Origin: an uncultured Oscillospiraceae bacterium
Lineage (GTDB): Bacteria > Bacillota > Clostridia > Oscillospirales > Oscillospiraceae
Length of the DNA stretch: 61,595 bases
NCBI GenBank assembly: GCA_947623745.1
Contig: CANQHN010000016.1
Location: 1 to 61,595, forward strand
Direction of reading: 5' to 3'
Under the pieces are notes generated by a model. The model made no database searches. It worked only from the letters and a program-made list of their open reading frames with translations, and had not been told where the DNA came from. Below are positions 1 through 61,595 of the stretch, piece by piece (within the stretch, counting starts at the first letter, position 1; every line of letters starts with the position of its first letter). Both the position numbers and the translations under genes were made by a program.

Positions 1-42
1 GTAGAAGCAGGAACCGGTAAAACCAACACAGATAGGGCTTGA

Positions 43-113
43 AAGCGTAGAGTGGCAAACTCTGCGACCGTTTTACCTATCCGGCGAAGCGTAGAGTGGC
101 AAACTCTACGACC
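43..113. repeat. two 27-nt hairpin repeats, 44-bp period
   Basis: Units at 43-69 and 87-113 differ at one base. Each folds into an 8-bp stem (CGTAGAGT paired with ACTCTACG or ACTCTGCG) around GGCAA. The unit could continue to the left of the window. Its function is not known. It may be a small array of REP-like hairpins or the edge of a structured RNA. Positions 114-209 show nothing further that I recognise. Confidence 0.55.
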
Positions 114-245
114 ATACTGCCGCCTGCATGTATTACTCTCAACTTACAGAAGCTTTTATGCGGGCAAAACGGAAACGAGAAATATGAAACGTGCCGGAGG
201 GAACGCAAAATGAAGAAGCCGCAAAGCGGATAGGAGGTCCAAGTC

Positions 246-608
246 ATGGCAAAACGCCTGAGAGAGCAAAAGTGCATGTTCCGAAATGAATTTTCGGCCG
301 CCCTTGCCGGCCGGCTGGGGATCAGCAAGGCCAAGAGCGACAAGATTACAAACGCTTTTCTGGACGTTCTGGCGACAGCGTGGAGCGAGGGAAGGTCCGT
401 CTGCTTCCCGAATTTCGGCGTCTTTGAGCTGCACATCATCACGGAAAAAATGGGGCGAAACCCCAAAAACATGAAAGAATACCTCATCCCCGCGTCCTAT
501 AAACCCGCGTTCCGCCCGACCAAGGGCCTGCGGGAGACAGTGAGCCAGGCGATCCAGGGGGACGCCGGCGAGTCCGGGTCCTCCAGAGTGGAGACTACCG
601 GTTCGTAG
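246..608 (+). CDS. HU/IHF-family DNA-binding protein
   Basis: A 120-residue protein with the HU fold: an N-terminal helical part (residues 8-45), then the beta-arm segment with FPNFGVFELH and a GRNPK-like turn (about 55-80) that inserts in the DNA minor groove. The C-terminal ~25 residues extend past normal HU (about 90 residues) and look disordered. TAGGAGG at 231-237 sets the ATG at 246. A 7-codon ORF (210-233) with its own GGAGG lies just upstream and could be a leader, but this is weak. It precedes the giant surface gene by 60 bp, so it may be an accessory HU that regulates this cassette. Confidence 0.85.
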   Translation: MAKRLREQKCMFRNEFSAALAGRLGISKAKSDKITNAFLDVLATAWSEGRSVCFPNFGVFELHIITEKMGRNPKNMKEYLIPASYKPAFRPTKGLRETVSQAIQGDAGESGSSRVETTGS

Positions 609-668
609 CTGACTGCGTCTCAGGCGGAACAACAAAGGCCCCAAACTTCTTTCTGGGAGGAAACCCAC

Positions 669-3600
669 ATGAAAGTCCCAAAGGATCTTCACATGTTTTT
701 TAAGAGCCAGCACCCCAAGCGTCTTCTGAAAAAACAGCGCCGGAGCGCCCTTGCACTGCTGTTGTGCGTCTGCATGATCCTTACTCTGTTCGATGGGATC
801 ATTACGCCCCTGGCGCAGGCGGCTAATATTACAGGACCCACGCTACATATCGTGGAGGACACCCGCGTGGCGGACCCGGACACCATGGATGACTACCTGA
901 ACCGTCTGCTCACTGAGGCCAGCGGTTCCCGTTATGCCGGCCGCGTCTGGACGGACAAGACCGTATTCGCATACGACAACGGCGATGACGCTAAATCAGT
1001 GCATTTCGACGGGAATAACAAAATTACCCTGAGCATGGACACCGACGGTTACAAGGGAGAGGTCCTGTTCAACTCCGATTTTGCGCACATTTTTAGTACT
1101 TTAGCGAGTTCCCAGGTGGTGAACGAGTACCCGCCCAGCCCCGTGGACCTCGTTATTGTATTCGACATGTCTGGAAGTATGGGCCAGGACACCCGCTACG
1201 GCATCGACGCTGGCGGGAACACTTATGTGGCGCATGTCGCAGGTGAGGGCGACCCGGTTTGGCCTGCGCAGGGCGTACTCATGTCCGACCGCATCGCGAA
1301 CTCCCGCGTCCAAGCCACCCTGGACGCCATCAACGAGACCATTGACACGCTGATGGCCCAGAACCCCCAGAACCGGGTGGCGGTGTGCGGCTACGGCGCC
1401 AACGCCGTGGTCCTCATGCCCCTGGGACACTATCAGCGGACCGACGTCAATGGCGACAAAATAATAGACGACAATGATCCCTACCTGTCCGTGGGCGGCA
1501 TGGAGACCCTGTACCACCCCAGCGACCTGGTTTACAGGACGCCCGACGACGATCTCGAAAAAGAGGGCCTTGCCCATGTTGACACGGCGGGCTGGTACTG
1601 GATGAACAACCGGGACACCTGCTACACCGTGGAGGTCAACGCCCAGATGAACACCTACACCGGTATTCTGAACGAGAACGGAGACGGCGAGGGTAAGGAT
1701 GGCGCGTCGGGCGATGATTTTTGGCATGATGTCAAAACGACCGTCAGCAACAACGTCTTGGACAGCAACGGAAAGCACGTCAAGGCGTTCCCCGGCGTGG
1801 CCGATCAGGCTAAAGAAGTAGATAATGAAACGAACCAAACGAAAAGCCAAACAATTTATGCCTCCTGCTCAAAATCTGAATCGACATACGAAGCCGGGAA
1901 GGCCGATCTTACTTATGCCATGGCGAGCACCGAGGGGCTTGCCGCCGACGACTATGTGGGCTACTTCACCAACACCCAGGGCGGCATCTATCTGGCCTAC
2001 AAGCAGCTGGCCGACTCCACCGCCACCACCTACACCGAGGAGTTGTCCAACGGCGTCATCTCCACCGTGGCCCGCATCCCGGCGGCCATCATCATGTCCG
2101 ACGGCGGCGCGAACTTCTCGTTCAACGAGATGGGAGACAATTCCGGCGAACAGTATTCGGTAAATGACTGGAACCTTCGTTACGGACAGAGAAATGCGGA
2201 GAGCGTTAAGGAATACAATGAAGATGAAACACCCGATAAATCTGAGTGGCAAGAGTGGATAAACACAGGTGAGTATCCTCCTAGACCTATTTATATGAAC
2301 GATGACAACTACGGTGCTGCTGCTGAGGGCTGGAGTGAAGCCTATAAGGATGGTCACGATAGGGACTATTTGCACCGACTTGGGAAAGATGTGTACCATG
2401 ACGGCAATCCTGGCGACGAGTGGTACAACGTCTTCCTGCCCGGAAACGATACCCTAGATCACGAACAGACTGCGGAATCAACGGGTCCCAAAGGCTACTG
2501 GAAGGGCCTGGAAGGTATCTATAACAGCGGCGCGGACTATTTCCAGGACGGAACTCTCAGCACCCCGCCGGCATGGAACACCGCGGGCGTACTGTACAGC
2601 AGCGACAACGATTTGGGCGGAACGGGCGGCACTATCATGGAGGTGCTACTGACCGCCGCCTATATGAACGACGTGGTGAAGGAGCACTACCAGAACGGCT
2701 GGACGAAAAACAACGCCACGCCGGACAGCCAGATCCCCCTGTCCACCTACACCATGAACGTGGACACAGTCCACGTGCCTCAGTGGGGCCGCTGGCGGCT
2801 CTACCCAACGCTGAATCCCAAGGAGTACGCGCTTGACGATATCGGCACAGGTTGGGGGAATAATCCACAAACCAATGTGAAAGACAAAAAACTTGCGGAG
2901 ACGTATGAGGGAACAACTTGGGGAACACAAGGCAAAGAATACATTGGTTATGGTGCTTTTAGTGGGCTGCAAAACTCTTGGAATACGTGGAAAGCGGGCA
3001 CAGATACCGACTTTGCGACGGGGACGGGAACTCCAAGGATAAGTATCAAACACCTTGATGCTGGCCACACCTACCAAGCCGGCGGCGGCACGGACCCCGT
3101 GGAAGTCACCAACGACGAAGTCATCTCCAACATCCAGTATAACGACGTCTTCTACGACGTGACCTCCAGCCAGCTGAGCGGTATCTTCGAGGAGATCCTG
3201 GAGCTGATCCTGGGCAAGGTGTTCGTGCCCGTCTCCGGCGACAACGACGCCGGCGTGGGCGACTCCATCACCTACCAGGACCCCATCGGCGAGTATATGG
3301 AGATCAAGAACGGCGCCATCACCGCCACGCCGTACCACATCAAAGACGGGGTGGGCGAGACGCTTGGGAGCGCGACCAAATACGACATGGCCATGCTGCT
3401 CTTCGGCGAGATGCACGGCCTGTCCCGCGCCGGCGTGTACGACTGGCACTGGAACGACGAGTGGATGGAGATACACGAAAGCGAGCTGCAGGGTGATGCA
3501 CCCTTCCCCGAGGGCTGGTACAAAGGGGATGCCGCGAGCGCCACATACGGCGGAACCGGTACAACGCCTGACACGGGAGGCTACACCTCCGCCACCCAGG

Positions 3601-6600
3601 CCAGGGCGGACGGCTGGGTGTTCCGGCTGAACTACCAGACGGCGTCCCAGTATGTCCCCATCCTCAGCAATGTGACCAGCCCCGAAACAGTGCCGGAGCA
3701 GATGCGCAGCACGGTGTACACCATCTACCGCTTCGACTGTGACCCGGAGGACCGCGACATGCTGCGCCGCAACCCCATCTACGGCAGCATACCCAAGGAG
3801 GCGCGGGACGTCTGGGACGAGTTGGCCGGCGTGTACCCGAACAACACCTATGACGCCGCGGGTCTCGACCCGGCGACCTACCCCGGCTTGTACCGGCTCA
3901 ACGACATCCGCGTGTGGATGGAGGAGACCGGCGACTTCGTGGACACCGACGGCGCCATCGCGCCCAACAGCGGCTATGACCGGTCTCTGTATGTGAACAT
4001 CCCCGCCGCCGCCATCCCCACGGAGCTGGCCACCATCACTCTGGGCAGGGACGGTGTGCTGTCCTACGAGACCAACCTGGGCAGCGACCATGAGAAAGGT
4101 TCTTTTATCATGGTGGAGAACGAGGACGGGGAAACGGTACAAAAACAAGTCACTGAAGACGATTACAAGAACTTCTGTGCCCAGTCCACCCCCTTCCGGC
4201 TGTTCTACGCCGTGGGTCTGGAGGAAGACCTGATTCTCCGGGATAGTAAGGGCAATCAGACCGGCGTGGACTTCAACAAGATTTCCCCCGAGTACATCAG
4301 CTCCCACACGGTCGAGGGGCAGGACTACGTCTGGTTCATCTCCAACTACTATTCCGGGACCCGCTATGGTGAGTATGCCACGGATGACACTACCCACACC
4401 CGCGGCGACCCGACGGTGACCTTCTCGCCCGGCGCGGACAACCGCTATTATGTGTTCCAGAAGCCCCTGCCGCTGTATGCCCATGCCTACCGCTTGAGCG
4501 AAGGCGAGCTCAAGCCCGTGGATAAGACCGGTGATGAGGACTGGGGCCTCAACCGCAGCGGCAACGGCGAAACCACCTGGGAAAAGACAAAAGACGCGGA
4601 GGGGAATGAGGTCCAGCAGCAGGCCAGCTCCTGGATCGGCGGCCAGTACATGGGCACCTATGAGACCAAGGAAAAATTCCTGGCCGCGAAGGAACATCTG
4701 GAGGAGAGGAGTGGTGTCAAGTACATCACTGACAGCAGCAACATTAAATATGAGTACGTGGAGGACGGCATCGTGTTCCTCCAGGAGGATATGCTGCGGC
4801 ATGTGACCTCCACAGAGGGCGGCGGCTACACCAACGAATCCGTTTCCTTCAGCTCTGACGACTACTTCTTCATCCTGTTGGAGTTCTATGTGCCCTACCC
4901 GGAAACTACCGGCAAGGACAACTATGGCAAGGATGTCCTCGGCACCCAGGGCGGCCACATGGTGCAGTACGCCCTGGCCCGGAAGGGCAGCGAGTTCGGC
5001 TCCGGCTTTGCGTCCAGTGAGATCGACAACGGCGATATGCTCTGCTGGACCGATGTTCAAAACCATCTGAACCTGGAGTTTACCTACCTGTCCAAGACCG
5101 ACACTGGTGACCTGACCCGCGGTGAGCCGACATTCGAGAAGCTGACGGAATCGAACAGAGAAAAGCTAAAAGACTACCTGAGAGACAAATGCCACATCAA
5201 TGAGGAACTTCTGGACGATCAGGCGGACTACTGGCTGGAAATGCAGAACGATCCTCTGGTTGTGGCGGCTCTGAAGGCGGCGGCAGGGAGCGGCGATACG
5301 CCGGTCAAAGAACAATTTGAGAGGTATTTCAGCTTCTCCGTGGCGGCCCGGCCCGGCGGAATCCGCTCCGGCGATATGTCCAACAACCTGCAATATAAGG
5401 GAACGATTTACTACGACGAAACGCAGCTCTATAACAACAATGTCACCAAGACCTCCAACACCTATTATCTGCCCACCATCTCCGACAATTCCGGCACCGA
5501 TGACAGCGTTATCATCAACAACTACCTGGGCAATAACGGGCGGTTGGAGATTGCGAACCAGATGCTCCATGTGACCAAGATGTTGCAGCCCCCGGCAGGC
5601 TATGAGCTGACGGATGCCCAGAAGAACGCGGAATTTAACTATCAGATTTTCGTGCAGGGCGTCACCGGAACACGCACCGCCGTGCGTACCGAGTACAACG
5701 AGTACAGCGATACCTGGGAGCGCCGCCTGGCCTACATCGATGTGCTCACCGACAACAGCGACCTGGTGCAGACCAACGACAACACCCGCGCCCTGTTTGT
5801 TATGGAGACAGGCAGCGGAAGTGCAGGTTCGACCATAACTGCCAGGCAGGTGGTGCAGAGCGGCGACGAGTACTACTATGCCAACGAGGACGGTACGCTG
5901 CCTACGGATGCCGACGGCAATCCAAATCCCGCACAGCAGGTAGGCTTGAGTGAACGGATTTACTACCTCTATCTGCCCTCCAACGGCGACCCAGGTATGG
6001 ATACCCAGCATGTCCGCCGTCTGTATCAATCCAATGACTATAACGGGGCGGATAAATTCACCTCCGGCCTGGACAAAAACGGCACCACATTTGTCAGGGA
6101 TGGCGACCCAATAACGCCGTCCGTGTCGGGCAACCGCGAAAGCCTCCGCACTGAGGAAGCCGGCCGCCCCGCCGGCACCCGGACATATTGGGCCATGGAC
6201 GCTGAGCTGATCCCCATAGAGCAGGTACAGGATGTCGAGAGCGGGGTTGCGCTGAACGGCGATAGCTGGCAACATGAACTAGGTGACCATGATGATCACC
6301 AGGCGTTGACCTATCATACTTTCTTCATCCGCAGGCCCAGCGGCGATACCAGCGCGACGGACTTCACCTCTCCGTTCCAGACCCGCAGTGCATACATGAC
6401 CGTGGAGCTGAACTTCGGCCAGAACGCCAACGATGATGGAAGCTCAAGCGGTTCTATGCAGGTGGACGACCTCTACGACAGCGTCATTCCCAGCGACGAC
6501 CGGCCAGACCTGTTCGGCAGCCTGAATGCGGCGGATATCGCGGCCAGCACGGCGGAGTTTACCCTGCATCACGGCGAGGGCCTGCTGCTGACGGGCCTGG

Positions 6601-9600
6601 ACAACCGCATCACCTACCGCTTCACGGAGAAGCTCACCGCGGCGCAGCTGGCCTCCGGCTATACCCTCCAGGAGATCAGCCACATCCAGCAGCGCGGGTC
6701 CGACAGTATCTACCGCCCCGGCACGCAGAGTATCCCCATCTACTCCTATACTGGCGCGACCTATGGCAATTTGTACCCCGGAGTTGAAAGTAACCCGACC
6801 GAAAACGGGCTGACCTGGGCGGTGGACCAAGACGGACAGCCGAACACGTCTGTGACGCCGACGGAGGAGCCCTTCGCCCACACCAACGCCGTCATGTGGG
6901 AGTACTATGCCACCATGGCCGCCGACGCCTCCGGCAACCACCACCAGCCAAGCGGTATGGAGAAGGAGACGGAGTCGTCCTCCACAGTATGGGTGGAAGG
7001 ATCTAAAAACACATATGTGAGTGAGGGAGAGTTCCGTGAGGTCGCAGACAACCCCAACTGCCGCGAGGTCAGTTCCGTCGATGATCTGAAGGTCGGTTTC
7101 TGCGACCTGCCGCAGGACGGCTCGATTCTCCACTACATGTACTACGAAGGCGAGCTTATCGACCCGCACTATAACGGCGAGGCGTCCACCTATCTGCGGA
7201 ACATGGCCCGCTACGGCGTCAGCCCCACGGTCCACTTCGCCGTGAACGGTGAGCCAGACCAGTCAACAGTCCCGGCGGAGTCCAACACCGATTACACCGG
7301 CGTGTACTCGGTCTTCGGCAACACCGGCTGGTTTGAGGAGCAGGCCAAGTTTATCAACACCTTCCAGCCGGGAGACATCTCCATCACGAAGAAGCTGGCG
7401 GCGGCCGAGGGCACGACGATCACGGAGAAAGACCGTGCAGCCAAGTTCGACTTTACGCTGAAGCTGGAGCAGCCGGACCCGTCCGCGATCCCGCTGCCGG
7501 AAACTCTGAGCTATACGATCACCGGCCCCGGGGCAGACGATACGGCAGACGGTGTGCTGTGGGCCTACAGCGAAACGGGCCCGAACGAACCGGATGGAAA
7601 CGATGTGTATGCCATCGAAGAGGACACATGGGTGTTTAAGCTCAGAGGGGATCAGACCATGACAGTCGAAGGACTGCCTATGGGGGCTGGCTACACCTAT
7701 ACGGTTTCCGAAACATATCCAGGCGGTTTTGAGGTGTCGGACGACTCCGGCGGCGGTATGGATACTGCCGGCACATACACAGTCACGGGAACGGTAGAGG
7801 CTGGCGGCGACGATCCCGTACAGGTGACCTTCACTAACACCAAGAAGAAGCCAGAGCCCACACAGGTGGATTTGGAGCTGCAAAAAACGGTGACAGTGAC
7901 GGACGGGACATTCAATTGGGAGTCCCAGGAGTTCACCTTCCTGGCGACACCCGATCCCTCCAACCCGGCAGACGACCCGATCACAACTCAGGGTGGCTGG
8001 AACCACCCGAACGAGGGCGCACTGACCGTCACAGTCAGCGGCCCGAATGCGGCGGGTGAGTCTTCCACCCCGGTGAATGTCTTCGGAGGCATGGAGTTTA
8101 CCAGGCCCGGCACCTACAAGTACACGGTGACGGAGAAGACGAGCAACCTTCCCGGCATCAGCAGCGATGGCAAAGCCTACAGCGTGGTCATTGAGGTCGC
8201 GGAGGAGTACGACGCGCAGGGATTCTATACAGGCAACCTGGCGGCGAAGATTACGGTCGATGGCGAAGAAGCGGACGACCCGTTGCAGTTCAAGTTCATC
8301 AACACCTACAACGAAGGGGAAATCGAATATCCTTTCCGCGCCAGGAAGGTCTTGCTCGGCGGAAAACAGCTGAAAAAGGATGATTTCCGCTTTACGCTGG
8401 AATGCGAGGACTTCGTGCCCGCAGGAGAGCCCCTGCCCGCCAGTGAGCCCGGAGAGCCGGATGGACCTACGTTTGAGGGTATGCAGAATGGTTCGGAATC
8501 CCTGCCCGACGGGGACGATTCCAACGACGACCCGTCGATGACCGGCCCGGAGATGGACGGGTCTGACACCAGCGAGCCCAGTCACTCTGAAGAGGACGAA
8601 GCGCCGCCCAGCAATATCATTTCCGACCCCGCGGCGCCCGGCGACGAGGACAGCGGTACATCCAGCTCCACCCCGCCCGAGCCCACTCCAGCCGAATCTG
8701 AGCAGGACGGGTCTGGCTCCAAGCAGGACGAACTGGATTCCAATCAAAACAGCACAGCGGACACTGTGCAGGATCCCGACATAGTGACAGACCCCAACGC
8801 TTCCTCGAACTCTGAGGATTCCTCTGGCAATTCGGACGGCATTGGCGCCGAAGGCACGGGAGTACCCGCCGAGGGGCCGCAGGAGCCGGCGGATACAGGA
8901 ACCACGCAGGACGGCGCACTCCCCTCTGAGCAATCGCCGGAGGACTCTCCAAGCGGAGATCCGGCTGAACAGCCGCCGGAGGGCATCCCAAGCGGAGATC
9001 CGGCTGAACAGCCGCCGGAGGGTGATCCAGACGGAGATCCGGCTACCGCTGGAGACGAGGATGAGGACCAGGGAACGGGTGTGCCAGACGGAGAGCAGTC
9101 CCTGGATCCAGACTACGACATCATGCCTCTCAGCGGCGGCTGGCCGTTCTCCCCCAGCGCCATTCATACGACCGGGAATGACGAGAATGGCCTGGTGCGT
9201 TTTGGCTCAGTGACCTTTGAGGAAGCTGGCACCTACACCTTCAAAATGTGGGAGGAACCGGGTACGGATTCCACCATCGAGTACGATGACAACGAGTACA
9301 CGATCATTGTCGTTGTCACAAAAGTGGGTGAGGCACTGGCGGTGGAAAGCGTTACCTATACTCCTGGCGTGACGGATATCCCCGTATTCACCAATGAGGT
9401 GAAGCCCGGTTCTCTGCATGTGGAGAAGGAAGTCACCGACACCGGCGACAAGGCCAAGGACTGGACCTTTACGGTGGACTTTACCACACCGGAGGGCTGG
9501 ACTGGCAGCTTGAAGGACACTGTGGAGCTGGATTTCAGTGTCAATGACGAAACGGCTCACAATGTGATCTGGAAAGGAGATGAGCTCACATTCACCCTGA

Positions 9601-11069
9601 AGCATGACGAATCTGTGGACATCACCAAACTGCCTGCCGATACGACCTATGCCGTCACAGAGATAGAGGCCGACGAGGACGGCTATACCACCACCGTAGA
9701 GGATGACGACGACGAGACTGATGGCGATTTTACGGACGGCAAGGGTGTCATTGAAGCGGAAATGACGGACAATGTAACATTCATCAATGACAAGCCAGAC
9801 GAACCGCCCCCGCCGCCCCCGGGGGACGAGAAAGGAAATCTGACCGTCACCAAGCGCGTCACCGGCGGTGGAAGCCAGAGCAAACAGTTCCACTTTTCCG
9901 TGGCCTTTGACGCAGGGATGGACTGGGACGGCGTCACCTGGACTCACAGCGGCGGCGGCAGCGTCCAGCGGGACGGCGATACGCTGGAATTCACCTTGAA
10001 GCACAACGAGTCCGTGACCGTCCGGGACCTCCCCGCTGGGGCGCGCTACACCGTGACTGAGCTGGACGCCAACGAGAACGGCTACACAACCACACCAAGC
10101 AGCGGAGAGCAAAGCGGGACTATCCCGAGCGGCAGTACGGCCCAGGCCAGGTTCATCAATGACAAGCCCGACGAGCCGCCCCCGCCGCCCTCTGACGACG
10201 AGGGAGATCTGCTGGTCAAAAAGACCGTCACCGGCGAAGGCGGCGACCGGGACAGAGAGTTCTGCTTCCAGGTGGAACTGAACAGACCCCTCACCGGCAA
10301 GTACGGCGATATGTACTTCGAGAACGGCGTAGCCAAGTTCACCCTGAGCGACGGCGAGAGCATGAGGGCCGAGGGCCTGCCCGCCGGTACCCGCTACACC
10401 GTCACCGAGTTGGACGCCGATGCCGACGGTTACAAGACCGATTCCAGCGGCGAGAGCGGCCAAATCCCTGACGGCGGGACCGCGAGAGCGGAGTTTGTCA
10501 ACCACAAAGACACCCCGGATGAGGATCACGGCGGCCTGACTGTCACTAAGACTGTCACGGGTAGCGCAGGCGACACCAATAAGGAATGGCATTTCCGGGT
10601 GGAGTTGAGCGAACCCCTTACAGGCCAGTATGGGGATATGTTCTTCACCAACGGCGTAGCCGAGTTCACGCTGAAGCACGGCCAGAGCGCCACGGCGATG
10701 GACCTGCCGGAAGGAATCACCTATACGGTGACGGAGGCCGAGGCAGATCAGGACGGATATGCCACCAGCGGTTCCGGAATAACGGGTATGATCCCAGGCG
10801 GCGGTACGGCAAATGCCGAGTTCGTCAATGATAAAAATGACGACACCCCGCCGCCGCCGGATAACCCACCGGACAATCCGCCAGATAACCCACCAGATAA
10901 CCCACCGGATAACCCGCCGGATCGCCCGCCGGATGATACGCCCAAGACGGACGACCCCCGTCACACATGGGTGTGGAAACTGGGCATGGGTCTGTCTCTG
11001 CTGGGCATGGGGCTTGTGATCTTCCCCTGGCCCTGGCAGAGAAGGAGGCGTAGACGCAGAGGGCGCTGA
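669..11069 (+). CDS. giant cell-wall surface protein (VWA, FctA-like and DUF5979-like repeats)
   Basis: A 3466-residue exported adhesin or pilin-like protein. GGGAGG lies just before the ATG. Residues 20-52 form a long signal peptide. A VWA domain has the MIDAS DMSGS at 166-170 and a distant MSDGG near 478, so the domain carries large insertions. A pilus-shell (Spy0128/FctA) type domain lies at about 2400-2545. A second such domain appears split by about 240 acidic, Pro/Ser-rich residues (about 2580-2815) containing a 14-residue tandem repeat. Four related domains (DUF5979-like, each ending in a VTE...YTVTE type core) follow at about 2914-3383. A Pro-Asp-Asn-Pro run leads to TPKTD at 3424-3428, one membrane helix and an Arg-rich tail. 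TPKTD is a non-LPXTG sorting-like motif. The sortase encoded next is the likely partner. Confidence 0.9.
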   Translation: MKVPKDLHMFFKSQHPKRLLKKQRRSALALLLCVCMILTLFDGIITPLAQAANITGPTLHIVEDTRVADPDTMDDYLNRLLTEASGSRYAGRVWTDKTVFAYDNGDDAKSVHFDGNNKITLSMDTDGYKGEVLFNSDFAHIFSTLASSQVVNEYPPSPVDLVIVFDMSGSMGQDTRYGIDAGGNTYVAHVAGEGDPVWPAQGVLMSDRIANSRVQATLDAINETIDTLMAQNPQNRVAVCGYGANAVVLMPLGHYQRTDVNGDKIIDDNDPYLSVGGMETLYHPSDLVYRTPDDDLEKEGLAHVDTAGWYWMNNRDTCYTVEVNAQMNTYTGILNENGDGEGKDGASGDDFWHDVKTTVSNNVLDSNGKHVKAFPGVADQAKEVDNETNQTKSQTIYASCSKSESTYEAGKADLTYAMASTEGLAADDYVGYFTNTQGGIYLAYKQLADSTATTYTEELSNGVISTVARIPAAIIMSDGGANFSFNEMGDNSGEQYSVNDWNLRYGQRNAESVKEYNEDETPDKSEWQEWINTGEYPPRPIYMNDDNYGAAAEGWSEAYKDGHDRDYLHRLGKDVYHDGNPGDEWYNVFLPGNDTLDHEQTAESTGPKGYWKGLEGIYNSGADYFQDGTLSTPPAWNTAGVLYSSDNDLGGTGGTIMEVLLTAAYMNDVVKEHYQNGWTKNNATPDSQIPLSTYTMNVDTVHVPQWGRWRLYPTLNPKEYALDDIGTGWGNNPQTNVKDKKLAETYEGTTWGTQGKEYIGYGAFSGLQNSWNTWKAGTDTDFATGTGTPRISIKHLDAGHTYQAGGGTDPVEVTNDEVISNIQYNDVFYDVTSSQLSGIFEEILELILGKVFVPVSGDNDAGVGDSITYQDPIGEYMEIKNGAITATPYHIKDGVGETLGSATKYDMAMLLFGEMHGLSRAGVYDWHWNDEWMEIHESELQGDAPFPEGWYKGDAASATYGGTGTTPDTGGYTSATQARADGWVFRLNYQTASQYVPILSNVTSPETVPEQMRSTVYTIYRFDCDPEDRDMLRRNPIYGSIPKEARDVWDELAGVYPNNTYDAAGLDPATYPGLYRLNDIRVWMEETGDFVDTDGAIAPNSGYDRSLYVNIPAAAIPTELATITLGRDGVLSYETNLGSDHEKGSFIMVENEDGETVQKQVTEDDYKNFCAQSTPFRLFYAVGLEEDLILRDSKGNQTGVDFNKISPEYISSHTVEGQDYVWFISNYYSGTRYGEYATDDTTHTRGDPTVTFSPGADNRYYVFQKPLPLYAHAYRLSEGELKPVDKTGDEDWGLNRSGNGETTWEKTKDAEGNEVQQQASSWIGGQYMGTYETKEKFLAAKEHLEERSGVKYITDSSNIKYEYVEDGIVFLQEDMLRHVTSTEGGGYTNESVSFSSDDYFFILLEFYVPYPETTGKDNYGKDVLGTQGGHMVQYALARKGSEFGSGFASSEIDNGDMLCWTDVQNHLNLEFTYLSKTDTGDLTRGEPTFEKLTESNREKLKDYLRDKCHINEELLDDQADYWLEMQNDPLVVAALKAAAGSGDTPVKEQFERYFSFSVAARPGGIRSGDMSNNLQYKGTIYYDETQLYNNNVTKTSNTYYLPTISDNSGTDDSVIINNYLGNNGRLEIANQMLHVTKMLQPPAGYELTDAQKNAEFNYQIFVQGVTGTRTAVRTEYNEYSDTWERRLAYIDVLTDNSDLVQTNDNTRALFVMETGSGSAGSTITARQVVQSGDEYYYANEDGTLPTDADGNPNPAQQVGLSERIYYLYLPSNGDPGMDTQHVRRLYQSNDYNGADKFTSGLDKNGTTFVRDGDPITPSVSGNRESLRTEEAGRPAGTRTYWAMDAELIPIEQVQDVESGVALNGDSWQHELGDHDDHQALTYHTFFIRRPSGDTSATDFTSPFQTRSAYMTVELNFGQNANDDGSSSGSMQVDDLYDSVIPSDDRPDLFGSLNAADIAASTAEFTLHHGEGLLLTGLDNRITYRFTEKLTAAQLASGYTLQEISHIQQRGSDSIYRPGTQSIPIYSYTGATYGNLYPGVESNPTENGLTWAVDQDGQPNTSVTPTEEPFAHTNAVMWEYYATMAADASGNHHQPSGMEKETESSSTVWVEGSKNTYVSEGEFREVADNPNCREVSSVDDLKVGFCDLPQDGSILHYMYYEGELIDPHYNGEASTYLRNMARYGVSPTVHFAVNGEPDQSTVPAESNTDYTGVYSVFGNTGWFEEQAKFINTFQPGDISITKKLAAAEGTTITEKDRAAKFDFTLKLEQPDPSAIPLPETLSYTITGPGADDTADGVLWAYSETGPNEPDGNDVYAIEEDTWVFKLRGDQTMTVEGLPMGAGYTYTVSETYPGGFEVSDDSGGGMDTAGTYTVTGTVEAGGDDPVQVTFTNTKKKPEPTQVDLELQKTVTVTDGTFNWESQEFTFLATPDPSNPADDPITTQGGWNHPNEGALTVTVSGPNAAGESSTPVNVFGGMEFTRPGTYKYTVTEKTSNLPGISSDGKAYSVVIEVAEEYDAQGFYTGNLAAKITVDGEEADDPLQFKFINTYNEGEIEYPFRARKVLLGGKQLKKDDFRFTLECEDFVPAGEPLPASEPGEPDGPTFEGMQNGSESLPDGDDSNDDPSMTGPEMDGSDTSEPSHSEEDEAPPSNIISDPAAPGDEDSGTSSSTPPEPTPAESEQDGSGSKQDELDSNQNSTADTVQDPDIVTDPNASSNSEDSSGNSDGIGAEGTGVPAEGPQEPADTGTTQDGALPSEQSPEDSPSGDPAEQPPEGIPSGDPAEQPPEGDPDGDPATAGDEDEDQGTGVPDGEQSLDPDYDIMPLSGGWPFSPSAIHTTGNDENGLVRFGSVTFEEAGTYTFKMWEEPGTDSTIEYDDNEYTIIVVVTKVGEALAVESVTYTPGVTDIPVFTNEVKPGSLHVEKEVTDTGDKAKDWTFTVDFTTPEGWTGSLKDTVELDFSVNDETAHNVIWKGDELTFTLKHDESVDITKLPADTTYAVTEIEADEDGYTTTVEDDDDETDGDFTDGKGVIEAEMTDNVTFINDKPDEPPPPPPGDEKGNLTVTKRVTGGGSQSKQFHFSVAFDAGMDWDGVTWTHSGGGSVQRDGDTLEFTLKHNESVTVRDLPAGARYTVTELDANENGYTTTPSSGEQSGTIPSGSTAQARFINDKPDEPPPPPSDDEGDLLVKKTVTGEGGDRDREFCFQVELNRPLTGKYGDMYFENGVAKFTLSDGESMRAEGLPAGTRYTVTELDADADGYKTDSSGESGQIPDGGTARAEFVNHKDTPDEDHGGLTVTKTVTGSAGDTNKEWHFRVELSEPLTGQYGDMFFTNGVAEFTLKHGQSATAMDLPEGITYTVTEAEADQDGYATSGSGITGMIPGGGTANAEFVNDKNDDTPPPPDNPPDNPPDNPPDNPPDNPPDRPPDDTPKTDDPRHTWVWKLGMGLSLLGMGLVIFPWPWQRRRRRRRGR

Positions 11070-11078
11070 CGAAACAGG

Positions 11079-11107
11079 CAGGGCGGTGGAGTCGTTCCAC
11101 CGCCCTG
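11079..11107 (+). terminator. strong hairpin after the surface-protein gene
   Basis: A 12-bp GC-rich stem (CAGGGCGGTGGA with its complement) with loop GTCGT lies 10 bp after the stop codon. No T-run follows, so it could stabilise or partly terminate the adhesin mRNA before the sortase gene. Confidence 0.5.
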
Positions 11108-11130
11108 TCCCCATAAGTGGTGATTGGTAG

Positions 11131-11979
11131 ATGACATTTGAGAAGTTAAAGAAAAAATGGAAGCGATTCAACCTGCGGGGAATGCTGTTCCTGCTGTTCC
11201 TGGGTGCGTTTTTTGTGTTCGGAGGGTTATATGTCTTCGACCTGTGGCGCGCCGGGAGAGAGGCGCGAGCCTTTGAGGACTTGGCGGCCCGAGTGGAGGA
11301 GCGCGTTGCCGCCGCTCCCGTCACGGGGCAGATAGTGGACCAATCTCCCACTACAAAGCAGGAGGAGCCTGTTTCGGGGCCCACACCCGAGGAGCTGCTG
11401 GCCGCCCGCCTGGCGGCCTATGGGGAACTGCGGGAGGAAAACCCAGATTTCTATGGCTGGCTGTCCATTGCGGACACGCAGTTAAATTACCCGGTCATGT
11501 ATACGCCGGACGATCCAGAGCACTACCTGCGCCGGTCATTTGACGGGAAATACTCTGTCAGCGGCACACCGTTTTTGGACGGTGCCTGTTACGAGGGCTG
11601 CGGCAATTACATCATCTACGGTCACATGATGCGGGACGGCAGCATGTTTGCTACCTTAAAGGACTATGCCAATGAGGAGTTCTGGCGGGAACACCCGGTC
11701 ATCTGCTTCGACACCCCAGAGCAGGCGGCGGAATATGAAGTTGTGGCCGCATTCTACTCCCGGGCCTACTACCAGGACGAGGAAGGCGTATTTCGGTACT
11801 ACCGCTATACCGACCTGACAGAACCCGTCCGGTTTGACGAGTTCCTGTCTAATGTCCGCGCCTGCGCCCAATATGACACCGAGGTGGATGTCCAGTACGG
11901 CGATGAGCTGCTTACCTTGTCCACCTGCAGTTACCACACCGACAACGGACGGTTCGTGGTGGTGGCCCGAAAGCAGTGA
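11131..11979 (+). CDS. class B-type sortase
   Basis: A 282-residue membrane-anchored transpeptidase that should cleave a wall-sorting motif and attach the protein to peptidoglycan or a pilin. An N-terminal membrane helix (about 17-37) follows a basic start. The catalytic residues are visible: His165 in IIYGHMM, Cys266 in TLSTC and Arg274 in NGRFVVV. The position of the His and the SGTPFLD segment fit the SrtB group. It lies 61 bp after the adhesin gene, whose C-terminus carries TPKTD instead of LPXTG, so the two are likely an enzyme-substrate pair. The start codon has only a weak Shine-Dalgarno, which suggests low expression. Confidence 0.92.
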   Translation: MTFEKLKKKWKRFNLRGMLFLLFLGAFFVFGGLYVFDLWRAGREARAFEDLAARVEERVAAAPVTGQIVDQSPTTKQEEPVSGPTPEELLAARLAAYGELREENPDFYGWLSIADTQLNYPVMYTPDDPEHYLRRSFDGKYSVSGTPFLDGACYEGCGNYIIYGHMMRDGSMFATLKDYANEEFWREHPVICFDTPEQAAEYEVVAAFYSRAYYQDEEGVFRYYRYTDLTEPVRFDEFLSNVRACAQYDTEVDVQYGDELLTLSTCSYHTDNGRFVVVARKQ

Positions 11980-12056
11980 ACTCTAGTGGAACAAAGGAAA
12001 TGCTTACATGAGCAAAATCGGTTACATCGGAAAAATGTTGGGAGATGTGAGGATTC

Positions 12057-12527
12057 GTGACGGAAAAACAAAAAGAAGACCCGAGGAGGGACAGGCTTTA
12101 CGGTGAAGAATATTGGACTATCCTTCTGTGTGTGGATAACTACGAAGACAGGATCCTAAAAGGGAGATTTTATCATCAGACACACCCGGACGGAAGCACA
12201 TTTTATGGCATCATTGATCTACTCCTAAAAATAGAAACAGTGCTTGATAGTATATGCCTCCCACAGCAGTTTGCAGAAGCCAGGAGATTTGCCCACTGTT
12301 CACCAGCGCCATGTAAATTATACCGGCCGCAGTGGGGCACTTCTATGCGGGGATGTCTGGCAACATTCAGCTTGCGAGTACGCTTCCGTCAGAATGCCAG
12401 TTGGCAGGGCACGCTGGTTTGGCTGGAAAGAAAAGATGAACTGCATTTTCGAAGTGTGCTTGAACTGATCCACATGATAGATAGTGCCCTACAGAGTAAC
12501 TTAGGGATTTGGATATGGGGGACATGA
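12057..12527 (+). CDS. hypothetical protein
   Basis: A 156-residue protein with a GTG start and GTGAGG just upstream. The N-terminal half is acidic and contains YGEEYWTILLCVDNYED. The C-terminal half contains FRQNASWQGTLVWLE and a FRSVLELIHMIDSAL helix, a pattern I associate with small hypothetical proteins next to mobile elements. It has no signal peptide and no catalytic motif. It sits directly before the first AP2 gene, one base from its ATG. A 32-codon ORF in another frame (12008-12106) has a better Shine-Dalgarno and overlaps the start, so the true start here is uncertain. Function unknown. Confidence 0.6.
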   Translation: MTEKQKEDPRRDRLYGEEYWTILLCVDNYEDRILKGRFYHQTHPDGSTFYGIIDLLLKIETVLDSICLPQQFAEARRFAHCSPAPCKLYRPQWGTSMRGCLATFSLRVRFRQNASWQGTLVWLERKDELHFRSVLELIHMIDSALQSNLGIWIWGT

Positions 12528-12528
12528 G

Positions 12529-13485
12529 ATGAATCGGCGTTCACTGATTGGACAGCGATTTGGCCGACTGATCGTGCTGGAGGACACCGGCGAACGGAAG
12601 GAACGTATGGTGGTATGGCGCTGCCGGTGCGACTGCGGAGGGGAACGGTTGGTCGTGACCAATAAACTCACCGGCGGAATAGTCACTGACTGCGGGTGTG
12701 TTCCAAGAAAGCTGGTGACAAACCGTGTGGCGGAGGATCTGACAGGCCGGCGGTTTGGCAGCCTGACGGTCCTGTACCGGATGGAAAATCGGAAAAACCG
12801 AACCCAGTGGATGTGCCGCTGTGACTGTGGGAAACTGCATCCTGTCATTTCACTGGATCTCAAGCAGGGGAAGATAAAAAGCTGCGGGTGTAAGCAATAC
12901 ACATGGATTGGCGGAGAGGATCTGACCGGAAAAAGGTTCGACCGGGTAGTGGCCCTCTACCCAACACGGAAGCCGCATAAGGGGTGCAGCGCGCAGTGGC
13001 ATTGCCGCTGTGACTGCGGCCGGGAATTCGACACAACGGCTTACAGCCTTCTCACCGGCGTGACGCACAGCTGCGGCTGCTTGGTAAAGGAGTTGGGTGT
13101 CCAGCTTCATACTTATCTCCACACGCTGGAGGATACTTGCGTGGAGAACCTGGTCAGGAGCCAAAAAACTTTCAAAAATAACACATCCGGCTTTCGAGGC
13201 GTGATGGCAACACGGAACGGTACTTATCGCGCAGTCATCACTTTTCAGAAGAGAAATTACTATCTTGGCACCTTCAAGAGCTTTCAGGAGGCGGTAGATG
13301 CTCGTCTGGATGCGGAAAAGGTCCTTCATACCGGCTTTGTCCAAGCCTACGGGGATTGGCAGGCGGTAGCGGACACTGATCCGGGTTGGGCGGCAGAGAA
13401 TCCGTTTTACTATCGAGTAAAGCATGAAAACGGGACTTTTTATATTGAAACCAACAGCCCAGATGACTGTAAGGGGCTCGTCTGA
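12529..13485 (+). CDS. zinc-ribbon-repeat / AP2-domain DNA-binding protein
   Basis: A 318-residue protein made of three about 60-residue repeats. Each starts with G-x-RFG-x-L-x-V and ends with a W-x-CRCDCG ... DCGC zinc-binding knuckle. They are followed by an AP2/ERF-like domain at about 217-268 (SGFRGV ... YLGTFKSFQEAVDAR). Bacterial AP2 domains are DNA-binding modules, often found with HNH homing endonucleases, but no HNH motif is present. The protein may be a stand-alone DNA-binding factor or a remnant of a homing system. It is paralogous to the next gene, which has four such repeats, so a tandem duplication with repeat-number change is likely. Confidence 0.8.
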   Translation: MNRRSLIGQRFGRLIVLEDTGERKERMVVWRCRCDCGGERLVVTNKLTGGIVTDCGCVPRKLVTNRVAEDLTGRRFGSLTVLYRMENRKNRTQWMCRCDCGKLHPVISLDLKQGKIKSCGCKQYTWIGGEDLTGKRFDRVVALYPTRKPHKGCSAQWHCRCDCGREFDTTAYSLLTGVTHSCGCLVKELGVQLHTYLHTLEDTCVENLVRSQKTFKNNTSGFRGVMATRNGTYRAVITFQKRNYYLGTFKSFQEAVDARLDAEKVLHTGFVQAYGDWQAVADTDPGWAAENPFYYRVKHENGTFYIETNSPDDCKGLV

Positions 13486-13549
13486 ACGGATTCATGCGGC
13501 AAAAAAGTTGAAAAATATCGGAATATTGGACAGATAACAGGCTATACGA

Positions 13550-14713
13550 ATGGAAAAGCAAGTTGACATGACACAACAGGCATGGATCGGGCAGCGCTTT
13601 GGAAAGCTGACAGTCATAGGGGACTCCGGGCAGCGGCGTGGAGGCAGCATTCTCTGGCGCTGCATATGCGACTGCGGACGCGAGACCTTCGTGAAGCGGT
13701 ATCAGCTGACCAGCGGCGCGGTCACAGACTGCGGCTGTACCCCAAGACCACCGCGGCCCCGGGTAATGGATCTGATCGGACAGCGATTCGAAAAGCTGAC
13801 CGTGGTGGAGGACTCTGGGCAGCGGAGAGGCACCAGCGTTCTCTGGCGCTGCCAATGTGACTGTGGGAATGAAATCTTGGCGACGCGGGGCCAACTGGTC
13901 AGCGGCTATGCCGCAAGCTGCGGCTGTGTCCCCCGGCACCGCAACGCCAGGGGGCATGTTGAGAACCTGACTGGACGGCAGTTCGGAAAATTGACCGTTA
14001 TTGAACGGGCTGAGGGCAGGAAAAGAGATGTCTATTGGCGCTGCCGGTGCAGTTGCGGCAGGGAGTGTACGGTTACGGACACATGCCTGAAAACTGGAAA
14101 TACCAGAAGCTGTGGCTGCACACGACACAGCACTTCGTATAATAAACGGGATTTGACTGGACAGCGTTTTGGACGCTTGACCGTCCTATACCAGACTGGC
14201 GAACAGACTTCTCCAAAATCAGCCGTCTGGCATTGCCAGTGCGACTGTGGGAATGAGATCGATGTGTCCCGCAAGAAACTTACAGACGGTATGACGCAGA
14301 GCTGCGGCTGCTGGAAAAAGGAACAGAGCGCCAAAATATATGAATATATGCACTTTCAGGACAACACTTGTGTGGAGCACCTGAGAAGCATCCGGTCGGG
14401 CGCGAGAAAGAACAAATGTGGATTCCGCGGATTGTTTCAGCAAAAGGATGGGAAGTACCGGGTGACGATTGCCTTTCAAAAAGCACACTACTACCTCGGC
14501 TGCTATAAAGATTTCAATAAGGCGGTGCGCACACGGCTGGACGCGGAGGAATTGCTTCACGCGGGCTATTTGAACGCCTATGAACGGTATACGAAAAAGG
14601 CGGAGGTGGATCCCTCGTGGGCGTCGGAGAATCCGTTCTACTACAGGGTGGTAAGGGAAAACGGGACCTTTCGCATAGAAACAAATTCTCCTGATGCTCT
14701 ACCCGCAGATTGA
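13550..14713 (+). CDS. zinc-ribbon-repeat / AP2-domain DNA-binding protein (paralog)
   Basis: A 387-residue paralog of the gene 64 bp upstream. It has four GxRFGKLTV ... CDCG ... SCGC repeats instead of three, then an AP2 domain at about 288-338 (CGFRGLFQQ ... YYLGCYKDFNKAVRTR). Both proteins end with the same E-N-P-F-Y-Y-R-V segment. The regularly spaced CxCxC and CGC clusters suggest one zinc site per repeat, giving a modular DNA reader. No nuclease residues are seen. ATG 13550 has a poor Shine-Dalgarno, and ATG 13568 is an alternative start. Confidence 0.8.
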   Translation: MEKQVDMTQQAWIGQRFGKLTVIGDSGQRRGGSILWRCICDCGRETFVKRYQLTSGAVTDCGCTPRPPRPRVMDLIGQRFEKLTVVEDSGQRRGTSVLWRCQCDCGNEILATRGQLVSGYAASCGCVPRHRNARGHVENLTGRQFGKLTVIERAEGRKRDVYWRCRCSCGRECTVTDTCLKTGNTRSCGCTRHSTSYNKRDLTGQRFGRLTVLYQTGEQTSPKSAVWHCQCDCGNEIDVSRKKLTDGMTQSCGCWKKEQSAKIYEYMHFQDNTCVEHLRSIRSGARKNKCGFRGLFQQKDGKYRVTIAFQKAHYYLGCYKDFNKAVRTRLDAEELLHAGYLNAYERYTKKAEVDPSWASENPFYYRVVRENGTFRIETNSPDALPAD

Positions 14714-14830
14714 CCGAACTCTGACCGCAGGAAGGTATCCTATCTGTAGAAACATGTATATGTAATATCCTGTGTGTCGTAATGCACATGACAAAAAGAA
14801 TCCCAACGCTCCCCTTGCGGAAAGCGCAAG

Positions 14831-14859
14831 TTTACAGCGGCCGAGCCGGATGGTAAACT
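14831..14859 (+). promoter_or_regulatory. promoter-like pair in leader copy 1
   Basis: TTTACA (14831-14836), a 17-bp spacer and TAAACT (14854-14859) match sigma-A -35/-10 boxes at 5/6 and 4/6. Transcription would start near 14866, placing the 15-nt tandem repeats at the very 5' end of the leader RNA. The boxes are also the arms of a dyad, so an operator or RNA stem is the alternative. Confidence 0.5.
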
Positions 14860-14909
14860 GAAGGTGTATTTCAGGGCGGAGCATTGTAGGGCGGAGCATT
14901 TTAGGGTGG

Positions 14910-15086
14910 ATGGAAAGGAGGCCAGGGGAGCAGTCTGCCCCCAGACCAGTCCACAAGGCTGACCAGGAATACGAAAACACAAACAGGACCGAGAAGACCG
15001 TAATTGCCCAATGGGCGGTTGCGGCCTTTTTTTGTCCAAAAACGGAAAGGAGAATCAACATGAAATGGCCAATCAAAGCAGGCTGA
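14910..15086 (+). CDS. possible leader peptide crossing the attenuator (58 aa)
   Basis: An ORF from ATG 14910 stays open through the tandem-repeat end, the terminator hairpin and its T-run, and stops 22 bp inside the helicase gene. The homologous frame in leader copy 2 (39314-39472) is also open and stops 8 bp inside its first gene. A ribosome reading this frame would melt the terminator. The start has only AGGGTGG immediately before it, which is poorly spaced, so translation is unproven. Confidence 0.35.
   Translation: MERRPGEQSAPRPVHKADQEYENTNRTEKTVIAQWAVAAFFCPKTERRINMKWPIKAG
14996..15033 (+). terminator. intrinsic terminator / attenuator in leader copy 1
   Basis: A 14-nt arm GACCGTAATTGCCC (14996-15009), loop AAT, 3' arm 15013-15026 and seven T (15027-15033). 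Three pairs are G-U and one is a mismatch. In copy 2 the mismatched base is changed so that it pairs. It lies only 31 bp before the helicase start, so transcription must pass it to express the operon. Confidence 0.8.
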
Positions 15087-18000
15087 TCCCCGTCAGCTAC
15101 TACAACCCCTCCCAGGAGGTGCGCCTGTCCGCCTACGCGGATACCATCGTCTATGAGCAGGAAAGCCCCAGTAGAAAGATCCTTCGGGCCATTCGATTCG
15201 GCGGTTACCCGGAGATGGTGCGCGGCCTCGCGGACGCCATCTATGCCGGCGCGGTTTTGGACGCCCGTGTGGGAGATACTCCTCTGCGGCTGGAAGGGCA
15301 GGTCAAACGCTACCGGCGGCAGGTCACCCACGATGGGGTGTATGCCGAGGCGACGCTGCTGGCCATCGACGATGAGCAGGAAACAAAAGCAACGGGAAAA
15401 GAAAATGAGGATGAAGGACAGGAGAAGCTGGATCTGCCGCCGCGCAAATGTATCATCTTCTGCCCGGAAAACGACAGGGACCGCCTCTTTGAAGAGGTGG
15501 ACCGAAAAACGGCGGTGCCGCTGATCCCGGAGTTCCGGGACTATGTGCTGGCTGAGTTGGAGCGCCGCGGCATCCTGAAAAAGCTCCAGGTCATCTCCCT
15601 GCGAGAGAAGCTGGACGCCTGGGTGCTGCAGTGCCAAAACGACGACGCCAACATTATCTCCGTAGTGGAGGACGGTCTCAAAAACGGGGCCATCGCCATC
15701 CCGGGGACGGTCCGTGCGCCGAACGGTTTTGATGGCGTGGAGAATGTCACCAGCTATCTGAACACCTTCGGCGTAACAGCGGCCGAGCGCATCCGCAAGC
15801 AGTTCCAGCCTCTGTTCGACCCTGCCAGCGACCCGCTCTCCCCGGAGGTCCTGGCCGTCAACGACTACATCCGGGCACATGCCGGGTACTCCCTTTACGA
15901 CGCCCAGCTTGCCGTGGCCGAGGCCGTGAAACGCCAGCTGCAAAAGCACAAATGCGGATTCATCGTAGCGGAATGCGGGTCGGGCAAAACAAAAATCGGC
16001 GCGACAGCCATGGCCGCCGTGTACGCCCTGCGGGCCGAGCAGGCGGGCCGGGGCAGGCAAAAGACTTTTAATGTGATCCTCTGCCCCTCCCATGTGGCGA
16101 ACAAGTGGGCGCGGGAGATCGGCGAAACGCTGCCGGACACCGCCGGCGTGGTGGTACGGGGGAATTTGGAGCTGGACCGGCTCTATACCCTCTATGAAAA
16201 AGGGGACAAGAGCATCTATGCCATTATCTCCAAGGAGAAGGCCAGGGACGGCTATATGAAGCGGCCCGCGGTCATCTGGAACCGGCGCCAGGAAGCCTAT
16301 CTCTGCCCGGACTGCCTGCAGCCCATCGAGGCGGCCTTCTCCGAGGACGGCGTCCGGTACATGGGGAAGGTCGGCCAGCTCTTCTTCCGCACGGAGAACA
16401 GCAAAAACCACCAATGCGGCAACTGCGGTTCGCCCCTGTGGTCAGCGGTCAATCCCGGCTGCAGCGGCGGCTGGGTGAAGATTGGCGGCTATGGCTGGGT
16501 GGACCGCTGCAGGGCCGGAGAGCACCTGACAAAAACAAAGCATGAGCCGACATTGGAACAGCTGCGGAAGATTGCTGATGACCCGGACGGGTATTATCCC
16601 GTGATCGGAGCCTGCCGGCGCTATCCCATGAGCTCCTACATCAAGCGCAAATACAAAGGAAAACTGGACGGCTGTATCGTGGATGAGCTCCATGAGTACA
16701 ACAACGACAGCGGCCAGGGCGACGCCATGGCGGAGATCTTTTCCGCCGCGGACAGGGTCATCGGCATGACCGCGACCCTCATCAATGGCTATTCCTCCGG
16801 CATTTTCCATCTGCTCTACCGTGTCTGCCCGGATCTCATGATGCGGGACGGCAAGCGTCATGACTCCCCAGGCGATTTTGACGCGGAGTACGGCGTGGTG
16901 GAGAACACCTATGAGGAAGAAGACAATGATTACGCCGCCAACCGCAGGACCCATAAGCGAAAAATGAAGTCCCGGCAGCTGCCCGGTGTGTCGCCGCTGG
17001 TATACTCCCGCTTTCTTTTGGAGCAGACCGCCTTCCTGTCCCTGTCCGATATGGGAAAGGATCTCCCCGACTATGAGGAGATCCCCGTGCCTCTGGACAT
17101 GGAGGAAAATGTGGCCGACGAATATAAGCGTGTGGAGGATGCCCTGCGGCGGGTACTCAAAACGGACAGAAAGGCGGCAAAGAAGATCCTCTCGGCCTAC
17201 CTCAACCTGCTGACCGTCTACCCGGACCAGCCCTACGACCAGCCGGAGATCCTCTACCCCGGTACGGATACTGTGCTGGTGAAGGCCCAGGATACAGGAG
17301 ATTTCAGCACGATCGGTCAAAAGGAACGCACTGTGCTGGACATTGTACGACGCAAAGTGGAGAGCGGCGAACGGGTGCTGATCTACACCAGCTGGACGCG
17401 CATCGACTCCCAGAAAAAGCTCCTGAAGCTGCTGACCGAAGAAGGCTACCGTACGGAGATCATGAGTGAAAAAATCCGCCCCGGCGCACGGGAGGAATGG
17501 GTACAAAAGCGCCTCTCAGCCGGGATGCAGGTGCTCATCACCAATCCGAGTCTTGCGGAGACGGGCCTTGACCTCAATGCTTTCACCACCCTCGTTTTCT
17601 ACAGCATGGGCTATAAGCTGTTCACGCTGAGGCAGGCGTCGCGGCGCTCCTGGCGCATCAACCAGACGGCGCCCCGGGTGGAGGTCTATCTGCTCTACTA
17701 CAAAAACACCATGCAGCATAAGGCCATGAAACTCATGGCCTCCAAGCTGGCGGTGGCCGGCATCATCGAGGGGAATTTCACCGAAGAGGGTCTGGCTGCC
17801 ATGAGCGATGTGCAGGACATGACCTCTCAGATGGCCAAAGAGCTGATGCTGGGCATCCGGGACAATGTGGAGGACATCGCCTCCGCTTTCAAGAAGATGG
17901 CGGTCATCAACCCGCAGCGGAACAGGCCGGGAAGTAAGGCGGCAGAAGAATGTGCGGCGATACAGGCGGAACCTCCCGTGAGGGAGCTCTCGGAGGTGCT

Positions 18001-18190
18001 AAACGCCGCGCCGATGACCGAGCCGGAAGCGGCATCCGAAGAAAAGCCGCCCTACAGGACTGGTATTGACCCTCAAAAGGCCGCGGAGCTGGCGGCGCTC
18101 CTGGAGAAACAGCAGAAGCCCAAGAGAACAAAGAAGGCAGCCGTGGATGAAAACCAGCTGACCCTCTTTGATCTGGGCTTTGTGGCATGA
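15065..18190 (+). CDS. SF2 DNA/RNA helicase, first gene of core operon 1
   Basis: A 1041-residue SF2 helicase. The ~290-residue N-terminal part has no domain I recognise. Walker A is ECGSGKTKIG near residue 304, a zinc ribbon (CPDC ... CGNC) is inserted at about 415-460, motif II is DELHEY near 540, and motif VI is QASRRSWRINQ. The SNF2-like C-terminal lobe ends in an acidic Pro/Glu tail. A likely role is unwinding DNA during element replication. ATG 15065 lies 12 nt after AAAGGAG. ATG 15060 is better spaced but opens only an 8-codon frame, which is also the end of the leader ORF. The upstream ATG 15011 lies in the terminator loop and is rejected. Confidence 0.88.
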   Translation: MANQSRLIPVSYYNPSQEVRLSAYADTIVYEQESPSRKILRAIRFGGYPEMVRGLADAIYAGAVLDARVGDTPLRLEGQVKRYRRQVTHDGVYAEATLLAIDDEQETKATGKENEDEGQEKLDLPPRKCIIFCPENDRDRLFEEVDRKTAVPLIPEFRDYVLAELERRGILKKLQVISLREKLDAWVLQCQNDDANIISVVEDGLKNGAIAIPGTVRAPNGFDGVENVTSYLNTFGVTAAERIRKQFQPLFDPASDPLSPEVLAVNDYIRAHAGYSLYDAQLAVAEAVKRQLQKHKCGFIVAECGSGKTKIGATAMAAVYALRAEQAGRGRQKTFNVILCPSHVANKWAREIGETLPDTAGVVVRGNLELDRLYTLYEKGDKSIYAIISKEKARDGYMKRPAVIWNRRQEAYLCPDCLQPIEAAFSEDGVRYMGKVGQLFFRTENSKNHQCGNCGSPLWSAVNPGCSGGWVKIGGYGWVDRCRAGEHLTKTKHEPTLEQLRKIADDPDGYYPVIGACRRYPMSSYIKRKYKGKLDGCIVDELHEYNNDSGQGDAMAEIFSAADRVIGMTATLINGYSSGIFHLLYRVCPDLMMRDGKRHDSPGDFDAEYGVVENTYEEEDNDYAANRRTHKRKMKSRQLPGVSPLVYSRFLLEQTAFLSLSDMGKDLPDYEEIPVPLDMEENVADEYKRVEDALRRVLKTDRKAAKKILSAYLNLLTVYPDQPYDQPEILYPGTDTVLVKAQDTGDFSTIGQKERTVLDIVRRKVESGERVLIYTSWTRIDSQKKLLKLLTEEGYRTEIMSEKIRPGAREEWVQKRLSAGMQVLITNPSLAETGLDLNAFTTLVFYSMGYKLFTLRQASRRSWRINQTAPRVEVYLLYYKNTMQHKAMKLMASKLAVAGIIEGNFTEEGLAAMSDVQDMTSQMAKELMLGIRDNVEDIASAFKKMAVINPQRNRPGSKAAEECAAIQAEPPVRELSEVLNAAPMTEPEAASEEKPPYRTGIDPQKAAELAALLEKQQKPKRTKKAAVDENQLTLFDLGFVA

Positions 18191-18206
18191 GAATGGAGGA
18201 ATGAAT

Positions 18207-19172
18207 TTGAGCGAAGCGAAACTGATGACGCCGTTATTTCATGGCGGTAATTTCAACGCAGCCGGGAAAAAGATGAAGGCGGTATTCCTGCGGGAAGTAT
18301 CCAACGGCACGGACGCCTATCGCCTCTGGCGCAGATATGGAGCGCCTGACCTGGACTATCCCAGGGCGGAAAATGATACCCATATCCTCTACATTGAGGT
18401 GGGCGGGTATCTGGCGCCCCTTCGCATGACCGAATACGGCCTGATCGGCCGCTGCGGTACCCCGCCTGCCGTTGAGACGCTCTACGGCGGAGAAGAAGGG
18501 CGTGAAAAATATTTCAACGCTCTGCGCGAGACCGGCCAGGCGTACACAGAGGCCATCCCCGCAGCCCTTGCGAAAGAGGAAGAGGCCATCCGCCGGCTGG
18601 GCGTCGATCCCGTCCGCCAGGCCGATTATATCAAAATTCTGGTGGATCAGCATGTTTCTGTTTATCTCTCCTCTAAGGAGAGCGGCGGAGCCAGCTTCCC
18701 GGACTTCATCGGCGCGGCGGTGCTGGACGAACTTGCCCAGTGCAGGGAACTGTCCAGCATATACAAAGCAAAAACACGGGCGGAACGCGAGGCACGCCGG
18801 GCTAAAGTGGAGGCGGAAGAGAAAAAGCGCCGCGAGGAGGTCAACCGGGAAGCAGAGCGGCAGATCCATCAGGCGACCCATGTGCTCCGATTCGGGGGCG
18901 TCCTGGAGAATCAGCCCATCCGATTCTATCGGGAGGACGGCGGCATCGGAAAATATTCCATCGTCAACCACCTGATGCGGCTGTATGGGGTCGATGTCCC
19001 CCTCCGCACCCAGGGCTGGATCAATGAAAAGCTGGTCAGTGTCACCGTGAGGGATGGCCGCTGCACGAATATCCGGTATCTGAAGTCGAACGGCGGACGG
19101 TGCTCGGAGAAGTTCTTCGAGTGTATCGACGAACTGATTCGTAAGACAGGAGAGGAGCCGGAGGCGGCATGA
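18207..19172 (+). CDS. hypothetical mobile-element protein
   Basis: About 321 residues from TTG 18207, which sits 6 nt after GGAGGA. ATG 18201 is the alternative but has no spacing. The N-terminal domain (to about 90) is followed by a charged coiled coil (about 185-225, rich in E, K and R: REARRAKVEAEEKKRREEV). A C-terminal domain with GKYSIVNHLMRLYGVDVPL comes last and resembles a small winged-helix fold. No enzyme motif is seen. Its place between a helicase and a sliding clamp suggests a replication-linked role. Function unknown. Confidence 0.75.
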   Translation: MSEAKLMTPLFHGGNFNAAGKKMKAVFLREVSNGTDAYRLWRRYGAPDLDYPRAENDTHILYIEVGGYLAPLRMTEYGLIGRCGTPPAVETLYGGEEGREKYFNALRETGQAYTEAIPAALAKEEEAIRRLGVDPVRQADYIKILVDQHVSVYLSSKESGGASFPDFIGAAVLDELAQCRELSSIYKAKTRAEREARRAKVEAEEKKRREEVNREAERQIHQATHVLRFGGVLENQPIRFYREDGGIGKYSIVNHLMRLYGVDVPLRTQGWINEKLVSVTVRDGRCTNIRYLKSNGGRCSEKFFECIDELIRKTGEEPEAA

Positions 19173-19261
19173 AGGAACGGAATATCCGGACGAGGCCCAA
19201 TGGAAAAATCATGCAAACGCACGGGCCATACGCCGCGAAAGAAGGAGGAACAGGATTGTGA
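19169..19261 (+). CDS. small bridging ORF (30 aa)
   Basis: A 30-codon ORF starts MKERNIRTRP. Its ATG overlaps the stop of the previous gene (ATGA at 19169-19172), and its stop overlaps the GTG start of dnaN (GTGA at 19258-19261). Exact overlaps at both ends are typical of translationally coupled genes. The protein is basic and has no motif. It may be a real micro-protein, or just a path that carries ribosomes to dnaN, whose own AAGGAGGAA lies inside it. Confidence 0.45.
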   Translation: MKERNIRTRPNGKIMQTHGPYAAKEGGTGL

Positions 19262-20394
19262 GAATCACAATAAACCGGCAGGAGGCGTTGGCTCTTGCCA
19301 AAGCCGCGGAGAGCATCGCACCCAGCAAGGCCGTCATGGACGAGCTGCGCTGCGTGCTGCTGGAAACCGGAGAGGACAGTAAGCTGACCATGGCCGCCAC
19401 CAATATGGAGGTCGCCCTGGAGCGGCGTATGCAGGCGGATATCCAGGAGGGCGGCGCCCTCCTCATCAATGCCAGGCTTTTTGCCGGTATGCTGGGGCTC
19501 CTGGGCGGCGAAGCCGTTACCATCCAGGGAGAGGACGGCCGGCAGGCGGAGATCACAAGCGGCGAGTGCTGTTATAGGATCCCTGTCATGTCCATCGCCA
19601 AATATCCCCGCATGGAGATCCCCTTCCCGGAGGACAGTGTCGTTGTGACCAATATCCCCCGTATGGCGGCCAGAACGGTATTCGCGGCGTCGGAAAACGA
19701 GAGTACGCCCGCCATGCAGTGCGTCAAGCTGGTCTTTACCAGCGACGGCCTGAAGGCGGTAAGCTGCGACGGCTCCCGGCTCGCCGCCGCCAGGGGTGAG
19801 AGCAAAGGGGATGCTTCGGTCAGTATGCTCATCCCGGCCGTGTCCCTCAGCAAGCTGGCCCGTCTTGTAGGCAGCAAAGATGAACTGGATGTGGGCACCA
19901 CGGGCAAAAGCGTGGTTTTCATGAAAGAGGATTTCATGTTTTCCGCCAGGCTCCTGGAGGGGCAGCATGTGGATCCTGATTTTATGCTGAGCCATGTGCA
20001 AAGCGCCTTCACGATCCTCACCGATGCCGCCGGACTCTACGACGCGGTATCCGGCGTTTCCGTGGTGGCAGGTGAGCGGGACGCGGTCAGTCTCCGCTTT
20101 TCCGGCGGCAATATCAAGATCCGCTGTGAAAGCGAGGGGTGCTCCTCGGAGAGGGATATGGAGGTCGTGGCGCTGTCCGGGAACCCGGAGGGCGAATACT
20201 GGTACAACTCCCGGCAGCTCTCCCAGTGCCTCGCCGCCCTCGGCGGCACGCTGATGCTGGAGGTCGGGCAAAATGGGATCCTGGTCATGCGGACCGATGA
20301 TCTCATCTGCCTGCAGCTCTCCCGGCGCAAGCCCACGATCCTCCGGGCGAAGGAAGAGAAACCGCGGAAAAGAGCGGCCAAGGCGGCCGCATAA
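19258..20394 (+). CDS. dnaN: DNA polymerase III beta sliding clamp
   Basis: 378 residues, the usual clamp length. The start MRITINRQEALALAKAAESI, SGECCYRIPVM and KLVFTSDGLKAVSCDGSRLA follow the three-domain DnaN pattern. A clamp tethers polymerases and other clamp-binding proteins to DNA. GTG start with GGAGGAA 8 nt upstream. This is very likely a second, element-borne clamp, because no chromosomal replication genes (dnaA, recF, gyrB) are next to it. It may direct the element's Y-family polymerase or a host replicase to element DNA. Confidence 0.93.
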   Translation: MRITINRQEALALAKAAESIAPSKAVMDELRCVLLETGEDSKLTMAATNMEVALERRMQADIQEGGALLINARLFAGMLGLLGGEAVTIQGEDGRQAEITSGECCYRIPVMSIAKYPRMEIPFPEDSVVVTNIPRMAARTVFAASENESTPAMQCVKLVFTSDGLKAVSCDGSRLAAARGESKGDASVSMLIPAVSLSKLARLVGSKDELDVGTTGKSVVFMKEDFMFSARLLEGQHVDPDFMLSHVQSAFTILTDAAGLYDAVSGVSVVAGERDAVSLRFSGGNIKIRCESEGCSSERDMEVVALSGNPEGEYWYNSRQLSQCLAALGGTLMLEVGQNGILVMRTDDLICLQLSRRKPTILRAKEEKPRKRAAKAAA

Positions 20395-20400
20395 GGAGGG

Positions 20401-20799
20401 ATGCCCTTGGAGATCTCGAAGATTTGCCGCTACTGCGGCGGCGTGGTCCGTATGGTGCCCGCGCGGAATGTCTACGGCCCGGCTGTTGACCGGCTGGGGC
20501 TGCAGAACGAGTACATTTACCAGTGCCAGAACTGCACCGCCAGGGTCGGATGCCATAAGGGGACGACGCGCCCATTGGGTAATGTGGCCAATGAGACGCT
20601 GCGCCTCAAGCGCATGGAGACCCATCAGGTGTTCGACGCCTTCTGGAAACAGAAGGGTATGAGCCGGACCAGAGGCTATAAGTGGCTGGCCGGACAGATG
20701 GGGCTTCCCGAGCGGCTGGCCCACATCGGCGGATTTGAAATGGATCAATGCCAAAAGGTCATTGACCTTTGCAGAAAAACAAAGGAGGACGCGGCGTAA
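20401..20799 (+). CDS. zinc-finger-containing protein (DUF3268-like)
   Basis: 132 residues. A four-Cys zinc site (CRYCGG near residue 9 and CQNC near 42) is followed by a G-C-H-K-G-T motif and a helical region with DAFWKQKGMSRTRGYKWLAGQMGL. This matches the small zinc-finger proteins often annotated on plasmids and prophages. It probably binds nucleic acid. It begins 7 bp after the dnaN stop and overlaps the next gene by one base, so it is in the same operon. Confidence 0.72.
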   Translation: MPLEISKICRYCGGVVRMVPARNVYGPAVDRLGLQNEYIYQCQNCTARVGCHKGTTRPLGNVANETLRLKRMETHQVFDAFWKQKGMSRTRGYKWLAGQMGLPERLAHIGGFEMDQCQKVIDLCRKTKEDAA

Positions 20800-21728
20800 T
20801 GCGTGAAAAAACTGCGTGTCCGCATAGAGCGGAAAAACTGTGTTCCTGCGCGCCTGTGAAAAACAGGGGGAAGGATATCTCCGCCCTGGCCGTCCATGTG
20901 GCGGACAATATGGCGGACATCCGCTGGGAGTTAGAGTACACGGACATCAACCGCCCTGAAAAGCGGCGGCTGTGCCGTGTGGGTTCCTGCCGTATCTGCG
21001 GCGGACGGCTCTGCCATGATGTGGACGCCTTTGACCACCTGGCCGGAGACGATTTCCTGGCGGCGGTCTACCGCCACCTGTATGAGATCCATAACGCCGG
21101 GGACAACCACATGGAATGTTCGGAATTTCGCCTTCGGTTCGTGGAGATGTTCCATGAGCAGGACAGGCCCCTGATCCGAAAATGGCTGGACGGGGCAGGA
21201 AACCGCCGTGTGTCCCATGTGTGCTGTCAGTATGGGAGCGCAGGGGCCATGGCAGATCCCGGCAAGGAAGTCAAGGTCTACACCATCATCCGCACCGGCG
21301 TTGACGCGGAAAGGGGGCATTTCCCGGAGCCCCAGAGCGAGGGCAGTTTCCTGTCATTTCTCCGGGCCAAAGCGGAGCTTCAGAAACTGGTCATAGCTGA
21401 GAAGGATGAACTGGACGGCCGCTATGACTGCGAGGAATACGATGAGAATTACTGGGAAGCGTACCAGGACGGTTATGCCACCGCTCTTTCCACCAGGCTG
21501 GAGATCATCTCCTCCGAGCTGCATTTAACCCCGGAGGATTTCCGGCCGGCTGATTATCTGGAGCAGTGCGCGGAGTGCTATGGCGCCTATGGAACACCCT
21601 CCTGCAGGGATGAGGAAAGTGAATGCGGGATCCAGGAGAACGCACAGGAGGAGCTGGCCCGTATCCAGGCCGAAGAAGCTGAGGCCATACGGCGGCTTTC
21701 TAAGACGCCTGTCCTTGGGACAGCGTAA
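20799..21728 (+). CDS. hypothetical Cys-rich protein
   Basis: 309 residues from ATG 20799, which shares its A with the TAA of the previous gene. AAGGAGG lies 11 nt upstream. The N-terminal part has CPHRAEKLCSCAPV and CRICGGRLCHD, suggesting one or two zinc sites. The middle contains KVYTIIRTGVDAERGHFPEP. The C-terminal half is acidic and helical with another Cys cluster. I do not recognise a family. Its position points to a core operon accessory factor. Confidence 0.7.
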   Translation: MREKTACPHRAEKLCSCAPVKNRGKDISALAVHVADNMADIRWELEYTDINRPEKRRLCRVGSCRICGGRLCHDVDAFDHLAGDDFLAAVYRHLYEIHNAGDNHMECSEFRLRFVEMFHEQDRPLIRKWLDGAGNRRVSHVCCQYGSAGAMADPGKEVKVYTIIRTGVDAERGHFPEPQSEGSFLSFLRAKAELQKLVIAEKDELDGRYDCEEYDENYWEAYQDGYATALSTRLEIISSELHLTPEDFRPADYLEQCAECYGAYGTPSCRDEESECGIQENAQEELARIQAEEAEAIRRLSKTPVLGTA

Positions 21729-21746
21729 GGAACGAGGGGGATTCAG

Positions 21747-21941
21747 ATGTCAGGAGAACGAAAAACATATCCGTTCAGAATCCATTACAAGGAAAAAGAC
21801 GGAAAGATCGGCCTCTATTACATCAGGGAAACCAACGCCATTTGCGCCATCACCGCTTTCCTCTCCCGCACGGCGAATGAGCGTGAGAGCGTCATTTCGG
21901 TCGATGCGGCCTCCGGGCGAGATTGGAAAAGGGTGCTTTGA
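21747..21941 (+). CDS. small hypothetical protein
   Basis: A 64-residue protein with GAGGGGG before its ATG. It is predicted mainly beta with one helix (HYKEKDGKIGLYYIRETNAI, then a short helix and VISVDAASG). It overlaps the start of the PAPS-reductase-like gene by four bases (TTGA at 21938-21941), so the two are translationally coupled and may work together. It has no cysteine-rich site. Function unknown. Confidence 0.6.
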   Translation: MSGERKTYPFRIHYKEKDGKIGLYYIRETNAICAITAFLSRTANERESVISVDAASGRDWKRVL

Positions 21942-22699
21942 AGTATTTGGCGTCCTGTTCCTTCGGAAAGGACAGCCTGGCAACGATCCTTTTGGCGCTT
22001 ATGCATGGTGAGCCGTTGGATGAGGCGGTCTACTGTGAGGTCATGTTCGACGACGACATCTCCGGCGAGGTGCCGGAGCACAGGGATTTCATCTATGAGC
22101 GCGCCATCCCCTTCCTAGAGGCCAACGGTGTGAAGGTCGTGGTCCTTCGGTCAGAAATGACCTTTATCAAGAGTTTCTACCGCATTTTGAAACGGGGAAA
22201 TTCGGCGGGTAAGATCAATTCCTGGCCGCTGTGCGGACGGTGCTGCATCCAGCGGGACTGTAAGCTGCCGCCAATCAACGCCTATAAGCAATCCCTCGGC
22301 AGCGGCGTGATCCAGTATATCGGCATTTCCTACGATGAACAGGAGCGGCTGATGCGGCTGGAGCCGGGGAAAGCGGTATCGCTGCTGGCAAAGTATAAAA
22401 AGACGGAGCGGGACGCCGCGGAGATCTGTAAACGGGCAGGGCTCTATTCCCCGGCCTATGCGTTTACCAGCCGGAATGGATGCTTCTTCTGCCCCAATGC
22501 TAAGCGGGGAGAACTGCGCCACCTCTACGACCACCACCCGGATCTGTGGGCACGGCTGCTGGAATGCCAGAGCGCGCCCAATAAGGCCACGGAGCTGTTC
22601 AACCGAACTGAGCGCATCGACGAGATCGACCAGCGGTTCCGCTATGAGGCAGAGCAACTCTCCCTGTTCGACGGTTTACCGCTGGAAAAGGCCGCGTGA
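21938..22699 (+). CDS. PP-loop (PAPS reductase / DndC-like) family protein
   Basis: 253 residues from TTG 21938. The PP-loop SCSFGKDSL sits at the N-terminus and would bind ATP or an adenylated sulfur donor. Cysteine motifs CGRCCIQRDCK and FFCPNAKRGEL follow, as in phage and plasmid PAPS-reductase-like proteins. The family activates a substrate by adenylation. Known relatives act in sulfate reduction, tRNA thiolation or DNA phosphorothioation. No dndB, dndD or dndE gene is present, so modification of DNA is not supported. The start is coupled to the previous ORF. Substrate unknown. Confidence 0.8.
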   Translation: MKYLASCSFGKDSLATILLALMHGEPLDEAVYCEVMFDDDISGEVPEHRDFIYERAIPFLEANGVKVVVLRSEMTFIKSFYRILKRGNSAGKINSWPLCGRCCIQRDCKLPPINAYKQSLGSGVIQYIGISYDEQERLMRLEPGKAVSLLAKYKKTERDAAEICKRAGLYSPAYAFTSRNGCFFCPNAKRGELRHLYDHHPDLWARLLECQSAPNKATELFNRTERIDEIDQRFRYEAEQLSLFDGLPLEKAA

Positions 22700-22715
22700 C
22701 GAAGGAGGGATCCAT

Positions 22716-22931
22716 TTGAACGAAGCTGAAAAGCATTGCGGGACCTGCGCTTTCTCCTATTATCCAGAAGGCGAGGCGCGGGAACATTGCAGCAACCCAA
22801 ATTACAATTCATCAACCTACACCCATGACATGCTCATGGAGGACTGGGGCCAGGGCCATTGCCGCTTCTGGACCCCCAAAACAATGAAAGGGGTACATCA
22901 TGAAAAACAATTATTCTCTGGCCGAGCGTAA
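22716..22931 (+). CDS. small Cys-containing protein
   Basis: 71 residues from TTG 22716, 7 nt after GGAGGGA. The N-terminus carries CGTCAFSYYPEGEAREHC and a later GHCRFW, giving four cysteines that could bind one zinc ion. It overlaps the sigma-like gene (ATG 22900) by 32 bases in another frame. Function unknown. The strong ribosome site and compact operon packing support it as a gene. Confidence 0.6.
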   Translation: MNEAEKHCGTCAFSYYPEGEAREHCSNPNYNSSTYTHDMLMEDWGQGHCRFWTPKTMKGVHHEKQLFSGRA

Positions 22932-23256
22932 CCGCATCGTGGAGGAGTACCTCCCCTGTGTCGATCAGGTGATCCGCAAGAACCGTGCCTTGATGAAGGC
23001 GGCGAAGCTGGAGTATGACGACGTCTACCAGCAGCTTTCTCTCCGGCTGATCAAGGCTGTGAGCACTTACGACCCCGACAAAGGAGAGTTAGGCGCCCAC
23101 ATTTGGGCGCAGCTCCGCTACGAACTCCTGAACTGTACGAAACCTCTCCGGCTGTTCGGCATGACCGGGCTCCCCAGAGATTTCCGCAGGGGCGATATCG
23201 TCTCCATAGACGACCTTCGCAGCGAGGACGGCCCGTATGGGCAGCTTGCGGCATAG
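22900..23256 (+). CDS. sigma-70 region 2-like protein
   Basis: 118 residues. AERNRIVEEYLPCVDQVIRKN, EYDDVYQQLSLRLIKAVSTYDPDKG and HIWAQLRYELLN follow sigma region 2 (core binding and -10 recognition). The protein stops before any region 4, with only a short tail, so it is a half sigma factor. A region 4-like protein is encoded at 53599-54084 in the same element. Split sigma pairs such as SigO-RsoA are known in Bacillus. AAAGGGG precedes the ATG. It may steer polymerase to element promoters. Confidence 0.75.
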   Translation: MKNNYSLAERNRIVEEYLPCVDQVIRKNRALMKAAKLEYDDVYQQLSLRLIKAVSTYDPDKGELGAHIWAQLRYELLNCTKPLRLFGMTGLPRDFRRGDIVSIDDLRSEDGPYGQLAA

Positions 23257-23279
23257 GAAACGGCCTTTTTAACAATGAT

Positions 23280-23306
23280 CCCCTGCCCGCGGTTTGCGGG
23301 CAGGGG
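23280..23306 (+). terminator. GC-rich intercistronic hairpin
   Basis: An 11-bp perfect stem (CCCCTGCCCGC and its complement) with loop GGTTT lies between the sigma-like gene and the next start. No T-run follows. It may be an mRNA-processing or stability element rather than a terminator. Confidence 0.5.
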
Positions 23307-23324
23307 GACGAAAAAGGAGAGAAT

Positions 23325-23774
23325 ATGAGCCTGTTATTTTCAAACGTTACAATTACGCCCAAGGTAGGTCTGGTTGTGACTGTCAACGAGAGCGGCCACC
23401 CAGACGAATACGACATACGGGATCTGATCAGATGTGAGCTGCGATATGCCCCTGTCCGAGACACGGCATATCTGGTCTCCGATGTTTCTGTGCGTCAGTA
23501 TCGGTTCCGAACCGGGGGCCGGGACTGGCTGGCCGAGCGCGACAGTTTTGCCCTGATGGCCGCCTACGACGCTCTGGCGCAGCGGCATGGGGAAAAGCCC
23601 TTCGTACAACGCGAGGATGTGGAATTGGTGGGGCAATATGCGTTCTGGCTGCAACTCTGTGATTTTTGCGGGCATAGAGAGCTCCTGACCCCGGATGATG
23701 TCGCTGCCTGCGCCTGCTGCGACATGGGGGAGTATTTCGAGCCAGACATCCGCGAGGAGACGGAAACGGCGTGA
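23325..23774 (+). CDS. hypothetical protein with C-terminal zinc knuckle
   Basis: 149 residues from ATG 23325 with AAAGGAGAG upstream. The longer upstream frame overlaps the sigma-like gene and has no ribosome site. The N-terminal half is beta-rich (SNVTITPKVGLVVTVNESG). The C-terminal half has CDFCGHRELL and CACCDMGEYF, a likely four-Cys zinc site. The last bases overlap the next GTG start (GTGA). Function unknown. Confidence 0.7.
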   Translation: MSLLFSNVTITPKVGLVVTVNESGHPDEYDIRDLIRCELRYAPVRDTAYLVSDVSVRQYRFRTGGRDWLAERDSFALMAAYDALAQRHGEKPFVQREDVELVGQYAFWLQLCDFCGHRELLTPDDVAACACCDMGEYFEPDIREETETA

Positions 23775-24100
23775 AGTACAGACGGATCTACCAAACGCTG
23801 GAGCAATATGGAGCAAAAATCGCCTATGACGGCAGCGGCTGGCGTTATGCGGAACGGTTCCAGACCTATATCCAGCGCACAAGGCCGCTGTGGATCGTGG
23901 CGGAGGCTCCGGCACGCGGCCGGCGTATCTGGATCAGCCATGAGTCGGGACGTTTTTTCGTGACGACCGCAGATATGACGATTCCCTCCAACAGCCGGGA
24001 ATACCACAAGAGTCAGTTGCGGCGGATGGCCTGCTCCCAGGGCGATGTAGCCGATTACCTGAAATCGCTGCTGGCGGGGCCTCCCTCCACCGCAGTCTGA
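23771..24100 (+). CDS. small hypothetical protein
   Basis: 109 basic residues from GTG 23771, coupled to the previous gene by GTGA overlap. It contains repeated beta-type segments (AKIAYDGSGWRYAERF, RIWISHESGRFFVTTAD) and a C-terminal helix. No family is recognised. It is 43 bp before the AAA+ gene and has the same direction, consistent with one transcript. Confidence 0.6.
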   Translation: MKYRRIYQTLEQYGAKIAYDGSGWRYAERFQTYIQRTRPLWIVAEAPARGRRIWISHESGRFFVTTADMTIPSNSREYHKSQLRRMACSQGDVADYLKSLLAGPPSTAV

Positions 24101-24142
24101 ACAAAAGCACAGCCTATAAAATAAGAAAAGGAGCGACAGCCT

Positions 24143-25522
24143 ATGAGCACATTGCGAGATAAGATGCTGGCCGTTATGGCCGGCTTGAACGCAGATGTGG
24201 CAGAGCGCGAGGAACTGATTGAGACCATCGCCATCGCCCTGCTCACCCGGAAAAACCTTTTTATCCTGGGTGACCCAGGACAGGCGAAAAGCTTTGTCAT
24301 CAACGGCTTTCGCAGCCGGATCACCGGCGCGAGGCAGTTTGAGCGCCTGCTGACTAAGCAGGCCGATGAGGAACAGCTTTTCGGACGCACGGATCTGTCC
24401 AGCCTGATCCCCGGTCATGTTCCCCAGTCCATCCTGGAACAGGATGGTATGTATCAGCACCTGCGCGGAGAACTGGAAGCGGCCAAGGATTCCATGCTTG
24501 CGCGGCCAGACGCGCCGGAGGCGTATGAAACGCTGAGGGCGGCCACGGAGAAGCTGGACGCATATAAAAAGGCCGTGGCCGCGCTATATAGGAGCGAACC
24601 CATGGTGCTCACCACTGGCAAGATCCCGGAGGCGGACATCTGCTTCCTCGATGAGGCGTTCAAGTGCAACGACGGGGTGCTGAACTCCCTGCTGACCGCC
24701 CTGAACGAGCGCAAGTACACCAATGAAGGGCGTACATATCCCATTCCCACCATTTCCTTCTTCGCGGCGTCCAACGAGGTGCCAAACTTCAACGACCCGC
24801 AGGAGAAGATCCTGGCTGCGCTCTACGACCGGCTGGAGCTGAAGGTGGTGACGCAGAACATCGCGGAGCGGGACAACCGCCTGCTGATGCTGAAAAACAA
24901 ACAGCGCGGCCTGACGGGCCAGATCCACTGCACCATCACACTGGACGAGCTGTTGGAGATGCAGCGTGAGGTGTCCGCTGTCCCTGTGCCGGAGGCGGCA
25001 AACGAGCTGGCCGATGATATTCTCTGCGAACTCCGCAAGAACGGCATAACGGTGTCCGACCGCAAATACCTGGGCTACTATCCCATCGCGCAGGCAAAGG
25101 CGTGGCTGTCGGGACACGCGCAGGTGGAGAGCACCGATCTGTTGGCGCTGAAGAACTACCTGTGGTATATGCCCGGAGACCGGGCCACGGTGGAATCCAC
25201 CCTGCAGCGCATGTGTGTCAACCCCATGCAGGACAAGGTGAACGACATCCGTGCCATGGCGCTGGAGGCCAAGGACGAGTACGAGACCGCCCGGAACGAC
25301 CAGAGCAGGCCGGGCGCCGGGAACAAGGCGCTGGTCAAGCTGCGCAGTGAGCTTCTGCGGCTGTATGCGATGCAGAAAAAGCTGGACGGCGAGGCGCAGT
25401 CGGATAATGAGCACGCGCTGACGGCGGAGCTTCTGCGGGACATGGAGCAGATCAGCCGGCAGGCCCACGAGGCGGCGGGTTTTACCTACATCACGCTGGA
25501 CCAGCTTGCCGCGCTGCAATAA
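24143..25522 (+). CDS. MoxR/RavA-type AAA+ ATPase
   Basis: 459 residues. Walker A is GDPGQAKS near residues 42-49, Walker B ICFLDEAF near 165, and sensor 1 is FFAASNEVPN. A helical C-terminal part rich in Arg, Glu and Gln follows. MoxR ATPases act as chaperone-like remodelers together with a VWA partner that recognises the client. The VWA gene at 27308-28897 in the same operon is the expected partner. Client unknown, possibly a replication or transfer protein of the element. ATG follows AAAAGGAG. Confidence 0.88.
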   Translation: MSTLRDKMLAVMAGLNADVAEREELIETIAIALLTRKNLFILGDPGQAKSFVINGFRSRITGARQFERLLTKQADEEQLFGRTDLSSLIPGHVPQSILEQDGMYQHLRGELEAAKDSMLARPDAPEAYETLRAATEKLDAYKKAVAALYRSEPMVLTTGKIPEADICFLDEAFKCNDGVLNSLLTALNERKYTNEGRTYPIPTISFFAASNEVPNFNDPQEKILAALYDRLELKVVTQNIAERDNRLLMLKNKQRGLTGQIHCTITLDELLEMQREVSAVPVPEAANELADDILCELRKNGITVSDRKYLGYYPIAQAKAWLSGHAQVESTDLLALKNYLWYMPGDRATVESTLQRMCVNPMQDKVNDIRAMALEAKDEYETARNDQSRPGAGNKALVKLRSELLRLYAMQKKLDGEAQSDNEHALTAELLRDMEQISRQAHEAAGFTYITLDQLAALQ

Positions 25523-25538
25523 GAATGGAGGAATGGAA

Positions 25539-25586
25539 ATGAACTACACAGTTATAGAAAAACCATACGCGCCGGCGGAGGATTGA
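25539..25586 (+). CDS. 15-codon ORF before the LPD28-like gene
   Basis: MNYTVIEKPYAPAED starts 6 nt after GGAGGA and stops 2 bp before the next ATG, whose Shine-Dalgarno lies inside it. It could be a coupled micro-ORF or the remnant of a decayed gene. The ribosome site is good, but the peptide is too short to judge. Confidence 0.3.
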   Translation: MNYTVIEKPYAPAED

Positions 25587-25588
25587 AC

Positions 25589-26332
25589 ATGGGAAATTAT
25601 GTGCGCGCCCAAGATCTCTCCTATGAGGAAGTCCTGTTTCAGGATACCCCCGCGCTGTTCACATCCCTGCGGGTGAAATCGGCGAGCATTCCTATGGGGA
25701 TGTACCGCTATGAGATCCGCGAGGAGGGCGGCGAGCCATGCCAGCTTTCCAGAGGTATCCTGGTCGATCACTATGGGACGCTGCTCACCGCCGACCCCAT
25801 CCAGCTCCCGGCAGACGGATACCTCTCCTGCGCTTCGGCCGACCTGGTTTTTCTCAGCGATGGAGTCGCTGCGCTGGAGGATTTTCAGCGTAAGCATCCA
25901 CCGACAGGCCGTGATGTAATGGAGCTGTTTATCGCAAAGCCGGAGGAGAAACCTCTGCTCTTCAGCCAGAACTGTGAACAGGATGCGGCGGATGGCTGCA
26001 TCGGCCACATGAGGGGCGATTTTGAACGGGACATCCTGCACCATACCTGGTGGCCCCATTGTTTGGACAGTCGATATAATGATGCCAATTTCAAGGCGGA
26101 TCTCGCAAGGGTCGTGGACTGGCTGCGTATCGGGTTTGCACCACTGAAAAATCTAAAGACCATGGCCGCTTTCTGCGCATATTACGACCAGGCTGCCATC
26201 CCGAATGAAGACCGCGCCTACGGGTTCCGCATTGAGACGGGGCGGTATCGCTATATGCTCCGCTGCACGCCGGTGAAAGGCGCTTACCATGTCTACCTCT
26301 ACTGCTACAGCAAGGAGGCGCTCATGGGATGA
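25589..26332 (+). CDS. LPD28-like domain protein
   Basis: 247 residues. The first 70 (SYEEVLFQDTPALFTSLRV, SIPMGMYRYEIRE and VDHYGTLLTADPI) resemble the large polyvalent protein-associated domain LPD28 found on conjugative and phage proteins. The remainder has conserved-looking His, Cys and Trp residues (HHTWWPHC) and a helical segment, but no known active site. In related elements such proteins accompany polyvalent proteins injected or expressed early. Its last bases overlap the next ATG. Confidence 0.6.
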   Translation: MGNYVRAQDLSYEEVLFQDTPALFTSLRVKSASIPMGMYRYEIREEGGEPCQLSRGILVDHYGTLLTADPIQLPADGYLSCASADLVFLSDGVAALEDFQRKHPPTGRDVMELFIAKPEEKPLLFSQNCEQDAADGCIGHMRGDFERDILHHTWWPHCLDSRYNDANFKADLARVVDWLRIGFAPLKNLKTMAAFCAYYDQAAIPNEDRAYGFRIETGRYRYMLRCTPVKGAYHVYLYCYSKEALMG

Positions 26333-26490
26333 GTTATACCGGCGGCGGTATGTACTACGCCGAGCCCTGTCCACTGTGCGGCTCAACGCTTTGGAACGGC
26401 CGGTGTGAAAATCCGGACTGTGAGTACCATTGGCGGCCGAAAAGGGACGATGACGACCCGGAGGACCGCAGCACGGAGGAGCAGGACTGA
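26329..26490 (+). CDS. small zinc-ribbon protein (53 aa)
   Basis: 53 residues coupled to the previous gene by ATGA overlap. CPLCGSTLWNGRCENPDCEY forms a complete four-Cys zinc ribbon, followed by an acidic tail (DDDDPEDR). Short zinc ribbons like this bind nucleic acid or protein partners. It is supported by the motif and by the overlap start. Confidence 0.65.
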   Translation: MSYTGGGMYYAEPCPLCGSTLWNGRCENPDCEYHWRPKRDDDDPEDRSTEEQD

Positions 26491-26557
26491 GAATTTTCGC
26501 TTAAATTATGGCCCTTCCTACGGGAAGAAAGAATAAAAATGATGGAGGAATCATACT

Positions 26558-26983
26558 ATGCTTAATCACATTGTTATCATGGGGCGGCTCACCAAGGATC
26601 CCGAACTGCGGCAGGCCGGAGATACGCCGGTCTGTTCCTTCCGCATCGCCTGTGACCGCGACTACAAGAGCAGGGGCGGCGAGAAGGAGACCGATTTTGT
26701 GGATGTAGTAGCCTGGCGCAAACTGGGCGAGAATGTGGCCAAGTATTTTGCCAAAGGCCGCATGGCAGTGGTCAGCGGCCGGCTGCAGATCCGCTCCTGG
26801 ACGGACCAGGAGGGCAATAAGCGGTACAACACGGAGGTCGTGGCTGAGCATGTCTACTTTGGAGATGCCAAGCCCAAGACGCAGGGCGGCGTCAGCCAGC
26901 CGGTGGAGGATGGCGACGCCAACCAGCCGCCGGAGGGCTTTGTGCCTGATTTCGATGATGAAGACGGTGAGCTGCCGTTCTGA
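26558..26983 (+). CDS. ssb: single-stranded DNA-binding protein
   Basis: 141 residues. The OB-fold begins MLNHIVIMGRLTKDPELR and contains DFVDVVAWRKLGENVAKYFAKG and VVSGRLQIRSW. A short linker leads to the acidic tip DDEDGELPF, which recruits partner proteins in SSBs. It is an element-encoded SSB, a usual companion of ICE and plasmid replication. TGGAGG precedes the ATG by 10 nt. The strong hairpin after it probably marks a transcript segment end. Confidence 0.95.
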   Translation: MLNHIVIMGRLTKDPELRQAGDTPVCSFRIACDRDYKSRGGEKETDFVDVVAWRKLGENVAKYFAKGRMAVVSGRLQIRSWTDQEGNKRYNTEVVAEHVYFGDAKPKTQGGVSQPVEDGDANQPPEGFVPDFDDEDGELPF

Positions 26984-26989
26984 AACATG

Positions 26990-27019
26990 GCGGTGAGGGA
27001 GCGAACGCTCCCTCACCGC
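26990..27019 (+). terminator. 13-bp hairpin after ssb
   Basis: A perfect stem GCGGTGAGGGAGC with loop GAAC starts 6 bp after the ssb stop. There is no strong T-run, so termination may be partial. It probably protects or ends the upstream mRNA. Confidence 0.6.
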
Positions 27020-27053
27020 TCCCATGCTTAGCCGCAAAAAGGAGTTTCTATTA

Positions 27054-27069
27054 TAGCATAATTATGCTA
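27054..27069. promoter_or_regulatory. 16-bp perfect palindrome
   Basis: TAGCATAATTATGCTA lies in an AT-rich gap between ssb and the next gene, in contrast to its GC-rich surroundings. It contains CATAAT and is followed by TATAAC (27075-27080), so it could be an operator over a local promoter. No convincing -35 is seen. Confidence 0.4.
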
Positions 27070-27125
27070 AGGTCTATAACATGGATCGGAGCAGCGCCGC
27101 ACGGCGCTTTTACAGGAGGAAGTTT

Positions 27126-27308
27126 ATGACAGAATACTTAGAATACTTTGATTTTTTAGATGAACTGCGGGAGTCAGGTGTCACCAATATGTTTGGCGCG
27201 GCGCCCTATCTGCGGCAGAAATTTCCTGAGCTGCGAAACGACCCAAAACAGGCTGCGGAGATCCTGCGGGCGTGGATGGATACCTATGCGGACAGGGGGT
27301 GTCCGTGA
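27126..27308 (+). CDS. small hypothetical protein upstream of VWA gene
   Basis: 60 residues from ATG 27126, 4 nt after AGGAGGAAG. Two predicted helices, acidic (MTEYLEYFDFLDELRESG), then a segment PYLRQKFPELRNDPKQAAEI that looks like a short helix-turn-helix or protein-binding module. Its stop overlaps the VWA start by one base, so it may be a cofactor of that protein. A longer upstream start (27081) lacks a ribosome site. Confidence 0.65.
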   Translation: MTEYLEYFDFLDELRESGVTNMFGAAPYLRQKFPELRNDPKQAAEILRAWMDTYADRGCP

Positions 27309-28897
27309 TGCGCGGGAAGTATCGCACCATTGACGATGTGCTGCGTTCCCCGTGGGCAGAGCGGCCGGCCCCAGCGGCCAGGCAGGACGCCGGGACAGAC
27401 CGGGTGCTCCGTTCCACCAAGCTGGAGGATACGATCTACGCGGATCTCCGCGGCGGAGACGAAGCGCTGGACAGGATCGAGCAGGCAGCCGGAGAAAAGC
27501 TGCGCTCTTTCCCGGCCCTGTCCCGGGATGTCTACCAGTCTTTTTACTCCCTGATGCCCAGGCGGCGGGAGGAAACGGAATTATCCACAGCGGCGCGAAA
27601 ATTCAACGCCCGTATCCTGGACCATATTACACAGAGCGAGGACTATCCCACCCTCAAAACTGTGTGCGAGGGCCGGGAATTGCCCGCGTATGAAGCGGCG
27701 TCAGAATTTATTTCCCAGACCGCCGGCGAACTGGACGACCTGCTGGGGGATGCCGGCGGGGAAAAGGGTGCGCTGAACACGCTGGAAAAGTTGGAGAAGG
27801 CGGAAGAAAAGTCTGCGGAAGAACTATCCGCTCTTCTGGAGCGGATGCGCCAGAGCAAAGAACGTAATGAAACGCTGGAGAAGGCTGTTCTCAACGCCGC
27901 CAACGCCGCCGAGAGCAAGCGGCAGCAGGCGGAGGCCGTGGGCAGGCTCATTGACGCCGAGGCTGCACGCCGTAGGGATGCCATGAGCGGCCTTGTGGCC
28001 AGGGCTGTCGGCGCTGCTGCGGAGAAGGCCGAGGAGGTACAGTGTATCCTCTCCGCCTGGAGCGACGATCCGGGTAATATGGAGAAAAATGAGGTTAACG
28101 CCGATCTGCTTGCCCTTGTCCGAAAGAGCACCGTGCTCCGGGACATCTCCAAGTATCTGGGCCGCTTCCGCGATATCCTCGCCCAGGGCAGGCGTAACGG
28201 CTATGCCTATGGCCGGGGAGAAAAGTATTCACTGGAGTTGGGAAATGACCTGTCCCGCGCCCTTAGTTCTGAGCTGTCTATGCTGGCGGCGCCGGAAACG
28301 CTCCCGCTGTTCCTGCGGAAATATCAGAGGAAACAGATCAAGCAGTATAAGCGCCGTGAACCGGTCTATAAGGGGATGGGCGACATTATCTGCTGCCTGG
28401 ATGAGTCCTCCTCCACCGAAGGCGACAGCGCCGCGTGGGGCAAGGCCGTAGCCATGACCCTGCTGGAGATCGCCGCAGAGGGCGGACGCTGTTTCGCCCT
28501 CGTCCACTTCTCCGGGCGCGACAGTTTCAAGACAGATGTTTTCCGCCCCGGCGCCTATACTGTTGCAGATAAGATAGCGGCTGCGGAGACTTTTTTAGGC
28601 GGAGGGACCAACTTTGAGTCCCCACTGCGGGAAGCCCTGCGGCTGATAGAGCAGGACGGCTTTGAAAACGCCGACATAGTGTTCATCACCGACGGTGAGT
28701 GTGCCTTACCGGAATCCTTCCGGGGGGAGCTCTTTAAGGAACAGGTAACGCGCCGGTTCACCGTGACCGGCGTACTGTTGGATCAGGGCAGCCCTGGTAT
28801 GGATTTCAGCCTGAAAGCCTTTTGTCAGAATATCTACCGCACCTCAGAGCTGATGGGCGACGAGATCGTGCGGGAGCTGGTGAATAAGCGGGTATAA
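27308..28897 (+). CDS. VWA-domain protein, partner of the MoxR-type ATPase
   Basis: 529 residues. Residues 1-350 are helical, with a long Glu/Ala/Lys-rich stretch typical of the CoxE/VWA partners of MoxR ATPases. A C-terminal VWA domain has MIDAS DESSST from Asp365, a GGGTNF loop and ITDGEC. The pair would bind and remodel a client with metal-ion-dependent recognition. The last 57 bp occur again at 29742-29798 with four synonymous changes, showing that the sequence after this gene has been replaced by recombination. Confidence 0.85.
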   Translation: MRGKYRTIDDVLRSPWAERPAPAARQDAGTDRVLRSTKLEDTIYADLRGGDEALDRIEQAAGEKLRSFPALSRDVYQSFYSLMPRRREETELSTAARKFNARILDHITQSEDYPTLKTVCEGRELPAYEAASEFISQTAGELDDLLGDAGGEKGALNTLEKLEKAEEKSAEELSALLERMRQSKERNETLEKAVLNAANAAESKRQQAEAVGRLIDAEAARRRDAMSGLVARAVGAAAEKAEEVQCILSAWSDDPGNMEKNEVNADLLALVRKSTVLRDISKYLGRFRDILAQGRRNGYAYGRGEKYSLELGNDLSRALSSELSMLAAPETLPLFLRKYQRKQIKQYKRREPVYKGMGDIICCLDESSSTEGDSAAWGKAVAMTLLEIAAEGGRCFALVHFSGRDSFKTDVFRPGAYTVADKIAAAETFLGGGTNFESPLREALRLIEQDGFENADIVFITDGECALPESFRGELFKEQVTRRFTVTGVLLDQGSPGMDFSLKAFCQNIYRTSELMGDEIVRELVNKRV

Positions 28898-28912
28898 TCG
28901 CTACAAAAAACG

Positions 28913-28941
28913 CTGCCCGGTCCCTTGATGGGACCGGGCAG
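28913..28941. terminator. 12-bp hairpin after VWA gene
   Basis: CTGCCCGGTCCC pairs with its complement around TTGAT. An A-run precedes it on the plus strand and no T-run follows, so it reads as a terminator better on the minus strand. It separates the operon from the toxin-antitoxin island. Confidence 0.6.
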
Positions 28942-28964
28942 TGGAATATTGTGAGAAGTAGCGC

Positions 28965-28992
28965 TTGAATGCTTATTAAAATGTGCTATAAT
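28965..28992 (+). promoter_or_regulatory. promoter of mntA-hepT
   Basis: TTGAAT (28965-28970), a 16-bp spacer and a consensus TATAAT (28987-28992) lie 31 bp before the MntA start. This is one of the best sigma-A promoters in the window. Confidence 0.75.
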
Positions 28993-29023
28993 TAAGATGA
29001 AATAAACAGGGAGGTAACGTCAC

Positions 29024-29326
29024 ATGGATAAAGTCTACACAGTTGACGAAATCCGTAATATTGTGGCGCCCATCGCGGCCGCCCATAGTGTGGGCCGGGT
29101 CTACCTTTTCGGTTCCTACGCCCGAGGCGATGCCACCGCGAACAGCGATATAGACCTGCGTGTAGATAAGGGGGCATTGAAGGGCCTGTTTGCCCTCGGT
29201 GCGCTGTACTCTGACTTGGAGGACAGCCTTGGGAAAAAACTTGACCTGTTGACAACGGGAAGCCTTGAACCAGCTTTTCTGCAGAAAATTGCAGGTGAGG
29301 AGGTGTTGCTTTATGCAAATCAGTGA
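29024..29326 (+). CDS. mntA: MntA-type nucleotidyltransferase antitoxin
   Basis: 100 residues of a minimal nucleotidyltransferase. The motif GS-x10-DxD is present: Gly30-Ser31 and Asp42-x-Asp44. In characterised HepT/MntA modules this enzyme adds AMP groups to the toxin's tyrosine and so neutralises it. GGGAGG precedes the ATG. The hepT gene starts inside its last bases. The tight overlap and order, antitoxin first, fit the family. Whether it stabilises the element or defends against phage cannot be told from sequence. Confidence 0.88.
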   Translation: MDKVYTVDEIRNIVAPIAAAHSVGRVYLFGSYARGDATANSDIDLRVDKGALKGLFALGALYSDLEDSLGKKLDLLTTGSLEPAFLQKIAGEEVLLYANQ

Positions 29327-29666
29327 CCGCGATACACAAATTCTCGAAAAGCTTGTCAAATACTGCATGGAGATCGAGCACGCTCACCACGAGTATAACC
29401 GCGATTATGAAACTTTCTGCAGCAACCCCACCTATCACAACGCGGTAGCTCTTTGCTTGATGCAGATTGGCGAACTGGTCGGGAAACTATCGGACGAATT
29501 TCGGTCAGAGAACACGCAGATCCCATGGCGCGCGATTCGCGGGATGCGGAATGTCGTGGCGCATGAATATGGCCATATCGACATGGAAACAGTGTGGGAA
29601 ACCGCAGAAAACGGCACATGTGAGTTAAAAGAATTCTGTCAGAAGATGCTCAACAAAAATGATTGA
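29313..29666 (+). CDS. hepT: HepT-type HEPN ribonuclease toxin
   Basis: 117 residues from ATG 29313, with GAGGAGG 11-17 nt upstream. The HEPN RNase motif Rx4HxY is complete (Arg79, His84, Tyr86 in RNVVAHEY), including the tyrosine that MntA AMPylates. It overlaps mntA by 14 bp. A 45-bp piece of a different hepT allele lies at 30593-30637, so this island has exchanged hepT sequences before. Confidence 0.88.
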   Translation: MQISDRDTQILEKLVKYCMEIEHAHHEYNRDYETFCSNPTYHNAVALCLMQIGELVGKLSDEFRSENTQIPWRAIRGMRNVVAHEYGHIDMETVWETAENGTCELKEFCQKMLNKND

Positions 29667-29686
29667 TTTATTAAACCCAATCGTCT

Positions 29687-29720
29687 AATGGCCGGGGGAG
29701 ATTCCCCCAGCCATTTTCTT
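29687..29720 (+). terminator. intrinsic terminator after hepT
   Basis: Stem AATGGC-(C/A mismatch)-GGGGGA with its complement, followed by TTTTCTT. It lies 21 bp after the hepT stop. Confidence 0.75.
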
Positions 29721-29741
29721 TGTCCTTATACGGTATTCCTA

Positions 29742-29798
29742 ACCTCAGAGCTGATGGGCGACGAGATCGTGCGGGAACTGGTGAACAAACGAGTATAA
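29742..29798 (+). pseudogene. relic of a VWA gene 3' end
   Basis: 57 bp match 28841-28897 at 53 positions, and all four differences are synonymous third bases (Glu, Asn, Lys, Arg codons), with the TAA kept. It therefore descends from a functional VWA gene. It has no start or ribosome site. It marks the place where a homologous element once joined this sequence. Confidence 0.85.
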
Positions 29799-29838
29799 AC
29801 CCGCATCATAATTATCAGCAAATATATCGTTTTATCTG

Positions 29839-29867
29839 TTGATATTTGAAGGGTAATCTGCTATATT
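29839..29867 (+). promoter_or_regulatory. promoter of phd-relE
   Basis: TTGATA (29839-29844), a 17-bp spacer and TATATT (29862-29867) lie 20 bp before the antitoxin start. Antitoxins of this family usually repress their own promoter, and the AT-rich sequence around it could hold the operator. Confidence 0.65.
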
Positions 29868-29887
29868 ATTAGTGAAGGTGAGTCAGC

Positions 29888-30211
29888 GTGTCGGATATTA
29901 CAAGCGCGATCAGGGATACGATCCCGATCACTCAGTTCAATAGAGGTCTTGCCGGAAAAATCTTCGAAGAAGTGAAACAGACTGGCGCAAAGGTTGTTAT
30001 GAAGAACAACGCCGCAGAATGTGTTTTGCTTTCTCCAGATGAGTATATCCGGCTCATGGACGAGGTGAACGACGCGAGGCTGCTGATCCTTGCATCGCAG
30101 CGTATGGAGAATTTCGACCCTGCCAAAGTTGTTTCCGGGGAAGAGTTATATCGAGAACTCGGTATTACAAAGGAGGCCCTTGAGAGCTGCGGCGAGGTGG
30201 AGATCGAATGA
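29888..30211 (+). CDS. Phd/YefM-type antitoxin
   Basis: 107 residues from GTG 29888. The N-terminal part (ITQFNRGLAGKIFEEVKQTG, then VVMKNNAAECVLLSPDEYIRLMD) follows the Phd/YefM DNA-binding fold. The C-terminal part is acidic and would wrap the toxin. It overlaps the toxin start by ATGA at 30208. Together they form a type II module, likely autoregulated at the promoter just upstream. Confidence 0.82.
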   Translation: MSDITSAIRDTIPITQFNRGLAGKIFEEVKQTGAKVVMKNNAAECVLLSPDEYIRLMDEVNDARLLILASQRMENFDPAKVVSGEELYRELGITKEALESCGEVEIE

Positions 30212-30537
30212 AGTGGGTGCTGAAATATCTGCCGGAGGCGGCGAAAGATTTCAAAAATCTGGCCGGAAATCAGCGCATTGTTGTGGCGAAGGCAATTGAC
30301 AAGGTACTGGAAAATCCGCTTCCCATACAGGAGGGCGGTTACAGAAAGCCGCTTGGAAATAAGCATGGAAGGAACCTGTCGGGGCTGCTGAAAATCAAGC
30401 TGCGCGGCACGGGCATCCGTGTTGTTTATAAGCTGATCCGAACCGAATCGGAGATGCTTGTGGTTGTCATCGGTGTCCGTGAGGATGACGATGTGTACGA
30501 AACAGCCGAGCGCCGCAGGATAAAGAACGATCTTTGA
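30208..30537 (+). CDS. RelE/ParE-superfamily toxin
   Basis: 109 residues. KYLPEAAKDFKNL at the start, the central RKPLGNKHGRNLSGLLKIKL and IRVVYKLI, and the end IGVREDDDVYETAERR match the RelE/ParE fold. Whether it cuts mRNA on ribosomes (RelE) or blocks gyrase (ParE) is not clear; the DDDVYETA ending is common in RelE/StbE-type toxins. It is the second toxin in 1.5 kb. Confidence 0.83.
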   Translation: MKWVLKYLPEAAKDFKNLAGNQRIVVAKAIDKVLENPLPIQEGGYRKPLGNKHGRNLSGLLKIKLRGTGIRVVYKLIRTESEMLVVVIGVREDDDVYETAERRRIKNDL

Positions 30538-30541
30538 ACGA

Positions 30542-30580
30542 AACCCCGCCTGACACACACATGTCAGGCGGGGTTCTTTT
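30542..30580 (+). terminator. intrinsic terminator after relE
   Basis: A 14-bp perfect stem AACCCCGCCTGACA with a six-base loop, then CTTTTG. It starts 4 bp after the toxin stop. Confidence 0.85.
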
Positions 30581-30592
30581 GTAATGTCCTGC

Positions 30593-30637
30593 CTCGAAAA
30601 GCTGGCCAAATACTGCATGGAGATTGAGCACGCTCAC
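30593..30637 (+). pseudogene. relic of a hepT 5' part
   Basis: 45 bp match hepT 29343-29387 at 42 positions. Two changes are silent and one gives Val to Ala. Only residues about 11-25 of HepT are represented. It is not translated in context. With the VWA relic it shows that several related toxin-antitoxin cassettes have passed through this site. Confidence 0.8.
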
Positions 30638-30688
30638 TGTAGGACGCATTTTTCGTGCTGTGCAAACCGTGGTTATCCGGTATAGGAA

Positions 30689-30714
30689 AGCGCGGGGCCA
30701 TCCGGCCCCGCGCT
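30689..30714 (-). terminator. terminator of the SLH gene
   Basis: An 11-bp GC-rich stem with loop ATCC (on the plus strand) lies 10 bp beyond the stop of the minus-strand gene. On the minus strand it is followed by TTTCC. It faces the relE terminator. Confidence 0.65.
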
Positions 30715-30724
30715 CTGCGGTGAG

Positions 30725-33700
30725 TCATTCTTTTGTATCTTCGATTGCCTCAACTGCGGTGGCCACCTCACAATAGCGCGTGAGGATTGCGGCCATCTCG
30801 CTACGTTTGGCAGGCCCCTTGGGGTCAAAGATGTTATCAGCCTTGCCGCTCATAACACCCTTCATGTTGCACCACGCAACCGCTTCAAAGGCCCAATCGG
30901 AGATTTGGTCCAGGTCGGTGAAGGGCAGGCGGTACATCCAATCGCCGGTGAAACCGCCGTCGCCGTACTTCTGCTCATAGCGGTACATCATGGAGGCCAT
31001 CTGCTCACGGGTGATGGGGTCGCCGGGGCCAAACAGCCCTCCGCCGTAGCCAGCCGCGATGCCCTCGCTGGTTGCCCAGCGGATGGCCTCGGCGCACCAG
31101 GCGTCCTCGCTGACATCGGAGTAGGTCATGTAGTAGTTGACCACTGGCTTGCCGCTCATGTTCCACAGCACCATGACCATCTGCGCCCGGTTGACGGTGC
31201 CCGCAGGGGCAAAGATATTGTTGCCAGTGCCCTGCATCAAGCCGTGGGCGATGACGTAATCGGTGTAGTCGTGATACCACGCTCCGGCATCCAGGTCGGT
31301 GAAGCTCAAAGAGCTGCATTTCACAAACTCGGCATCCACGGTGACTTTGCCGTAGGGCATGGTGAAGGTGTAAGTCCCGTCGCCGTTGTCGGCGACTTCC
31401 ACGGGCTTCCCGTTTCTGTCGCTGACGGTGAGAGAGTCGAAATGATACCCCTCGTCGGGCTTTACCGTCAGGGTGACTTTGTTCCCCTGCCGCACCGATG
31501 TGCGGTCAGATGTTACGCTGCCGCCCTCAAAATCGGAGGGGACGGTAACGCTGTAATAAGAGGGATAGGAACTGGAAGAGCCGGAGGAACTGGACGGCGG
31601 GGCGGTCCAGCCAACACAGAAGGGCGACAGACTTTGCACGGTAAAGCTGATGCCGTCCTCGCTGTTGGTGGGTTCCAGCTTATCCATCTCGCCGGCGTTA
31701 TCACCCGTCGAAATCATGTGGATGACGGTGAATGTATAGCTGGAATCTGTCCCTTCGGGGTAGGACAGCGTGATGGTAATGCCGGAAGCGGGGATACTGC
31801 CCTCGGGGGCGTCGTGCCAGTCCCCGGCGCCCTCCTTGACCTCCAGCTTTACGTCATAGACGGCGTAATTCGCCCCGGTGCTGACCTTTTCTGCCAGGGC
31901 CTTTATGAGTGTATCCACGTCGCTGTAATCATCGCTCAATTCGGACGGGACTTCGGTGAGCTCTCCCACCTCCAGACGCAGATCGCTGTTACATTCGCAC
32001 GTAAACGCCTCGCCTTCCTCCAGATTGTCCGGAATCTTGTGGGTGATCCTGAAGTCTGCCGTGGCCGTGACTGCATAATAGTTATCCGTTGCCGCAAAGA
32101 CAGCCTTGACCGTGTATTCGCCCGCCGTGGAGGGCTTGGCTTCTTTATAATCGTTTTGCCCCTTTACCGTGTAGGTGAATTTCACGTTCGCCGTTCCGTT
32201 GGTATCAGATTTTGCCACGGGTTTTACGCTGTCGTCGCCGCAGGTGTAGTCCACCATGGTGACGCTGCCCGTGCCGGGCTGCAAATGCGTAAAGACCGCG
32301 TAGACGATCATATCCGCGCTGACCGGATCGCCCTGCCCGAAATCCGCCTCTGTTTGTCCCGCCTTTGTGGACCAGCCCGCGAAGGTAAAGCCCGCTTTCG
32401 ACGGGTCGGCGGGGAGGGAGGCGGAGCGGTTGGAGTACCACACGACGTCAGTCTGGTCCTCGACCTTGCCGGTGATCTTGAACACCTTTTTGTCCGGGCT
32501 GGCCGTCAGCTCGGGCGTGCCGTTGCCGACGTCCTGCCCCCAGACCTGGGGCTCCTGTGCGCCCTGCTTTCCTTGCAGCAGCCACGCCACCTCGCCGGAT
32601 TTGAACGCGGCGTCGGTTTTTTTCGTTGCACCGCTGTCACTGCCGGCGCCGGTGCCCGCCGCCGCCGTGTCTTCGAGGTAATAGCAGTCTGTGCAGTCGC
32701 CTGATCCCACAACGCCGCCGATGGTATGGTTTGTGCCGGTGACGGAACCAACGTTATAGCAATTTTCGACGCTCCCGCCTCCAGCGACCCCACCGATGCA
32801 GAACATGCCGGAGATCTTGCTGGTGTTGTAGCAGTTTTTCACTGTGCCGCTGCTATACCCCACAACTCCGCCGGTGAAGCCATTGCCGTTGACCGCGCCG
32901 GTGTTGTAGCAGTTTTCCGTCGTACAATTGCTGCCGTTTATCCCCACAACTCCGCCAGTATTGCTCTCACCGGTGCCGGTCACCACTCCGGTGTTGTAAC
33001 TGTTTCGGATGGCCCCGCTACTACTGATTTGACCCGCTACACCGCCGATGATGCCCTTGCCGCTGACCGCCCTGGAGTTGCTGCAATTGATTACTGTAAT
33101 ATCATTCCCAACCCCCACAACACCGCCGACATTCGTTCCGCTGCTGGTGATATCCGCCGTGTTGTGGCAGTTTTCTATGGTGCAGTTGTTTTGGCACGTA
33201 CCAACAATTCCGCCGGTACTGCCGCCGCCATGGATTGTACCGGTGTTGCGGCAGTTTTTGATCGTGCCGCCCTGGCACTTACCGACAATTCCACCGAAGG
33301 ACGAGCTGCCCTGGACAGTGACGGCGTTACGGCAGTTGTCTATCGTACCGCCATCGCTATAGCCAACGATTCCGGCAACGTTTGAGTCGCCAGTGACTTC
33401 GCCCTCCACCGTCAGGTTTTTCACCGTACCGCCGTCGGATATATAACCAAACAGGCCTTGATAATTACTGCCCGATTGATCAATATGCAGCCCGCTGATT
33501 GTTTTGTCATTGCCGTCAAAGGTGCCCTGGAATGGGTTGTCGCGGTTTTCCCCAATCGGCGTCCACTCCTGGCTTTCCAGTTCGATATTCTCCGTCAACC
33601 TGAAAAACTTGCCTTTGCCGTGGTCAGGGTCGTTTTTGATGTACTCCCGGACCTGCTCCAGCGTGGTCTTGTTTGGAATCTCGAAGGGCTCGTCCTGCGA

Positions 33701-35158
33701 GCCATCGCCGGAGATGGGCCACGGCTCCTTGTTCGCCGTCAGCACCGGGCGGCCCAAAAACGGGTCGTTCGTCCAGCCCTCGCCGAGGTCTTTCGCGAGG
33801 GACCGGAACTCGTCCTCCGATTTTGATTCTGTACCGGCTGCGCCGCCGCTGCCTACGCCGTTATCCGCTGTGCTCGCAAGGAAATAGCATTTTTCGTAAG
33901 TACTGTGCCCGCTGGTGCCTGCTCCTACAATGCCTCCACATGATCCTGCGTCGGTAACTTCACCAACGTTGTAGCAGTTTTTGAAAGCGTGGCCCGTATC
34001 GTCTCCTGCAATGCCGCCTGCGCAGTTTGTGCCGCTGACCGCGCCGGCGTTATAACAATCTGAAATATTACCGGAGTTATGCCCTACGATGCCGCCTGCG
34101 CGCTCTGCGTCGCTGATCGAGCCGGTATTGTAGCAATCTGACACCGTGGCACGGTTCCACCCCACAATGCCGCCTGTATAGCCACCACCTTCAATCTCGC
34201 AGGCGCTGTGGCAGCCGGTAATCGTTCCATAGCTTGTTCCCGCGATGCCGCCCACCTCACTATTACTGCTGGATGCTTTGATGTATCCGCTGACGCCCAG
34301 GTTTTTCACTGTACCTTCTGAATTGATATACCCGAACAGGCCCACATTATCAGCAAAGATATCAATATACAGCCCGCTGACGGTATGATTGTTGCCGTCG
34401 AAGGAGCCTTTGAATCGGGTGCCGTCGTTCCCTATCGGCATCCACGGGTTCTCCGCGCTGCCGTCCAGGTTAATGTCCGCCATCAGCCTGAAGTACGTAT
34501 TCTCGCAGTCTTGCCCGCCGTTCACATATACACTCAACTGCTTCAGCTGATCCGCCGTGGAAATCTCATACGGTTCATCTTCCGATGTGCCCGTGCCGGG
34601 CAAATCATTCGGAAATACCATAGGCATAGGTATATCCGCCCCGGCCATATCGTCCAGAGTCAGCAGAGCCTCCACTGCCGCCAGATAGCGGGTGATGTCC
34701 AGGGCGTCCAGCTCCCCGTCCTCCAGGGCCAGCTTCGCCTCGTCGATTGCTTCAAGCTGGGCCTCCACGTCAGCGCGGTTATCCTCGTTTATGTCCTCAG
34801 CGTCGGGCAGGGCGTCGATGAGAGCCTGCACCTGTTCCAGCGTGGAGGAAGCGTCCAGCGCAAGCAGGGCCGCTACCGCCGCATCATAGCGGGCGGTGTC
34901 CAGCGTCGCCGCCTCGTCCCCGGTCAGCTCCAGTATGGCCGCGTCGATGGCGTCGATCTGCGCCTGCACGTCCGCCCGCGTCTCGTCGGTGATTTCCTCC
35001 GCGTCGGGCAGCTCGTCGATGAGGGCCTGTACCTGCTCCACAGCAGTCTGCCCCGTCGCTCCGCCGGCTTCCTCTGCCAAGGCCGCCGCAGGCAGCAGGG
35101 TAAGAAGCAGCACCACGGACAGCAAGCCCGCCAGCCATTGTCTTATAACACGCTTCAT
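30725..35158 (-). CDS. SLH-domain surface protein with GLUG repeats
   Basis: 1477 residues, exported. The start MKRVIRQWLAGLLSVVLLLT is a clear signal peptide with GGGGGA upstream. The longer reading frame adds 51 residues without a ribosome site. Two related helical repeats (LIDELPDAEEI type, about 35-150) come first. Two blocks of GLUG-type repeats (GGIVGYSDGGTIDNC pattern, about 180-820) follow, then an InlB-type repeat (GFTFAGWST, about 900-950), an MBG-like and a bacterial-repeat domain, and three SLH domains (about 1283-1470, FTDLDAGAWYHDY, ITREQMASMMYRYE). SLH domains bind secondary cell-wall polymers non-covalently. It is probably an adhesin cargo of the element. Its promoter region carries two palindromes and direct repeats. 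Confidence 0.92.
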   Translation of the reverse strand: MKRVIRQWLAGLLSVVLLLTLLPAAALAEEAGGATGQTAVEQVQALIDELPDAEEITDETRADVQAQIDAIDAAILELTGDEAATLDTARYDAAVAALLALDASSTLEQVQALIDALPDAEDINEDNRADVEAQLEAIDEAKLALEDGELDALDITRYLAAVEALLTLDDMAGADIPMPMVFPNDLPGTGTSEDEPYEISTADQLKQLSVYVNGGQDCENTYFRLMADINLDGSAENPWMPIGNDGTRFKGSFDGNNHTVSGLYIDIFADNVGLFGYINSEGTVKNLGVSGYIKASSSNSEVGGIAGTSYGTITGCHSACEIEGGGYTGGIVGWNRATVSDCYNTGSISDAERAGGIVGHNSGNISDCYNAGAVSGTNCAGGIAGDDTGHAFKNCYNVGEVTDAGSCGGIVGAGTSGHSTYEKCYFLASTADNGVGSGGAAGTESKSEDEFRSLAKDLGEGWTNDPFLGRPVLTANKEPWPISGDGSQDEPFEIPNKTTLEQVREYIKNDPDHGKGKFFRLTENIELESQEWTPIGENRDNPFQGTFDGNDKTISGLHIDQSGSNYQGLFGYISDGGTVKNLTVEGEVTGDSNVAGIVGYSDGGTIDNCRNAVTVQGSSSFGGIVGKCQGGTIKNCRNTGTIHGGGSTGGIVGTCQNNCTIENCHNTADITSSGTNVGGVVGVGNDITVINCSNSRAVSGKGIIGGVAGQISSSGAIRNSYNTGVVTGTGESNTGGVVGINGSNCTTENCYNTGAVNGNGFTGGVVGYSSGTVKNCYNTSKISGMFCIGGVAGGGSVENCYNVGSVTGTNHTIGGVVGSGDCTDCYYLEDTAAAGTGAGSDSGATKKTDAAFKSGEVAWLLQGKQGAQEPQVWGQDVGNGTPELTASPDKKVFKITGKVEDQTDVVWYSNRSASLPADPSKAGFTFAGWSTKAGQTEADFGQGDPVSADMIVYAVFTHLQPGTGSVTMVDYTCGDDSVKPVAKSDTNGTANVKFTYTVKGQNDYKEAKPSTAGEYTVKAVFAATDNYYAVTATADFRITHKIPDNLEEGEAFTCECNSDLRLEVGELTEVPSELSDDYSDVDTLIKALAEKVSTGANYAVYDVKLEVKEGAGDWHDAPEGSIPASGITITLSYPEGTDSSYTFTVIHMISTGDNAGEMDKLEPTNSEDGISFTVQSLSPFCVGWTAPPSSSSGSSSSYPSYYSVTVPSDFEGGSVTSDRTSVRQGNKVTLTVKPDEGYHFDSLTVSDRNGKPVEVADNGDGTYTFTMPYGKVTVDAEFVKCSSLSFTDLDAGAWYHDYTDYVIAHGLMQGTGNNIFAPAGTVNRAQMVMVLWNMSGKPVVNYYMTYSDVSEDAWCAEAIRWATSEGIAAGYGGGLFGPGDPITREQMASMMYRYEQKYGDGGFTGDWMYRLPFTDLDQISDWAFEAVAWCNMKGVMSGKADNIFDPKGPAKRSEMAAILTRYCEVATAVEAIEDTKE

Positions 35159-35290
35159 AGAGATATCCCCCTTATGACTCATTGCGGATTCTGTTTCGGA
35201 TTCGGAATGATCCTTGCGGTGAACACCGCACCCTGCCGCCGCAATCAGCGACGTGCGCCAAATGTACCTTTTATAGTTTTCAAAAGGAAT

Positions 35291-35331
35291 TATGCGCGTA
35301 TATACGCGCATAGCCGTAATATTACGGCTAT
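35291..35331. promoter_or_regulatory. two adjacent perfect 22-bp palindromes
   Basis: Palindrome 1 (35291-35312, half-site TATGCGCGTAT) and palindrome 2 (35310-35331, half-site ATAGCCGTAAT) are both perfect and overlap by 3 bp. They lie 133-173 bp upstream of the SLH gene start. As DNA they could be operators. As RNA they would form a double stem in the 5' leader. Confidence 0.75.
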
Positions 35332-35383
35332 GAATCTTCTTTGGCTATACATAGTTATAATATCACGCTTTCCGCCAAACTGC

Positions 35384-35419
35384 AATGACTTTCACGAAAG
35401 AATAATGACTTTTACGAAA
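35384..35419 (-). repeat. 16-bp direct repeat, 20-bp period, upstream of SLH gene
   Basis: AATGACTTTCACGAAA (35384-35399) and AATGACTTTTACGAAA (35404-35419) differ at one base. On the minus strand each reads TTTCGTRAAAGTCATT. Two helical turns between copies suit a dimeric or tandem-binding activator. The TTCGTRAAA core recurs three times at 54109-54141. The other sequence in 35159-35486 shows an imperfect 12-bp hairpin near 35452-35483 and nothing else I recognise. Confidence 0.65.
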
Positions 35420-35486
35420 TGCCGGGCTGCAAAATCCGCCATTTGGCCCATGGGAAATTCGTCTCACCGTGTAAGATGAATTTCCG

Positions 35487-35987
35487 CTATGAAGATACGC
35501 CGTTTATCTGGCTTTCCTGCCGGGCAATATTGACGATCTCAAGCCCCTGGGCATTCGCGTAGTTGACGGTGTAGGCCGTCCCGCCGCTGTTCCCAGTCAG
35601 GTAGCAGACGCAGATCCCGCTGCCGTCCACCAGGCGGCGGTTCCTTTTGTGCATACAGCCCGGCGTGTACTGCTGGCCGGTGTAAATCACTTCGTCCGCC
35701 TGGGATTTCACCCGCTCATACTCGGCGGCATCCTCCGGCCTCCAGCCCCTTGTCTGCGTCAGGCACGGGAGAATCAGGATCAGCTTCATGCCGGGACAGC
35801 TCTCCCGCAGGCGGATCACTGTCTGCGCGGCGAGGGCATCAAAGCCCAGGGCGCCCCCCGCCTTGTAGTACCGGGTCCCTCTCCGGTACAGTTCAAGAAT
35901 AACGCGCTCCAGCCTGCCGGAGATCGCCGCCAGTTCCTCCGGGGGGATCTTCCGGTGGCCAGTGAAGCAGCAGGTTTCTTCCTGCAT
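35487..35987 (-). CDS. SLOG-family protein (DUF1273/YpsA-like)
   Basis: 166 residues. CCFTGHRKIP at the start, YYKAGGALGFDALAAQTVIRL and DGSGICVCYLTGNSGGTAYTVNYA are the hallmark Rossmann-like nucleotide-binding segments of the YpsA/SLOG family. The family is thought to bind a nucleotide-derived ligand. No reaction is established for this protein. GGGAGG is 6 nt before the ATG. It is transcribed away from the XRE regulator across a 165-bp gap. Confidence 0.82.
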   Translation of the reverse strand: MQEETCCFTGHRKIPPEELAAISGRLERVILELYRRGTRYYKAGGALGFDALAAQTVIRLRESCPGMKLILILPCLTQTRGWRPEDAAEYERVKSQADEVIYTGQQYTPGCMHKRNRRLVDGSGICVCYLTGNSGGTAYTVNYANAQGLEIVNIARQESQINGVSS

Positions 35988-36021
35988 CCGTTCACCCTCC
36001 CGCTTTCATAGTGAGAAAATC

Positions 36022-36080
36022 AAATTGCATTCATGTTTAATAATTATAATAGCAATTAAAAGAAAAACAAGATGCAATTT
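36022..36080 (-). promoter_or_regulatory. SLOG-gene promoter inside a wide inverted repeat
   Basis: On the minus strand TTGTTT (36065-36070), 16 bp and TATAAT (36043-36048) form a good promoter. It is flanked by AAATTGCAT (36022-36030) and its exact complement (36072-36080), 41 bp apart. The adjacent XRE protein could bind these arms and control both genes. Confidence 0.6.
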
Positions 36081-36152
36081 CATATTTTAGCCGCCGATGC
36101 TCTCCCGCGATTCAAGGTACAATAATGAACGGATGGAGAGGAGGCGAGTTGG

Positions 36153-36476
36153 ATGGACGAGGTTCAGCAATATGAAAAATACCTGCGGGATCATATCACC
36201 GAGCTGCGTGGGAAAAAAGGTGTGTCGGAACACCGCATGAGTCTGGAATTGGGGAAAAGCGGTTCCTATATTCGCTCCATTACCAGCGGAGCCACAATGC
36301 CCTCCATGAAGGAGCTGTTTAATATCATGGTATATTTTGAGGTCAGCCCATCGGAGTTTTTCTCCGGCCTGAAAGGGGGAAATACCCTGCGGGCAACGCT
36401 GGGAGAAAAGCTGCGGGAGTTGAGCGACGCGGACTTGGAAAAGGTGTCGCTGTTCATTGACTGGATCACGAAATAA
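36153..36476 (+). CDS. XRE-family helix-turn-helix regulator
   Basis: 107 residues. The HTH region is GVSEHRMSLELGKSGSYIRSITSGATMPSMKELFNIMVYF, a typical lambda-repressor-like fold at about 25-65. It is followed by a short helical C-terminus. GAGAGGAGG precedes the ATG. It lies next to the divergent SLOG gene and its inverted repeat, so it is likely a local regulator. Confidence 0.85.
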   Translation: MDEVQQYEKYLRDHITELRGKKGVSEHRMSLELGKSGSYIRSITSGATMPSMKELFNIMVYFEVSPSEFFSGLKGGNTLRATLGEKLRELSDADLEKVSLFIDWITK

Positions 36477-36520
36477 ATCCGTCACACGGCGTGAGACGTT
36501 TTCGATCCAGCATAAAAATC

Positions 36521-36549
36521 TTGTAAAACGAAGTTCCCCATGATACAAT
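36521..36549 (+). promoter_or_regulatory. promoter of the coiled-coil gene
   Basis: TTGTAA (36521-36526), a 17-bp spacer and TACAAT (36544-36549) lie 30 bp upstream of the ATG at 36580. An imperfect dyad GTCACACGGCGTGAGAC (36481-36497) is 24 bp further upstream. Confidence 0.65.
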
Positions 36550-36579
36550 ATACGCATCTTAATACGAGGAGGCAGGAAT

Positions 36580-36918
36580 ATGGCAGAAAATGAAGTGAAA
36601 CGCGCGCGCCGCACTCCGCAGGAGAGGGCCGAGGCAATTGATGTGCAAATTGGAAAGATGGAAACGCTGATCTCCGGGTATGAGGCAAAGGCGAAGGCAT
36701 TCAAAGATGAATGTGATAAGAAGATCGATGAAGCCCGCGGAAAGATCAAGCAATTAGAGGAAAAGAAAGCGGCCATCCTTGCTCCAAAGCCTCCTCGTAA
36801 GCCCCGCATGACAAAGAAGCAAAAAATAGAGGCCATTTTGAAGAAAGCCCAAAAATCCGGGAAGAGCGCCGAAGAAATTGCTGAGGCCCTGGGCATTGAT
36901 ATTGATATCGAAGAATAA
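36580..36918 (+). CDS. coiled-coil protein
   Basis: 112 residues, highly charged. Residues 15-65 form a coiled coil (EAIDVQIGKMETLISGYEAK and later IDEARGKIKQLEEKKAAI). A Pro/Lys linker leads to a short helical C-terminus with KSAEEIAEALGIDIDIEE. The end resembles a small SAP- or HTH-like DNA-binding unit, but this is uncertain. It has its own promoter and terminator, so it is a single-gene unit. Confidence 0.7.
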   Translation: MAENEVKRARRTPQERAEAIDVQIGKMETLISGYEAKAKAFKDECDKKIDEARGKIKQLEEKKAAILAPKPPRKPRMTKKQKIEAILKKAQKSGKSAEEIAEALGIDIDIEE

Positions 36919-36920
36919 TT

Positions 36921-36960
36921 AAAAAGTGCAGTACAGTCTACATCTGTACTGCACTTTTTT
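36921..36960 (+). terminator. intrinsic terminator
   Basis: A stem AAAAAGTGCAGTACAG with its complement, seven-base loop and a T6 run begins 2 bp after the stop. The A and T ends allow it to work in both directions. Confidence 0.92.
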
Positions 36961-37082
36961 AGATTCCATGACCATGACAAGCCTATTAAAAACCCATTAC
37001 CAAAAAGACGGGAAAATCATCCCCGGCTTTTCTTGTCCATATACGGCGTTCCTACGCAGTGTCCTCTGTGGGATAGTCAGGC

Positions 37083-37523
37083 TCAGAAAGTCGAGTCGCT
37101 GTCGCTGGAAACGCGCAATTCGTCACAGCGGATATCCACAATATCCAGGATGGGGATCTCCGTACCATCAACAAAAACAACTTTTCCTTCGATGCTGTCA
37201 ATCTTTTTAACATTGCCGGACACGGTGAGGTACGCGCCTCCGGCTTTTTTCATATCCGGCTTAAAATATCGGATTTCTACCTCCGGCCTTTGCCGGATGT
37301 GTTTCTCCACCACGCGAAGCACGGCGTCAAGCGCCTCGATCCTATCGTCGCTCAGCTCAATTTGACGATCCGTAAGACGGACGGTCTCCTCGATCGCGGA
37401 GCCGTAACCTGTCAGGGCCGCGAAGGGGGAAAACTGCGCCGCCCGGTCAAGCATCGACATGCGGGGCCGCTTCTCCGACACATGATGCGGCAGGTGGATG
37501 ATATCCTCATACTGGCCGTTCAC
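37083..37523 (-). CDS. YolD-like protein
   Basis: 146 residues. RPRMSMLDRAAQFSPFAALTGY near the start is the YolD signature, followed by a beta-rich domain (GAYLTVSGNVKKIDSIEGKVVFVDGTEIPI). YolD-like proteins are commonly encoded with Y-family polymerases and are functionally linked to them. Here its ATG overlaps the polymerase stop (ATGA), so it is translated from the same mRNA. Confidence 0.87.
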   Translation of the reverse strand: MNGQYEDIIHLPHHVSEKRPRMSMLDRAAQFSPFAALTGYGSAIEETVRLTDRQIELSDDRIEALDAVLRVVEKHIRQRPEVEIRYFKPDMKKAGGAYLTVSGNVKKIDSIEGKVVFVDGTEIPILDIVDIRCDELRVSSDSDSTF

Positions 37524-39025
37524 GCTTTGTGTCCTCCAATCTGGCTGTTCCTTTCCCGGGCTGTCGCGCCCTCCTGCAGATTCATCCCCTTTAGAATAGC
37601 ATTCTTGCCATACCGCTTTTTTATGGTGATGAGCGTTTCCTGGATTTTGCGCTCCCTGTCCAGAGCCTCCGCTTCCTTCCGCTGCTGTTCCTGCTGGGTG
37701 GCATAGTCCGTGAACAGGTCGAGCTGTTCGCAGGAAGAGTCTTCGGAAACATCCTTTTCATCAACAACATGGTTTGCGACCACATACATCCGCCGCACGG
37801 TGAGATCCTTGTTCACGATCCGGTCAAACAGCTCCATTACAGCTTCTATGATGAGTTTGGTGGACGAAGTTTTCCTTCCGAGATTGATAGTGCCGTGGGC
37901 GTGTTTGGGGATCTCCCGCCCGTAGGGGTCTTTCATGATCTCTCCGCGATAGGCGCCGCGCTTATGCGGATCCGTCAGGTTTTCGATGTCATAGCCCACC
38001 GTCAGCACCATTTGGTCGGTGACGAGCCGTTTTTCCACCAGGTCCAGCACAAGCAGGTCTGTCATCTCCCTTGCGACCAGCTTCGCCTTATCAAATGCGT
38101 AGGGGCTTTGAAGCACCTGCCCGGAGCTGATGCTGTTGGAGCTTGGCCTGTATGCCTTAATGTCAGCGATCGTGCAGGGCTCCCATCCCCATGCGTGATC
38201 GATCAAAAGTTCCGCGTTGACACCAAACAGCTTATAAAGGCTGTCCTCATCGTGGACGGAACGGCGTGCCACATCGCCCATTGTGAACATACCGTTTTGC
38301 TCCAGCTTGCGGGCGTAGCCCTTTCCCACGCGCCAGAAATCGGTCAGGGGCGTATGACTCCAAAGCTTCCTGCGGTAGCTCATTTCATCCAGTTCCGCGA
38401 TCCTGACGCCATTTTTATCCGGTTGGATATGCTTTGCTTCCACATCCATAGCGACCTTGCAGAGATACAAATTCGTCCCAATGCCCGCCGTGGCTGTGAT
38501 GCCGGTGGTATTCAGCACATCCTGGATCATGGCCGTGGCCAGTTCGCGGGGCGACATGCGGTAGGTATCCAGATAATCCGTCGCATCCAGAAACACCTCG
38601 TCGATGGAATAGGAGTGGATATCCTCCGGGGCGATATATTTCAGATAAATGTCGTAAATGCGTGTGCTGAATTCCATATAATGCGCCATCTGCGGCGGAG
38701 CAATGATGTAGTCCAGTTCCAGCCCCGGGGTTGAACGCACATCGGGGTCATGGGAGGATTTGCCCGTAAACGCATGGCCAGGAGCACTGCGGAGCCGCTG
38801 GCTGTTGATCTGTTTCACCCGCTGTACGACTTCAAAGAGCCGCGCCCGGCCGGAAATGCCGTAGGCTTTGAGAGAGGGGGAAACCGCCAGGCAGATCGTT
38901 TTCTCAGTCCGGGATTCGTCCGCAACGACCAGGTTCGTGGTGAGAGGATCAAGTCCCCGCTCCACGCACTCCACCGAGGCATAGAAAGAGCGCAAATCAA
39001 TCGCAATATAGGTTTTGTCCTTCAT
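37520..39025 (-). CDS. Y-family translesion DNA polymerase (UmuC/DinB-like)
   Basis: 501 residues from ATG 39025. A longer GTG start at 39055 is possible. The catalytic segments YIAIDLRSFYASVECVERG (Asp10) and YSIDEVFLD are intact, as are GIGTNLYLCKVAMD and the thumb HhH segment. It copies damaged DNA with low fidelity. With YolD it forms the common Firmicute mobile-element pair, often under damage control, although I see no clear LexA box. The element also supplies a DnaN clamp that such a polymerase would need. Confidence 0.92.
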   Translation of the reverse strand: MKDKTYIAIDLRSFYASVECVERGLDPLTTNLVVADESRTEKTICLAVSPSLKAYGISGRARLFEVVQRVKQINSQRLRSAPGHAFTGKSSHDPDVRSTPGLELDYIIAPPQMAHYMEFSTRIYDIYLKYIAPEDIHSYSIDEVFLDATDYLDTYRMSPRELATAMIQDVLNTTGITATAGIGTNLYLCKVAMDVEAKHIQPDKNGVRIAELDEMSYRRKLWSHTPLTDFWRVGKGYARKLEQNGMFTMGDVARRSVHDEDSLYKLFGVNAELLIDHAWGWEPCTIADIKAYRPSSNSISSGQVLQSPYAFDKAKLVAREMTDLLVLDLVEKRLVTDQMVLTVGYDIENLTDPHKRGAYRGEIMKDPYGREIPKHAHGTINLGRKTSSTKLIIEAVMELFDRIVNKDLTVRRMYVVANHVVDEKDVSEDSSCEQLDLFTDYATQQEQQRKEAEALDRERKIQETLITIKKRYGKNAILKGMNLQEGATARERNSQIGGHKA

Positions 39026-39234
39026 GCCTCGCCAACTCCATTCCGCTTTTCTCACTTCATATCATACCAGATTTGCGCCGATAATTCCAGACATTGAACA
39101 GGTAATCAGGCAGGCTTCTGAGAAAGCACTGAAATACGGTATCGCCATTCGATCTCTTTAACGTCACTCCGCACACACTATGCCGCAGTTTCCGGCAGCG
39201 GCATGGCTGTACCTCCCCTTGCGGAAAGCGCAAG

Positions 39235-39263
39235 TTTACAGCGGCCGAGCCGGATGGTAAACT
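39235..39263 (+). promoter_or_regulatory. promoter-like pair in leader copy 2
   Basis: TTTACA, 17 bp and TAAACT (39258-39263), identical to the pair in copy 1. Same caveat: the boxes are also arms of a dyad. Confidence 0.5.
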
Positions 39264-39313
39264 GAAGGTGTATTTCAGGGCGGAGCATTGTAGGGCGGAG
39301 CATTTTAGGGTGG

Positions 39314-39472
39314 ATGGAAAGGAGGCCAGGGGAGCAGTCTGCCCCCAGACCAGTCCACAAGGCTGACCAGGAATACAAAAATACAAACAGGACCGAGAAG
39401 ACCGTAATTGCCCAGTGGGCGGTTGCGGTCTTTTTTGTCCAAAAATCGAAAGGAGCAGCAAACTATGAGTGA
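39314..39472 (+). CDS. possible leader peptide crossing the attenuator (52 aa)
   Basis: The frame homologous to 14910-15086 is open from ATG 39314 through the terminator and T-run. It stops at TGA 39470-39472, 8 bp inside the JAMM gene. Of the four substitutions in the shared frame up to the T-run, two are silent. The different T-run lengths and sequence after it change the frame end, yet both copies finish just past the next start codon. Confidence 0.35.
   Translation: MERRPGEQSAPRPVHKADQEYKNTNRTEKTVIAQWAVAVFFVQKSKGAANYE
39400..39436 (+). terminator. intrinsic terminator / attenuator in leader copy 2
   Basis: Arms 39400-39413 and 39417-39430 pair along all 14 positions, with three G-U pairs, around AGT, and are followed by six T. 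The C-to-T change relative to copy 1 restores an A-T pair. It lies 28 bp before the JAMM start. Confidence 0.82.
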
Positions 39473-40793
39473 ACTGGAAAAAATGTTTGGATTTTCTGAC
39501 ATCGACGATGACGGGCTGGATATCGCGGCCATCTTCGGGGATTCGGCCGCGGCCGATGACCAACCGGCGCTGGAACCGCCCCCCGCAGATGTGCCGGAGG
39601 AAACTACGGATGCCAGGGCGGAGACGCTCAAGCCCACCGCGAAGGAAGGCAAAGATGACCCGGATGGCGGGCCTGACCTGTTTGCCGCCCTTGCTCCAAA
39701 GGGCGACCCTTCAGACAAGCCCGCAAAAAGTGAACAGGCCGCACCCAAGCAGGTATCCCTCTTTGATAAGCCCCCCGTGTTCTCTTACGGCGGCTCCAAG
39801 GAGGAGATCGAGGATCCTTCCATGACCTTTGAGGAGCTGCGTATTGCCAAGGCCGACGACTTCCCGGAGCTGGGCGAAGGGAAAAAGGTGTCCTGGTCGG
39901 TGTCCTACGGCAAAAGCACCAAGTTTATCTCCGATCCCAAGGGTACCACCATCGCCAGCATCAAGGAGGAGATCGAGAAGTCCAAGGCATTCCTGGACGC
40001 CTTGAAGAAGGCCAAGGACAAAGACCGCGATCCGGACTGCCTTGTGACGCCCAAGGTCACCGCCCAGAGCAAGGGCATCGCCTCCTACAAGGGGGTGTTC
40101 GCCACTGTGGAGGACGCCAAGGCATCGGACAAGACCATCTGCCTGATCCCCTCCCGGGACGGGCGAATCTACGAACTGCGAAAGACGGAGATGGGCGATT
40201 TCATCGCCCCAAAGCAGAAGATCATCGACTTCTCAGAGGTCAGGGCCGGGTTTACCCCGGCTCTGCCTCTGATCCCCCGGGAAGTCATGGGACAAATCAT
40301 CTCCTTCTTCCGCTGCTTTATGTATGAGCGTGAGGAGTTTGAGGCGCTGGCCCACATCTACTGGGACAGGGAATTGGAGGAATACACCGTCTTCATCCCC
40401 AGGCAGAGGGTGTCCAAGGCCCGCATTGACGCGGACCTCCGGGGCAGCGCGCTGCCGGAGGAGCGGTACATCCACTACGCCGATGTGCACAGCCACAACA
40501 GTATGGCCGCGAAGTTCTCCCTCACCGATGACGAGGACGAAAAGGCCACGCGGCTCTATTTCGTTATTGGCCATCTGGAACGGTTCTATCCTTCCATCAC
40601 AGCCCGGATGTCCTGCGGCGGAGTCTATCAGCAAATCGACCCGTCGCTGGTGCTGGAGGGCATCGGAGATGAGTTCCCGCCGGAGTGGCTGGATCAGGTG
40701 GAGCGGTGCGGCCGCGGCCCTTTCGAGGGCGCCTGTGACTTCTCCCGTCTGGACAATTTCCTGTGCGGCCGGCCGGAGGCGATGCCGGTATGA
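39465..40793 (+). CDS. JAMM/JAB-domain protein with candidate ubiquitin-like segment (PRTRC A-like)
   Basis: 442 residues. Residues 1-130 are acidic and low complexity. Residues 141-185 (KVSWSVSYGKSTKFISDP, then an ASIKEEIEKSKAF helix) have the strand-turn-strand-helix order of a beta-grasp fold. The C-terminal part is a JAMM domain: HSH at 342-344, Ser352 and Asp355 fit HxHx7SxxD, with Glu291 or Glu293 upstream as the likely general base. JAMM proteins remove ubiquitin-like tags. The gene overlaps the E1-like gene (ATGA). ATG 39465 has AAAGGAG 9 nt upstream; the longer frame starts inside the terminator and is rejected. Confidence 0.82.
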   Translation: MSELEKMFGFSDIDDDGLDIAAIFGDSAAADDQPALEPPPADVPEETTDARAETLKPTAKEGKDDPDGGPDLFAALAPKGDPSDKPAKSEQAAPKQVSLFDKPPVFSYGGSKEEIEDPSMTFEELRIAKADDFPELGEGKKVSWSVSYGKSTKFISDPKGTTIASIKEEIEKSKAFLDALKKAKDKDRDPDCLVTPKVTAQSKGIASYKGVFATVEDAKASDKTICLIPSRDGRIYELRKTEMGDFIAPKQKIIDFSEVRAGFTPALPLIPREVMGQIISFFRCFMYEREEFEALAHIYWDRELEEYTVFIPRQRVSKARIDADLRGSALPEERYIHYADVHSHNSMAAKFSLTDDEDEKATRLYFVIGHLERFYPSITARMSCGGVYQQIDPSLVLEGIGDEFPPEWLDQVERCGRGPFEGACDFSRLDNFLCGRPEAMPV

Positions 40794-41557
40794 AATTTTC
40801 CAAAGAACGCCCCGTAAAGGTGGTCATGCTGGGCGCCGGAGGCACGGGCGGGCATATCGCGCCCCATCTGTACCGGCTGCTCTACGCGCTGGACCGCCCT
40901 GTGCGCTTCATCGTCTGTGACGGCGATGTGGTAGAGGAGAAAAACCTTGTCCGGCAGAACTTTATCCCCGCCGATCTGGGCGAGAACAAGGCCAAGGTGC
41001 TGGCGGAGCGGTACGCCTCGGTATTCGGCATGGAGACTGAGTATGTGCCGGAGTTCATTGAGAGCGAGGATCGCCTGCGCCAGCTGCTGACGCCAAAGAT
41101 ATGGAGAATGGGTCGCTATTACGATTCCCCTGTTCTCCGCGAGCAGATTGTCCTCATCGGCGCCGTGGACAACAACCGCAGCCGGCAGCTCTGCCACAGC
41201 ATATTTTATCAGATGGACGAGCTGATCTATATCGACAGCGGCAATGGGGAGCACACCGGCCAGGTGGTCTGCGGTATCCGCAGCGGCGGCCGGACACTCT
41301 ACCAGCCCATCGGCAAGGCTTATCCAGATGTGCTCAAAGAGAAGGATAAATTCCCCACCGAGCTGAGCTGCGCCGAGGCGTCGCTCTCCGCGCCCCAGAG
41401 CATTGCCGCTAACATCACGGCGGCCACCGCCGTGGTTGACATCATCTACAACATTTTAGCCCTGGGGGACAGCCGTGTGCGGCAGGTCACCTTTGCCACG
41501 ACTTCCGTGAATGTGCGGCCCATCTTGGCAAAAACAAGACGAAAAAAGGCGGCATGA
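40790..41557 (+). CDS. E1-like ThiF-family adenylating protein (PRTRC ThiF-like)
   Basis: 255 residues. The Rossmann loop GAGGTGG (15-21), Asp44/Asp46 in CDGD, and the RQNF-x-DLG-x-NKAKV segment are the ATP-binding and adenylation features of E1/ThiF proteins. Cys194 in ELSCAEASL is at the position of the PRTRC ThiF cysteine and could form a thioester. It would activate the C-terminus of a ubiquitin-like or sulfur-carrier protein. It is coupled to the JAMM gene. An E2-like gene is in the same operon. Confidence 0.87.
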   Translation: MKFSKERPVKVVMLGAGGTGGHIAPHLYRLLYALDRPVRFIVCDGDVVEEKNLVRQNFIPADLGENKAKVLAERYASVFGMETEYVPEFIESEDRLRQLLTPKIWRMGRYYDSPVLREQIVLIGAVDNNRSRQLCHSIFYQMDELIYIDSGNGEHTGQVVCGIRSGGRTLYQPIGKAYPDVLKEKDKFPTELSCAEASLSAPQSIAANITAATAVVDIIYNILALGDSRVRQVTFATTSVNVRPILAKTRRKKAA

Positions 41558-41628
41558 GCCAGCAGCCGGTCCTGTTCAAAATGGAGCGAGAACACACTAT
41601 AACAAAAAAAGAAAAGGAGAAATACAGT

Positions 41629-42375
41629 ATGAAAACCGTTTACATCCCAGAAGGAGAAACCGTCCGCTATGAATCGCTGGTGACAGACCGGCTGGTGGTG
41701 CGCGGCTGCGTCGATGTGGCTGGCGACATCAGGGCCAAGACCATCTGCGGCGATGGGGTCATCCACGCCGGCACTGTTCACGCCGACATCATCCGTGCCG
41801 ATGAGGTGGAAACGGCGGAGGCGGTCTGTAGGCGCCTGATCGCAAAGCGTGTCCAGACCCCCGCGCTGATCGCCTCGGACTGTGCCGTTGTCAGCTGCTT
41901 CCTCTCCGCCTCCTATGTGGAAACAGGGAAGCTCACAGTGGCCGCCAGCGAGATCGACCAGCTCAAGGCCGATGAAGTGGTAAACCTCGGCCCCAGGACT
42001 CACGGGCTTCTGCTCACGCTGCTTGCTGCCGGGCTGCGCTCCCTCTGGGTGTCCCTGACGGCGCCCAGGCCGAAACAGGAGGAAACTGCCGGGCAGGCGC
42101 CCGCTGAAGATGACCCGGAGGAAGAGGCGGATCTGGATCCCACGGTGCGCGAAGAGATCGCGCGGACCGTCAGGGAGATCCTGGAGCAGGACCGGGCCGC
42201 CCAGAGGGAGGCGTCGCCTGAAGATGACGAAGACTTTGAACTCAAGCGCATCGTCAGCATGTTCAAGCTGCTGCGCGAACAGGGTTATACGCTGCGCGTC
42301 CTCCCCGGTACGCCGGAGGAAAACGCGCCGGCCTTTGACCTTGAGACCAAAACGATCCTCCGCCCCGCGGCGTGA
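41629..42375 (+). CDS. bactofilin-like polymer-forming protein
   Basis: 248 residues from ATG 41629, 8 nt after AAAGGAGA; an overlapping ATG at 41554 is possible. The N-terminal ~110 residues form short regular beta repeats (LVVRGCVDVAGDIRAKTI, GTVHADIIRADEVETAEAV), as in right-handed beta-helix bactofilins. A hydrophobic stretch (LLLTLLAAGLRSLWVSL) and an acidic linker follow, then a C-terminal domain. It may form a scaffold, or be the target of the E1/E2 pair; the latter is only a guess. Confidence 0.6.
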   Translation: MKTVYIPEGETVRYESLVTDRLVVRGCVDVAGDIRAKTICGDGVIHAGTVHADIIRADEVETAEAVCRRLIAKRVQTPALIASDCAVVSCFLSASYVETGKLTVAASEIDQLKADEVVNLGPRTHGLLLTLLAAGLRSLWVSLTAPRPKQEETAGQAPAEDDPEEEADLDPTVREEIARTVREILEQDRAAQREASPEDDEDFELKRIVSMFKLLREQGYTLRVLPGTPEENAPAFDLETKTILRPAA

Positions 42376-42453
42376 GGGAACAGAAGCGGCGAGGGCGTAT
42401 ATTTCCCTGCCGCCATTTTTTAGCTGCCAGAAAGATAAACAGGAGGTATCCGT

Positions 42454-42903
42454 ATGTCTGCTGCATCCCAGCAAAACAACATGCGCCGGCTCCATGGGCT
42501 TCTCGGCCGGGATCTCGGCTATATCTGGGGCGAGCGTGAAAGCGGCCCCAACGGGGAGAAAAGGATTTTTCTCAATATAGGCAAGGTGTTCCTGCGCGCA
42601 CTGGCCCAGGATCTGGGCCTGCGGGACGCTGTGGTGAGATCCAACCCCGCCGGCATCGGCGTGTCCGGCGACTGCACCCTCTACGGAATGTGGGAGGAGA
42701 GCGGCGTCTATGTCTGTGTCTGCCGGTTTCCCGGCAGCAGGGAGAATGTCATCCTCTACCGTGCCATCCGCAATATCCGGGATTACCGGGGCGGCTACAA
42801 CAATTATATCCGCCTGCGCGACCTGGAGACGTTGACCTACGGGGAGCTTCTGGCCCGGATCGGGTCGGTGCGCAGGGACCGCGCCTGTGAACGGGCGGCC
42901 TGA
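42454..42903 (+). CDS. hypothetical protein
   Basis: 149 residues with AGGAGG before the ATG. It contains NMRRLHGLLGRDLGYIWGER, a beta-rich middle (GVYVCVCRFPGSRENVILYR) and a helical end. Aromatic and Arg residues are common, which may suit nucleic-acid binding. No family is recognised. It lies between the bactofilin-like gene and the methylase-like gene in the same direction. Confidence 0.68.
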   Translation: MSAASQQNNMRRLHGLLGRDLGYIWGERESGPNGEKRIFLNIGKVFLRALAQDLGLRDAVVRSNPAGIGVSGDCTLYGMWEESGVYVCVCRFPGSRENVILYRAIRNIRDYRGGYNNYIRLRDLETLTYGELLARIGSVRRDRACERAA

Positions 42904-42942
42904 TGTGTCCGCTACGGCGAAAACGGGAGAGGAGGAATTATC

Positions 42943-44352
42943 CTGAGCGAACAGGAAAAGGAACAGCGGCAGGAGGTTTTCTTTGCCGCGGAAAAAGTAT
43001 CGGATGCACGCGGCGCCATTCTGCGTGGCAGCGCCGAGCTGCTGGCCTGGCGGGCCAGAGTGGAGAAATACGCGGCGGACCATCGCAGGGCCAGGGAGTG
43101 CTATGAGGAACTGGTGAAGGCAAGGAAGCGCCTGACCGCCGCCCTTGGCGGCGCCAGGCTGGCGCTTTTGGAACTGGAGGAGTACGCCGTTGCCAGGACA
43201 GCCGGTAAACTGCAGTCCGGCCTCGCCGGGTTCAATCTCATGTCCCGGGCCTACAAACCGGTCTATGAAGCGCTGCATGGGTTTGCGGAAAAACTGCCTG
43301 AGCGCCCGGATACGGTGAACGCCCAGGTCATCGGCAGGCTGATGAACCAGGTGCGTATGGGCTACTATCCCACCGACCCGGAGAATATCAGCCACATTCT
43401 GCGAGGGATACGGTTTCCGGAAGGCGTCACCACCAATGTGTTTGACCCCTGCTGCGGCTGCGGCAAGGCGCTCCGGCAGATCGCCCAGGGCAACAACTGC
43501 TTCGCCTACGGCGTAGAGTTGGATGAGCACCGGGCGGAAGAGGCCCAGACGCGGCTCCACCGTGTCGGCGTGGGCAGCTTCTTCCACAGCCGCATCAGCT
43601 CCGAGGCGTTCCATCTCATGTTCCTTAACCCGCCCTATCTCTCCGTCCTCAACCAGGGCGGCAGGGCGCGGCACGAGAAACGCTTCCTGGTGGAGAGCCT
43701 GGGCCACCTGATGATGGGGGGCCTGCTCATCTATGTGATCCCGTACTACCGGCTGACGCCGGACATCTGCCGTATTTTAGGGGAGAATTTCGACAACCTC
43801 TCCGTGTGGCGCTTTACCGACGGGGAGTTCCAGAAATTCAAGCAGGCCGCCATTCTGGGCCTGCGAAAAAAGCGGATCGACGATCCGGAGGCCGGTACGC
43901 CACTGGAGCGGTACGCGGATCTTGCCGCTCTGCCCTGTATCACGCAGCTGGAGGAGGGACGCTACGCCATCCCCGCTGTGAGCAAGACGGTAGAGGTCTT
44001 CAAGGGCGAACGGTTCAATGAGAAGGAGCTGGAACGCCAGCTCGCCCATTCGGACAGCATCCGCCGGCTGATGAATGCCGGGAGCAGCCTGGACCGGGCG
44101 GGCAAACACCCGCTGCTGCCCCTGTCCATCGGGCAGATCGGTCTTGTGGGCGGCTCCGGCATGATCAACGGCCTGATCGAGTGCGATACGCCCCACATCA
44201 TCAAGGGTCGGATCATCAAGGTCAGGACGGAGGAGCGCGAGGAAAAGTTCAGCAGCCGGGGCATCCACACGGGCGCCGAGATCAAGGAAGTCATCAGCAA
44301 TAAAATGGTGTTCAATGTCCTGACGCCGAAAGGTTTCAAGGCGCTGACATGA
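42943..44352 (+). CDS. DUF6094-type adenine methylase-like protein, non-AUG start
   Basis: 469 residues if CTG 42943 is the start. The frame has no ATG, GTG or TTG between the stop at 42903 and GTG 43060, yet GGAGAGGAGG sits 6-8 nt before CTG, while GTG 43060 has no ribosome site. ATT 42937 is another choice. The N-terminal part is a coiled coil. The SAM-binding motif FDPCCGCGKAL and catalytic NPPY (FLNPPYLSV) mark an N6-adenine methylase fold, as in DUF6094 proteins of plasmids. There is no restriction partner, so it is likely a solitary modifier. Confidence 0.78.
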   Translation: MSEQEKEQRQEVFFAAEKVSDARGAILRGSAELLAWRARVEKYAADHRRARECYEELVKARKRLTAALGGARLALLELEEYAVARTAGKLQSGLAGFNLMSRAYKPVYEALHGFAEKLPERPDTVNAQVIGRLMNQVRMGYYPTDPENISHILRGIRFPEGVTTNVFDPCCGCGKALRQIAQGNNCFAYGVELDEHRAEEAQTRLHRVGVGSFFHSRISSEAFHLMFLNPPYLSVLNQGGRARHEKRFLVESLGHLMMGGLLIYVIPYYRLTPDICRILGENFDNLSVWRFTDGEFQKFKQAAILGLRKKRIDDPEAGTPLERYADLAALPCITQLEEGRYAIPAVSKTVEVFKGERFNEKELERQLAHSDSIRRLMNAGSSLDRAGKHPLLPLSIGQIGLVGGSGMINGLIECDTPHIIKGRIIKVRTEEREEKFSSRGIHTGAEIKEVISNKMVFNVLTPKGFKALT

Positions 44353-44367
44353 GAGGGAGGTATCACT

Positions 44368-44646
44368 ATGCCGGTTTCCCAGAAGAGGTTTTCCATGGGC
44401 CGGATCCTGGGCACACCGAATGTCCTGCGAACTGTATGGATCGATGAGATCAGAGATGCGCTTTACCGCCATAGCAACGGCGACTGGGGCGATGTGTCCC
44501 AAGCGGACTGGCGCAGTAACGACTACGCCGTTCGACATGGGGAGCGCATCCTGTCGGCCTATATTACCAAGGAGGGGCAGAAGTTCTGGATCATCACGGA
44601 GGCGGACCGTTCCGCCACCACCATTCTTCTGCCGGAGGACTACTGA
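44368..44646 (+). CDS. small plasmid-related conserved protein
   Basis: 92 residues. NGDWGDVSQADWRSNDYAV, ERILSAYIT and the ending FWIITEADRSATTILLPEDY match a widespread small family found on plasmids and ICEs and sometimes labelled plasmid-related protein. No function has been established that I know of. GAGGGAGG precedes the ATG, and it follows the methylase gene by 15 bp. Confidence 0.75.
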   Translation: MPVSQKRFSMGRILGTPNVLRTVWIDEIRDALYRHSNGDWGDVSQADWRSNDYAVRHGERILSAYITKEGQKFWIITEADRSATTILLPEDY

Positions 44647-44661
44647 GAAAAGGAGGAGCTT

Positions 44662-44955
44662 ATGCGCATTGAACCCGGCGGCCTTGCGGCCGCGCTGAAA
44701 GAAGCTCAGGAGGAGCCGACGCTCTCCCCCTATGAGGTGTCCGAATATGTGATGGAGCACATCTTCAAGCCGCTCCGGCAGGATAACCCCCTGCTCTTCG
44801 CGGACCTGGATTTCGACGCCTTCACCGACGAGGACATCCGGGAGCTGGAGATATGGATGGAGCGTCAGACGCATATGGAGCGCATCCTCGCCGACCTGAG
44901 CAATATCTTCTGTGCCGCGGAGCCGGTCAGCAGGCCGGGACGCGCGTTTTGCTGA
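44662..44955 (+). CDS. small helical hypothetical protein
   Basis: 97 residues, acidic and predicted almost all helical (SPYEVSEYVMEHIFKPLRQ, DIRELEIWMERQTHMERIL). AAGGAGG lies 9 nt before the ATG. No motif or family is recognised. It is 15 bp after the previous stop and 11 bp before the next start, clearly within the operon. It does not look like a ubiquitin fold. Confidence 0.65.
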   Translation: MRIEPGGLAAALKEAQEEPTLSPYEVSEYVMEHIFKPLRQDNPLLFADLDFDAFTDEDIRELEIWMERQTHMERILADLSNIFCAAEPVSRPGRAFC

Positions 44956-44966
44956 GGGAGGCCGGG

Positions 44967-45530
44967 ATGACACTGGATGACATCACGGAGGTTCTGCCCT
45001 CCATCGCCGTCGCCCGGCTTTTTTACGAATACGGCAGGCTGGACGAAATGCTGGGAGAAGGCTTTGAATCCCCGGACGCCGACTTTTACATGATGTTCTG
45101 GGAACTGCTCGGCGTCTGCGCGGATTGTGTCTATTCCGACTATGACGAAAACTACGGCGTAAATAAGTGGTATTTCAGCAACAGGGACATGGTGGAGTAT
45201 TACCGCCTCTGCCGTACCTACAGCTGCCTCCGTGGGATGAAACTGAAGGACAACCCCTTTATGCAGTCCGCAGAGCGGTTTGTGGAGAACGCCATGGACT
45301 TTAACGGCGGATACGGTTACGGCTGGTACCTGAGTACGCGGATCAACCACGAGTGGGCCAGCGGGCTGGTATTCCGAACGGACGAGTATTTTAACGGGGA
45401 GTTCGAGCTGATGGAGGCCCTGCTGTCCATCAGGGATTGGTACAGGCGGAATCTTGTACGGCTGCGTGAAGCCATTGAGAAAGAAAAAAGCCTTGCGGCG
45501 CCAAATGATTGGGAGGTGAAGGCGGCGTGA
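44967..45530 (+). CDS. hypothetical protein
   Basis: 187 residues from ATG 44967 with GAGGGAGG upstream. The upstream frame overlaps the previous gene and is rejected. It is helical with many aromatic residues (DADFYMMFWELLGVCADCVY, YGYGWYLSTRINHEW). A basic C-terminal helix follows. Its stop overlaps the GTG of the E2-like gene (GTGA), so the two are coupled. Function unknown. Confidence 0.68.
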   Translation: MTLDDITEVLPSIAVARLFYEYGRLDEMLGEGFESPDADFYMMFWELLGVCADCVYSDYDENYGVNKWYFSNRDMVEYYRLCRTYSCLRGMKLKDNPFMQSAERFVENAMDFNGGYGYGWYLSTRINHEWASGLVFRTDEYFNGEFELMEALLSIRDWYRRNLVRLREAIEKEKSLAAPNDWEVKAA

Positions 45531-46186
45531 ACGCGTTGAATGAACTTGTGCTCCGCATCAATCCGGACGAGCACAGTATCCGGGTGGAGAATGTAAACGA
45601 CGGCGTAGTTTCCTTCAAGGAGATCACCGTGGAAACCTTTTACGACTGTGTGAAGTCCAGCATTCGAAGCGAGGGCGTCCGCAGCGGTTTCCTGCCGCGG
45701 AACTGTTTCCATATCAGCGTCAGCGAGAATGGGGACCGGGACTACTGCCTCTGGCACCCTCACCTGTGCGCGGATATCAGCTACTACGGCACGGAGTACC
45801 CGGATTTCCCGCTGCCTCGTCTGGTGTTCGGCTTTCGGGTGAGCCAGGAGGGGAAGGTATACAACTGCCGCCTGGGCGTTGTGGAGGATAAGCCTCCCGC
45901 CGAGGATCTGGCCATGTTTATTTACCCTTTTTCCAATGTAGGCGGCTTCAGCCTGTGTACCGGCAACAACGCCCTCCCGGTCTATAAAAAGGCCAGCGCC
46001 CTTGTCAATCTGCCGGGATATCTCCTTCAACTGCCCAACAACAACGACAGGTTCAGCGCAAAAAACAATAAACTGCACATGCCGTACCGGGAACTGCTCA
46101 ACCATCTGAAGAACAAGACAACAGCGTACTACTACACCGATGTCCTGATCCCCAGCGGCAAAACACTGAAAGACTTTATCGGTTAG
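45527..46186 (+). CDS. E2-like protein (PRTRC system protein B-type, Prok-E2 family D)
   Basis: 219 residues from GTG 45527. The segment FPLPRLVFGFRVSQEGKVYN followed by AMFIYPFSNVGGFSLCTGNN matches the core of PRTRC protein B, which Pfam places in prokaryotic E2 family D. Cys144 in SLCTG sits where the E2 cysteine is expected. An E2 would take an activated ubiquitin-like protein from E1 and pass it to a target. The E1-like and JAMM genes lie 4-6 kb upstream in the same operon. Confidence 0.72.
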   Translation: MNALNELVLRINPDEHSIRVENVNDGVVSFKEITVETFYDCVKSSIRSEGVRSGFLPRNCFHISVSENGDRDYCLWHPHLCADISYYGTEYPDFPLPRLVFGFRVSQEGKVYNCRLGVVEDKPPAEDLAMFIYPFSNVGGFSLCTGNNALPVYKKASALVNLPGYLLQLPNNNDRFSAKNNKLHMPYRELLNHLKNKTTAYYYTDVLIPSGKTLKDFIG

Positions 46187-46198
46187 GAGGTCATCCGC

Positions 46199-47140
46199 AT
46201 GGAACAAAGGGATCCCAGGCAGATCCAGGCCGCACTCTGCCAGCCATTCGCGCCGGAGGATCTGGAGTGGAGGCTGCAGCAGGCATTTGAGGACAAAATG
46301 CGCGGCATCGCCGTCCCCTATGTTACCAACCGGGCCATCCAGAACAGGCTGGACGAGTCCGTGGGGCCGGAGAACTGGTACAACGATTACAAGCCCTGGC
46401 ACGGCGCCGGGAAGAAGGAATCACAGCTTTGCGGCATCGCCATCTACTTTGAGGGCCGCGGCTTCATCACAAAATGGGACGGCGCCGAGGACTCGGACAT
46501 CGAGCCGGTCAAGGGCGGCCTCTCGGACAGCATGAAGCGGTGCGCGGTCCAGTGGGGAATCGGGCGGGTGCTGTACAGCCTGAACGATACCGTCTGGGTC
46601 AACATCGAGAAGAAGGGCAAGAGCTTTATCATCCCGGAAAGTGAGCGGCCCAAACTGGACAAGATCTATCTGAATCTGCTCAACAGGCTGGGGCTGGCCC
46701 CAGCTGCGCCCTGCGGCACGCAGGCGCAGCTCACCCCCAGGGCGGCAAATGACAAGGCGCCGGACGCTCCAACGGCGAAACCCAAGGACTGGGGGCGGCA
46801 GAGCACGCCTTCCGCTCCGGCTGTACAGCCGAAAAACGACATACCGGCCCCCGAGCCGCCGCACGCCGGGGTCATGGAACTCCCCAAGCCGGCCCTGCCG
46901 GCGTATGAGTACCTCGTAGAGGGCGCCAGCGTCCAGAGAGGGATGAACAGCCAGTCCACCACCGCTATCCTCAAAGACAGCGAGGGAAAGACGGTTAAGG
47001 TCTTTGCCAGGGGCGCCCATGAGGCCCTGAAGAGCGGCGTCCCTCTCGTCAATGTGAAGATCTCGCTGAAGAAACAGGGCTCCGTCGCGTTCAACTATCT
47101 GGAGAGCTATGAGATCGCCGGCGGACAGTTGGCGGCGTAA
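46199..47140 (+). CDS. Rad52/22-like single-strand annealing protein
   Basis: 313 residues. The N-terminal domain (about 17-165) has AVPYVTNRAIQNRLDESVGP, NWYNDYKPW and GGLSDSMKRCAVQWGIGRVLY, which are typical of the Rad52/22 double-motif annealases of phages and ICEs. A Pro-rich linker and a C-terminal OB-like domain follow. It would anneal ssDNA during recombination or replication restart. TTAGGAGG precedes the ATG. It works naturally with the SSB encoded in operon 1. Confidence 0.87.
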   Translation: MEQRDPRQIQAALCQPFAPEDLEWRLQQAFEDKMRGIAVPYVTNRAIQNRLDESVGPENWYNDYKPWHGAGKKESQLCGIAIYFEGRGFITKWDGAEDSDIEPVKGGLSDSMKRCAVQWGIGRVLYSLNDTVWVNIEKKGKSFIIPESERPKLDKIYLNLLNRLGLAPAAPCGTQAQLTPRAANDKAPDAPTAKPKDWGRQSTPSAPAVQPKNDIPAPEPPHAGVMELPKPALPAYEYLVEGASVQRGMNSQSTTAILKDSEGKTVKVFARGAHEALKSGVPLVNVKISLKKQGSVAFNYLESYEIAGGQLAA

Positions 47141-47157
47141 GAAGGAGGGATTTCATT

Positions 47158-49014
47158 TTGAAAAAAATCAACAGCTTTCAAATCACCGGCATGACCCTCT
47201 CCGGGTTCAAGTGCTATGAGGATACCACCCATCTCACCTTCGGCAATCCCACCATTGTTACCGGCGGGAACGGCAGGGGCAAATCCACTATCGCCGACGC
47301 TATCGCTTTCGCTGTCACCGGGCTCCCATTCTTCGGGGAGCGGGGGATCGACCGGCTCCACTGCGAGAAGAACCCCGGCCTGATGGTGGCCTTGTACTTT
47401 ACCGACGGGGACGGCCAGGATCATGAGCTGACCCGTACCCGGCAGAAGGGCCGCATGACCATCAACTTTGACGGCTATGAGATCCGGCAGCTCGACCTTA
47501 ACGAGATGTTCGGCGAAAAGGACGTATTTCTCTCCATCATCAACCCTCTCTACTTCATTGAGGAGCTGGGGGACGACGGGAAGAAGCTGTTGGAGCGGTA
47601 TCTGCCCGCCGTTTCCCATGAGCAGGTACTCTCCGCCCTCTCTGAGAGTGTGCGCGCCTCGCTGGAAAGCGAGTCCATCCTCTCGCCGGAAACCTATTTG
47701 AAAAAACGCCGTGAGGAGATCCGCGACCTGGAGCAGAATGTCATCTACCTGAATGGGCAAAAGGACCTGGCGGAATCCCAGCGCGGAAGCGAGGCACAGA
47801 CCCTGCGGGATCTCCAGGAACGGTATGATTCCCTCGAAAAGGAATGTGGCAGCCTGGAGGAGAAGCGCTTTGCCGGCCTCGATTTGGACGGTATGCGGGA
47901 GCGGCTGGTGGATCTGAGCGCCCGCTATGACGAGATGGCCAGGGACTGCCCGGAGGGGGCGGACACCTCTGAGCTGGACCGGCAGCTTCAGGATCTTCAT
48001 CACAAGCTGGGCCGGCGCGGCGCCGAACAGTATACACCAAAATATACACAGCATATCGCGGAGACATCCGCCAGGGTCAAGGAATTGGGGGCCAAATACA
48101 ACCGTGAATTGGCGTTGTTCAAGGGCTTCAAGCCGGGGATCGTCTGCCCCACCTGCCGCCGGGCGGTGTCCGAGGCGGACCTGGGCACGGTGCAGGCCGG
48201 ACTCAGGAGATCCATGGACGCAATTATGGCGGAAGGGAAAGCGCAAAAAGGCCAGCTGGACGAACTGCAGGCGCTGGAAAAGAAGTCCGAAGAGACTTTC
48301 CTGCAGTTCCAGAAGGACGATGTGGAGAAGATCGGCCGGGAAATTGAGGACCTGAACCGGCAGCGCGATGCTATGAATGCCGAACAGTTGGCCTTCCATG
48401 ACAGGAGGAAGGACGAACTGGAGGCCCTTCACAGCCAGATCCAAGCTTTGACCGCCGACATTGAGTACGGCAGCCTCTCTCAGGAGGAATACGACCGCCT
48501 CATGGAGTGCCGTGAGCAGCTGCGGGAGTGTCAGGCAGAGCTTGCCGCCGCGCGGAAAGCGGCGCAGGTGGAACCGGTGGATTACAGCGCCAGGATCGCC
48601 CAGGTGGAAAGTCTCATCAAGGAGAAGAAAAGGCTGCTCTCCGACGCGATCCTCTATGTGGGCAAGCGCGCCGAGCTGACCTTCTCCCAGTTGAAGATGA
48701 ATATGGTGGAGATCGCGCTGAATGAGGTGGTAAAGTCCACGGGTGAGCTCAAGGATGTCTTTAAGTTCACCTATGGCGGACGGTACTATAACCGCCTGTC
48801 CCTGTCTGAGAAGATCCGGGCCGGGCTGGAGGTGTCGGAGCTGGTCAAACGCCTGACAGGACGCAACTACCCTGTTTTTATCGACAATATGGAATCGGTG
48901 GACGAGCTGACCAATGTGCGGCCCACCGGCCAGATCATCATGGCCAAGTGTGTGCGCGGCGCGGCGCTGACGGTGCGGCCCGTAGGCCGGCCCCAGGAGA
49001 AAATGGCCGCGTAA
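47158..49014 (+). CDS. SMC/SbcC-like ATPase with zinc hook
   Basis: 618 residues from TTG 47158 (AAGGAGGG upstream). Walker A GGNGRGKST lies near residues 36-44. Long coiled coils flank a hook motif CPTC near 330. The C-terminal lobe ends with YPVFIDNMESVDEL, where the usual Walker B DE is replaced by DN, as in some phage relatives. Such ATPases hold DNA ends. No SbcD-type nuclease is next to it. It lies between the annealase and the primase. Confidence 0.85.
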   Translation: MKKINSFQITGMTLSGFKCYEDTTHLTFGNPTIVTGGNGRGKSTIADAIAFAVTGLPFFGERGIDRLHCEKNPGLMVALYFTDGDGQDHELTRTRQKGRMTINFDGYEIRQLDLNEMFGEKDVFLSIINPLYFIEELGDDGKKLLERYLPAVSHEQVLSALSESVRASLESESILSPETYLKKRREEIRDLEQNVIYLNGQKDLAESQRGSEAQTLRDLQERYDSLEKECGSLEEKRFAGLDLDGMRERLVDLSARYDEMARDCPEGADTSELDRQLQDLHHKLGRRGAEQYTPKYTQHIAETSARVKELGAKYNRELALFKGFKPGIVCPTCRRAVSEADLGTVQAGLRRSMDAIMAEGKAQKGQLDELQALEKKSEETFLQFQKDDVEKIGREIEDLNRQRDAMNAEQLAFHDRRKDELEALHSQIQALTADIEYGSLSQEEYDRLMECREQLRECQAELAAARKAAQVEPVDYSARIAQVESLIKEKKRLLSDAILYVGKRAELTFSQLKMNMVEIALNEVVKSTGELKDVFKFTYGGRYYNRLSLSEKIRAGLEVSELVKRLTGRNYPVFIDNMESVDELTNVRPTGQIIMAKCVRGAALTVRPVGRPQEKMAA

Positions 49015-49045
49015 TCCCTGAATCTCAAAGAAAGGGGGACGCCGT

Positions 49046-50113
49046 TTGGCACGCGAATATACCAAGATCCCAATCGTGGAAGCCGCCAGACGGTGCGGGC
49101 TTGTCCTCGACTCCCGGACGCTCAGGCGCGAGGAGGTCGAGGCAAGCTGCCCCTTCTGCCGCGACCACGGGCCGGGAAAACATCATCTGAGCCTCAATAC
49201 CGTGACAGATCAATACCGCTGCAATCTCTGCGGCGCGTCCGGCAACAGCGTTTCGCTGTATGCCCGGCTTCACGGCATAAGCAATAAAGAGGCGTATCTG
49301 GAACTGACGCGGGACAGCAAGGTGTATCCTATGCCGTCCCCGCCGATTCCCCAAACACAGGAGCGCGAGCCACGCGCTTTAGCAGAACGCCACGCGGTCT
49401 ATCATGAAATGCTTTCCTTCCTGACACTCTCCGAAAAGCACCGCGAAAACCTGTTGGAGCGGGGATTGAGCGATGAGCGGATCAGGCAGAACGGATACAG
49501 ATCCATGCCTGAGACGCCGGAGCAGCGCAGGCTTTTGGCAAAGCTGGTAGGCAGCACATATGACCTTTTGGGCATCCCAGGCTTTTATACCCGGTATGAC
49601 CAGTGGACGCTTGCCGGCCCCAACGGGTTTTTGATCCCCGTCCGGGATAGGAACGGACTCATTCAGGGACTGAAGATCCGTCTGGATGACGCCAGCGCGC
49701 CCAATCGAAAATACCGCTGGCTTTCCAGCCGGGGCCGTACCATGCGAAACGGCACGCGCAGCTATTCCTGGATCCATGTCGCCGGCGACCGTACCCGAAA
49801 GCGGGCCTTTCTCACCGAGGGGCCTCTCAAGGGTGATGTGGCGAGCTTCCTGGCAAACGACGCCCTGTTCATCTGTACCGGCGGCGTCAATGCCACCAAG
49901 GGCCTCACGGAGACCATCCTGGCTCTCGGCGTGCGCGAGATCGTCGAGGCGATGGATATGGATCAGATGGTGAATCCGCAGGTACGAAACGGCGTTCTCG
50001 CCATGCGCCGGGAGGTCCAGAAGATCCCCGGCATCAGATATTCCAAGTATTCTTGGAACCCAGCTTATAAGGGCGTGGACGACTACTTCCTCAGCCGGGT
50101 ATCCGCCATGTAG
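49046..50113 (+). CDS. CHC2 zinc-finger primase-like protein with Toprim (DUF3854-like) domain
   Basis: 355 residues from TTG 49046 after AAAGGGGG. The N-terminal zinc finger (CPFCRDHG ... YRCNLCGASG, about 30-75) binds template DNA as in DnaG. A middle helical part is followed by GFLIPVRDRNG and a Toprim region with LTEGPLKGDV and AMDMDQ. It lacks the full DnaG length (about 600) and a helicase-binding domain. It is likely the element's primase. Confidence 0.85.
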   Translation: MAREYTKIPIVEAARRCGLVLDSRTLRREEVEASCPFCRDHGPGKHHLSLNTVTDQYRCNLCGASGNSVSLYARLHGISNKEAYLELTRDSKVYPMPSPPIPQTQEREPRALAERHAVYHEMLSFLTLSEKHRENLLERGLSDERIRQNGYRSMPETPEQRRLLAKLVGSTYDLLGIPGFYTRYDQWTLAGPNGFLIPVRDRNGLIQGLKIRLDDASAPNRKYRWLSSRGRTMRNGTRSYSWIHVAGDRTRKRAFLTEGPLKGDVASFLANDALFICTGGVNATKGLTETILALGVREIVEAMDMDQMVNPQVRNGVLAMRREVQKIPGIRYSKYSWNPAYKGVDDYFLSRVSAM

Positions 50114-50239
50114 CGAAGTAGAATACGGTCTAGCGCATCTATCCATGTATCCCAGAATCGTCTGGATCGGCATGGTGTCCCACTCTGTCAGCCAGGGGCT
50201 GGGGCACACAATATGAATGAAATTGGAGGAGAACAAAAA

Positions 50240-50437
50240 ATGTGCAGAAGCAAAGAAAGCTATTTGTACCAGGTAGAGAACGCCAGGTGTCTGGATCACG
50301 CGGAGCGGATCTTAGATGGCGCCGGCGTGGACCTGCCCCGAAACGACTATGAGTGGCTGCTGGACAAGGCACGGCCTATCAAGCACGGTTTGATTGGGGC
50401 GGGCAGAATATTCGCACGGCATAACGGATCGGCGTAG
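50240..50437 (+). CDS. small hypothetical protein
   Basis: 65 residues from ATG 50240, with GGAGGAGA 7 nt upstream. Helical and basic (VENARCLDHAERILDGAGVD, RPIKHGLIGAGRIFARH). No motif. The 126-bp gap before it and the 120-bp gap after it show no supported gene. Confidence 0.55.
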   Translation: MCRSKESYLYQVENARCLDHAERILDGAGVDLPRNDYEWLLDKARPIKHGLIGAGRIFARHNGSA

Positions 50438-50557
50438 GCAAGGCCGGCTATGCCGCCGCTGCCGGTCAGAACACCGGCAGTAAACTGGAAAACACACGGC
50501 ATGGCGGTGGGAGGAGGCGCGGCTTCTTCCCACGCGAGCAACAAGGAATAGGAGCGA

Positions 50558-51193
50558 ATGAACATGAGCACCAGTGGCCGAATTTTAGTCAAGGCGGCCG
50601 CCTACGAAAACAGTATTTCTTTTCGGACGGTCACCCAAAAGAGAAAATCGCCCCAATGCTTCTATGTGCTGCGGAGCGAACTGGAACGCCTTTGGCGGGA
50701 AGGGAGTGTCATAACAGGAGATCTCCGTTCCTTTGCCGTACTGCGCTATGAAAAGGCCAGCGGCGTCGTTTCTATCCAGTTCACCTGGCTGGAGTCCGCC
50801 GGCGGCGAAGCGATTGCCGGCTGGGAGCAAATCGTGCGCCTGCCTTATGACAGGCTGGCACGGTTTGTGGAAAGCAGCCTGGAGGGATCCGGAGACAAAC
50901 AGTGGCAGGCGCTGTCCATGGAGGAGGTAAAGAGGCCCAGGCTGATATTCAGCAGCGCATGGGCCAATCTCCACGCGGCGGCGTCTCATAAGACGGTACG
51001 GCGAAGACTGGCCCGATTCCTGCGGGATCACTTCAACTGGCCAGGGACGGACCAAATCTGCTTTTATAACGATTTTGTTCCGTACAGCTTCTTTTTCCGG
51101 GAGTTCCGCGGCGGGCAGCCGGGGATCTGCGGCGGAGTGATCCTGCACGGACAGGAGGATATGGACAGGGCGTATTATTCCCTGCATACATAA
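50558..51193 (+). CDS. hypothetical protein
   Basis: 211 residues. ATG 50564, six bases further on, is better spaced from ATAGGAG and may be the true start. The N-terminal domain is beta-rich (SGRILVKAAAYENSISFRTV, VSIQFTWLESAGG). The C-terminal part has HKTVRRRLARFLRDHFNWPG, then YNDFVPYSFFFREF. It resembles a protein often found near the primase and annealase in Clostridial ICEs, but I cannot name a function. Confidence 0.7.
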   Translation: MNMSTSGRILVKAAAYENSISFRTVTQKRKSPQCFYVLRSELERLWREGSVITGDLRSFAVLRYEKASGVVSIQFTWLESAGGEAIAGWEQIVRLPYDRLARFVESSLEGSGDKQWQALSMEEVKRPRLIFSSAWANLHAAASHKTVRRRLARFLRDHFNWPGTDQICFYNDFVPYSFFFREFRGGQPGICGGVILHGQEDMDRAYYSLHT

Positions 51194-51220
51194 TTTTCTA
51201 TCATCGAGGAGGATATTTGA

Positions 51221-52195
51221 ATGGATAAAACGATCAATCTGAATAATATCATCGGCGCCGCGTCCGGTGAGCACAGCAATATGCTGGGCAAGTTTCTTTA
51301 CTTCTCCCTCTCCAATGTCCTTGTAGACAAAAAGGAGCTGGAGAAACTGTGTGAGAGCCTGGGCATGGACTGCTCCTGCGGCAAGCGGCTGCCCGTGTCC
51401 GACGCATTCAAAAGCGCCACCGGGGATATCAGGGACCGCATCACTGTCCGGCGGGGCGGTGAACAGAAGTTTTACCAGATCTACTGCAGGGACAATGAGA
51501 ACACCCCCGATGTGCTCTCTCGGGAGCTGGTGAAGGAAACCGTGAACCAGCGCACCAACCAGTACGAGAAGCTGGCCAACATCCATTATGACAAGGCCGA
51601 CCAGCGCTTCGGTTACGACAACCTTTCCTACGATGAGGATGTAGACGCCATGCATTACTGCCAGCAGGCGGAAGAACTCTTTGAACTGTATCAGACCTGT
51701 GCCAACCGCAAGCAGATCGAAACCATCTGCCTGAAATACCTGCGTTCTCTGGACGCCACCAAGGTCAGCGTCAACGGGCATCTCTATTTCATTCCCAGGC
51801 ACACCATGGACCAGGTAGCGGTATTCGAGACTTTCATGGAGGAACTCAGCCGCCTCAACCGCAACAATACCCCGCTGATTGCCAACAGCTTCTATATCAT
51901 CGACGACGCCAAGCAGCGCGATAAGATGACGGAGGAGTTTTATCTGGCGGTCAAGAAGGATATTGCGAAGTACCAGGAGCGGGCCGACTACTTCATCCAG
52001 TCCGGCTGTAGCAGCCCCTCCACCATGGAGCGGTGGGTCGTGAGGATCCAGGCGTTGGAGGAAAAGAAACGCCACTATGAGGAGATCCTGCGACGGGAGC
52101 TTACCGGCCTGGATGAGGAGTTTGAATCCCTCCGGCTGCTCTCGCAGGAGTTGTCCCTGCGGGCCAGAGGTATTCGCTCCAGAAAAGCGGCGTAA
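51221..52195 (+). CDS. hypothetical phage/ICE protein
   Basis: 324 residues. It contains two Cys (CSCGKR) and long helices (EDVDAMHYCQQAEELFELYQ; C-terminal coiled coil QALEEKKRHYEEILRREL). GEQKFYQIYCRDNENTPDVL and TMDQVAVFETFMEELSRLN suggest a family of phage-like proteins (possibly DUF6744). No catalytic motif is seen. It is the last gene of core operon 2, ending 19 bp before a terminator. Confidence 0.7.
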   Translation: MDKTINLNNIIGAASGEHSNMLGKFLYFSLSNVLVDKKELEKLCESLGMDCSCGKRLPVSDAFKSATGDIRDRITVRRGGEQKFYQIYCRDNENTPDVLSRELVKETVNQRTNQYEKLANIHYDKADQRFGYDNLSYDEDVDAMHYCQQAEELFELYQTCANRKQIETICLKYLRSLDATKVSVNGHLYFIPRHTMDQVAVFETFMEELSRLNRNNTPLIANSFYIIDDAKQRDKMTEEFYLAVKKDIAKYQERADYFIQSGCSSPSTMERWVVRIQALEEKKRHYEEILRRELTGLDEEFESLRLLSQELSLRARGIRSRKAA

Positions 52196-52214
52196 CATGC
52201 CATGACCGCAATGC

Positions 52215-52243
52215 GCGGGGAGGGTTATCCTCCCCGCTTTTTT
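52215..52243 (+). terminator. terminator of core operon 2
   Basis: A 9-bp GC stem GCGGGGAGG with loop GTTAT and T6. It closes the 13-kb operon that starts at 39465. Confidence 0.93.
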
Positions 52244-52289
52244 GTGCATAGAAACCCTCTCAATATACTTGTCAGGACAAATATATCTA

Positions 52290-52319
52290 TTGTCATTTTG
52301 TGCAGAAATAAGGTATAAT
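52290..52319 (+). promoter_or_regulatory. promoter of the orphan response regulator
   Basis: TTGTCA (52290-52295), 18 bp and a consensus TATAAT (52314-52319). A small inverted repeat TTGTCAGGACAA sits about 10 bp upstream of the -35 box and may be an operator. Confidence 0.72.
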
Positions 52320-52327
52320 TATATCGG

Positions 52328-52384
52328 CAGTGGGAGGTATGCCATTCAGCAAGTTACAAGTCAATACCCATAGCTGCCCCACTG
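52328..52384 (+). promoter_or_regulatory. structured 5' leader of the response regulator
   Basis: CAGTGGG (52328-52334) pairs with CCCACTG (52378-52384), and GGTAT (52336-52340) with ATACC (52364-52368). This gives a closed stem with an internal loop at the start of the mRNA. It could shield or time translation. No known riboswitch is recognised. Confidence 0.5.
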
Positions 52385-52431
52385 TTTATTGAACAGAGAA
52401 GGATACGGATAAACGAAAGCGAGGTGGGTTA

Positions 52432-53127
52432 ATGGAGAAACAGGCAATATCTATTTGTCTTGTGACCGAACTGAATAAGACGCTGGAGGATAAGCTTTTC
52501 CAGCATCGCACAGAACTGGAGTCATGCGCCTCTCTGGAGGAGGCAGAATCTAAACTGGGGCGGAAGCATTACTGCCTGATTGTCTTCGATGTTTCAGCTG
52601 TGACAACAGAGCGGGCGCTTCGAAGCCTTGCGCTGATGCGGCGATTGACCTACGCGCCCATTTTGCTGCTGGCCCCCATGGAACTGGGGAAGGAATTGAT
52701 TAAAGCCGGGGCAGATTGCTGTATCTCTACCTCGGCGTCACCTGATTCGCTTACATTGGCTGCACTCTCTTTGCTCCGGCGCTACACGCTCTATGACCAG
52801 TACGATGAAACACGCCCTATGAATGCAGTGATTTACCGGCGTGGAATTGCATTTGACCACCTGCACCATCAGGTGACCCTGGATGGCGAGCAGATCCACC
52901 TGACGCCAAAAGAATATAAGCTCCTCTATTACTTTGTCAGAAACCCTGGCATCTTGTTCTCAGCCGATCAGATATGTGACAGCATTTGGGGCGTTGAGTT
53001 TGACGAGAATCGGGATGTGACTACCGTGATTGCCGAACTCCGCCATAAGCTGAAGGATACCAGAGAGCATCCGGTTTATATTCAAACAATTCATGGGTTT
53101 GGCTATAAATTTCTTCCTGAAGAGTAG
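52432..53127 (+). CDS. OmpR-family winged-helix regulator, degenerate receiver
   Basis: 231 residues. Residues 6-115 form a receiver-like domain. Asp53 is at the phosphorylation site (IVFDVS), but the first strand lacks the usual acidic pair and the strand-5 Lys is replaced (CCISTSAS). The C-terminal winged helix is complete (LTPKEYKLLYYFVRNPG, TTVIAELRHKL and IHGFGYKF). No histidine kinase is nearby, so it may be phosphorylation-independent. OmpR-type proteins bind direct repeats of 10-11 bp; 11-bp repeats occur at 54109-54141 near the recombinases. Confidence 0.87.
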   Translation: MEKQAISICLVTELNKTLEDKLFQHRTELESCASLEEAESKLGRKHYCLIVFDVSAVTTERALRSLALMRRLTYAPILLLAPMELGKELIKAGADCCISTSASPDSLTLAALSLLRRYTLYDQYDETRPMNAVIYRRGIAFDHLHHQVTLDGEQIHLTPKEYKLLYYFVRNPGILFSADQICDSIWGVEFDENRDVTTVIAELRHKLKDTREHPVYIQTIHGFGYKFLPEE

Positions 53128-53199
53128 TAAACTGTCGAAGCCTGCGATATTTCATGGAAAATCCAGGGAAAATCCTGATAAAATCTGGGGAATTATAGT

Positions 53200-53325
53200 G
53201 TATGCTTTTCTTATTCATCGAATAAGGAGAGCATACCGTGAAAACAGTCCTGATATGGCTGAAACTGAATTACAAGATCTTAAAGGCCGTTGTTACCGCC
53301 CAGGGAACAGCGGCCTTTTTCTGTT
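53200..53325 (+). ncRNA. candidate small structured RNA
   Basis: A 17-bp hairpin (arms 53200-53216 and 53220-53236, two G-U pairs, loop ATC) is followed by an intrinsic terminator with GGCCGTTGTT pairing to AACAGCGGCC and T5 (about 53285-53322). A frame from GTG 53238 runs through the terminator and would encode 75 residues, but it looks non-coding. It may be a leader peptide plus attenuator. The rest of 53128-53598 has nothing I recognise. Confidence 0.45.
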
Positions 53326-53598
53326 CGACACGGTCTGATAAAAGAGTAAAGAAAACCACAATTTTCCATTATTTTTGCAACCTGCCTTTATATAACGCAG
53401 CAAAAAAAGCCCTGCGCCGTACAGATGGATCTGTGCCGGTAACTGCGAAAAGTGTCGTCAATTAGCCCCCTTTGTCATTTCCTGTCATCTTCCCGCGTAT
53501 CCCCGCAGGAAAGCATCCGCCGAATTTCATTGTCGGTCCCCTCCGTACAGTTTTTCACCGCTCACCGAAAGAAAAATTGTATGGAAAGGATTTTACAT

Positions 53599-54084
53599 AT
53601 GAATACAGAAACGAGAAGACATGTGGTCGATTTACTGGACACCTACCGTAAAAGGGCCCGTCAGATCGCTGTTCTGCGGTATGAACTCTCCAATCCGGCG
53701 ATAATCACGGAGGAGGAGATGATCGATACCATGCAGTTCGCCCACCCGGAGGGTTCGGGGGGCACGGATGGACGCGTCTCCGACAAAACGCCCTACATCG
53801 CCCTGGGCTACCGGGACCAGGCGGAACGCCTCAACTGCGAGGCTGTCAGTGAAATCGCCTCGGAATTGCTGAGGCTGGAGCAGGAACAGGCCAGGCTGGA
53901 ATATTATATCTCCCTGCTGGAGCCCCGCCAGGAGCGTGTGCTCCGCATGACCTGTTTTGAGGGATCCGCGCAGGAAACCGTGGCCAAAGAACTTGGAATC
54001 ACATTGCGCAGGGTCCAGGATATCAAGGCCCAGGCCATCAACGAACTTGCGGAGATGTACGCATTTACCGCTAAACTGAAGTGA
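53599..54084 (+). CDS. sigma-70 region 4-like protein
   Basis: 161 residues from ATG 53599, with GGAAAGGA 9 nt upstream. The upstream in-frame start extends into non-coding sequence. An N-terminal helical part is followed by EYYISLLEPRQERVLRMTCF and the HTH SAQETVAKELGITLRRVQDIKAQAINEL, as in sigma region 4. No region 2 is present. The half sigma at 22900-23256 could be its partner. Alternatively it is an ArpU/RinA-like late activator. Confidence 0.75.
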   Translation: MNTETRRHVVDLLDTYRKRARQIAVLRYELSNPAIITEEEMIDTMQFAHPEGSGGTDGRVSDKTPYIALGYRDQAERLNCEAVSEIASELLRLEQEQARLEYYISLLEPRQERVLRMTCFEGSAQETVAKELGITLRRVQDIKAQAINELAEMYAFTAKLK

Positions 54085-54108
54085 TCCCGTAGTCCGCTTC
54101 GCTCTTTC

Positions 54109-54141
54109 TTCGTAAAAGTTTCGTGAAAACTTCGTAAAAGA
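54109..54141 (+). repeat. three tandem 11-bp repeats upstream of the recombinase region
   Basis: TTCGTAAAAGT, TTCGTGAAAAC and TTCGTAAAAGA are head to tail. They end 16 bp before the -35 box at 54158. An 11-bp direct-repeat array at this distance fits activator binding by an OmpR-type protein. The same TTCGTRAAA core is found at 35384-35419. Confidence 0.65.
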
Positions 54142-54157
54142 TGTGGCGGTATAGGGC

Positions 54158-54187
54158 TTGAAACTTCGTCCCGGCCTATGTTATGAT
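54158..54187 (+). promoter_or_regulatory. promoter downstream of the tandem repeats
   Basis: TTGAAA (54158-54163), an 18-bp spacer and TATGAT (54182-54187). It would start a transcript about 130 bp before the DUF6870-like gene, passing the hairpin at 54207-54248. Confidence 0.6.
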
Positions 54188-54206
54188 TAGGCTGTCAAAA
54201 AAAGAG

Positions 54207-54248
54207 ATGCTCTCCGGCTTCGCTGGCCGGAGGGCATTTCCTTTTCTC
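54207..54248 (+). terminator. terminator-like hairpin in the recombinase leader
   Basis: ATGC-T-CTCCGGC pairs with GCCGGAG-G-GCAT, followed by TTCCTTTTC. It lies directly after the promoter at 54158, so it may act as an attenuator for the genes ahead. Confidence 0.65.
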
Positions 54249-54322
54249 AGTGATGCGGCCTGCATAGCGTGGCCGCCCTTTTCATATCCATGTTATTGAT
54301 AATAGGACAGGGGGGAACCGTC

Positions 54323-54589
54323 ATGCAGGGATATGCCCTTACAGCGGAAGAATATCAAAAGCTGAAAAATACGGATATCCGTAAGGTGGATCCGGCCACA
54401 GTGCCGGACATCAAGGATGTCGAGGTGGATACCTCGCTCCCGCCTGCGGAGCGGATCTTGGATGCGGTGCGGCAGATGAACGGAAACCCCTTTGTCTTCC
54501 GCAGCGGCGGCATCCTGGTAAAGACCTCTTTCGTGGGAACGAGGTCCCTGCAGGCGGTGCTGGAGGACTGCCTGGAAAGCTCTAAATGA
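54323..54589 (+). CDS. DUF6870-like small protein
   Basis: 88 residues from ATG 54323 after AGGGGGGA. NTDIRKVDPATVPDIKDVEVD, LPPAERILDAVRQMNGNPFVF and a VKTSFVGT segment match a small family (I believe DUF6870) that usually precedes recombinase genes in Clostridial elements. Its function is not known; it may be a recombination accessory factor. The earlier in-frame start lacks a ribosome site. Confidence 0.7.
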   Translation: MQGYALTAEEYQKLKNTDIRKVDPATVPDIKDVEVDTSLPPAERILDAVRQMNGNPFVFRSGGILVKTSFVGTRSLQAVLEDCLESSK

Positions 54590-54730
54590 CAACGCCGCAA
54601 AAACTCCCTCTTTACAGGAGGATCGAGAACTGATATACTGAGTGCGGACTAAATCAGAATCACAGGTTCCATTGAACGCTTTCTGACGATATGGCCGCAT
54701 ACGCGGCGATGATTGTCAGGAGGTTGTTTT

Positions 54731-56362
54731 ATGGAATTTTTTTATTGCTATGCTTATGGGCGCCTCTCTAAAGAGGATGGCGACAAGGTCGAAAGCGACA
54801 GCATCAAAAACCAGCGGGATCTGATCCATACCTATATCAGCCGGCACACCGAGATGAAGCTGGTGGACGAGGGGTACGACGACGGTTATACGGGTACTAA
54901 TTTTGAGCGCCCTCATTTCAAGGAGATGCTGGAGGCTGTGCGCAGCGGAAAGGTCAACTGCGTGATCGTCAAGGATCTCTCCCGTTTCGGCCGTGAGTAC
55001 ATCGAAGCGGGCCGTTATATCGAAAAACTGTTCCCGGCGCTGGGCGTCCGCTTCATCGCTATCAACGACAACTATGACACCGCACATCTGGACAGCGCCA
55101 GCAGCCTGATGCTGCCCTTCAAGAACCTGATCAACGACTCCTATTGCAGGGATACCTCCATCAAGATCCGCAGCCATTTTGATGTCAAGCGGAGAAACGG
55201 GGAGTTTATCGGGTCCTTCGCCGCATATGGCTACGCGAAGGACCCGGACAACAAAAATCGGCTGGTGGTCGATCCCGAAGCTGCCGATGTTGTGCGGGAC
55301 ATATTCTCGCGCCTCATCTCTGGCCAGAGCTGCCAGAGCATCTCGGATGATCTTAACGCGCTGGGGATCCTTTCTCCCATGGAGTATAAGCGGGCGAAGG
55401 GCATGAATTATGAGTCCGGCTACCGCGTCCACAGCAAAGCTATGTGGAGCGCCGGCGGTGTGCGCCGCATTCTGGAGAATGAGGTTTATCTGGGCGTGAT
55501 GGAGCAGGGCAAGCGTACCACCCCAAATTATAAAGTCAAAACAGTGATCAAACGGCCGCGGGAACAGTGGCTGCGTGTGGAGGATACCCACGAGGCCATT
55601 ATCAGCCGGGAGGATTTTGAACTGGCCGCGAGGCTGATGCGCACCGACACCCGTAAAGCCCCCGGCGCAAAGGCTGTTTATCCCCTCTCCGGGCTGGTGT
55701 ATTGCGGCGATTGCAAGGGCAGTATGATCCGCAAGACCAGCACTTACGACGGGAAGAGCTATGCCTATTATATCTGCGCGGTCCACCGGGCAGATAAAAC
55801 GGTATGCTCCCCTCACAGCATCAGCGAGGCCAAACTGGAGAAGGCTGTGCTGGATGGCATCAATTTTCACATTAAAGCCGTAGTCGCGCTGAGTGATGCG
55901 CTGGAGGCCATCGGCCGGCGGCCGCTCCAGAAGGTAGCCGCGGAAAAAATGGACCGGCAGCTGGAAACCCTGCGCCGGGAGCTTGTGAGTAAGCAGGATA
56001 TCCGGGATTCCCTCTACCGCCGCTATGCCGCCGGGGAGGTGTCCCAGGAGGACTTTTATGAGTTCAAACGGATATTTACCAGGGACTGCGAGGAAGTGGA
56101 GCAGTCCATTGAAGCGCAGCAGAAGCAGCTTGATGCGTTGGTTGAGGCGGCCTCACCGGACAGCCCTTGGATCGAGCATTTCCGGCGCTATGGACAGTTG
56201 GACAGCCTCAGACGGGATACGCTGGTGCGCCTTGTAGACCGTATTGTGGTATATGAAGACGACCGTGTTGAAATCGAGTTCCGCTACCACGAGCAGTTTA
56301 GGCAGGCTATGACCATCGTTGCCGGGCAGGCGAAGGCTCTGCCGCTGAGAGAGGCGGTGTGA
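54731..56362 (+). CDS. large serine recombinase 1
   Basis: 543 residues. The resolvase domain has YGRLS with the nucleophile Ser13, then DLSRFGREYIEAGRYIEK. A recombinase domain, a zinc ribbon (CGDCKGSM) and a coiled coil follow, as in TndX/TnpX-type integrases. These enzymes join attP and attB and excise the element with an accessory factor. AGGAGG is 7 nt before the ATG. The next recombinase begins 4 bp after its stop. Confidence 0.93.
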   Translation: MEFFYCYAYGRLSKEDGDKVESDSIKNQRDLIHTYISRHTEMKLVDEGYDDGYTGTNFERPHFKEMLEAVRSGKVNCVIVKDLSRFGREYIEAGRYIEKLFPALGVRFIAINDNYDTAHLDSASSLMLPFKNLINDSYCRDTSIKIRSHFDVKRRNGEFIGSFAAYGYAKDPDNKNRLVVDPEAADVVRDIFSRLISGQSCQSISDDLNALGILSPMEYKRAKGMNYESGYRVHSKAMWSAGGVRRILENEVYLGVMEQGKRTTPNYKVKTVIKRPREQWLRVEDTHEAIISREDFELAARLMRTDTRKAPGAKAVYPLSGLVYCGDCKGSMIRKTSTYDGKSYAYYICAVHRADKTVCSPHSISEAKLEKAVLDGINFHIKAVVALSDALEAIGRRPLQKVAAEKMDRQLETLRRELVSKQDIRDSLYRRYAAGEVSQEDFYEFKRIFTRDCEEVEQSIEAQQKQLDALVEAASPDSPWIEHFRRYGQLDSLRRDTLVRLVDRIVVYEDDRVEIEFRYHEQFRQAMTIVAGQAKALPLREAV

Positions 56363-56366
56363 GAGC

Positions 56367-58091
56367 ATGGCAAGGAAATCCAGAAAGAGTGTATCTGCCG
56401 TTATTCAAAATGGCCACGCGGAAGCCGAGGTACAGGCGGCGGAGAGCGCGGTGCAGGAGCAGGTCTATGATGTCGTGGGCTACGCCCGCCTGTCGGTGAT
56501 GGAAACACGGGATCGGAAGGACAGCGAATCGCTGCAGAATCAAAAGGCGCTGCTCCGGGATTATATTGCACGGCACCCGGATCTGCGGCTCCACGCCATT
56601 TTTGAAGACAACGGGGAAACAGGCACTAACTTTGACCGGGAAGGGTTCGAGGCCATGCTCGACGCTGTGCGCGGCGGAAAGGCCAACTGCATTGTGGTCA
56701 AGGATCTCTCCCGCTTCGGCAGGGACTACATAGAGGCGGGCACCTATCTGGAAACCATTTTCCCTGCCATTGGCGTGCGTTTCATCTCCATCGGAGACGG
56801 GTACGACAGTTCCGACGCCTCTACCGCCGATTGTTTGACAGTAGCGCTGAAAAACATGGTCAATCAGATGTACTCCAAGGATATCTCAAGGAAGTCGGGC
56901 TCCGTCCTGCGGGAAAAGATGCGGCGGGGGGAATTTATAGGGGCCTATGCCGCCTATGGATATATCAAAGACCCTCTGGATAAACACCGCATCGTCATCG
57001 ACCCGGAGGCGGCTGGCGTTGTTCGGGAGATATTCCGGAAAAAACTGGACGGGATGAGCGACGCTGCGATCACCCGCTGGCTCAATGAGGCCGGGATCCT
57101 GCGGCCCTGCTGCTACCGCTATCAAAAGGGGATCATATTGGACAAGCGGTTCGCCCGGCCGACACCCTGGGGCATTGAGGGAGTAAAAACCATCTTGCGC
57201 AACGAGGTCTATCTGGGCAACATGGTACAGGGCCGCCGCCGGTCTGAGTTCTACGCCGGAAGGCCGGATAGGATGCTGCCCCGTGAAGAGTGGACCGTCG
57301 TGGAAAACACCCACGAGCCTATCATTGACAGAGCGGATTTTGAGCGGGTGCAGGCGATCATGGCTGAGAAAAATGTCCAGTACCATGCCCGGCTCGGGAA
57401 ATACGACTACCTCGGCAAAAGCGAGAATATCCTGAAGGGCCTGGTCTACTGCGCCGACTGCGGGAAGCCCATGGTCCGCTATAAGCAGGTAAGCCACGGG
57501 AAAAGTGTCAGCTATTACTACCTCTGTCCAAACTATGCCGCGCTCCTGGAGCAGAGCGGGTGCGTCTATAAATTCTTTAAAGAGGACGCTCTGCTGGAGG
57601 CACTGCATGAGGCTGTTTCTAAAGAGGTTGAATTGGCTGCTGATATGACGGCGCTGGCCCGGCGCCTTTCCGCGGGAAAAGAAAGCAGGGCCGGAAAGGC
57701 TGCGGCAGCGATCAAGCGGTTGAATACTGAACTGGGCCGTGTAGAGGGCCTGAAAAAGACATCCATGCTGGACTATCTCGACGGAAAGCTGACCGCGGAG
57801 GAATATGAGCGGCTGCGGGAAAGCTGTTCCGTGGAGGCTGAGAACTTGAAGACGCGGATAGCGGAACTCCGCATGGAGCAGAAACAGCTGGGCGAAACAT
57901 TGACGGAGAGAAATCCTTGGCTGAAGGCTTTTGGCTGCAACAGTCCCGTGGATAGGCTGACATCGAAGCTGGCCCATGCCCTGATCGAGCGTGTCACCAT
58001 CTACGACAACAGCCGGATCGAGGTGGCATTACGATTTCAGGATGAAAAAGAACGGCTGATGGTCGCGGCCAAGGTGGTGAGCGCGGTATGA
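56367..58091 (+). CDS. large serine recombinase 2
   Basis: 574 residues. A 33-residue N-terminal extension (basic, then acidic) precedes YARLS (Ser43). DLSRFGRDYIEAGTYLET and the zinc ribbon CADCGKPM are intact. The start ATG lies only 4 bp after recombinase 1. It overlaps recombinase 3 by four bases (ATGA). Three such enzymes in one operon suggest they form a mixed complex or have split roles in integration and excision. Confidence 0.92.
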   Translation: MARKSRKSVSAVIQNGHAEAEVQAAESAVQEQVYDVVGYARLSVMETRDRKDSESLQNQKALLRDYIARHPDLRLHAIFEDNGETGTNFDREGFEAMLDAVRGGKANCIVVKDLSRFGRDYIEAGTYLETIFPAIGVRFISIGDGYDSSDASTADCLTVALKNMVNQMYSKDISRKSGSVLREKMRRGEFIGAYAAYGYIKDPLDKHRIVIDPEAAGVVREIFRKKLDGMSDAAITRWLNEAGILRPCCYRYQKGIILDKRFARPTPWGIEGVKTILRNEVYLGNMVQGRRRSEFYAGRPDRMLPREEWTVVENTHEPIIDRADFERVQAIMAEKNVQYHARLGKYDYLGKSENILKGLVYCADCGKPMVRYKQVSHGKSVSYYYLCPNYAALLEQSGCVYKFFKEDALLEALHEAVSKEVELAADMTALARRLSAGKESRAGKAAAAIKRLNTELGRVEGLKKTSMLDYLDGKLTAEEYERLRESCSVEAENLKTRIAELRMEQKQLGETLTERNPWLKAFGCNSPVDRLTSKLAHALIERVTIYDNSRIEVALRFQDEKERLMVAAKVVSAV

Positions 58092-59722
58092 TCCTGGCAA
58101 AATATATCCGCCTCTCCAGCGCCGATGAGGACGCCGTATACGGTGATAAGCCGGAGAGTAACAGCGTATCCAATCAGAGGATGCTCCTGGACAGCTATAT
58201 CCAGCGGGAAGCGGAGTTTTCCGGCTGCCCGGTCCTGGAATTTCTGGATGACGGCCGAAGCGGCACCAATTTTGCGAGGCCGGGAGTGCGAGCACTGCTG
58301 GACGCCGCCAAACGCAGGGAGATCGACTGTGTGATCGTCAAGGATTTTTCCCGGTTCGGCCGCAACTACATAGAGGTGGGCAACTACCTTGAACAGGTTT
58401 TTCCCTTCCTTGGCATCCGTTTTATCTCTGTAAACGACGGTTACGACAGCAGCAATTATCCCTACGGCGTGGCCGGGGATCTCAACAACGCCATACGGAA
58501 TCTCATCAATGAACTTTACAGCCGCGACCTCTCCGAAAAGGTGAAGGGCGCAAGGCGGCAGTACGCTCAAAGGGGGCAATGCATTGCCGCGTATCCCATC
58601 TATGGCTATCTCAAATCCCCGGAGGACAGAAAAAAGCTTATTCCGGACGATGGTGCCGCTGAAATCGTGCGCCGGATTTTTGACCGATATCTCAGTGGGC
58701 TCAGCCCGACGGAGATCGCGCGGGAACTAAATTCGGACGGCATACCGACGCCATCTCAGAGAAAGAGGGAGCTCGGCTCCAAGCGTCAGACATGGAACTC
58801 TGAACGGCGTGATAATGAGTGGACAGACACCTCGATTACCAGGATACTCCGAGACGAGCGGTATACCGGGAAACTTATCTCCATCAAATCTACACGCAGG
58901 GAGGTTGGGAATCAGAACTCCTCCAAGGCTACGGATAGAGATGATTGGATCGTTGTGCCGGACGCTTTTACCCCTATTGTAACACAGGAAATTTTTGACG
59001 CCGCACAAAGCCGGTATTCTGAAATCTGCCACCCGGTGATGCCCAGAGGACCGCAGGAAATTAAATTGTTTTCAGGGAAAGTGAAATGCGGTTCATGCGG
59101 CCTGGCCCTGACACGGCGAAAGGTAAAAGCTGGCTGGTATTACACCTGCGACGGCAGGGCACAAAAGGAGGACAGCAAGTGCCGAAGTATTCGGCTGTTC
59201 GAAAAGGATCTGATCCGAGTGGTACTCTCATCCATCCGCCTGCAGGCCAGGCTCGCCATACGGTTAGAAAAACAATCTCTCCGGCAGGAAAAAGATTCAG
59301 ACAGGGTGCTGGATCGTGTGTGGGAAAACCGGCGTCGTATGCAAATGAGGCTGGACCGGCTTACTGCGCAAAAGGTAGAGGTATATTTACGTTATGATCG
59401 TGAGGAAATAACAGCTGTCGAGTTCAAGAGGAAACGCGCCGAAATCAATCGGGCCATAGAGGAATGCTGCGCAGCGCTCTCCTCGGCCATGAAACCGGAC
59501 GCAAACAGTTGGAATAAAAACGCTGTCGGTATCAAAGAGCAGATCCATACATTGAAAGGGCTGACGAATCTGCGCAGCCTTGACCGTGAGATGGTTGAAA
59601 AGCTGATCCATTCCATACGGGTCTATGCAGGCAACCGGGTTGAAATCATCTGGAATTTTAGTGACGACTATATGAAGCTGTTTGAGAAAAAAGAGGAGGG
59701 CATTTGCAATGTGGGAACATAA
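58088..59722 (+). CDS. large serine recombinase 3
   Basis: 544 residues. The catalytic YIRLS has Ser10, and DFSRFGRNYIEVGNYLEQ is intact. The recombinase domain and zinc ribbon (CGSCGLALTRRKV ... CDGRAQKEDSKC) are followed by a coiled coil. It is translationally coupled to recombinase 2 through ATGA. It is the last gene of the element before the terminator and the likely attachment site. Confidence 0.92.
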   Translation: MILAKYIRLSSADEDAVYGDKPESNSVSNQRMLLDSYIQREAEFSGCPVLEFLDDGRSGTNFARPGVRALLDAAKRREIDCVIVKDFSRFGRNYIEVGNYLEQVFPFLGIRFISVNDGYDSSNYPYGVAGDLNNAIRNLINELYSRDLSEKVKGARRQYAQRGQCIAAYPIYGYLKSPEDRKKLIPDDGAAEIVRRIFDRYLSGLSPTEIARELNSDGIPTPSQRKRELGSKRQTWNSERRDNEWTDTSITRILRDERYTGKLISIKSTRREVGNQNSSKATDRDDWIVVPDAFTPIVTQEIFDAAQSRYSEICHPVMPRGPQEIKLFSGKVKCGSCGLALTRRKVKAGWYYTCDGRAQKEDSKCRSIRLFEKDLIRVVLSSIRLQARLAIRLEKQSLRQEKDSDRVLDRVWENRRRMQMRLDRLTAQKVEVYLRYDREEITAVEFKRKRAEINRAIEECCAALSSAMKPDANSWNKNAVGIKEQIHTLKGLTNLRSLDREMVEKLIHSIRVYAGNRVEIIWNFSDDYMKLFEKKEEGICNVGT

Positions 59723-59788
59723 ATAACTACTTCATACAGTGACCCATAATGGGCTGAACTGGGCAGGGCAGGCAACACAATAAAAGGG

Positions 59789-59815
59789 GGAACGGGGTAA
59801 TCCGTTCCTCTTTTT
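59789..59815 (+). terminator. terminator of the recombinase operon
   Basis: GGAACGG and CCGTTCC pair around GGTAAT and are followed by TCTTTTT. It is 67 bp after the recombinase 3 stop. Confidence 0.85.
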
Positions 59816-59830
59816 ATGCCGTGCGGGTGT

Positions 59831-59884
59831 TTTTTAGTCCTTATAGAGCACTGGAGGGCTATAGTGTTCTGTAAGGACTAAAAA
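59831..59884. repeat. 22-bp-arm inverted repeat at the element end
   Basis: TTTTTAGTCCTTATAGAGCA starts the left arm (59831-59852), and the right arm is 59863-59884. Only two positions differ, and both are G-U pairs in a plus-strand RNA. It lies between the recombinase terminator and the truncated recombinase. It may be a bidirectional terminator or part of the recombinase-binding region. Confidence 0.65.
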
Positions 59885-59938
59885 GAAAATAGTTTTTGCG
59901 CCGTTGCGAAAAAAATCGAATTATTTTTTGGTTTTCCC

Positions 59939-61435
59939 TTGACACTTTCGGATGACGGCTACTCCGGCACCAGCTTTGAGCGGCCTGGGTTCCAGGAAAT
60001 GTTGGAGGCGGTGGAGAGCGGCAAGGTATCTACCGTTATCGTCAAGGACTTGTCCCGCTTTGGCCGGAACACGGCCATGACCGGAATGTATATCAACATC
60101 ACCTTCGCCAAGCATGAAGTCCGCTTCATTGCCATCAACGACAATTTTGACACTATTGACCCCAACAGCGTGGACAATGATTTTGCGGGCATCAAAAACT
60201 GGTTCAACGAGTTCTATGCCAGGGACACCAGCCGCAAGATCCGGGCCGTCAACAAGGCCAAAGGGGAACGTGGCGAGCCGCTAACGGTACACGCTCCCTA
60301 TGGCTACCAGAAAGACCCGGAGAACAAGAAGCGGTGGCTGGTGGACGAGAAGGCGGCCCAGGTGGTCAAACGTATCTTCGCTCTCTGCATGGAGGGCCGT
60401 GGGCCAATGCAGATTGCCAAGCTGCTGACGGCGGAACGGGTCTTAAACCCTACGGCTTACAAACGGCGGCAAGGGGTGGCTACCCCAACGCCGGAAACCG
60501 CTGACCCCTGCTACTGGGGTACTGGAACAGTAGTAGCTATCCTTGAGCGGCGGGAATACACGGGCTGTACGGTGAACTTCAAGACCTACACCATCTCTAT
60601 CTGGGACAAGAAACAGCGGGATAATCCAGCGGAAAAACAAGCGGTTTTCTACGGCACACATCCGGCTATCATTGACCCAGAGGTATTCGACAAGGTCCAG
60701 GTCATCCGCCAACAGCGCCACCGCCGGACCAAGACAGGCAAGAGCAGTCTCTTTTCCGGGCTGGTCTATTGCGCCGACTGCGGGGCCAAAATGCGCTACT
60801 GCACCACCAGCTATTTTGAAAAGCGGCAAGACCACTTCGTTTGCGCCAACTACCGCAGCAACACCGGGAGCTGCTCCGCCCACTTCATCCGGGCTGTGGT
60901 GCTGGAGGAGCTGGTTTGGATGCACATGGAGGCGGTCATTTCCTATGTGACCCGCTACGAGGCCCACTTCCGGGCTGTCATGGAGGAGCGGCTCAAGCTG
61001 TCCACCGACGAAGCGGTAAAGGTGCGCCGCAAAAAGCTGGCCCAGGACGAAAAGCGGCTGGACGAGCTGGACCGTCTGTTTCTCCGGCTCTACGAGGACA
61101 ACGTGGCGGGGCGTATTTCTGATGAACGGTATGCCATGATGAGCGGAGCCTATGAGGACGAACAGGCCAAGCTGAAAGAGGAAACCCAAGCCCTGCAAAG
61201 GGAAATCCAAGCACAAGAGCAGCAGCTTGATGATTTGGGCCAGTTTATCCAGCGGGCAAAACGCTATACGGACTTGAAAGAGCTGACCCCGTATGCGCTC
61301 CGGGAACTGGTCAAGGCCATCTACATCGAGGCCCCGGACAAATCCAGCGGCCACCGCCGCCAAAATATCCGCATCGCCTATGACCTTATAGGCTTCATCC
61401 CGCTGGAAGCTCTCACAAAAGAGGAAACGGCATGA
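59939..61435 (+). pseudogene. 5'-truncated large serine recombinase of another element
   Basis: 498 residues that begin at the DDGYSGTSFERPGF segment, about 50 residues into the family. The catalytic Y-x-R-x-S segment is missing, so it cannot catalyse strand exchange. The rest (DLSRFGRNTAMTGMY, zinc ribbon CADCGAKM and C-terminal helices) is intact, with no internal stops. The sequence is only moderately similar to the three upstream recombinases. The simplest reading is that this element inserted in the gene, and the missing 5' part lies beyond the left end. Confidence 0.75.
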
Positions 61436-61474
61436 CCCCGAAAGGCCATGCCGTTCCAAAACTTTCTTATGACA

Positions 61475-61502
61475 CCCCAGCTAACCGGCGGGGCGTTTTT
61501 TT
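61475..61502 (+). terminator. terminator of the truncated recombinase
   Basis: CCCC-A-GC pairs with GC-GGGG and is followed by CG and T7. It is 39 bp after the stop codon. Confidence 0.65.
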
Positions 61503-61513
61503 GTGAACACGAA

Positions 61514-61536
61514 AACCCCGGGCTAAGCCCGTGGTT
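61514..61536. mobile_element. possible IS200/IS605 end hairpin
   Basis: CGGGC-TAA-GCCCG, with outer AACC...GGTT, resembles the subterminal hairpins of IS200/IS605 elements. No transposase is in the window; one would have to begin after 61595. Confidence 0.3.
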
Positions 61537-61595
61537 CCAAAAAGGCTATGCCTATGAGTAGAAATGATAAACCTCCAACGATACAATAGAAGATG

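Follow-up and report, generated by a model that had tools for sequence, protein, structure and literature searches.

A duplicated promoter–leader cassette before two core operons of a probably conjugative Oscillospiraceae element as a candidate two-level switch

Control by a leader RNA and a terminator is already known in conjugative elements, as the accounts of canT and conAn describe. In Tn916, canT is described as overcoming several terminators, foreign ones included, in a processive manner (PMC11658703), and in pLS20, conAn and the protein ConAn1 are described as acting together over more than 20 internal terminators (PMC8955417). Little was found in print on the control of conjugative elements in gut Oscillospiraceae, and our literature search found no description of the cassette reported here. 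The window, i.e. the whole stretch of 61,595 bases that was analysed, is the entire contig C16 of a 3.05-Mb host genome assembled in 76 contigs. The relatives recovered in the helicase search described below bear names such as Flavonifractor, Oscillibacter and Flintibacter.

The duplicated cassette and the two operons

The window contains two near-identical units of ∼244 bp, each placed before a run of genes that we read as an operon. The units at 14809–15052 and 39213–39455 are identical at 237 of 244 positions, with one gap, and their initial 164 bases show no difference. The flanks upstream of them are unrelated (28% identity over 36 nt), and the homology spans 14809 to GGAAAGGAG ahead of the first gene and ends at the Shine-Dalgarno sequence. 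A sequence-only reading of the window had claimed the near-identity, the identical first ∼164 bp, the differing upstream sequence and the end of homology, together with the promoter-like pair, the tandem repeats and the terminator, and these observations were borne out. Each leader stops at the Shine-Dalgarno sequence of the first gene of its run, and no copy beyond the two was found in the 3.05-Mb assembly. The features that the text refers to are as follows (window coordinates).

14814–14830, unstranded: putative dyad operator of copy 1, CTTGCG-GAAAG-CGCAAG, centred 44 nt 5′ of the predicted start
14831–14859, + strand: predicted promoter of copy 1, with −35-like TTTACA, a 17-nt spacer and an extended −10 (TGg TAAACT)
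14866–14875, + strand: predicted leader 5′ end and 5′ strand of helix P1 (GTATTTCAGG), from the start of the covariance hit and the P1 duplex test
14873–14910, + strand: 15-nt tandem repeats, AGGGCGGAGCATTnT twice and a partial third, AGGGTGGA, from the sequence, unit consensus and spacing
14924–14942, + strand: hairpin P3 (GGGG...CCCC) with conserved AGTnTGCCC
14963–14972, + strand: 3′ strand of P1 (CCAGGAATAC)
14986–15037, + strand: intrinsic terminator, with stem 14998–15024 and U-tract 15027–15033
15045–15053, + strand: Shine-Dalgarno sequence of the first gene in operon 1 (last homologous position 15052)
15065–18190, + strand: first gene of operon 1, a 1041-aa helicase (Helicase_C, ResIII)
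18168–28897, + strand: remainder of operon 1, read as an operon from its layout
39218–39234, unstranded: putative dyad operator of copy 2, same sequence as copy 1
39235–39263, + strand: predicted promoter of copy 2, from the sequence
39270–39442, + strand: leader RNA of copy 2 (P1, repeats, P3, terminator), covariance model match of 125.6 bits
39465–52195, + strand: operon 2, read as an operon from its layout
52215–52245, + strand: strong terminator closing operon 2, from a pattern scan
53581–54084, + strand: sigma-70 region 4-like regulator (phrog_36), a weak candidate for the operator-binding protein

In operon 1, the helicase is followed by a DnaN-like clamp, DUF3268, a weakly PAPS-reductase-like protein, a sigma region 2 protein, MoxR AAA, LPD28, SSB and VWA. 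Operon 2 encodes PRTRC_A-like JAB and PRTRC ThiF-like proteins (both under NCBIfam cut-offs), DUF6094, Rad52, an SMC-like ATPase, DUF6744, and CHC2-like and DUF4120-like proteins (both under the Pfam cut-off). The element is mobile and probably conjugative. A scan of 49 window ORFs gave no match to transfer families; in the related element of genome G291, the 19 kb located 5′ of the counterpart of copy 1 contain VirB4/TraG-like, VirD4-like and RepA_N genes, which suggest a conjugative element, and a TrbL-like gene below the cut-off. No PF03432 relaxase was found near the G291 cassette. This relaxase was discarded as a marker of the element; it is present in 10 of 10 genomes, yet not consistently close to the cassette.

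Several further features of the window were recorded. The sigma region 2-only protein of operon 1 (22900–23256) and the sigma region 4-like protein (53581–54084) are possibly the halves of a split sigma factor, and 24143–25522 and 27272–28897 form a RavA/ViaA-like MoxR AAA and VWA pair inside operon 1. The operons are separated by an antiparallel block on the minus strand (30725–39055; SLH/GLUG surface protein, YpsA and UmuC-like polymerase), which looks like cargo. The stretch 669–11979 encodes a 3466-aa surface protein with isopeptide domains and, after it, a sortase; 12529–14713 encodes an adjacent pair of proteins with similar starts, the first of which matches PHROGs HNH endonuclease families; and four large serine recombinases follow one another at 54713–61435.

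Operator, promoter and leader RNA

The first inverted repeat of the cassette, identical in the two window copies (17/17), is most likely a DNA operator, to judge from its position and pattern of variation. It was analysed in a set of 46 copies, drawn from part of all hits and chosen so that no contig entered under two names. At a fixed position, with its centre 44 nt upstream of GTATTTC, the symmetry of the dyad is 0.82, and at the remaining centres tried (30 to 61) it is 0.12–0.48, so symmetric half-sites occur at a fixed promoter position, as expected of a DNA operator. The adjacent promoter is well conserved: −10 positions −12, −11 and −7 are T, A and T in all 44 copies counted, the TG of the extended −10 is present in 35 of them, and TATACA or TTTACA adjoins the dyad in 29. 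The sequence-only reading had taken the inverted repeat for an RNA hairpin, an interpretation that we rejected. The repeat lies 5′ of the promoter and would therefore be absent from a transcript that starts there. Furthermore, its arms vary like DNA half-sites. The pair cells of 42 distinct copies contain 47 mismatches among 252, and the two that are G-U both fall in G106b and G123b, which the dyad table shows out of register; these two copies were omitted when G-U cells and promoter positions were counted, and from the between-element control described below. In the remaining 40 copies, none of 37 mismatches is G-U; if G-U were expected in 1 of 6, the chance of this would be 0.001, a figure that, like the shuffle counts below, overstates independence because the copies are related.

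The transcript is predicted to begin near GTATTTC. The transcribed part consists of P1, a helix that closes the domain, then AGGNNNGA repeats spaced by ∼15 nt, the hairpin P3 and an intrinsic terminator that covaries strongly; the predicted start and the U-tract are 140–207 nt apart (median 156.5, n = 42). Of 200 shuffles, 199 fold less well than the leader RNA (z −2.56). In P1, GTATTTCAGG pairs with CCTGGAA plus flank, with a mean energy of −9.9 kcal/mol, compared with −9.1 when partners are swapped and −6.4 when they are shuffled, and the own partner is better than the swapped one in 32 of 46 copies. As judged by eye, the diverged leader L159 retains P1 as GTATTTAGG/CCTAAATAC, and L161 and L162 retain the strand CCTAAATAC. 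Support for a helix P2 is weak (permutations did as well in 48 of 2000 cases; own pairing stronger in 25/43). The repeat unit is AGGGCGGAG(T/C)A, with AGGTAAGAT-type units in diverged leaders. The spacing is 15 nt in 79 of 100 intervals across copies, and the number of repeats differs among copies; unit counts made with a regular expression are too high for the window, where three units are visible. A G-quadruplex reading of the repeats was disfavoured by eye, AGGTCTGAG and the diverged AGGTAAGAT units being without G runs. An internal Shine-Dalgarno-like AAAGGAGG without a start codon, to which the sequence-only reading had drawn attention, is present in just 7 of 46 copies and so was not supported.

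The terminator lies directly ahead of the first gene. The single mismatch of the copy 1 stem (14998–15024) is paired in copy 2, and the whole is enclosed by a GGAC/GTCC stem that straddles the U-tract. In alignment A1, double changes were found in 18 of 43 pairs (8.6 in shuffles), including 11 among the 19 terminator pairs. In alignment A2, which was fitted to the structure of the model and whose counts thus lean towards it, they were found in 25 of 38 pairs (9.7 in shuffles), distributed as 14/19 in the terminator, 4/4 in the stem straddling the U-tract, 3/9 in P1 and 4/6 in P3. In agreement with the view that the leader is not a described RNA class, Rfam 15 gave no match at the gathering cut-off in the window and 16 helicase loci; at a lax threshold, the region 14700–15100 gave two matches, both on the opposite strand (E 2.6 and 3.5).

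Occurrence of the cassette and likeness of its copies

The check that had been proposed along with the sequence-only reading, a covariance model, was carried out with model R1, built from 27 leaders. R1 scored at least 50 bits before 26 of 30 helicase loci (this set overlaps the family genomes below, e.g. L017 and G380 C30). Among the loci without such a hit, L039 and L043 start inside the gene at a contig end, the helicase of L034 is missing its first 309 residues, and L037 (Massiliimalia, with 45% identity) reaches 23.4 bits, its promoter, repeats and terminator being diverged but, as judged by eye, retained. Independently of the leader, 400 family genomes were searched for the JAB protein as a check, which gave 25 matches in 21 genomes. 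In 12 of the 21, the JAB locus has a leader of at least 50 bits (G000, G207, G285, G380, G342, G070, G291, G311, G180, G262, G253 and G106), three have weaker hits of 32–35 bits (G030, G287 and G337), and in G275 the contig end cuts the leader within the terminator. In the other five (G031, G155, G174, G185 and G333) no leader was found at the JAB locus, and the JAB match is partial or broken there.

In the same 400 genomes, R1 reached at least 50 bits in 20, the own genome included, and 49 had hits at E 0.01; 20 of 400 is a lower bound, because the 32–35-bit JAB hits and a 37-bit hit on G380 C2 look genuine. Of 394 genomes from the order, none but the own genome scored at least 50 bits; true diverged leaders score 32–39 bits, and weaker hits were present in G443 and G551. 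No DNA match to the leader was found in plasmid and phage collections, and a scan of viral contigs with ThiF gave no relatives. A scan of viral contigs for the repeat pattern gave three contigs, with covariance-model hits in two. Leader copies are borne by L144 and L145, filed as viral in IMG/VR, which may be mobile elements rather than phages. Diverged leaders with the promoter, AGG-type repeats, P1 or terminator were noted in L037 (about 2700–2980) and before JAB in L159, L161 and L162.

Placement of the cassette is recurrent. Leaders are present in 19 of 20 family-genome stretches, 21 leaders altogether, and the next gene encodes the helicase in six cases, JAB in eleven and MoxR in one, with three leaders lacking a close window-type gene. 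Helicase and JAB copies occur on a single contig in G207, G291, G106 and the window, and on different contigs in G380 and G180, G380 having an additional JAB copy. In five of these six genomes, the helicase and JAB copies are mutual nearest neighbours in A2, with identities of 0.73–0.97 compared with 0.51–0.71 for the next best: window 0.97 (next 0.71), G207 0.88 (0.70), G106 0.82 (0.66), G380 C30/C12 0.75 (0.67) and G291 0.73 (0.51). The G180 helicase copy, located on another contig, has 0.63 identity to the JAB copy and is not its nearest neighbour; the MoxR and JAB copies of G180 C6 pair with each other at 0.85 (next 0.70), but their operators agree at 0.59, no better than the background of 0.57. 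Nearest-neighbour pairing also fails for the third copy in G380 and for the second copies in G285 and G253.

In paired copies the upstream flanks are unrelated, and the promoter spacer is alike (0.71–1.00) in the window, G207, G291 and G380, which indicates that duplication or gene conversion contributes; these processes could explain much of the likeness of helicase/JAB pairs. When the core and second copies of G285 and G253 are compared, the operators agree at 1.00 and 0.94, and the spacers at 0.21 and 0.29 (between-element mean 0.31). In a control of 935 between-element pairs, operator identity was at least 0.94 in 29, of which 10 had a spacer below 0.4. The likeness of paired copies, together with the divergence between elements, makes co-evolution of regulator and site testable.

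The leader repeats were also found at six of 10 integrase loci (G285 C14, G155 C60, G357 C62, G290 C16, G380 C2 and G206, the last with a fragmented integrase) and were absent from those of G291, G000 C60, G207 and G285 C4. The integrase is a tyrosine integrase, and the copies upstream of it are without the usual terminator, so the RNA may do something else. A copy on G253 C47, classed with the integrases, has its downstream gene off the contig. A xerDC RNA (RF03062) lies between leader and integrase in L088 (2448–2571) and L099 (8870–9014); further on, L088 contains a c-di-GMP-I riboswitch (5745–5828).

A candidate two-level switch and its relation to known systems

We consider it rather probable that both core operons are driven in step by the 244-bp unit, acting as a switch with two levels. 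At the first level, an element-encoded dimeric DNA-binding protein would bind the dyad at −44, which adjoins the weak −35 of the extended −10 promoter, and set initiation. At the second level, the transcript from near GTATTTC would fold into a P1-closed domain containing P3 and the AGGNNNGA repeats. Polymerase would by default halt at the intrinsic terminator, with its U-tract at 140–207 nt; when a trans-acting factor is present, probably a protein on the repeats, it would read through into the 13–14 kb operon. Of this, the sequences themselves show the cassette with its conserved parts and placement, P1 and the terminator helices, and the likeness of most pairs of copies in one element. The weak support for P2, the operator comparison in G180 and the integrase copies lacking the usual terminator count against the switch. 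If this is right, the covariance model and the −44 dyad form a searchable signature for where such elements keep their on/off switch.

The sequence-only reading had proposed a shared RNA-based switch acting by attenuation or processive antitermination. The common control unit with a covarying terminator, found in relatives, stands; attenuation by alternative pairing does not. No antiterminator helix excluding the terminator was found: the pairing energy was −10.9 kcal/mol for own, −11.3 for swapped and −11.8 for shuffled sequences, and the own pairing was stronger in 15 of 42 copies, so the classical attenuator with alternative helices was rejected. LoaP-dependent antitermination was rejected as well. 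A search of 18 of the 20 strong-hit genomes for LoaP found no NusG paralogue in any of them; 16 have one NusG, as does the own genome, and G106 and G311 (87% and 78% complete) have none. UNCG hairpins of the dfn type, with at least 4 bp, occur in only 2 of 46 leaders, both inside terminator stems as judged by eye. CsrA control through repeated GGA was also rejected, CsrA being present in 5 of 11 genomes and absent from the own genome. What remains as the best reading is a putative trans-acting factor on the leader RNA.

For the protein on the operator, the sigma region 4-like protein was considered. It was matched in 11 of 19 genomes, eight beyond the own at E ≤ 1e-14 with 29–47% identity. Its similarity did not follow that of the operator over 8 elements (rho −0.17, p 0.74), with agreement for the closest pair alone (G253/G291), which leaves it a weak candidate for the operator-binder.

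Processive antitermination, in which the leader RNA, alone or with a protein, would alter RNA polymerase and make it pass this terminator and later ones, was the other part of the earlier proposal and now appears improbable. A leader RNA does lie between the predicted promoter and the terminator, as antitermination calls for, its repeat and hairpin domain is beside the promoter, and long operons follow. However, few intrinsic terminators lie inside the operons: besides the terminator closing operon 2, the pattern scan of the plus strand gave merely two weak internal sites (22737 and 49567), with another beyond operon 1 (29090), and the totals exceed shuffles by no more than one standard deviation. 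In favour of this mechanism, four of the seven copies without the usual terminator have an unrelated strong terminator at +206 to +257, but one resembling that of G285 C14 is also located 5′ of the leaderless G000 C60 integrase (by eye), so such terminators may belong to the integrase unit.

It is likewise unlikely that the cassette is a pure promoter module, in which regulation would rest with the operator and promoter only, the terminator would insulate while letting a constant part of transcription through, and the repeats would be downstream DNA sites for the same regulator or another one. That the operator differs among elements and is common to some co-resident copies, that no mutually exclusive RNA structure exists and that the direct repeats begin at about +8 would all fit. 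Against it, P1 and the stem straddling the U-tract co-vary, the usual 15-nt period is by our reasoning not a whole number of helical turns, and a terminator 3′ of the promoter would, as an insulator alone, waste transcripts. A small-molecule riboswitch acting on the terminator would account for a multi-helix domain closed by P1 ahead of a terminator, but we regard it as very unlikely given the lack of an alternative terminator/antiterminator helix, the differing repeat numbers and the element-specific drift of the repeat domain, which would be unusual for a ligand pocket. Recent duplication of a promoter region by recombination, with no special function, is hardly credible: the window copies are 97% identical and share even the unconstrained spacer, but the two-copy layout recurs in several diverged elements with identity between copies down to 0.73.

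The two-level switch can be extended to a bolder proposal, which we put forward tentatively and with some doubt. The leaders may form a new class of antitermination RNA, in which a variable number of ∼15-nt AGGNNNGA repeats dock an element-encoded protein, the leader is closed by P1, the operator is specific to the element, and every core operon, as well as the integrase in some elements, has a copy of the cassette ahead of it. A single regulator and a single antiterminator would then switch replication, repair and integration together, and the copies would evolve in concert, giving each element a private version.

When compared with described systems, the cassette shares features with several. 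The xerDC RNA (RF03062) is an Rfam cis-regulatory RNA adjoining integrases that have a leader copy further upstream; it is a separate RNA, and the scans made gave no Rfam match for the leader itself. LoaP/dfn systems, as described (PMC12691694), similarly have a 5′ leader with an RNA element, an intrinsic terminator and a long operon; here, in contrast, there is no NusG paralogue (18 genomes), and UNCG hairpins occur in only 2 of 46 leaders. As in the account of conAn (PMC8955417), an RNA antitermination component would stand at the start of a long mobile-element operon, but few internal terminators were found in these two operons. The canT system, as described (PMC11658703), also belongs to a conjugative element of Gram-positive hosts, and there too DNA-processing genes are preceded by a terminator and by a leader RNA close to the promoter. 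Here, in contrast, a short cassette with its own terminator stands before each operon, and the operator is built in. If the proposed switch is right, the cassette offers a compact system in which RNA-controlled read-through can be tested for mobile elements. As far as we have found, the combination of an operator, a repeat-bearing RNA and copies before each operon is new.
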